Shown piece after piece: positions 1 to 30,717 of a stretch of DNA of 30,717 bases; position 1 is the first letter of the stretch, and every line of letters begins with the position of its first letter. The notes under the pieces were generated by a model. The model ran no database searches, had not been told where the DNA came from, and worked only from the letters and a program-made list of their open reading frames with translations. The translations under genes and the position numbers were made by a program. The stretch covers positions 1 to 30,717 of IMG/VR virus record IMGVR_UViG_3300031705_000029, one strand, 5' to 3'. The DNA comes from a virus.

Positions 1-2
1 CT

Positions 3-593
3 GATGGTAGGAGATCTGACGCAGCTGCTCATGTATTCCATAAGTTCAGTATGTCAAGTGATGCGTCTATGCAGTTTGTATGTGAGTACATTAATAGACC
101 ACCTAAGTCGGAGATATTCTACGAGGACATGATTAAGATGTGTGTCTTCTACGGTTGTCAGATACTGGTAGAGAACAACAAGGTGGGTATACTTAAGTAC
201 TTCGAGAATAGAGGTTACTATGAGTACCTAATGGATAGGCCAGAGATGACTCATACTGAGTGGAGTAAGGGTAAGCAAAAGACGAAGGGTATCCCTGGTT
301 CTGGAGCTGCAGTTATAAACGCTCAAGCTGAGGCTATAGCTACATACGTGTACGACCACGTAGGAATACTTCCTGAGACGGGAGAGATGGGAAGGTGTTA
401 TTTCAATACCCTCCTTGATGATTGGAGTAGATTCGAGATAGATAATAGAACTAAGTATGATGCGAGTATATCCTCATCTTTAGCTTTACTAGCTTCTCAG
501 AAATATATAAAACCAAAGCAAGAATTAAAAATTTCATCACCTTTAGTTAAGAAGTATAACAATAAGGGGATGTTTAGTAAAAAACTAAGATAG
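3..593 (+). CDS. terL: Terminase large subunit, C-terminal part (5' truncated)
   Basis: Partial gene: the frame is open from base 3, so the ATG at 51 is an internal methionine and not the start. The visible 196 residues correspond to the end of the RNase H-like nuclease domain of a phage packaging terminase. The segment with PPKSEIFYEDMIKMCVFYGC, then ENNKVGILKYFENRGY and a downstream YLMDRPEM is the pattern I associate with terminases of crAss-like and related Bacteroidetes phages. Near the C-terminus, KYDASISSSLALLA fits the last catalytic Asp of the fold followed by a small-residue helix. In this family the protein cuts and pumps DNA into the prohead through the portal. The portal gene starts two bases after the stop codon, which fits translational coupling. 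The ATPase domain lies outside the window. Confidence 0.85.
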   Translation, partial: DGRRSDAAAHVFHKFSMSSDASMQFVCEYINRPPKSEIFYEDMIKMCVFYGCQILVENNKVGILKYFENRGYYEYLMDRPEMTHTEWSKGKQKTKGIPGSGAAVINAQAEAIATYVYDHVGILPETGEMGRCYFNTLLDDWSRFEIDNRTKYDASISSSLALLASQKYIKPKQELKISSPLVKKYNNKGMFSKKLR

Positions 594-595
594 AT

Positions 596-2992
596 ATGCT
601 TAACAAGAAACAAGAATCAAATGGCTACCCATCTCCTTTGTCTACGAACGAAGAGAAAGCATCGAAGGCTTATGGTTTAAATTATTTCAGAACCATGTAC
701 TACGAGTGGCATAACAACAGTGATGCTTACTTTAGAGATAAAAAGCTAAGGTACTCTAGAAATAGAAGTTACGCTGAGGGTAATCAGGACGTTGGCAAGT
801 ATAAGGATCTTATGGATGCTGAGGGAGACACGTCTTACCTTAACATTGACTGGACTCCTGTATCTATCGTACCTAAGTTTGTTGACGTTATTGTTAACGG
901 GATGGTAAACCAGGAGTACGACATTAAGGCTCAATCTATTGACCCTGTTGCAGCAAACAAAAGGTTAGAGAAGAAGAAGAAGATGTATGGCGAGATGCTA
1001 TCCAAAGACTTCTTAAATAACTTAGAGGATGAGACTGGTGTACCATTATCTCCTACTGGGTTTGTGGCTGAGAGTTCTGAAGAGGTTGAGATGTTTATGG
1101 CACTTAACTATAAGCAGAACGTTGAGATAGCTTTAGAAAAGGCTATCGAGTATACTTTAGATATAAACGATTACTCTGAGGTTAAGAGGTACATGATTCG
1201 TGACTTAGTTGTCTTAGGAATCTGTGCAGCTAAGACTGACCTATCTGCATCTAGCGGTGTTAAGATACGTCACGTAGACCCAGCAAACCTTATTACCTCT
1301 TTCTCTTCTAGTTCTGACTATAAGAACATTAAGCACGCAGGAGAGGTTTACTCAATGACTATAGCTGATTTAAAGCAGCAGGCAGGTGATGAGTTTAGTG
1401 AGGAAGATTATATTAATATAGCTAACGAGTACGCAGGGAAGAATAACAACCCAATGAACTTTAACACTTCAGCTAGTTACGCTAACGGTGATAACTCTTA
1501 CGACTACGATAAGTTTAGTATTAATATATTAGATGCTGAGTTTATTACAAGTCACGAGTTAAAATACGAGAAAAAAGATAACACTAAGGGTGGTTACTCT
1601 GTAAATAAGAAAGCATCCAACTATAAGCAACCTAAAAATTCTAAGACAAATAGAGAAGCTATTAGTTCTACGATAAAGGTTGTATATAAAGGGAAGTACA
1701 TAATAGGTTCAGACTACGTATTCAATTACGGTCTTATGAAGGATATGCCTAGGAAGAAGTCAGCTCTATCTGAGACTAACTTATCTTATATCATATACCA
1801 ACCTAACCTATATAAAATGAAGAGTCGTTCTTTAGTAGATAGAATGGTTCCTTTTGCTGATCAAATTCAACTAGCTCACCTTAAGATTCAACACGTACTT
1901 GCTAAGGCGAGACCAAAGGGTGCTGCGTTTGAGGTAGGTTCTTTAGAGAACGTATCTAAGGGTGACGGTGGTACGTTTACCCCAATGGAGTTACAAGAGA
2001 TTTACGATCAGACAGGTAACATCTATTACAGACGTATAGACGATGAAGGTCAAATGACTGGAGCTATGCCAATACAAGAACTAGAGAATGGTATAGGTAA
2101 AGACTTCGGTACTCTTATCGGGGTGTACAACCATAACATGCAGATGATTCGTGACGTTACAGGTATTAACGAGGCACGTGACGCATCTAAACCATCTAGT
2201 GAGGCTTTGGTAGGTGTTCAGAAACTTTCTCTCTTAGCGTCCAACAATGCTACAAGAGATATTAATGATGCTTACCTTAACGTAACTAATAGAGTATCTA
2301 AGAGTATTACTATAAGAATGCAAGACTTAGTAAACTTTAAAGGTCTTCACAGTATGTACGCTAATGTTATTGGTGAGACAGCTATGGAATCTATAGACAT
2401 GATGAAGAAGCTATCCATCCATGAGTTTGGTATTACCTTAGAGGTTGCACCTAACGAGGAGGAGAAGCAAATGATGGAACAAAACATTCAGGTATCTTTA
2501 GCTCAGAAGGAGTTAAGGCTAGAGGATGCTATCATGATTCGTACAGTTAGAAACGTGAAGATGGCTAATCAGATGCTTATCCTAAGAAGGAAAAAGTACC
2601 AAGCAGAGATACAAGACCAATCGAAACAAGCTTCAGAGCAGAACGCTCAGTTACAGCAGCAGTCAGCACAGCAGGCAGCACAACTTAAGCAAGAGAGTCT
2701 ACAGGCAGAGATGCAGATAGAAGGAGCTAGAGTTCAGGCTAAGAGTCAGGCAGATATGCAACTGAAACAGTTAGACTACCAACTTAAAGAACAGTTCGAG
2801 CAGGCTCAACACCAGAGAAGGTTAAGAGAGATTGAACTTGGTAACTTAGGTAAGGAGGGTGCAGCTTCATTACAAGGCGGTGTTCGTAAAGAGGTTCAGC
2901 AACAGTCTGCTATAAACCAATCTCAGATGATAGAACAGAGAGATGGGAAGAGAGGACCTCTAGGTGAGGAATCAAAAGAAGTTCCTCAATAA
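596..2992 (+). CDS. Portal protein (798 aa)
   Basis: Predicted portal, the dodecameric ring at the special capsid vertex through which DNA enters and leaves. Its position directly after terminase, its length near 800 residues and the stretch around residues 516-560 (VTGINEARDASKPSSEALVG, then a helix with KLSLLASNNATRDIND) match portals of crAss-like phages, which carry a 'TGxNE..D.S.P' motif before the long wing/stem helices. The last 130 residues (about 665-798) are unusually rich in Gln, Ala and Lys and look like a long coiled coil or crown/barrel extension inside the capsid. The start at ATG 596 follows the terminase stop by two bases in an A-rich context without Shine-Dalgarno. The stop overlaps the upstream edge of the next promoter. 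Family assignment rests on recalled resemblance and context. Confidence 0.85.
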   Translation: MLNKKQESNGYPSPLSTNEEKASKAYGLNYFRTMYYEWHNNSDAYFRDKKLRYSRNRSYAEGNQDVGKYKDLMDAEGDTSYLNIDWTPVSIVPKFVDVIVNGMVNQEYDIKAQSIDPVAANKRLEKKKKMYGEMLSKDFLNNLEDETGVPLSPTGFVAESSEEVEMFMALNYKQNVEIALEKAIEYTLDINDYSEVKRYMIRDLVVLGICAAKTDLSASSGVKIRHVDPANLITSFSSSSDYKNIKHAGEVYSMTIADLKQQAGDEFSEEDYINIANEYAGKNNNPMNFNTSASYANGDNSYDYDKFSINILDAEFITSHELKYEKKDNTKGGYSVNKKASNYKQPKNSKTNREAISSTIKVVYKGKYIIGSDYVFNYGLMKDMPRKKSALSETNLSYIIYQPNLYKMKSRSLVDRMVPFADQIQLAHLKIQHVLAKARPKGAAFEVGSLENVSKGDGGTFTPMELQEIYDQTGNIYYRRIDDEGQMTGAMPIQELENGIGKDFGTLIGVYNHNMQMIRDVTGINEARDASKPSSEALVGVQKLSLLASNNATRDINDAYLNVTNRVSKSITIRMQDLVNFKGLHSMYANVIGETAMESIDMMKKLSIHEFGITLEVAPNEEEKQMMEQNIQVSLAQKELRLEDAIMIRTVRNVKMANQMLILRRKKYQAEIQDQSKQASEQNAQLQQQSAQQAAQLKQESLQAEMQIEGARVQAKSQADMQLKQLDYQLKEQFEQAQHQRRLREIELGNLGKEGAASLQGGVRKEVQQQSAINQSQMIEQRDGKRGPLGEESKEVPQ

Positions 2993-2993
2993 A

Positions 2994-3023
2994 TTGGCCT
3001 TTTAATAAAAAAGGTTATATTTG
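2994..3023 (+). promoter_or_regulatory. Bacteroidetes-type promoter upstream of scaffold and capsid genes
   Basis: TATATTTG at 3016-3023 is a perfect match to the Bacteroidetes -7 consensus TAnnTTTG. A TTG at 2994-2996 lies 19 bases upstream, a normal spacing for the -33 element of the host primary sigma factor. The predicted start falls a few bases after 3023, leaving a leader of roughly 25 bases before ATG 3054. It would drive the scaffold and major capsid genes independently of the terminase-portal transcript. Confidence 0.65.
2995..3017 (+). terminator. Weak hairpin between portal gene and promoter
   Basis: CCTTTT (2998-3003) and AAAAGG (3009-3014) can pair around AATAA, with wobble extension to 2995/3017. 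It sits inside the spacer of the promoter at 2994-3023 and lacks a clean T-tract on the + strand. It could be a weak terminator for the terminase-portal transcript or could be coincidental. Confidence 0.3.
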
Positions 3024-3053
3024 CGAAATACGAATAAGTAAATTTAAGAAAAG

Positions 3054-4130
3054 ATGGATATAAGAGACGAGTTAGTAAAACAGTTTGGAGGTGAGGTAGT
3101 TCAACCACAAACACAAGGAAATATCGTTGACTTAACTGGTGATGAAAACCAAGCAGTTGAGTCAGAGCAACCTATAAACGAGGAGCGATCTGACATTATA
3201 GACTTGACAGGAGAGAGTTCTTTAAATATTGAGGAGACCAATGTTGATGAAAATCAAGGTGGTCAACAAGAGGAGTACGAAGGAATCAGTGACGAACAAA
3301 TCTTTCAACACCTTAGCGATAAGCTTGGGCGAGAGTTTACGTCTTATGATGATTTTGACACTACCAGTGAGACAACAGAAAATAATGACTTTGCAAGCGA
3401 GCAGCTACAGGTTATTAATGACTACGTTAGAGACACAGGTAGAAGCGTTCAAGATTACCTAAACACTCAGACTGTTGATTTAACTGACGTGTCTGATGGA
3501 GCAGTAATGAAGGAGTATCTACGAGTAGAGAATCCAAGCTTAACTGAAGCTGAGTTAAGTGACTACATTGCAGCAACATACAAAACAGACTCTGAGGAGT
3601 ACACCACGAGGGACACCAACGCAGGGAAGGTTCAACTTACGAAGGACGCTAGAACTGCCAGAGATTACTTTAATCAGATTAAAGAGGATTACGCCATGCC
3701 AATGGAGGCAGGAGCAGATCCTGGAGTGTCTGAGGAAGAGAGAGGGGAATGGTTGAATGAAATGGAGGTAGAGGTTAATGACCTTGAAGGTTTATCTTTC
3801 TCTATGAATGACCAAGGCGAAGAGTTTACTTACAATCTAGATGACGATGCTCGTCAGGAGATTAAGGGCTACAACTCTGACCTAGAGAACTTTTTCGACA
3901 AGTATGTAAGCGAAGGCGGAGACTGGAACTTTGACGCTCTGAATACAGATATGTACATCCTGAACAACATCGACAAGATCGTTAGGGGTGTCGCTAATCA
4001 GTACAGAAGCAAAGGGACAGAGAGCGTAATCAATGAGATTAAGAACCCATCGTTTGTCCAAGACAAGCAGGGTACACCTCAAAGACAAGAGTCAACTCTC
4101 GACATGTTGAGAAAACAAATTCTTGGTTAA
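3054..4130 (+). CDS. Probable capsid scaffolding protein (358 aa)
   Basis: Likely the internal scaffold that shapes the prohead. Evidence is its position between portal and major capsid genes, a very acidic, Gln/Glu-rich, low-complexity N-terminal third (about 1-115), a helical middle (about 115-235) and a short basic amphipathic C-terminus ending LDMLRKQILG. A basic C-terminal helix is the usual capsid-binding end of scaffolds. The helical middle (for example VINDYVRDTGRSVQDYL and the NPSLTEAELSDYI region) resembles the gene found at this spot in related Bacteroidetes podoviruses. A short motif recurs as IVDLTGD (24-30), IIDLTGE (48-54) and VDLTDV (141-146). No protease motif is visible. ATG 3054 is the first codon after the promoter leader. 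An internal virion protein is the alternative. Confidence 0.6.
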   Translation: MDIRDELVKQFGGEVVQPQTQGNIVDLTGDENQAVESEQPINEERSDIIDLTGESSLNIEETNVDENQGGQQEEYEGISDEQIFQHLSDKLGREFTSYDDFDTTSETTENNDFASEQLQVINDYVRDTGRSVQDYLNTQTVDLTDVSDGAVMKEYLRVENPSLTEAELSDYIAATYKTDSEEYTTRDTNAGKVQLTKDARTARDYFNQIKEDYAMPMEAGADPGVSEEERGEWLNEMEVEVNDLEGLSFSMNDQGEEFTYNLDDDARQEIKGYNSDLENFFDKYVSEGGDWNFDALNTDMYILNNIDKIVRGVANQYRSKGTESVINEIKNPSFVQDKQGTPQRQESTLDMLRKQILG

Positions 4131-4135
4131 AAAAC

Positions 4136-4166
4136 AAAATTAATTTTCATTTTAAAATAAAACAAA
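4136..4166 (+). promoter_or_regulatory. AT-only leader of the major capsid gene with two palindromes
   Basis: The 36-base gap before the capsid gene is almost pure A/T. It contains two adjacent perfect palindromes, AAAATTAATTTT (4136-4147) and ATTTTAAAAT (4149-4158), then an A-rich run directly before ATG 4167. Unstructured A-rich leaders support translation initiation in Bacteroidetes, which rarely use Shine-Dalgarno pairing. TAATTTTC at 4141-4148 is one base off a -7 element but has no well-spaced -33 element. Confidence 0.35.
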
Positions 4167-5573
4167 ATGGCAAACGTAGGTTTAGGTACTAACATGGTGG
4201 CAACACCATCAAGTGCCGCAGTAGCTACTACTAGTAATTATGTGAGTTCTGCTCACCTTATTGCTTCTGGAGATACTTCAGCAGCTTTTCATTCACGAGA
4301 TGTAGATGAGCAACTAGTAAAAAGATACGGTAATCAAGGTATTACTGGATTAATGGAACTAATGGGTTCTAAAAAAGAAACAAAAGCTAAGACTTTTGAG
4401 CACTACGAAGAAACACTTCTTCATAATTCCTTTACTGGATCTTTCCATGCGTCTAATGGTACTTTAACTATAGCTTCAGGAGATAGAGATGGTTTAGGAA
4501 ATACAGCACTTAGAGAGGGCGATCTATTGATCGGTAATACAGGTGTAATGTACTACGTAGCAGAAGCTATGGTACAACCAGATTATGCTGCCATCTGTAA
4601 GGAGATGGATGGTTCTTTAGCTGTAGGTGCAGATACAACCTTCGCTATTGTAGGTAATGCTCACGCAGAGCAATCTGATCAACCAACAGGTATTACTCCA
4701 TCTGTACACCACTACTCTAATAAGTGTCAGATCATTAAGGAATCATTTGTAGTTTCAGGTTCTGAGGCAACTAACGCAGTTTATGTGAAGGTTAACTCTC
4801 CAGAAAGCGGAACAGGATACCTTTGGTATTTACAAGGTGAAGCTGATACTCACCAACGTTTCTTAGATTATTCTGAACTTGCAATGATTGTAGGTGAAGC
4901 TGGTGATGGTACATTATCAAACGTAGACTCTGATACTGATGGTTCAGGTGCTGCAACTGGTGTGACAACAACAGAAGGTCTTTTACCTTTCATTGAGAAT
5001 AAAGGTCAAACTATGGACTTAGGTTCTTCAGCAATTACAATGGCTGACTTTGATGCTGCTGTTAAGTCTTTAGACAAGTACAGAGGAGCAAAAGAGATGG
5101 CTCTTTACGCTGGTATTAACTTATCGTTAGATATTGATGACTTATTAGCATCTCAAGGAGCTTACGCTGCAGGTGGAGCTAACTATGGTACTTTCGCTAA
5201 CAATAAAGATATGGCGTTGAACTTAGGTTTTAACTCGTTCTCTCGTGGTGGTTACACTTTCCACAAGAAGACTTATGACTTATTCAACCGTCCTGATTTA
5301 TTAGGAGCTGCTGGATTCAACTACAATGGTTTCGGAATGTGTATCCCTATGGATTCTCAAAAAGATGCTAAGTCTGGAGCTAAGATTCCTTCGTTACGTA
5401 TGCGTTATAAAGCTGCTAACGGGTACTCTCGTGAGATGGAACACTGGTTAACTGGTGGAGCTGTTCTTCAAAATAAGACTAACGGTTTAGATGAGTTACG
5501 TTGTAACTACAGAACTGAACGTGGTTTTGAAGGGTTTGCACCAAACCGTTTCTTATTGTTCAAAAAATCATAA
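4167..5573 (+). CDS. Major capsid protein (468 aa)
   Basis: Predicted HK97-fold major capsid protein, the main shell protein. Support: position after portal and scaffold, its typical length, dominance of small residues (Ala, Gly, Ser, Thr), the N-terminal helix region with VKRYGNQGITGLMELMGSKK and KTFEHYEETLLHN, and a C-terminal part with an extended beta-rich A-domain ending RGFEGFAPNRFLLFKKS. The stretch at about 95-185 (GTLTIASGDR, REGDLLIGNTGVMYYVAEA) looks like a beta-barrel insertion in the E-loop/I-domain region. Codons favour T-ending GGT/GCT/ACT more strongly than in neighbouring genes, as expected for the most abundant phage protein. It is preceded by an AT-only leader and followed by a terminator hairpin. 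I saw no delta-domain or protease processing signal. Confidence 0.88.
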   Translation: MANVGLGTNMVATPSSAAVATTSNYVSSAHLIASGDTSAAFHSRDVDEQLVKRYGNQGITGLMELMGSKKETKAKTFEHYEETLLHNSFTGSFHASNGTLTIASGDRDGLGNTALREGDLLIGNTGVMYYVAEAMVQPDYAAICKEMDGSLAVGADTTFAIVGNAHAEQSDQPTGITPSVHHYSNKCQIIKESFVVSGSEATNAVYVKVNSPESGTGYLWYLQGEADTHQRFLDYSELAMIVGEAGDGTLSNVDSDTDGSGAATGVTTTEGLLPFIENKGQTMDLGSSAITMADFDAAVKSLDKYRGAKEMALYAGINLSLDIDDLLASQGAYAAGGANYGTFANNKDMALNLGFNSFSRGGYTFHKKTYDLFNRPDLLGAAGFNYNGFGMCIPMDSQKDAKSGAKIPSLRMRYKAANGYSREMEHWLTGGAVLQNKTNGLDELRCNYRTERGFEGFAPNRFLLFKKS

Positions 5574-5590
5574 TTAAAAATCTAGATTAA

Positions 5591-5622
5591 AGGAAGGGGG
5601 ATAATCCTCCTTCTTAAATCTT
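5591..5622 (+). terminator. Terminator hairpin after the major capsid gene
   Basis: GAAGGGGGA (5593-5601) pairs with TCCTCCTTC (5605-5613) around TAA, with one G-T wobble and two extra outer pairs. The following T-tract is weak (TCTTTTAAA further on), so termination is probably partial. That would allow read-through into the 104-aa gene. Confidence 0.65.
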
Positions 5623-5638
5623 TTAAACTTTATAGAAA

Positions 5639-5953
5639 ATGAAATACTTAATGTTTATTGACGCTGCTGATACTGCATCAGTATATCCATCAGCTTCTTT
5701 GTTAGCCATGACTATAGCCGCTGACGGTCAGTTATTGCTAAAATTCAAAAGCTCTATTGGTGGTGGTACTGGTGCTGAACACGATTCAGTTGCCTTAACT
5801 ATCGTTGCTGATACTGAGAAAGTAGTAATGAGTAATATTATAGCTGCTATAGCTGACGATGTTAAAGGTCGTGAGTTAGTGGTTGTAAGAGATGATATTG
5901 CCTTAGAGGGTATTGCTGGAGTCTCTTCTATTGTTATTACTTTAGATTCATAG
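5639..5953 (+). CDS. Small virion-associated protein of unknown function (104 aa)
   Basis: I do not recognise a named family. The protein is short, alanine- and valine-rich and predicted mostly beta with one helix: MKYLMFIDA at the N-terminus, a Gly-rich turn SSIGGGTGAEHD at about 39-50, a helix around VVMSNIIAAIADDVKG and a final strand VSSIVITLDS. No signal peptide or membrane segment is seen. A small gene of this style directly after the capsid gene is common in Bacteroidetes podoviruses, so a head decoration or capsid-cementing role is a fair guess. It is flanked by terminator hairpins on both sides and has no clear promoter of its own. Its level is therefore probably set by read-through of the capsid terminator. 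ATG 5639 has an A-rich upstream context. Confidence 0.8.
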   Translation: MKYLMFIDAADTASVYPSASLLAMTIAADGQLLLKFKSSIGGGTGAEHDSVALTIVADTEKVVMSNIIAAIADDVKGRELVVVRDDIALEGIAGVSSIVITLDS

Positions 5954-5980
5954 TAGCTAATACCTACTAATTATATTACT

Positions 5981-6006
5981 GGAGGGGGCTTTGTTCCCCT
6001 CCTTTT
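5981..6006 (+). terminator. Rho-independent terminator after the 104-aa gene
   Basis: Perfect 7-bp GC-rich stem GGAGGGG (5981-5987) / CCCCTCC (5996-6002) with an 8-base loop, followed by TTTT (6003-6006). This is a canonical intrinsic terminator on the + strand. Confidence 0.8.
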
Positions 6007-6036
6007 ATAACTTCAAGTTAATTTTAGACAATTATT

Positions 6037-6921
6037 ATGACATCAAAACACACAACAGCAAGGAAGGCTGTAACACCTCCACAACCTACTAAGGTCGTAG
6101 CTCAAGCTCCCTTAATGGAAAAGAAATTCACACCTCAATTTTCTAACAGAGAGCAAGAATACAAGGCTACTGTATATCATTTAAAATCTAAAGCAAAAAA
6201 AAGGAATGGTATGCCTCAATACCCTGTAGTTTCTTTATTGAAAGCTGAAGATATTATATTTGACCCTGAGACAGGAGAGAATAGAAAGATTAGATACGTA
6301 CCTGGAGAGGCTTCTATATTTGTAGATGACCACCCAGACACAGCTAAGATGAGAGATCCTATCTCTTTTAATAATGGGTATTTATACGTTGACCACACAA
6401 ACCCTACACTAAGAAAGTACCTAGATACTTGCAACGCTAACGGGAGTAATCCTCATAGAATTAAAACTAAGAGCGTTCTATTTAGCGTTAAGGACGACAA
6501 GAAGTCCGCACAAGACAGGATAGCTCAGGTGGCTGATGTTATGGATGCTGTACAAAGTGCTCTTAAAATGCCTCTAAATGAGCTTGTAGGGTACGCAAAG
6601 GTATTAGGTGTCAACACTAACAAGAGTGTAGATGAGATTCGTTGGGATATGAAGGTTCAAGCAGAGAAAAACCCTGCAGCTTTCTTAGCAGGAATGAATG
6701 ATCCTCGTACAGAGATGAAGCAGTTGTTACTTATGGCGGAGGAGTCAGGTATCATATCAATGAAGAAAACAGGAGTTACGTGGGTATCTTCAGGTAATAC
6801 TATTTGTGTTCCAGCAATTGGAGTTAAGCCTATCGAGAGAATGGTAGACTTCTGTTCTGATGGTGACGGAGAGCAGATATACTCTGAGATTGAACGTAGA
6901 CTTCAAGCGATAAACGGATAA
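6037..6921 (+). CDS. Hypothetical structural-region protein with HeH/Rho-N-like helical motif (294 aa)
   Basis: Function not recognised. The first 40 residues are basic, Pro/Gln/Thr-rich and probably disordered. Residues 40-140 look like a mixed beta domain with LLKAEDIIFDPETGENRKI and GYLYVDHTNPTLRKYLDTCN. Residues 179-213 (PLNELVGYAKVLGVNTNK, then SVDEIRWDMKVQAEKNP) have the helix–loop–helix spacing of HeH/Rho N-terminal-like nucleic-acid-binding motifs. The C-terminal 75 residues include MKQLLLMAEESGII and MVDFCSDGDGEQIYSEIE, a combination I associate with unnamed proteins beside head genes of Bacteroidetes phages. A DNA-contacting head or head-completion protein is possible but unproven. 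It lies between two terminators with no convincing promoter. ATG 6037 is the first in frame after the upstream hairpin. Confidence 0.75.
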   Translation: MTSKHTTARKAVTPPQPTKVVAQAPLMEKKFTPQFSNREQEYKATVYHLKSKAKKRNGMPQYPVVSLLKAEDIIFDPETGENRKIRYVPGEASIFVDDHPDTAKMRDPISFNNGYLYVDHTNPTLRKYLDTCNANGSNPHRIKTKSVLFSVKDDKKSAQDRIAQVADVMDAVQSALKMPLNELVGYAKVLGVNTNKSVDEIRWDMKVQAEKNPAAFLAGMNDPRTEMKQLLLMAEESGIISMKKTGVTWVSSGNTICVPAIGVKPIERMVDFCSDGDGEQIYSEIERRLQAING

Positions 6922-6943
6922 TGATTTAATATAATATATGCTT

Positions 6944-6973
6944 AAAGGGGGACTTAACAGTCCTCCTTTTTTG
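6944..6973 (+). terminator. Strong intrinsic terminator after the 294-aa gene
   Basis: AAAGGGGGACT (6944-6954) pairs with AGTCCTCCTTT (6959-6969) around a four-base loop, an 11-bp stem with one G-T wobble. It runs straight into further T residues (6970-6972). The T-tract also supplies the TTTG of the next promoter. Confidence 0.85.
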
Positions 6974-6999
6974 TTATACGAATAAATTTCGTACTTTTG
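6970..6999 (+). promoter_or_regulatory. Bacteroidetes-type promoter for the ring/muzzle genes
   Basis: TACTTTTG at 6992-6999 is a perfect TAnnTTTG -7 element. TTTG at 6970-6973, 18 bases upstream, is a full -33 match. The -33 element is made of the last bases of the preceding terminator's T-tract, so termination and re-initiation are packed into 56 bases. ATG 7020 follows 20 bases after the -7 element. Confidence 0.75.
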
Positions 7000-7019
7000 C
7001 TTTAAATAAATTTAGAATA

Positions 7020-7754
7020 ATGACAATTGACGAAGTATATAGATTAGTACAAACCTTCTCAAACAAAGAGCAGAGGGGGTTTATAACGCCAAAGGATTTC
7101 AACCTACTTGCAAAGCAGGCAGAGTTAGAATTATATAATAAAAGATTATCTGTAGTGATGGAGAAATCTCAACCTAAGAAGGTTGCAGGTTACTATGGAG
7201 AGGGTTTATCACCTATAGTTGCAGAACAGGATATATCCCCTTTCTTAAATAAAACCTTATGGTCAGTATCATACAATTCAGCTGAGAACTTCCAAGGGGC
7301 TTATGCTACTGGTGATGACTTTGAATATATAAAGTCAATATCTGCACTACCAAGTGATGAACTTGACATAAATACTAACATACCTATAGAGATAGTAAGT
7401 GTTGAGAACCTACAGCAAGTACTTAGGAGTAGCTTAGCTAAACCATCTATAGAGTACCCTGTAGCTTTATTGTCTGCAGGTTCTACTTCTGGTGGTAAGA
7501 GAATTTCTATATTCCCTGATACTATATCAAAGGTATATATATGGCATTATACTTACATTAACAACCCTAAGTGGAATTACGTTACTATAGCAGGTAAGCC
7601 AGTGTATGACGCTTCAAACTCAGTTGGGTTTATGTTGAACTCAAACACACATGGTGAGATAGTAATTAAAATACTAGAGTATTTAGGTGTTAGTATTAGA
7701 GAGGCTGATGTAGTTCAATACGCAACAAATAAAGAAGTTAAAGCAGACAGTTAA
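7020..7754 (+). CDS. Probable neck/ring (head-tail adaptor) protein (244 aa)
   Basis: No catalytic motif. The opening MTIDEVYRLVQTFSNKEQRG followed by ITPKDFNLLAKQAELELYN is a hallmark I associate with a conserved gene upstream of the muzzle in crAss-like and Cellulophaga-type podoviruses: an N-terminal helical layer that packs against portal or another ring. The rest is beta-rich (SIEYPVALLS, KRISIFPDTISKVYIWHYTY) and ends in a helix (GEIVIKILEYLGVSIREADV). The size and position before a second candidate ring protein and the muzzle fit a neck-ring component connecting portal and tail. It is the first gene of its promoter. The next gene begins two bases after its stop, implying coupled translation. 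Family knowledge supports a structural role; the exact ring position is inference. Confidence 0.6.
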   Translation: MTIDEVYRLVQTFSNKEQRGFITPKDFNLLAKQAELELYNKRLSVVMEKSQPKKVAGYYGEGLSPIVAEQDISPFLNKTLWSVSYNSAENFQGAYATGDDFEYIKSISALPSDELDINTNIPIEIVSVENLQQVLRSSLAKPSIEYPVALLSAGSTSGGKRISIFPDTISKVYIWHYTYINNPKWNYVTIAGKPVYDASNSVGFMLNSNTHGEIVIKILEYLGVSIREADVVQYATNKEVKADS

Positions 7755-7756
7755 TT

Positions 7757-8932
7757 ATGGCAATAGATTATACAAGTATAGACGAGGTAGTTAATGACTT
7801 TCAGTTAATGATTGATGACACCTCTTACGATAAAGAAGCTCACGTGTACCAACTTAGACTACTAGCCTTACAAGGTTTAAGGGAGTTGAAGTTTGACGTA
7901 GAGCAAGAGGTTAAGAAAGCCTCTAGAGTGGTTACTTCTAATCTACAGATAGACCTTCCTGCTGATTTCGTTAAAGCACTAAGGATAGGATTCAAGGGTA
8001 GTGATGGAAATTTTCACGCCTTAGGTAATAATCCTAACTTAAGTTTAGACGCACTGGTAGCAGCTCAAGTAGGTAGCTCAACTGTCGATAATGATCCAAA
8101 CTACAGACTAGATGTTGGTAAGAAGTTTGGTATTGGTGGTGGGAATAATAACTTAGGTTATTATAGGGTTAACAGGAATGATGGGACTATAAACTTCTCC
8201 TCAAGCCTTGAAGGTAAGACTGTCTTTATGGAGTACATCTCTGATGGTGTTTCATACGAGATGCCTCAAGATCATATTATTAAGATGTCGTTTTATGGTC
8301 ACGCAGCCGCTGGGTTTACTGGAGTTAAAGATGGTGCTTCTTTAAGGATCCCATATATAGATAGTTCTGGTAGTGTCTCTACATTTACCTTTACGGTAGG
8401 AGGAATCCCTTCTAGTGCTTATAATATACACATTGTTGGGGGGGAGGGTAGTTCTTCTATAGCACAAAAATTTGTTAACGTTATAAATGAAGGGTACCCC
8501 CTACAAAGGATTCCCCCTATTAATTCAGGGATAAAAGCCTCTAACGATGGAAATGTAGTTACCTTAATATATAGTGATTCTTCTTCAGTCCCTTTGGATG
8601 TTGGAAATTCAACCTTCTCTACCAACTACGATGGAAATGCTATTGCTGGACAGGCAGAATCCAAGGTATTAAGCGGTCCTATGGCGTTAGTCCAACTAGG
8701 CGTAGCTGGAAGTAGACCTATGGTTCATAAGTTCTGCGAGGAAGCTTTACGTTGTTACATATACTACAAGTACGTACAGAGAAAAAGAGGAATCCCTGCT
8801 AACGAGAAGCAGATGGCTAAGAGAGCATTCTTCAACGAGAAAAGATTAGCAAGGGCTAGGATGATGAGTTTCAGTAAAGAGACCGCATTACAAACCTCAA
8901 GAAAAGCATTTAAACAATCTCCAAAGTTTTAA
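7757..8932 (+). CDS. Probable neck/ring protein with an inserted beta module (391 aa)
   Basis: Second candidate adaptor between portal and muzzle. Residues 1-183 contain an N-terminal helical pair (YTSIDEVVNDFQLMIDD, VYQLRLLALQGLRELKF) followed by a beta section with LQIDLPADFVKALRIGF and VFMEYISDGVSYEMP. Residues about 309-391 are a basic helical tail (VHKFCEEALRCYIYYKYVQR, later KRAFFNEKRLARARMMSF). Both parts resemble a conserved protein of Bacteroidetes podoviruses. Residues about 184-303 look inserted: a Ser/Gly-rich beta module (SLRIPYIDSSG, VSTFTFTVGGIPSS, IAQKFVNVINEG, DGNVVTLIYSD) of a type that recurs in phage virion proteins and is probably surface-exposed. The insertion breaks what would otherwise be a continuous strand-to-helix body. 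ATG 7757 lies two bases after the previous stop; the next gene starts three bases after this one. Confidence 0.6.
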   Translation: MAIDYTSIDEVVNDFQLMIDDTSYDKEAHVYQLRLLALQGLRELKFDVEQEVKKASRVVTSNLQIDLPADFVKALRIGFKGSDGNFHALGNNPNLSLDALVAAQVGSSTVDNDPNYRLDVGKKFGIGGGNNNLGYYRVNRNDGTINFSSSLEGKTVFMEYISDGVSYEMPQDHIIKMSFYGHAAAGFTGVKDGASLRIPYIDSSGSVSTFTFTVGGIPSSAYNIHIVGGEGSSSIAQKFVNVINEGYPLQRIPPINSGIKASNDGNVVTLIYSDSSSVPLDVGNSTFSTNYDGNAIAGQAESKVLSGPMALVQLGVAGSRPMVHKFCEEALRCYIYYKYVQRKRGIPANEKQMAKRAFFNEKRLARARMMSFSKETALQTSRKAFKQSPKF

Positions 8933-8935
8933 TAG

Positions 8936-11900
8936 ATGGCACAAGATAAGAAAGTATTTACAGGTGGGATGGATAAAGATTCTGATCCTCGCCTGATTAA
9001 GGGTGGTGACTATAGAGACGCTTTAAATATACGAAATGTATCATCCTCAGACAGCACTTCAGGTTCTGTAGAGAATATAGAAGGGAACACTTTAGTTCCC
9101 TTTAAGTTTATAGATGAGGTTGATCAACTGATTGAGATTACGTCAACAGAAGGTAATCAGTTTATAGACGAGATAGATACGAGTCAAGTGTTCAATCAGG
9201 TAACTATAGATATTACAGGTAAGGAGAGTCCAGGTAATATATTTAACTTCTCTTTAGGGTACTTAACCCCTAGTAATACGCAAAACCTTATAGAGTTTAG
9301 TCCTATAAGTTGGCCTTCAAACCCAGGCATGACTAGTACCTCAACAGCCCTATATAATAGTTTTGGTCCTGGAGGTCCTTTATATGAGATACATGTAGAT
9401 GATATTGATACAGGACTTCCTGTAATACTTGTGGCTGAGATTAATTTCACAGAAGGAGACGTGTTTAATGGGTCAACTTTCAGTATAACCTACACGTGTA
9501 CCCAAGCAGGTGCAAACTTCTCTTTATCTGCTAATAGTAGCTATAGTGGTCCTGGGATAATATTTGGTAGTGTCGCTCTTTCTGACCCTATAGATATAGC
9601 TCAACAGAACGGAAGCCCTAGTGCTGCAATGAATATAAGTGGGAGTGTATCTACTGTTAATTCTACAGTAGACTTAGGCAGTAACGTAGACGATCAAGGT
9701 AATAGCTTTGGTGCTGGTGGTGCTATAAACACTGGTGGTACTATTATCGATTTAGAGATTTCAGGATCATCTCCTACTTCAGCTTCAGAGGCTGTAGTTG
9801 ACGATGTAATACTATTCTCTTATACTCAAGCAGGTGGTGACGGATCTAGCGAAAGCGACTGGTTAGTTGAGCCTGTAATAGATTTAGGAGCAGCAACAGA
9901 ATCGTTTGGTTCAGGTGGAGAGTTTGAGTTTGACTCAGGTCAAGATAGTATAGCTGGATTTCTTACAGCTATAGTTGAAGACGAAGATAAGTTCAATAAC
10001 ATATTAGTAGATGGTGGTAATGGTACCGTAACAGGTTTAGGGGATATATCTACAAACTTCCTAGAAGGAACGAAACTACAAGGTAATAACAGTAACATAG
10101 GAAGAAACAATCCTAGCGAGGTAAGTTACTCTCAATTGGAGTATTACTACGACAACACAGAAGTAATAGAGGGGGATGGTTTCACTATAGACGAGGGAAC
10201 ACTTACCTTTAGCGGAACAGACATCCTATCGGGGAATACGTACCCTCTTAAATCCTCTATAATCGAGGATAAGGCTTACCTATTATCATTTACGGTTGCA
10301 GGTTTAGTGAGTGGTTTATCTCTAAATTTTAATATTGGTAATCAAGAGTTTACCTCAGTGGAAGGGAATGGTATTAAGACTTTATATATCACCCCAGAGA
10401 ACAACTCCTCTATAATATACATAACATTTAATAAAGACTTCACCTCTTCTAATGAGGTGGTTATAACGAACCTAAGGCTATTCTTAGAGGACGTACCAGT
10501 AAACGTCTTCTCTATTAGGTTAGCCTCTATTGGGTCTACAAGATTTAATCTAGCTTTCAGTTCTAGTGAGGGGAAATTAAAGAATGCTTTATCTGCAGGA
10601 AAGCAGTCAACTCAAGTTAGAGAATGGTTCCCTGGGGTTGCCTTAAGTTTAGTCACAAAAAACATAGGGGATGGTTATGGAGTTATAGCTGGGGTGCAAC
10701 TAGCTGAGTTGCAGGAAGCTCTACTTGAGGCTGAGCAGACAATAACTGCTTTATGGGATCAGATAAACTCAATCAGTGATGAACACGATGCAGAGTTAAA
10801 TACTTTAACCTCACAATTAGCTGAAGCAAACAGTGATCTTACACGAGTTAAAGCAGAACTTACAGCTGCTTTAGCTCTTAATGAGGTTCTACAACTTAAC
10901 TTAGACGCTCTTCAGGGGTATGTAAGTGCGTTTTTAACAGCCCAACAGAGTGGTGATGAGTTAGCCACTGTAGATGCATACATCAGTACTATAGAAGGTT
11001 CAAGTTCTATTACAGCCACCATAATGGATGCTATAATAGGATTAAGTACCACCACTGTAGTTGACCCTCAGACTCAAATAGCTATAGATGATTATATATT
11101 ACAAATAACTGATTTACAATCACAGTTAGATGCTCAATCATTAGTAATAACGAGTCAAAACGATATAATTATAGCTATGGTGGATGCTCACAACGCAATT
11201 ACAGTTAGTCTTATTGCAGCTGACGATAGCTTAACTAAATTAAATATAAGTCAAGAACACATTGACAGCCTAAGTGTCTCTGAGTTAATTGCTTATATGG
11301 GTGAGCATGCTGTAACTGTATCTGCTTTAACAAGTGGATATATAGATCTAGCCGCTAATTTACAAAGTGAATTAGATATAATTGTACCAGAAGACGGTGT
11401 TTCTCAATCTGATGTAGATGTAGTACAAGCCTTATTAGATGCAGTTGTTCCTGAAGATGGAGTTTCTCAGTCTGATGTGGATGCCGTACAGGCTTTACTG
11501 GATGCAATTGTACCAGAAGATGGCGTACATCAATCTGATGTGGATGTAGTTCAAGCTTTATTAGATGCTATTGTTCCTGAAGATGGTATCTCTCAAGCTG
11601 ATCTAGATGCTGTAGAGGCTGCATTAAACATATTAGTTACTCAAAACGAGGAAAATGAGGCCTACTTAGCTACTGTTGAAGCTGAATTAATAGCTACCAA
11701 CTTAACCTTAGATGCTATATACGCAGAAGAGGCAGCCAACCCTTCTGTGATAGACTTAACGGAACATTTACTGGATGGTGACTTTAGCAATCCTGGATCT
11801 AGTGATTGGGGCCTGGGTTTAAGCCATGATACTAGTCAACAGAATTTACACGCAACAGGGGGTACTACATTTACTACTCAGAATTTTACTCCAGTTTCTG

Positions 11901-14900
11901 CTGGTGATTATATTATTAGCGTAAACGTAACTGATTACAAAGGAGGTCGTATTTCTATGTCTTTGTACACAACGGATTACACTAAAAGCACTTCACTTCC
12001 ATTTATATCTAGTGAAGGTAGACATATATTTAATGTGAATTTAGATGAAGGGACTAGTATTATTTACTTAAACACCAGTACGAAGGGTCTAAGTCCTATT
12101 ATAGATCTTACTGTTGATGATATATCTATAGTTAGTGCCTCCTCATCTACTGGGGTAACAGCCTCAACAATAGAAAACCTATTAGCGTTTACAGAAGAGT
12201 TGAAGGATTCAAATGATGCCTTAATAGAAGGGGGTGAGGCTATAGGTGTTGAGATATTACAATTAGAGTCGGAGTTATCTACAGCCAACGCTAATATAGA
12301 TGCCTACTCTATATCATTAAGCTCTATGAATACTAGTATAGCAGGAATAGGGTCAGCTATACTTAATGTAATATCTGAATTAAGTATTACATCTACTATA
12401 ACTCAAGAAGACATAGATGATTTTATAACCTCATACGATATAAATAACCTAAACCTGTCAGAGCAAACAACTGGTATTAATGAGTTAATAACATACCTAG
12501 TAGATCAGATAGCCTTATTGGAAGGTAGTAGCCCTACTAGTAACGAGACAAACACTAGGTGGATGTTAACCTTTAGTGGAGCTGTGCCAGTATCACCAAA
12601 AGCAAGTAACACCCCTTACATGCAACTCGCAATAAAAAACTCTAAGACTGGGGATACTAATCTTTTAGCTCTACCGATTGTATCTCTTTACTCAACCACC
12701 AATGCTGGTAGAGCCTTCGCTTTGGGTTCTTCATCTTATATTCAGGAATCTCTTTCTCATAACGGTAGCCCAGTTATGCTCGCTATATCGAGATTAAATG
12801 AGTTGTCTGGATATTCTACGTACACTCAGGATTTAAAATTACAATCTGACCCAACCCAGTATATCACGTCTCCTGCGGTTTTTATCGTTCCTGTAGACGT
12901 AAATGGAGAGGTTGAACAATTAAAGTTTACAGCACACAATTTTAATTTTCAGAACCTACTAATAGACGAAAATGAAGATCCTTTCTTTGGTTCTGCAGTT
13001 GGTAGTCAAATTTCCCATTTTAACACTACTGAACAAGTCTTGTTAGGCGATAGAGGATCAACCCCTATAGCTGAAGACGATCTTCAATGGCTATCTAAAA
13101 GGGGGGTTAATTCTGGTATTCAACTAGAGGTAGAAGCTCTTGGTGGAACCTCAGATTGGGGCTTATATATTACATCAAATAACGATTCAGGAACCCTCAT
13201 AACAAATCAGTTTACGCAAGAGTTATTCAATACAGGTTCGGATGATAGCTATAGGTGGCGTATAGGTGGTTCTGATGCGTATGATTCAGAATCTAATACT
13301 CACCTGTCTGGCTATCAATCCCTCACTCTTAATGCTACAATAAAGAACCCAGTAGGAGTAGGATCCAGATCTATAGAAACTTCACAAGGTTCAGCAGAAA
13401 GTTTTGTAGCAGCAGCAGCAGCACCTAACTTCTCTATAGACAAGGTAAGACCTAAGGTTAATTTACCTGTAAATAAAAACACCCCTAAAGGAGATACATC
13501 TAAGTTCCGAAGAAAACATAATGACGAGTTAATTTACCCGTCTAAGAAGTCTGATATTATATTAGTTAAGTCTAGAGATTTACGACCTAACTTGACTGGT
13601 AACATATTTGGAGCTAAGAGGTTTGTAAGGAATAAAATACTTAAGAAGACTACAGCTGTAGATAACTCAAGTTCATCTTATAAGTGTATAGGTACGTATG
13701 AGGATAAGCCAAAGAACTCTATATACTACTTTGTACATAACTCAGATAAGGGTGAAAAGTTTGACTGCATCCTAGAGTATAGCTTAATAGATAATGAAAT
13801 TAGAACTGTATACCAAGACGGTAGACAGGGATCTAATGGTTTAAGTGAGGGTATACTTAACTTCGATCTTGATCACGCTATAACAGGAGTTAATAAGGTA
13901 GATGATATACTTTACTGGACAGACAATTTAAATAGACCTAGGAAGATAAACGTTTCCCTTGGTAAGAATAACGAGGTAAATATTAGTAAGGCTATAAAGT
14001 TTAAGGATGTGAACTTCCCTGGGGGACATGATAAATCAGTATTCTTAACTTATAATGATATAGCTCTAAAGAGTAAGTATAGTATCGGAGATGCTGTGTA
14101 CACACACACTAACTCAGGAGAAGAAGCTACATCTTACAATGGTTACGCTGAAGTTTTAGGTATAGTTAGAAGGATGCCCGCAGGCCTTACGTTTAACACT
14201 ACAGATACATCTACTACAGTAATAAGTAGTGTAGCCCTTACATCGTCTCAATTAGAGGTTGGGGAATGGATAGGGATAATGGACAGTGCTAACTTCCCTA
14301 GATTCTATCAGGTTGATAATATATCTGGAAGCACAATAACAACTGTATCTCCTGTGACGTTTACGTTAACAGCAGCTAAGGCTCTATTCTTTGTTCCTGG
14401 AAGTAACATTGGAGGGTTATTAACTAACTGTCCTTTCCAGAGTTTTGGGCTAGTTCCTGGTATAATAATGTCTGCAGATCCATCTGATGCGTACTCCCCA
14501 CTTATTAGTTTTGGGAAGTATGAGGATAAGATGAGGTACTTTGATGTAATTAAGCACCAACCACTAAAGAGACCTGTTACAGAACTTGTACCAGACACCT
14601 CTTACGCTAAGAATAACATCCTAGATACTCTATTTCAATTCAAGTACAGATACTCTCACCAAGACAACGAGAACACTTCGTATAGTGGTGTATCTAATAT
14701 AAACATAGATCCTGAGTTTGCGAGGAACACTCCACTTACATTTACTGAGTATAAAAACACAGCGAATACTATAGAGGTAGAATACTTTGATACTATATCT
14801 GATGTTAAGAAGATAGAAATAACTACAAGGAAAGGTAACGATGGGGAGTTTACTCTAGTTGATACGGTTCAGAACAACTTCATAAGGTACCTTAAGTCCC

Positions 14901-17900
14901 TTAAGAATGAGGTTATAGTTGATCCTGATTATTTCTTTGACATACCTAAGTCTATTATAAAATTCAGAAACAATGGGGTATATCCTTTCATTGATAAATC
15001 TGAAGGGGATAACTTATTTGATGCTGTACCTAAGTTGGCTAAGGCTCAAACTATCATATCAGATAACAGGTTAACTTATGGTAACATACTAGAGGGGTAC
15101 GATAACACACCTTTAGTTGTAAGTAGTAGCTTTGATGCTGAAGGACCTATAATTGAAACAACTTCTTCTAACATAGCTGTTTACTCTACTACAGGAACCT
15201 CTCTTCCTGTAACAACATTCTCTACAACTAATACCTCTTCAGCTAACAACTCTAGTATTGCCTCCGCAATTAATAGTGGATCTAGCGGTAATAATTGGGG
15301 TGATGATGGAGGACAAAACTGTAATGTTGTTCTTTACATTGAGCTCGCAGGATTAAACCTTAATAATGTAGACTCTCAAACCTTAAGCTTAAACTTAGAG
15401 TTTGGACTTCAGAGAAAACTTATTGGTGGTAGATCTAGAAAGAGGTCAGGTAGATTTAATATGAATATTGATATTACTGGATTAGAAACATTTAATGAAG
15501 TTCGTAATGAAATAATTAATCAAGCAGGCCAAGGGAATTATGAAGGAGGATTAGATATAAGTTTTTCAGCTGCTAACTTTAATGGTGATGACGGCACAAT
15601 AACTGTCACCCCTCAAGGGAGTAGGGTTAAGGTTAAGTTTCATTTTATTGATAATGACTTAACTGACGAAATTGGTAACTGGAATGTTGGATGGAATGAA
15701 TGGGAATACTCAAGAGCAGTAATAAATACTAAACTACTTAGTGGTGACGCTGGATTTAATACCTTCAAAACGGGAGCGTTCCATGACTTTGGTATATCAT
15801 ACTTTGATGAGACCAACAGGTGTTCATTTGTTAATGTTGCCCCTGACTATGGTAATGATGTAATCCTACAAGAGGGGTACAACACAACTTCAGTCTATGC
15901 AAACCTAAACGGTACAAGACCATATAACTACTTCCCTACAGAGACTAACGGTCCTGCTATAGGGCAGACATCTGGTCTTAAATTAAGTATATACAATAAG
16001 CCTCCAAGTTGGGCTACAAGCTATCAAGTTATGTACGCAGGTAACACCTCTGTAGATGACTTCATGCAGGTTACTGTACCTCACGTAATCCCTGGGGTTG
16101 GTGGAGATACTCAGATGTACTTAAGTCTACAATCGCTTAAATCACATAAGGCTAGTTATACTGAAGCTACAGGAGCCTTAACTGACTTTGACGTGGCTAA
16201 AGGAGATAGAATTAGATTTATTAGTTGTGATACAACCTCTGGAAGGAAGAAGTTTAACGACTACCTAGACTTTGAGATTACAGGTTTTGATTATTACAAC
16301 GAAGAAGATGCTGATGTTGATGGTAACCCTATAGACATTGCTGCTGGTCAAGGTGGATTCTATATAAGGATAGCAAATCCTGGTAGTACATTAGCTCAAA
16401 CAGAAGGTGGGGATGTAAGTATTAACCACTCTGGTTTCTCTTTATCTGGTAGTGGGTATGATAAACTTATAGCTGAGTTATACAGACCTAAGAAAACTCA
16501 GACACCTGAGAACTTAGTGTACTTTGAGTTGGGAGATAGGTTAGAGATAGGAAATCCAGGTGAGGCTAACAACTACCACGCTGGTATTGAGGATCAAGGG
16601 AATGATTATTTCTACGACAAAGACGTTAATACAATGGTGTCTTTAGTTCCTGCTGTAATCAATATAAACCAAGGGGATATATATATCAAGTCTAGGAACA
16701 TGTTTACTGTAACTGATGGGGCATCCCTTGAGAGTTTCCCTTGCGAGAGTTACTACCTTAACGATTTCCACAGTACTAACCACTACGATAAAGGAAGGAT
16801 TAACGTTGTAAATAACAACTCTAAGGAGAGAAATCTAGGGGTAAGTGTTTACTACTCAGAGCCTTACGTAAGTACTGGAGCTATTAACGGTTTGTCTTCA
16901 TTCAACCTAGCTAATAGTCCTTACTTCGATTACAACAAAGAGTTTGGGTCTATACAGTCTTTACATACAAAGGATAACGACTTAATTATATTCCACGAAA
17001 GTAAGGTGGGTAGAGTTCTTGTTGGTAAGGATATTCTTAATACGGCATCAGGTGAGGGACTAGTATCGTTATCTAATAACGTGATAAGTAACTACGTAAG
17101 TTTATATGCTGGACAGTTTGGTTGTGGGTTAAACCCTGAGTCTATTGTAAAGCATGGACAGAAGTTCTACTTCGCTGATATAAAAAGGGGAGCTATACTT
17201 AGACTATCAACTGATGGTTTAACTGTAATTTCTGAGTATGGAATGAAGGATTACTTCAGAGACCTTGGTGAGATGTACATAAAGTACAACCCAGACGGGA
17301 TCAAAACTTTCAGTGATAGCATTGTTGGTGGAGGTAAAACTATAGTACCATACCTACTTGTTGGAGGTTACGACCCTAAGTATGATGAGTATATCATAAC
17401 CTTCCCTGAGATTTCAGCTGGAGGAAGAAACTACGTTGCTGGAAATGCAAGTACGATTAAGAACTGGAGTGACGGTATCCTAAATTGGGATGACGCAACT
17501 TTAGATCCTAACATGAAGAATAATAAGGTGATATTCAACGCTGTTACTTTAGGGTTTAGTGAGGGCACAAACAAGTGGACATCGTTCTACTCTTTCGTTC
17601 CTGACTTCTACTCTAAGATAAACAAGCAATTCGTAAGTTTCAAGCAGGGTAGAGTGTACAGACATAACGACTCTGACTTGTACTCTAGAGCTAGAGCTGA
17701 CTTTAACAACTTCTATGGTAATGGAAACTTATCATATATTGACTTTGTCTTTAACGCAGACCCGTCAAGTGTTAAGAGTTACAACGCTATAGGTTTAGAA
17801 AGTGATACTAAGTTTATTACAGGAATGTTTACTAATACAGGTCAGCATTACGGTAACTACGATGACGTAGCAACCACTAGTATAGCGTTCAAGAAGGTTG

Positions 17901-18781
17901 ATGGTTTAGTTACTGGTACTGCTGGTTCTAATTTAATCACAGGATCTGGAACTGAGTTCTACGAGAGTGTAACTCCAGGGGATTTAGTTAGAGTGTTTGG
18001 GTATGAAAAAGGAACTTACGTTCATAGAGACTTTATAGTAACTAAGGTAATATCTAATACTCTTATCTCTGTAAATGAAAAGCTAGGTATAGACGCTGAT
18101 AATAGCTACATGCTTGTTATAGACTACAAGACTAAGGAAGGTATTCAGTACTCTAGTATTCCTTTCGTAACCTCTGGTTTATCCTCTACGGGAGATAACT
18201 TCCAGTTTGGTGATGGTTCTGAGATACAAGGTGTCGGAGTTGGAACAGGGATTGATACAAGCTCTGCTTATGTATTATTTAGTGAGGTAGGTAACGTGGA
18301 TCTTAATAAATCTATATCCCTATCACAGATGGTTGTAGGTGGGGAGTATGTGATTAAGTACATACCTGAAGTGTCAACGTTTAACGTTTCAGATGTAGAC
18401 CCTTCTGTAAACTCTACCACTTTAGGTACTACATTCACATGTAAAACCCCTTCATCTGATAACTCAGCTACAGTTATGCCTACAGAGGTAAAACTATACG
18501 TTAAGAATTTAGATAATACTACAACTTTCTTAGGTTACCCTTATATTGTACTTTCAGGTAAGGTGTACTTTGTTCCTGCACCTAACCTTAATGATGTGTT
18601 TGCTCAAGCAAATAAAACAGGATTCTACTTCACAGCAAAAAGTGGAGAGGTAGAAGGAGAGAAGATGAAGGGTAGTTATATGAGAACTATCTTAGCAACA
18701 AACAAGAGTCAGTCTAAGAAGAAGTTTAACCTATACGCTGCCAATGCAGATGTAGACAAGAGTGAACTTAGTAACAGATAA
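8936..18781 (+). CDS. Giant muzzle/tail-hub protein with fibre-like insertion (3281 aa)
   Basis: The N-terminus (VFTGGMDKDSDPRLIKGGDY, DALNIRNVSSSD, VENIEGNTLVP, residues 7-56) and the body after residue 1580 (YKCIGTYEDKPKNSIYYF, KVDDILYWTDNLNRPRKINV, GAFHDFGISYFDETNRCSF, a C-terminal EKMKGSYMRTILA and FNLYAANADVD) match the muzzle/tail-tube type proteins that close the short tail of crAss-like podoviruses. They suggest repeated beta-blades. Between residues 57 and 1580 lies foreign-looking material: Ser/Gly-rich beta domains (60-390), a jelly-roll-like domain (395-525), a coiled coil (586-700), four 21-residue repeats (816-899), a second jelly-roll-like domain with LLDGDFSNPGSSDW (943-1065), another coiled coil (1075-1200), a beta domain (1205-1350) and an Ala5 linker (1492-1496). 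A further insertion lies at about 2065-2240. At over twice the length I would expect, it may also carry host recognition. Start ATG 8936 follows the previous stop by three bases. Confidence 0.78.
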   Translation: MAQDKKVFTGGMDKDSDPRLIKGGDYRDALNIRNVSSSDSTSGSVENIEGNTLVPFKFIDEVDQLIEITSTEGNQFIDEIDTSQVFNQVTIDITGKESPGNIFNFSLGYLTPSNTQNLIEFSPISWPSNPGMTSTSTALYNSFGPGGPLYEIHVDDIDTGLPVILVAEINFTEGDVFNGSTFSITYTCTQAGANFSLSANSSYSGPGIIFGSVALSDPIDIAQQNGSPSAAMNISGSVSTVNSTVDLGSNVDDQGNSFGAGGAINTGGTIIDLEISGSSPTSASEAVVDDVILFSYTQAGGDGSSESDWLVEPVIDLGAATESFGSGGEFEFDSGQDSIAGFLTAIVEDEDKFNNILVDGGNGTVTGLGDISTNFLEGTKLQGNNSNIGRNNPSEVSYSQLEYYYDNTEVIEGDGFTIDEGTLTFSGTDILSGNTYPLKSSIIEDKAYLLSFTVAGLVSGLSLNFNIGNQEFTSVEGNGIKTLYITPENNSSIIYITFNKDFTSSNEVVITNLRLFLEDVPVNVFSIRLASIGSTRFNLAFSSSEGKLKNALSAGKQSTQVREWFPGVALSLVTKNIGDGYGVIAGVQLAELQEALLEAEQTITALWDQINSISDEHDAELNTLTSQLAEANSDLTRVKAELTAALALNEVLQLNLDALQGYVSAFLTAQQSGDELATVDAYISTIEGSSSITATIMDAIIGLSTTTVVDPQTQIAIDDYILQITDLQSQLDAQSLVITSQNDIIIAMVDAHNAITVSLIAADDSLTKLNISQEHIDSLSVSELIAYMGEHAVTVSALTSGYIDLAANLQSELDIIVPEDGVSQSDVDVVQALLDAVVPEDGVSQSDVDAVQALLDAIVPEDGVHQSDVDVVQALLDAIVPEDGISQADLDAVEAALNILVTQNEENEAYLATVEAELIATNLTLDAIYAEEAANPSVIDLTEHLLDGDFSNPGSSDWGLGLSHDTSQQNLHATGGTTFTTQNFTPVSAGDYIISVNVTDYKGGRISMSLYTTDYTKSTSLPFISSEGRHIFNVNLDEGTSIIYLNTSTKGLSPIIDLTVDDISIVSASSSTGVTASTIENLLAFTEELKDSNDALIEGGEAIGVEILQLESELSTANANIDAYSISLSSMNTSIAGIGSAILNVISELSITSTITQEDIDDFITSYDINNLNLSEQTTGINELITYLVDQIALLEGSSPTSNETNTRWMLTFSGAVPVSPKASNTPYMQLAIKNSKTGDTNLLALPIVSLYSTTNAGRAFALGSSSYIQESLSHNGSPVMLAISRLNELSGYSTYTQDLKLQSDPTQYITSPAVFIVPVDVNGEVEQLKFTAHNFNFQNLLIDENEDPFFGSAVGSQISHFNTTEQVLLGDRGSTPIAEDDLQWLSKRGVNSGIQLEVEALGGTSDWGLYITSNNDSGTLITNQFTQELFNTGSDDSYRWRIGGSDAYDSESNTHLSGYQSLTLNATIKNPVGVGSRSIETSQGSAESFVAAAAAPNFSIDKVRPKVNLPVNKNTPKGDTSKFRRKHNDELIYPSKKSDIILVKSRDLRPNLTGNIFGAKRFVRNKILKKTTAVDNSSSSYKCIGTYEDKPKNSIYYFVHNSDKGEKFDCILEYSLIDNEIRTVYQDGRQGSNGLSEGILNFDLDHAITGVNKVDDILYWTDNLNRPRKINVSLGKNNEVNISKAIKFKDVNFPGGHDKSVFLTYNDIALKSKYSIGDAVYTHTNSGEEATSYNGYAEVLGIVRRMPAGLTFNTTDTSTTVISSVALTSSQLEVGEWIGIMDSANFPRFYQVDNISGSTITTVSPVTFTLTAAKALFFVPGSNIGGLLTNCPFQSFGLVPGIIMSADPSDAYSPLISFGKYEDKMRYFDVIKHQPLKRPVTELVPDTSYAKNNILDTLFQFKYRYSHQDNENTSYSGVSNINIDPEFARNTPLTFTEYKNTANTIEVEYFDTISDVKKIEITTRKGNDGEFTLVDTVQNNFIRYLKSLKNEVIVDPDYFFDIPKSIIKFRNNGVYPFIDKSEGDNLFDAVPKLAKAQTIISDNRLTYGNILEGYDNTPLVVSSSFDAEGPIIETTSSNIAVYSTTGTSLPVTTFSTTNTSSANNSSIASAINSGSSGNNWGDDGGQNCNVVLYIELAGLNLNNVDSQTLSLNLEFGLQRKLIGGRSRKRSGRFNMNIDITGLETFNEVRNEIINQAGQGNYEGGLDISFSAANFNGDDGTITVTPQGSRVKVKFHFIDNDLTDEIGNWNVGWNEWEYSRAVINTKLLSGDAGFNTFKTGAFHDFGISYFDETNRCSFVNVAPDYGNDVILQEGYNTTSVYANLNGTRPYNYFPTETNGPAIGQTSGLKLSIYNKPPSWATSYQVMYAGNTSVDDFMQVTVPHVIPGVGGDTQMYLSLQSLKSHKASYTEATGALTDFDVAKGDRIRFISCDTTSGRKKFNDYLDFEITGFDYYNEEDADVDGNPIDIAAGQGGFYIRIANPGSTLAQTEGGDVSINHSGFSLSGSGYDKLIAELYRPKKTQTPENLVYFELGDRLEIGNPGEANNYHAGIEDQGNDYFYDKDVNTMVSLVPAVININQGDIYIKSRNMFTVTDGASLESFPCESYYLNDFHSTNHYDKGRINVVNNNSKERNLGVSVYYSEPYVSTGAINGLSSFNLANSPYFDYNKEFGSIQSLHTKDNDLIIFHESKVGRVLVGKDILNTASGEGLVSLSNNVISNYVSLYAGQFGCGLNPESIVKHGQKFYFADIKRGAILRLSTDGLTVISEYGMKDYFRDLGEMYIKYNPDGIKTFSDSIVGGGKTIVPYLLVGGYDPKYDEYIITFPEISAGGRNYVAGNASTIKNWSDGILNWDDATLDPNMKNNKVIFNAVTLGFSEGTNKWTSFYSFVPDFYSKINKQFVSFKQGRVYRHNDSDLYSRARADFNNFYGNGNLSYIDFVFNADPSSVKSYNAIGLESDTKFITGMFTNTGQHYGNYDDVATTSIAFKKVDGLVTGTAGSNLITGSGTEFYESVTPGDLVRVFGYEKGTYVHRDFIVTKVISNTLISVNEKLGIDADNSYMLVIDYKTKEGIQYSSIPFVTSGLSSTGDNFQFGDGSEIQGVGVGTGIDTSSAYVLFSEVGNVDLNKSISLSQMVVGGEYVIKYIPEVSTFNVSDVDPSVNSTTLGTTFTCKTPSSDNSATVMPTEVKLYVKNLDNTTTFLGYPYIVLSGKVYFVPAPNLNDVFAQANKTGFYFTAKSGEVEGEKMKGSYMRTILATNKSQSKKKFNLYAANADVDKSELSNR
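11381..11632 (+). repeat. Four tandem 63-bp coding repeats in the muzzle insertion
   Basis: Four consecutive 21-codon units start at 11381, 11444, 11507 and 11570. Each encodes I/V-V-PEDG(V/I)-x-Q(S/A)D(V/L)D followed by a VQALLDA-type helix; the fourth is the most diverged. Many third positions differ between units while the residues stay the same (for example GTACCA/GTTCCT for Val-Pro). The repeats are therefore old and kept by selection on protein, not a fresh DNA duplication. They probably form short helix-turn units in a stalk between coiled coils. Confidence 0.9.
13409..13423 (+). repeat. (GCA)5 microsatellite encoding Ala5 at an insertion boundary
   Basis: Five GCA codons in a row (residues 1492-1496) close the Ser/Thr-rich beta region. 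They precede the basic segment NFSIDKVRPKVNLPV, which leads back to the conserved muzzle body. Likely a flexible linker and a potential site of length variation. Confidence 0.7.
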
Positions 18782-18787
18782 TAAAAA

Positions 18788-18804
18788 AATAATCATTACA
18801 TTTG
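18788..18804 (+). promoter_or_regulatory. Bacteroidetes-type -7 element upstream of internal virion genes
   Basis: TACATTTG at 18797-18804 is a perfect TAnnTTTG match in the 38-base gap after the muzzle gene, 15 bases before ATG 18820. No good TTTG is seen 17-22 bases upstream, because that region is the end of the muzzle gene. The promoter may be weaker or need an activator. The surrounding AATAATCATTA is repeated after the last large gene (30471-30481). Confidence 0.5.
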
Positions 18805-18819
18805 TAAAAATACAAAATC

Positions 18820-19740
18820 ATGGCACGTAAAATAAAAGCTAAAGTTTCTTATAAGAAGAATAAAAACTCTAAAGCTCCTAAGGCTGCTATTGGTGCTGCC
18901 CTTACGGCAGGGCTGGGTGCTGCTAAGTTTATCTCTGGAGCTATTCAGAAGAATAAAGCTAATAAAGCTGAGGATGCGTTTGATAAAAATAGATTAAATG
19001 ATCAGGTAAGTTCTGCTACTCAAGAGTTGGCAGATCAACCTATAGATGCTAATATAGTAAAGCAACAGCAAGAGAACGCTTTAGTTTTACAAGCTCAGAC
19101 TATGGGTAATGCAGTCAAGGGAGATCAAAGAAACGTTCAGACTGTAGCTACACAATCTCAAGACACTGCTCAGAAAGGTTTATTAGAACAGTCTATTGAA
19201 GCTAACGCAGCTAAAACTTCAGCTATGCAAAACTTAGCTAAGGAGCAAAATAGGGTTAAGGCTCAAAGTATAGATGTTGCTGGTGCAGAAATCGAAGGTA
19301 TTAAAGCTGAGAAGGATGCAGGTGCTCAAAATATGTGGGGTGGTGTAGAAGATATAGCTAGTGGAGCTGCTGGAATGTTTAAGAAAGGTGGCTCTATAGA
19401 GGCTGAAGAAGGTGGAGTTACACCTGGAGAGTTTAGCCACGAAGATAATCCTATTGATATGGTTCAAGACGGAGAGAAGATTGGTGAAGCTACAGGTGGA
19501 GAACTTATACTACCACCTAAAGACGTTGAGGCTGTAAGGTCTGCATTAGACGAAGGAGATAAAGATGCAGCGTTTAAGCTTATGGAAGAGCTTGTAGCTA
19601 AGTACGATAAGAATGTTATAGAGTCAGAAGATGCAGAAGGTGGAGCTACTCAAGGAGAAGGAACACCAGAAATGAATAAAGGTGGATACCTAAATAAGGT
19701 TAAAGCTAGAATGGGTGCTTACATGAAATCAAAATACTAA
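18820..19740 (+). CDS. Probable internal virion (ejection/cargo) protein (306 aa)
   Basis: A basic N-terminus (MARKIKAKVSYKKNK) is followed by a small-residue hydrophobic helix at 22-42 (AAIGAALTAGLGAAKFISG), then an Ala/Gln/Asn-rich, helical region to about 165. The C-terminal third contains GGVTPGEFSHEDNPIDMV with DGEKIGEATGGELILPP (about 198-235), a motif I associate with an unnamed protein family in marine phages, where forms with 'GGE(Y)xxxP' recur. The gene is the first of three after the muzzle, just as T7 gp14 precedes gp15 and gp16. A short amphipathic or membrane-inserting ejection protein is therefore a reasonable inference. It is preceded by a promoter element and followed three bases later by the next gene. 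No enzyme motif is present. A minor tail protein is the alternative. Confidence 0.6.
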   Translation: MARKIKAKVSYKKNKNSKAPKAAIGAALTAGLGAAKFISGAIQKNKANKAEDAFDKNRLNDQVSSATQELADQPIDANIVKQQQENALVLQAQTMGNAVKGDQRNVQTVATQSQDTAQKGLLEQSIEANAAKTSAMQNLAKEQNRVKAQSIDVAGAEIEGIKAEKDAGAQNMWGGVEDIASGAAGMFKKGGSIEAEEGGVTPGEFSHEDNPIDMVQDGEKIGEATGGELILPPKDVEAVRSALDEGDKDAAFKLMEELVAKYDKNVIESEDAEGGATQGEGTPEMNKGGYLNKVKARMGAYMKSKY

Positions 19741-19743
19741 GAT

Positions 19744-21198
19744 ATGGCTGGAGAGGGATTATTTTTTGCAGGTACAGTTCTTAAAAACAATCGTGACCTT
19801 ATAAAGGAAGACATGGCTCGTGAGGAGCTTGAGCTTAAAAAAGAACAGTTGGAGCTTCAAAAACAGGCTGCAGCTAATAAAAGAAAAGACGCTAGGAAGA
19901 AGAATCAGCCTAAATCTTTAAACCCTAGCACTTCCAATATGGGCGGTGATCTTGGGTCTAGGTTTCAGAAAAACCAATTATTAGGCTATAAAGAGAGAAG
20001 AAACGCAAGCTCTATAGATGAACTTGAAGGAGGCTTAGAAGCTATGAACTCAAGGTCTTTGGATGATACTGAGCTTTTATCAACAGCAGGGATATACAGC
20101 CAAGTTTGGTCTGAGGTGTCAGCTAACAGAGAACTTTCTAGAGGGGCTAATAGTAGTTCTTTAAGAACTAATGATGATGGAGGTTACACCTTCGATGATA
20201 ACTACAACGCTTTCTTAGCGGATATAGATAATGGTATACCTCCAGAAGAGGCTTACAAAATTTACTCTTCAAGAGATAGCGACATCAAAGAGACTGAGTA
20301 TACGAATCCTATACCTAGTCTATATAAGGATGGTGTGACTAAGAACATTACAAACAGAACTGATGGTAGTGCCTACGAAGAGTATGTAGGTGTAAGTTCG
20401 GCATCTAAGCTTTTAGAACAAAATTTAACACCAGATAAAAATGGTAACTGGGATAACCCAGCATACAAGAAATTATATTTAGGTCAAGAAGGTTTAGTGG
20501 AAGCTAAAGGTGTAGAAGAAATGATGAGTTACCCTGCTGCTTTTGCTTTTGAAACTAGAGGTATTGGATTGGATCCTAATGACACCACGTTTACAGATAA
20601 GTTAATACCTGGTTCTGATACTTACGAACCTGAATTAGCTAATGAGTACATTCAATACATTAGAAGGAAGTCAGAAGATCAAGCTAACATAGATTACCCT
20701 AAACGAGAGACGAAAGGTAAATCATTACCAAAAGAAGACAAGGATAACCCTGCTTTATCTCAGGATAAGATAGACTTCTTTATGGGCGACTCAGAAGAGA
20801 CTGAATCTTATGGGTTGTCTGAATTAAAGGTATCACCTAATTTTGGTGAGGATATTTCTGACTCTAACATAATAACAGTTTTATCAAAACTATCCCCAAT
20901 AAAGGAGCAGGGAGAGGCTAAACTTAAAGAGTTTAGTGATCTTTGGCAGGTTGCTAACTCCGAAGGAACTGACGTACCTGTAGAGGGTAAGGTTAGCTGG
21001 ATAGGTATGACGGTGTCAGGTAAAACTGTAGCTAGAGTTGAGTTCTCAGGTCAATCTTTCTTAATAGATTTAGCAGATATAGCCTCTGAAAAGAGTAGCG
21101 TTAAATCTGGTGCTGCAACAGCGTTCGACTTATTTGAGTTAGCTGAGACAGGATCAAATAGTAGTTCTAATGGAAATAAAGAAAAAGTTTCATGGTAA
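19744..21198 (+). CDS. Probable internal virion protein of unknown family (484 aa)
   Basis: I do not recognise a named family. After MAGEGLFFAGTVLKNNRDLI comes a strongly charged single helix at about 18-60 (REELELKKEQLELQKQ, then KRKDARKK), typical of coiled coils. The rest is hydrophilic with few cysteines and no signal peptide or catalytic motif. Residues about 412-446 (KVSWIGMTVSGKTVARVEFS followed by a short QSFLIDLADI) may be a small SH3/OB-like beta domain. Its place between a hydrophobic-helix protein and a giant polyvalent protein matches the position of T7 gp15, part of the ejected core. That is positional inference, not homology seen. Its last 7 bases overlap the next gene's start (ATG 21192 within the 3' end), implying coupled translation and probably assembly in one complex. 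Confidence 0.55.
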   Translation: MAGEGLFFAGTVLKNNRDLIKEDMAREELELKKEQLELQKQAAANKRKDARKKNQPKSLNPSTSNMGGDLGSRFQKNQLLGYKERRNASSIDELEGGLEAMNSRSLDDTELLSTAGIYSQVWSEVSANRELSRGANSSSLRTNDDGGYTFDDNYNAFLADIDNGIPPEEAYKIYSSRDSDIKETEYTNPIPSLYKDGVTKNITNRTDGSAYEEYVGVSSASKLLEQNLTPDKNGNWDNPAYKKLYLGQEGLVEAKGVEEMMSYPAAFAFETRGIGLDPNDTTFTDKLIPGSDTYEPELANEYIQYIRRKSEDQANIDYPKRETKGKSLPKEDKDNPALSQDKIDFFMGDSEETESYGLSELKVSPNFGEDISDSNIITVLSKLSPIKEQGEAKLKEFSDLWQVANSEGTDVPVEGKVSWIGMTVSGKTVARVEFSGQSFLIDLADIASEKSSVKSGAATAFDLFELAETGSNSSSNGNKEKVSW

Positions 21199-24100
21199 AA
21201 GGTGATGATTTAAATAAGTTATACGAAGCAGTTTCAACAAAGTTTGATATTGGATCTTTTGATGACTTCTCCGCTAAGATGGAGACAGAGGACATGCGTA
21301 AAAGTTTTTACGACACTGTTGCTGGTAAAGGTTTAGACCTTGGTTCTTACGAAGATTACGAGAGTCGTTTAAAAAAAAAAGACGATTCAGTTGTCTCAAG
21401 CATACTACCCCAGACGGATTCAGAGGATACTCCATTACAGTCGGAGCTTTCTCAGCCTTCATTGGAAGAAACTTCTCAGAATAGTTTAGAGGATAGATTT
21501 TCTGGTTATAGTGACATGCCTGAGGTAGATCAGGTTGACATGCGAAAACAAGAAGAGTCACGCCAATTCTTTGAGGCTAACGGTTTAGATTTAGACGAGA
21601 AGGTTGACTTCGATAATAGACGAAAAGCTTTAGAGGAGTCAAACAAGAAGGAAGAGGAATCTGAGGAAGACTTAGGTTTCTTTGGTAATTTATATAAAAA
21701 CATTACGAGTACTGAGGATTTAGAGGATGATATGTTCACTACAGAAGAAGACGCTGTAAACACTTATTTCTCAGAGAATGACGATAAAATATTTGAAGCT
21801 GAAAAGCAGTACACCCAAGCTAAGGTAGAGCATATTAAATCAACCTTCCCACCAGAACAAAGATTAGAGCAGTTTAAAGCTGAGGATATAGACTTAGGTT
21901 ATGTCCCTATTAAAAACTTAAAGATTAACGGTGAGGAAGTTAGCGTTAAAGAGTTCGAGAAGAACGCTTACAATCAAGATTTCATAGATCAAGTACAAGC
22001 AGGAGAGATAGACATTGAAGTTTTAGACACTCAAGGAAACGAGGTGTTAGAGAACTTGAATAAGTTATTGATTAGACAAATTGAGTCTGGAGGACAATGG
22101 GGCGATGTAGCTCAATCGTTCTACGCAGGTGGTTTAGATATGCTTATTGCTGGGCCTTTAGAATTACTTGAGGGTGTAGGAGCACAATCAAGTCCTTACC
22201 AACAAACTATGTTTAAGATGCATGGTGGTTTCTTAGCGAACAAAGTTCATAACTACGCTAATAGTCAACGTGATAAAACTAGGCTATACGCAGAGGATAG
22301 TATGTCTGAGTCTTTACTTAACGGAAATTGGGGAGACGCTTTCTTTCAAACAGGTAACGCTATAGCTGAGTCAGCTCCATTAATACTTTCTATGTATGCT
22401 GCAGCACCACTAGGTTTAGCTGAGGGTGCTACCCTTGGTCTTGCAGGTGTTTCTTCAGGAGGACTTAAAGATATTGAGCTTAGAGATCAAAGATTAAAAG
22501 GCGAGATAGACATATCTGAAGGAATGCTTCTAGCTAATGATGTTCTTACAGGTGGTGCTGAGATGTTCTTTGAGAAGTTCACCTTAGATGCTGTTAACGC
22601 TAGTAGAGGTGTGTTTAAGATGGCTAAGATTAATCCAAGCGAGATAGCTGAAGGTATCGTAAAAGGATTATATAAGAACGCTCCAGTAGAGGGTTTATCA
22701 GAACTTGCTACAGAACTTAGTAACTCCCTTACTGATTTAATCACTAGGGATATAGACTACGAAAAAGGTGAGTTAAAAGATACAGCAGTTAGCATTGAAG
22801 AGGTAGCCGTAAGGATGTCTGATTCTTTCCTTGTTGGTACCATTATGGGTGCTGGGATGACTACTACTCCTTACTTATCACAAACACTAAAGAGCTTTAA
22901 GATTATAGATAAGAATATATCCACTGTATTTACTATGGAGGATGGTTCTGTCAAAGAGATGAGTAGAGCTGAAGGTTTAAGATTCGTTAAAGACCCAGAG
23001 GTTGCTGATCAAATAAGAAGGAGTGCTATTAAGATGGATGTATCTATGAATGATATAGCCAGACAAGAGTTAGAGGATGTTGTTTACGGATACAGTGCAC
23101 CTGATGCCTTAGCCTCTAGAGAGGTTATGCGTGGTAAGGAAACTGTAGTACAGGATTTATCTACTAAGATAGCAGAGTCAGAGGAAGTTTCTACTGAGGA
23201 TATAAATAACCTATCTAAAGCCATCACTGAGCTGGAAGCAGAGGGTAAGGTTTCTAAGTACAACGAGTCTGAGACAACTGTAGCTACTAGGAAAAAAGTT
23301 CAAGCTATCCTTAAAGAGAAAGGAATTGAGATAACTAACGCTACCCAAACTCAGGACGTATCAGCCTCTAAGGTTACTAATACCACTGAGGTAAATAAGA
23401 TTAACACTGAAGAGGAGTATCGTAGCATAAAGAAACAAGTAAAAGATAAGAGAATCCCTAAGGTTATAACCTCTGAAACTCAAACAGGTGTCACCGTAAA
23501 AGGTAAGGTTGTACAAGAGTCAGAAGTAACTCAGGGTCAGTTCAAGAATATTGCTGCAGCAAAGAATGCTATCAAAGAATACAAAACAAAAGTTAAGGCT
23601 GCAAAGGAAGGAATGATGGTTGAGAATGATCTGTTCCCTGCTAACAATAAGCTATTCATAAAGACCAAACAAGAGAGCCTTGACGAGGTTCCTCAGGAGG
23701 TTTTAGACTCTAAAGAGTACTACGTGTTAACTTCTGAGAAAGAAGGCCTTACAATAGAGGAAAGGGACGCTAGAATGGTTGAACTTAAATCTATGCTAGA
23801 CAAAGCTGGAGCTAAGTACTACACAGTTCAAGGTGTTTATAATGGTGTTGCTGAAGAGAGTTTGGTTGTGACAGGACTTAATGAAGGTCAAGCTTTAACT
23901 ATTGGTAGGCAGTTTGGTCAAGACTCTATTTTCTCAGCAGAGAAAGGTCTTATGTTTAGTAGTGGTGCTGTAGTACCTTTAAATGGTGACGCCGTAGAAG
24001 GTGTAGATGCTAGGAAGAGAGATGCTTTAACCATAATGAATGTTGGAGGGAAGAAAGTTTCCTTACATACAGGACTTGATTGGGGTAAGATGAGTTACGG

Positions 24101-27100
24101 TAAGAACTTTAACTCTGATAACATACATAGATTAGATGATAGTGACCCTAACTACGACAAGGAATTGTTCGAGGGAGTTACTGAGGATAGAAAGAGAGCT
24201 TTAGGTTTCGCTTTTAAACTTCTTAACTCTATTGGAGGACTTAATGTTACTGTAGTTAGAAATAGTGCAGCAATGGCTCAACAGCTAGAATCTCTAGGTC
24301 AAGACCCTGCTAATAGTAGGGGTTCATTCTTTAGGGGTGCTGATAAAACTATTTACGTAAACCTTGAGACTGTACAGGGGAATACTTTATTCCACGAGAT
24401 TATACACCCAATGGTTGATTTCATTAAGGTGAATGACGCTGCGTTGTATAGCAGAATAGAGCAGGAGGTTACTGATAGTAACGTGAAGAGGCGAACTACC
24501 TTGAAGGGTAAGAAAATGAAAGGTTCATACCTTGAGTGGGCTGAAGTAAACTACGCTAATCTTTCTAGAGAAGGTCAGATAGAAGAAGCATTCGCTGAGA
24601 TGATGGGTGATGCTGCTTATGGGCACTTTAAGAATAGACAATCTAAACTTAATAGAGTTTTAGATGTTATAACAGCTATCCTTAAGAAATTAAATATTGA
24701 TGTAACTAAAGAAAATATAGCTTCTATTAACTTAGATGATATGTCTTTAGCTGATATGAGTACTAACCTTGCAGATGCACTCCTTGATGGTAGAAAGATT
24801 ACTGTTGGTGGTGTTGAGTTTGAGGTTGGAGATATGCCAGGAGAGGTAGAACCTAAGTTTCAGTTAGACGCTGTAGATAGAAGGACTGGGATACAGTACA
24901 CTTACGATAAAAACTCAAAGGTGTTTGCTGAGATGGAGGCTGATGGACGTATCACTAGTGGTAAGACCATACAAGACTTCAAAGGTAAGACAATGATGAT
25001 ACATTCTCCTGACGCAACATTCTCAGGGTCTGTTATTGATGCTGATGGTACAATCCTAGTAGAGGGGAAGGGTGGAATTTATTACACAATGAAGTTCAAC
25101 GATGAAGGTTACTTCTGGGCTTCTACTGATAATGCTGCCAATGGTATGGTTAAGCAGTTAAACTCTATGTTGGAGGTTAATGGTGGTAAAATATACATGG
25201 CTCTTACTACAGCTAGGGAAGGTAAATTACTTTCTAATACAGCTATGTCTAGAGGTATGGTTAACTTATTCACTTCTAAAAACTTTATATCTAAGATAGG
25301 CCTAAATAAATCTGAGGTTTATAAAGCTTTAATTAAAGCGTCTAACGAGGTTGATCCTAAAGATTTTGGATTGAAGTTGGGTATTGAACCTTATAGAGCA
25401 AGCTCTAAATTCGAGGAAGATATTATTGAGAAGGTATGGGCTAAATTAGATAACAAGAAGAGTTCATTCAATGATAGAAAACTATTCACTGATAAATTCC
25501 TAACCTACGTTAAGGCTTCTATTGAGTCTGGAACAAGTAAGGTTAACTTCGTAAACTTCATCAAAACTACGATGGGCGATGAGAGTTTAGTAGGATTTAA
25601 TAAACAAGGAGAGGCTAGTATTGGTAGTATGAAGAAGGCTTTAGTAAATGTACTTACAGAGCCTGAACTTAGAAATGAGTCAACTACTAATAAGGTGTAT
25701 GCTGTGCTAGAAATTAACGGACCCGTAAAGTCTGTTAAGGATGATAGATACGAGAGTTATGGTACTGCTATAGCGTCTGAAGACGGTAGTAAGGCTAAAA
25801 TACATAGGTTAGATAATAGAGAGTTTTGGTACAACGTTGCTGAGGATCCTAAAACTAATGAGATTATTGGTGACGCTGAAAGAGTTAGTGGGTCAGGAAA
25901 AACAACCCTAACAAGGAATCAAATATTCCCCCCTACCGCTGGTGTTTCAACTACTCCATTAAAAATATCTAATGATATTAGGTTCCAAGCTCCTTCGTAC
26001 GATATGGAGTATACACCTAACGCTCTGGTTTCCTTGAATATGCAAGACATAGATAAGGCTAACCCAACAGAATGGGTGAGTAGAATATCTAAAGGGGTTA
26101 AAGGATCTGCTAGAGATGTTGATACCATGGGATTACTAGAGGCTTTAACTTCTTACCAGAAGGAAGCTAAGGTTAAGAGTATACCTAAGGAGGTTGTAGC
26201 TCAGTTGATTGCTACTAACATGGCTGAGATTGAAACTAAGATTTTAGAGAATGATCCTGTAGTTAATTACGATGATTATTCTGTAGGTTATGATGGAGAT
26301 ACTTATGGTATTACAACGCTTGAGGGTCTTATCATAAACTCTGGAGTAGATGTTACAACAGACGTAGAGGAGTTAACTAGGGTTGAGAGGATGAATATTA
26401 TAGACTACGCTCTAGATAGCGTCACAGTAGGTACTAGATACGCTGGGGTAACCCTTCCTGGAGGGGAGAACTATAGAGAGTTCCTTATTAGAGATAAATC
26501 TTCTGAGGAGATATTTACAGCACCTCACTACGATGAGTTTGGAGAGAATCTTATAGCGTCTGTTAGAGCTGACGATAGAGTTGGACCCAATGGGGAGAAA
26601 GTATTGTTTGTTCAAGAGATTCAGAGTGACTGGGTTCAAGGAACTAATAAGGGTGACTTTAAAACTAAGGACGAGATTAAGGAGCTAGAAAATAAAAGAA
26701 CTTCTTTTTATAAAGAAGAGGCTAAAATAAACACAGAAAAAATAAAATTAGATGATTTAAAGAGTTCTAAAATCAATGAAGTAGCAGAAAGAACCTCTAT
26801 AATTAATAAGCATGAAAAATTAAGGGTCGAGGGTAATGATGGCTCAATATCCAATGAAGAGTATAAAGATTTATATGTAGACACTAACTCAAGCGGTCTA
26901 ACTATTATTGATGAGGTTATTAAGGAATATGAAGAAAAGAATATAGCTGATGTTAAACTCGTGCAAGGTATTCAAAATGATATTTACCGTTTAAATTCAG
27001 AGTTAACCTCTGCACATCTTGATGGGAAAGACGCTCAATATAATCTTGAAAAAATTACACCATATCTACCTTGGAATCAAACAGACCTATGGGTTGGACT

Positions 27101-30100
27101 AGCTATTAGGAAAGTTATCAATCAAGCTTCTAAAGAGGGATACGATCAGGTAGCATTTATTAATGGGGAGCAGTCTGATGTCGTACAGGGTCATAGTGGT
27201 GGTAGAACATCAGAGTTCTACGATAAAATAGTTCCTAAAAATATTAATAACGAACTTAAGAGGTTAGTTAAAGGGATGAAGTATGGTGTTGAAAATATAA
27301 TAGATACTTCTAATAGACTACCAAATAAACATATATCTGAATCATTAGTTGACTTCTTAGAATCTAGAACCTATACAGAAACCATTGCAGATACTGAGAT
27401 TCACACGTTTAACCTTAATACTTTAAACCCTTACAAACCCAAATTAAATGTTTTTAGCAGTGAAGATGGAAACACATATATAAGAACTGAGTTTACAGAC
27501 CCTAATACTGGAGAGTTATTTGAAAAGACTTACAATAAATTTGACCAGTATGAGGATAGTTATGATAGCATTACCAGTACTGAAAAGATAAAAGATATGC
27601 CTATGGGTCCTTTTTACGATCTAGCAAGTATGGAGATATTTAAGTCTATTTACGGCAAGTTTCCTTCTATGAAAAAAGAATACCCTAACGCAGTAATTAA
27701 CCTAACCCCTGAACTTAAGGCTGCCACTGATAAGGTTGGACCTTTAAGGTTCCAGAAACCTTTAGAGGAAGGAGAGACTAATGACTACACTGATGGTTCG
27801 TTTACTATAGGTTGGGATATATCTAAACTTTTACAGGACACTGACTACGCTGCAGGTACATACCTGTCTGGTCTTATTGATCAGAAATCGTTTAGTTCTA
27901 AAGAGAGACAACGTTACGATATAAGGTTAACTACCTTACTGACTAAACCTTTTGGTACTCACTCTGATAAAGAGGTTAAAGAGATTATGGCTAGGAGTAG
28001 AGGTTCTTTAAACGCAGAACTTTTAGAGGCTAACCTTATTAAGAGGAGATTAGAAAAAGCTAACAAAGAAGCTAACCTATCCCCTGAAGAGATAAACGAC
28101 TTACTTCACAACCTTGACGATGTTAAGGCTATGGAGGATTCTGATATTAAGATGGCTCTACTAGAAATGCGAGCTCAGGTTGATAGACTTAGTAATACCT
28201 TAATAAGTGAAGGGTTAATAGATGGGCAGACTATGTTCTCTGTTGATGCTAACTTAGGGTTTTATATAACTAAATCTTACAAGAACTTTGAGGTTAAAGG
28301 GTGGAAACAGACTGATAATCTTATCATAAAGAAGGCTAAAGATTTCTTATATAAAGAAGCTAAGAAGGATAACCCAAAAGCTTCTGAAGATAAACTATTG
28401 AATATAGTTGATGAGTCCTTTAGAAAACTAACTGAAGATAAGGAGTTCTCTTACAATATGAAAGGGAATGGATCTTTAGATGGGTTGACTAGGGTAACTT
28501 CAATATTTAAACAAAAGAAAGTCATCCCTCAAGAGATTAAGGACTTATGGGGTGAGATTGATAACCCTCTATTTAATTACAATAATACCGTTAAGAAACT
28601 AGCTCAGACTGTATCCGCAGAGAGAATGTATAGAGATATACTTGAGATAGGTGAGGGTAGATTTATATCTGACACTTACAATAGAAACTCTACAACGAAC
28701 GAGTTGAAGGGTGCTAAGTGGGGTGCTTTAGATGGTAAGTTTGTAGATAACGAGATGTTCTCTGTTATGAATCAAATGAACCCAGAAGGTGGTGAAGGAT
28801 CATTCAGGTGGGCTTACGATTTCTATATGAACATGGTCTTATTCAATAAGAAAATGAAGACAGTATGGAATCCAGGTACTCACATTAAAAACATCGTAGG
28901 TAACACTGCGTTTGCTACAATGAATGGTCACCTAAACCCATTAAGTCCTAAAATGTATAAGGATGGTTGGACTTCCATAAAAACCGTTACAGGCATGAAG
29001 ACTCCAGAACTTCAGGAGTTATACAAAAAGCTTACAGCTAAAGGAGTTGTTAGTTCATCTGCTTCATTAGAGGAGATTAGAGGGATAGCTAAAGATTTGT
29101 CTCAATCTGATTTTGACTTATCTATATACTTAGATGAGAAAAATGGTAAAGTTCAGAAGTTAGCAGCTAAAGCTAAAAGATATGTAGGTAAACCATATAA
29201 GTATCTTGACGGAAAATTCTCTAAAGCTTATCAAGCTGAGGATGATGTGTGGAAAATATTCGGTTACTTATCTGAGAAAGCTAGATACGTTAAGGCTGGA
29301 TTAACTGAGAAAGAAGCTGATGACATGGCTGCTAGGAATATAATAAACTTATACCCTAACTACGCTGAGATACCTAGAGCAATCAGGGTTGTTGGTAGAA
29401 GCCCTCTTATTGGGTCTTTCGTAGCATTTCAGGCTGAGTCGTTCCGTAACTCTAAGAATGTAGTTATGTTAGGATTCCAAGAGATAGGTAGTAATAACCC
29501 TAAGATAAGAAAGATTGGAGCTACCAGAATTGCTGGTACTATAGCAACGATGGCTCTACTTGAAGGGTTGCAGTTATACACCTTACAATTTCTATCTGAA
29601 GCCCTTGGGTTATCTGGAGGAGACGAGGAAGAGTCTGAGCAAAGAAAGATACGTACACTAGTTGCTGACTGGGATAAGTCAGGTAGTTTAGGTTATGTTG
29701 ATAGTGGATCTTTAGATAGTAAGACTAACGAGGATCAAATGGAGAACGATAAGTACTTCGACTACATAAACTTCTCTAGTATATCTGGTGTTGGTTACAT
29801 TAAAGACATCATGAGGTTAGCCTTTGAAGATATAGAAACTCAGGCTGGTAAAGAGAGTTCGTTTAGAGTGATGGAACAAATATTTGCTCCATTTATAGGC
29901 GAAGAGATGACTCTTAGTGCTATGCAGGAAGCTTATACTAATCAAGGAGGTAAGGTCTACAACCGTACAGATGACAGTCTTACTAAGTTAAGTAAGATGG
30001 TTATGTTTGTTGGTGGTAAGATTAAGCCAGGGGTTGTAAGTTCAGGAATTAGGGTGTATAACTCTATGGATGAGGACTCAGATAGAGTTCCTTTATACGA

Positions 30101-30443
30101 GACTATGGCTTTATTTGGGTTAAGAATCAATAGAGGTAACGCTAATAAGAGTTTAGCTATAAATGCTAGAGCTGCTTATAACGACATGAGAGAGAGAGCT
30201 GACGATGGTATACTTAGGAGTAAATCATTACTTCAGAAGGAACTTTTAGTTAACCCTGACTTAGATAACGACCTATCTATAATTTCAGACTTGATGGCTG
30301 CTGCTAGGTTAAACAAGGTTGCAGGTGAGGATACTAGGACTATACTTAAGGGTATGGGAGTTAGTAGTATCGTTATTGATCTAGCCTACAATAGAATGGT
30401 TAAAAACTATACGCAAGACGTGTTAAGTGTTGATGCTAAATAA
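21192..30443 (+). CDS. Giant polyvalent ejection protein with metalloprotease domain (3083 aa)
   Basis: Likely an internal virion cargo protein injected with the DNA (gp16-like position). N-terminus: tandem LYEAVSTKFDIGSFDDF (10-26) and FYDTVAGKGLDLGSYEDY (39-56), with a weaker third copy near 117-147. Residues about 300-540 include a Gly/Ala hydrophobic segment (ESAPLILSMYAAAPLGLAEG, near 389). A zinc metalloprotease motif FHEIIHP (H1068, E1069, H1072) is followed by EEAFAE (1131-1136), the gluzincin-like third-ligand pattern. Then come a GKGGIYY...GYFWAST domain (about 1287-1312), GGENYRE with EIQSDW (near 1808), DLWVGLAIRKVI with GGRTSEFYDKIVP (about 1965-2017), and KTVWNPGTHIKNIVGN (about 2556-2571) with YQAEDDVWKIFGYL and NLYPNYAEIPRAIRVVGRSP. 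These last belong to the large-polyvalent-protein (LPD) type C-terminus. A hydrophobic segment lies near 2780-2807. I saw no RNA polymerase DxDGD-type motif. Confidence 0.75.
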   Translation: MVKGDDLNKLYEAVSTKFDIGSFDDFSAKMETEDMRKSFYDTVAGKGLDLGSYEDYESRLKKKDDSVVSSILPQTDSEDTPLQSELSQPSLEETSQNSLEDRFSGYSDMPEVDQVDMRKQEESRQFFEANGLDLDEKVDFDNRRKALEESNKKEEESEEDLGFFGNLYKNITSTEDLEDDMFTTEEDAVNTYFSENDDKIFEAEKQYTQAKVEHIKSTFPPEQRLEQFKAEDIDLGYVPIKNLKINGEEVSVKEFEKNAYNQDFIDQVQAGEIDIEVLDTQGNEVLENLNKLLIRQIESGGQWGDVAQSFYAGGLDMLIAGPLELLEGVGAQSSPYQQTMFKMHGGFLANKVHNYANSQRDKTRLYAEDSMSESLLNGNWGDAFFQTGNAIAESAPLILSMYAAAPLGLAEGATLGLAGVSSGGLKDIELRDQRLKGEIDISEGMLLANDVLTGGAEMFFEKFTLDAVNASRGVFKMAKINPSEIAEGIVKGLYKNAPVEGLSELATELSNSLTDLITRDIDYEKGELKDTAVSIEEVAVRMSDSFLVGTIMGAGMTTTPYLSQTLKSFKIIDKNISTVFTMEDGSVKEMSRAEGLRFVKDPEVADQIRRSAIKMDVSMNDIARQELEDVVYGYSAPDALASREVMRGKETVVQDLSTKIAESEEVSTEDINNLSKAITELEAEGKVSKYNESETTVATRKKVQAILKEKGIEITNATQTQDVSASKVTNTTEVNKINTEEEYRSIKKQVKDKRIPKVITSETQTGVTVKGKVVQESEVTQGQFKNIAAAKNAIKEYKTKVKAAKEGMMVENDLFPANNKLFIKTKQESLDEVPQEVLDSKEYYVLTSEKEGLTIEERDARMVELKSMLDKAGAKYYTVQGVYNGVAEESLVVTGLNEGQALTIGRQFGQDSIFSAEKGLMFSSGAVVPLNGDAVEGVDARKRDALTIMNVGGKKVSLHTGLDWGKMSYGKNFNSDNIHRLDDSDPNYDKELFEGVTEDRKRALGFAFKLLNSIGGLNVTVVRNSAAMAQQLESLGQDPANSRGSFFRGADKTIYVNLETVQGNTLFHEIIHPMVDFIKVNDAALYSRIEQEVTDSNVKRRTTLKGKKMKGSYLEWAEVNYANLSREGQIEEAFAEMMGDAAYGHFKNRQSKLNRVLDVITAILKKLNIDVTKENIASINLDDMSLADMSTNLADALLDGRKITVGGVEFEVGDMPGEVEPKFQLDAVDRRTGIQYTYDKNSKVFAEMEADGRITSGKTIQDFKGKTMMIHSPDATFSGSVIDADGTILVEGKGGIYYTMKFNDEGYFWASTDNAANGMVKQLNSMLEVNGGKIYMALTTAREGKLLSNTAMSRGMVNLFTSKNFISKIGLNKSEVYKALIKASNEVDPKDFGLKLGIEPYRASSKFEEDIIEKVWAKLDNKKSSFNDRKLFTDKFLTYVKASIESGTSKVNFVNFIKTTMGDESLVGFNKQGEASIGSMKKALVNVLTEPELRNESTTNKVYAVLEINGPVKSVKDDRYESYGTAIASEDGSKAKIHRLDNREFWYNVAEDPKTNEIIGDAERVSGSGKTTLTRNQIFPPTAGVSTTPLKISNDIRFQAPSYDMEYTPNALVSLNMQDIDKANPTEWVSRISKGVKGSARDVDTMGLLEALTSYQKEAKVKSIPKEVVAQLIATNMAEIETKILENDPVVNYDDYSVGYDGDTYGITTLEGLIINSGVDVTTDVEELTRVERMNIIDYALDSVTVGTRYAGVTLPGGENYREFLIRDKSSEEIFTAPHYDEFGENLIASVRADDRVGPNGEKVLFVQEIQSDWVQGTNKGDFKTKDEIKELENKRTSFYKEEAKINTEKIKLDDLKSSKINEVAERTSIINKHEKLRVEGNDGSISNEEYKDLYVDTNSSGLTIIDEVIKEYEEKNIADVKLVQGIQNDIYRLNSELTSAHLDGKDAQYNLEKITPYLPWNQTDLWVGLAIRKVINQASKEGYDQVAFINGEQSDVVQGHSGGRTSEFYDKIVPKNINNELKRLVKGMKYGVENIIDTSNRLPNKHISESLVDFLESRTYTETIADTEIHTFNLNTLNPYKPKLNVFSSEDGNTYIRTEFTDPNTGELFEKTYNKFDQYEDSYDSITSTEKIKDMPMGPFYDLASMEIFKSIYGKFPSMKKEYPNAVINLTPELKAATDKVGPLRFQKPLEEGETNDYTDGSFTIGWDISKLLQDTDYAAGTYLSGLIDQKSFSSKERQRYDIRLTTLLTKPFGTHSDKEVKEIMARSRGSLNAELLEANLIKRRLEKANKEANLSPEEINDLLHNLDDVKAMEDSDIKMALLEMRAQVDRLSNTLISEGLIDGQTMFSVDANLGFYITKSYKNFEVKGWKQTDNLIIKKAKDFLYKEAKKDNPKASEDKLLNIVDESFRKLTEDKEFSYNMKGNGSLDGLTRVTSIFKQKKVIPQEIKDLWGEIDNPLFNYNNTVKKLAQTVSAERMYRDILEIGEGRFISDTYNRNSTTNELKGAKWGALDGKFVDNEMFSVMNQMNPEGGEGSFRWAYDFYMNMVLFNKKMKTVWNPGTHIKNIVGNTAFATMNGHLNPLSPKMYKDGWTSIKTVTGMKTPELQELYKKLTAKGVVSSSASLEEIRGIAKDLSQSDFDLSIYLDEKNGKVQKLAAKAKRYVGKPYKYLDGKFSKAYQAEDDVWKIFGYLSEKARYVKAGLTEKEADDMAARNIINLYPNYAEIPRAIRVVGRSPLIGSFVAFQAESFRNSKNVVMLGFQEIGSNNPKIRKIGATRIAGTIATMALLEGLQLYTLQFLSEALGLSGGDEEESEQRKIRTLVADWDKSGSLGYVDSGSLDSKTNEDQMENDKYFDYINFSSISGVGYIKDIMRLAFEDIETQAGKESSFRVMEQIFAPFIGEEMTLSAMQEAYTNQGGKVYNRTDDSLTKLSKMVMFVGGKIKPGVVSSGIRVYNSMDEDSDRVPLYETMALFGLRINRGNANKSLAINARAAYNDMRERADDGILRSKSLLQKELLVNPDLDNDLSIISDLMAAARLNKVAGEDTRTILKGMGVSSIVIDLAYNRMVKNYTQDVLSVDAK
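21371..21380 (+). other. A10 homopolymer inside the giant ejection gene
   Basis: Ten adenines cover codons 60-63 (Leu-Lys-Lys-Lys), directly after the N-terminal repeat module. The reading frame is intact across the run as sequenced. Slippage by one base in either direction would end translation after about 32-36 further codons. Confidence 0.6.
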
Positions 30444-30460
30444 AGTGACTAATAGTTACT
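30444..30460 (+). repeat. Imperfect inverted repeat just after the giant gene
   Basis: AGTGACT (30444-30450) and AGTTACT (30454-30460) can pair around AAT with one G-T wobble. It lies immediately after the stop codon and is followed by an AT-rich stretch. It could be an mRNA 3'-end hairpin or a protein-binding site; the evidence is weak. Confidence 0.35.
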
Positions 30461-30470
30461 ATATTAATTT

Positions 30471-30487
30471 AATAATCATTAGATTTA
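30471..30487 (+). promoter_or_regulatory. Possible promoter-like element after the giant gene
   Basis: AATAATCATTAGATTT at 30471-30486 matches 15 of 16 bases of the segment containing the -7 element upstream of the 306-aa gene. Its TAGATTTA is one base off TAnnTTTG and no -33 element is visible. It could start transcription into the 30490-30566 leader and the 43-codon ORF. Confidence 0.3.
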
Positions 30488-30536
30488 CATCACTTCTAAA
30501 CCAGTCATAGCGGTTTTTAGGTTTTTTGGTTTGTTT

Positions 30537-30566
30537 AGAGGAGGGGTGGTTCCCTCCTTTCTTTTT
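30537..30566 (+). terminator. Intrinsic terminator closing the late structural operon
   Basis: GGAGGG (30540-30545) pairs with CCCTCC (30552-30557), extended outward by three A-T/G-T pairs (30537-30539 with 30558-30560). It is followed by CTTTTT (30561-30566). It belongs to the same GGAGG/CCTCC family as the hairpins near 5600, 5990 and 6960. Confidence 0.8.
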
Positions 30567-30577
30567 ATAAAATATAT

Positions 30578-30709
30578 ATGGAATTAGGAATACAGTTTAT
30601 ACAGGGATTACTTTTAGGTTTAAGAACCTTTGAGGCAGACGAAGATATACCATACAACGAGGTCCAACTATTTGTCGGACCTATATGCTTTTATGTTATT
30701 TGGGATTAA
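30578..30709 (+). CDS. Small putative protein (43 aa)
   Basis: A complete 43-codon ORF starting at ATG 30578, 11 bases after the terminator T-tract, in an A/T-rich start context like the other genes. The product opens MELGIQFIQGLLLGLRTFEA, passes through an acidic EDEDIPYNEV-like stretch (ADEDIPYNEV) and ends in a hydrophobic, aromatic segment (FVGPICFYVIWD). Small proteins of the pattern 'hydrophobic N-terminus, acidic middle, strand ending in an aromatic-Val-x-Trp' are recalled from marine phages as an unnamed family. No function can be assigned. It is too hydrophilic in the middle for a classic transmembrane holin. Its reading frame closes eight bases before the window end, so the next gene is not seen. 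Confidence 0.55.
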   Translation: MELGIQFIQGLLLGLRTFEADEDIPYNEVQLFVGPICFYVIWD

Positions 30710-30717
30710 GAGTCTAT

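Follow-up and report, generated by a model that had tools for sequence, protein, structure and literature searches.

A putative host-binding module inserted near the N-terminus of the muzzle protein in one clade of crAss-like phages

Six copies of gp44, the muzzle protein of phage phicrAss001, assemble at the tip of the tail, and muzzles are known from published work to vary in length in their IG2 and crass domains (Bayfield et al. 2023, PMC10172136). For this solved crAss muzzle, how the cell is contacted and how the gate is opened are still open questions, both of which would be addressed by exchangeable spokes placed at a defined site of the gate. The ordinary muzzles of phi38:1, phi13:2, a Flavobacterium elemovirus, Gundel_1 and MW202828.1 (in which the MUZ_C part is carried by a separate gene downstream) are 1,324-1,613 aa long and have no N-terminal insert, while sharing gene order and a homologous N-terminus and body with the protein described here. 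That protein resembles gp44 in its tail-tip role (by homology), in its conserved N-terminus and propeller and in varying in length by insertion, but it differs in that its extra sequence, about 1,530 residues that include coiled coils and jelly rolls, is placed at residue 56, ahead of the first strand of the propeller. No paper describing a muzzle with receptor-binding domains was found in the literature, nor any earlier report of an insertion at this position; the present case indicates that muzzles can accommodate large modules there.

The stretch of DNA analyzed (“the window”) comprises 30,717 bases of linear sequence from virus record IMGVR_UViG_3300031705_000029 and is only part of a genome, the genomes of its relatives being about 60-64 kb long; two of the latter (G003 and G004) have direct terminal repeats of about 100 bases. 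The gene content is that of a structural block, comprising the end of the large terminase gene, the portal, the major capsid protein, small genes, two tail genes, the muzzle, two cargo-like genes and a 3083-aa giant protein. The order of these genes matches that of Cellulophaga phi38:1 and the Flavobacterium elemoviruses (elemoF), and among annotated genomes the closest is the circular 60.8 kb one of podovirus MW202828.1 (Manatee Spring), with 35% identity in the portal. The putative tail-ring protein encoded upstream of the muzzle likewise has an optional insert, of about 150 residues. The main features of the muzzle region are the following.

7757..8932, + strand: putative tail-ring gene (phrog_13977), directly upstream of the muzzle
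8936..18781, + strand: muzzle gene (ORF), 3281 aa, encoding the N-terminal graft and a crAss-type body
8936..9103, + strand: conserved muzzle N-terminus, residues 1-56, aligning to residues 1-55 of ordinary muzzles
9104..13684, + strand: grafted module, residues 57-1583 (1,527 extra residues), without counterpart in 12 outgroup lineages and 136 further muzzle loci
13685..18778, + strand: muzzle body, residues 1584-3281 (homology indicates propeller, IG and crass-type domains)

The assignment of the protein to the muzzle family comes from its N-terminus, which aligns with those of known muzzles, and from its body, which matches phrog_14478 (E 1.5e-77) and gives a match to PF25729 crAss_MUZ_C that lies under the family cut-off (E 4.1e-5). 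In tblastn searches the body segment finds Cellulophaga phi13:2, Tenacibaculum Gundel_1 and Crassvirales cr55_1 (Suoliviridae; E 7e-6), and a search of PDB sequences with a profile of the body gave no match. The position of the gene, behind the ring genes and ahead of the cargo and giant genes, also fits a crAss-type muzzle. By homology, then, the window protein is a crAss-type muzzle despite the unusual position of its insert.

Ordinary muzzles can be aligned over the whole length of the protein once residues 57-1560 are left out; in them the motif ‘..GSVENIEGN’ is followed some 10-20 residues on by the strand ‘..CIGxxxDxxxxxIYxF’; in the window protein the body begins with CIGTYEDK, at residue 1584. 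The original prediction had been that a conserved muzzle N-terminus and a body starting at about residue 1580 are separated by a graft rather than by an ancestral core, and it is borne out in each of these respects: residues 1-56 have a mean identity of 82% across 15 relatives within the clade, the insertion site could be placed exactly by alignment against 12 outgroup lineages, and the segment is absent from those lineages and from the surveyed loci. The direct junction is present in L007-L017, MW202828.1, phi13:2, Gundel, cr55_1, phi38:1 and elemoF, the match to FpV4 being weak. A wider survey, using two independent scans, collected 144 additional muzzle frames, and in none of the 136 that allowed the spacing to the first propeller strand to be determined was there an insert at the N-terminal site, the largest gap being 207 residues. 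The survey also contained nine long full-length muzzles (2,381-2,989 aa), whose added length lies downstream of that site. The members that do carry the insert, which are the window and 27 further contigs, form one clade in a tree of the body (support 100/100), although the outgroup branches are long and deeper placement is uncertain. Since the outgroups and the survey have no insert there, and since the known variation in muzzle length is elsewhere (IG2, crass), the N-terminal graft is specific to one clade. That the segment was inserted into a muzzle is close to certain, and the alignments support its being a graft rather than an ancestral core. Muzzles of around 3000 residues that are colinear with the window protein, which had been named as possible contrary evidence, do exist, but only inside this clade, where their length and content vary; the outgroups have none.

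Relatives of the insert were looked for in three places. A tblastn search with residues 1-1579 against 50,697 phage records returned nothing at E 0.1 and thus no donor; a scan of viral contigs for the beta block, which was a weak one because it relied solely on exact patterns of the window, found relatives only inside the clade; and the bacterial and archaeal genome contigs yielded no relatives of the insert, and hence no clue to the host.

The module contains the elements that had been predicted from the sequence, namely two jelly rolls, two coiled coils, a four-copy repeat and an Ala5 stretch, in the following order.

9188..10144, + strand: N-terminal beta block, residues 85-403, common to all insert-bearing members (AlphaFold2, pLDDT about 75-89 over most strands)
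10127..10492, + strand: jelly roll 1, CBM-like, residues 398-519 (VIA Z 11.8)
10505..10663, + strand: beta segment ahead of the coil, residues 524-576 (AlphaFold2 model; 51-55 residues in all relatives)
10685..11737, + strand: coiled coil 1, residues 584-934 (model helices, heptad signal)
11384..11635, + strand: four 21-residue repeats of three heptads each, residues 817-900 (sequence)
11756..12139, + strand: jelly roll 2, CBM-like, the candidate spoke tip, residues 941-1068 (VIA Z 11.5; swapped among close relatives)
12161..12520, + strand: coiled coil 2, the putative return arm, residues 1076-1195 (model)
12548..13330, + strand: exit beta domain, residues 1205-1465 (low-confidence model; alignment)
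13331..13684, + strand: predicted disordered linker into the propeller, residues 1466-1583 (model)
13409-13423, + strand: Ala5, residues 1492-1496 (sequence)

Monomer structure prediction, which had been proposed as a check, covered the module in two parts: the AlphaFold2 model of residues 1-594 has a mean pLDDT of 67.8, with beta domains from 85 to 576, while that of residues 546-1583 reaches a mean of only 44 and is a low-confidence model. The position of coil 1 (584-934) is given alike by this poor model and by heptad analysis; its repeat, VPEDGVSQSDVDxVQALL, begins at residues 817, 838, 859 and 880, with a period of exactly 21, and a search of PDB sequences with a profile of the insert found only coiled-coil proteins such as tropomyosin. 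Jelly roll 1 scores highest against Vip3A (VIA Z 11.8), the BiXyn10A CBM (11.4) and CBM22, CBM29 and CBM86 (about 10), and jelly roll 2, in a tip model of moderate confidence, against CBM86 (11.5), the BiXyn10A CBM (11.1) and CBM29 (10.8). The models thus give both jelly rolls a beta-sandwich fold of the carbohydrate-binding-module type, a fold that by itself shows no function; the likeness, to CBM86, CBM29, CBM22 and CBM4 at VIA Z 10-11.5, comes with a sequence identity of only 5-16%, and a Pfam scan of the insert found no CBM family at E up to 1. For the half that contains the coils and the tip, the best Foldseek match (E 6e-7) is the central fibre of mycobacteriophage Douge (PDB 8zdp), which likewise has long coils and beta domains on a tail-tip protein, but this is a siphophage fibre and the TM-score is about 0.1, so the resemblance is one of type only.

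Conservation is distributed unevenly along the module. The muzzle N-terminus ahead of it keeps a constant 56 residues in the alignment. The beta block, to which jelly roll 1 belongs and which is common to all insert-bearing relatives, has a nearly constant length and a mean identity of 31% in the clade alignment. The tip is 20% identical, and the distal part of coil 1 varies strongly in both length and sequence, the region aligned to window residues 721-934 spanning 131-630 residues in relatives. Coil 2 is about 126 residues long in 11 of 15 relatives. The alignment pattern agrees with a spoke whose base is constant while its outer part varies.

The variation of the outer part can be seen most clearly in closely related pairs. 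L026 and L031 (the latter being the locus of genome G003) are about 99% identical across much of the structural block, while coil 1 and the tip share only 57-69% of their nucleotides (L026 12001-13200); between G003 and L026, the body segment has a dS of 0.005, as against 1.13 for the distal coil and 0.72 for the tip. The reverse pattern is found in G002 and L022, whose tips are 90% identical (dS 0.06) between flanks with a dS of 0.4-0.9; L002 and G002, whose bodies are diverged to a similar degree, have only 31% of the tip in common. A divergent tip in near-identical flanks in the one pair and a shared tip in diverged flanks in the other show that tips are exchanged by recombination, independently of their flanks. 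Within the module the hypervariability is confined to the coil and tip part. The original prediction of a hypervariable segment of fibre-like architecture is accordingly right about the adhesin-like character and about the coil and tip, but not about the beta block with jelly roll 1, which all members share. No diversity-generating retroelement is indicated as the source of the variation, for reverse transcriptase (PF00078) is absent from the four relatives searched (G001-G004), the positive controls being detected; the window itself is a fragment. In the comparison of G003 with L026, dN/dS exceeds 1 in the beta block and the exit domain, but positive selection was rejected as an interpretation, because the synonymous changes are very few and recombination confounds the ratio.

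There are further islands of low identity between L026 and L031, in the major capsid gene, in a small adjacent gene and in one segment of the muzzle body. The last of these corresponds to the following stretch of the window.

14936..15646, + strand: second variable segment, within the muzzle body (approximate, by L026/L031 homology), 53-77% nucleotide identity between otherwise about 99% identical phages

Since the capsid gene, the small gene and the muzzle body also contain divergent islands, it appears that surface-exposed parts in general are under diversification, and since the major capsid gene is variable in the same close pair, variability by itself is no proof of receptor binding.

The original prediction had also noted that the window contains no separate fibre gene, and had suggested that the host-recognition apparatus was relocated to the muzzle, which would take the place of fibres. 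The first statement is literally true for the 30.7 kb, but the window is a fragment, and its relatives encode fibre-like genes elsewhere. Outside the region that the window covers, near-complete relatives encode a protein of 383-578 aa (G002, G003, G004, G011) and one of 513-519 aa (the same four and G010). The copies in G003, the nearest complete relative of the window and a member of its sister group (100/99), have 560 and 515 aa and match tail fibres of cyanophages and other marine phages (E 3e-10 and 4e-5), the matches covering parts of the proteins only. Proteins with a LamG domain are encoded, also outside the window-covered region, in G002 and G003 (E 4.9e-24 and 9.4e-27). Because complete relatives, the nearest included, encode tail-fibre-like and LamG proteins there, the graft would be a supplement to ordinary, putative fibres and no replacement for them, and its role in host recognition may be a secondary one. 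The suggested relocation does not hold, a fibre gene outside the window being what its proposer had named as contrary evidence.

The explanation that best accommodates these observations is that residues 57-1583 are probably an adhesin module, which would bind the host surface beside the gate. The module would have entered the muzzle in a single insertion, in the ancestor of one marine crAss-like phage clade, between the N-terminal segment and the first propeller strand. One copy per muzzle subunit is a plausible prediction, and six per virion, ringed around the tail tip, would be expected by homology because the phicrAss001 muzzle is a hexamer. The chain would leave the ring through the fixed beta block with its CBM-like jelly roll, run outward on a coiled coil to a tip that displays the second CBM-like jelly roll (in relatives, Lcl_C or other domains), and come back through the shorter coil and the exit domain into the propeller. 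As the module must exit the muzzle and return to it at adjacent points, it must be a loop anchored at both ends, unlike a free-ended fibre, though a simple hairpin does not account for the unequal lengths of the two coils. Like a separate receptor-binding tail fibre, it has an elongated architecture of coils and beta domains and a variable tip that is swapped among close relatives; unlike such a fibre, it has in the window no gene of its own. The tip and distal coil would bind variable glycans or proteins of the host surface near the gate, beside the separately encoded tail fibres, and binding may also assist in opening the gate.

A structural arm, that is, a non-binding collar, skirt or spacer by which the short tail is made longer or more stable and whose exposed variable part drifts or evades host defences or predation, is an unlikely alternative, although it would suit the long coils of variable length, the disordered linker, the low model confidence and the gain of an optional domain by the adjacent ring protein as well. 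Drift, however, yields neither cassette exchange within near-identical flanks nor a tip shared between diverged genes, and such an arm leaves aside the two CBM-like folds and the Lcl_C adhesin domains. CBM-like jelly rolls usually accompany carbohydrate-active enzymes, which raises the alternative of an enzyme that clears exopolysaccharide or processes the capsule with the jelly rolls as accessory domains; this is very improbable, as Pfam finds no catalytic family in the window's insert or in those of the scanned relatives and there is no catalytic fold among the structure matches. It is still less probable that the graft constitutes the entire host-recognition apparatus, without any other receptor-binding fibre: the window by itself would be compatible with this, but for the clade it is contradicted by the fibre-like and LamG proteins of complete relatives such as G003. 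Least credible of all is that the long form is old and was lost in other lineages, for while every clade member has it, all sampled outgroups, including cr55_1 and phi13:2, join the two halves by about 10-20 residues, and many parallel exact losses would be required.

Within the clade the insert ranges from about 1,390 to 3,380 residues and varies in content. The residues ahead of the body number 1451 in G003, 1515 in L003, 1583 in the window, 1867 in L002, 2133 in G011, 2416 in L005 and 3433 in G010; the insert of L005 has two Lcl_C domains (PF07603; E 1.9e-19), which are absent from the window's own protein. In two relatives, L004 and L028, the module is an ORF of its own, while in the window it is fused to the body. 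The corresponding point is given below.

13638..13641, + strand: point matching the gene split of L004/L028, after ..RFVRNKI, residue 1568 (homology)

In both, a stop codon ends the module and is followed by 2 bp and the ATG that starts the body gene, and the first ORF still has the muzzle N-terminus. A sequencing error is an unlikely cause, since the same arrangement occurs in two sister genomes (98/100) and since L004 has new N-terminal sequence that is not homologous to the fused form. The split may have arisen by fission once the module had been inserted, or two genes may be the ancestral condition, with a later fusion; the tree favours neither. Because the putative spoke enters and leaves between the N-terminal ring segment and the first propeller strand, binding at the tip could pull on the propeller; one tentative and rather doubtful extension of the adhesin reading is that the graft links receptor binding directly to the gate, such that this pull would open the tail without a fibre-to-baseplate signal, and that a propeller in the split genomes would be completed by the N-terminal strand of a separate chain. 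The same module can in any case be encoded as one gene or as two.

The C-terminal part of the muzzle, the protein of the tail tip, lies on a separate downstream gene in several lineages, so that muzzles are divided at a second site too, and one distant relative (L017) has an insert at a site which differs from that of the graft in the window:

L009 13757-15448, downstream gene for the muzzle C-terminal part (crAss_MUZ_C)
L014 9710-11647, downstream gene for the muzzle C-terminal part (crAss_MUZ_C)
L018 25065-25868, downstream gene for the muzzle C-terminal part, homologous to window residues 2871-2969
L017 10430-13306, beta-rich insert of 959 residues, ahead of the muzzle C-terminal domain, without a match in a Pfam search
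G010 15114-30521, muzzle gene of a marine relative, 5135 residues

The last of these, with about 3,380 inserted residues, is the longest muzzle seen here.

Two genes of the window besides the muzzle gene:

window 7757-8932, putative tail-ring gene adjoining the muzzle gene, 391 aa
window 21192-30443, giant virion-type protein, 3083 aa

The putative tail-ring protein contains a beta-type insert of about 150 residues, which is common to the window and L002 and is lacking in G003, G010 and every outgroup compared. The giant protein has a weak DUF3293 match and contains HEIIH, a metalloprotease-like motif.

Across the gene for the major capsid protein and the small one downstream of it, L026 (5401-7500) has only 45-83% nucleotide identity to its close relative L031, the locus of genome G003, while the two are about 99% identical outside such low-identity islands; this sequence pattern suggests that the head, too, carries a surface cassette which is exchanged between phages, the second of its kind.

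Three related phages encode proteins of 806-1114 aa that consist of many copies of 'GCTDPxAxNYxxxANTDDGSC':

G002 45965-48385, repeat protein
G004 35791-38277, repeat protein
G011 28064-31408, repeat protein

These are possibly exported host-surface proteins, and their C-terminal motif resembles the type IX secretion signal of Bacteroidota.
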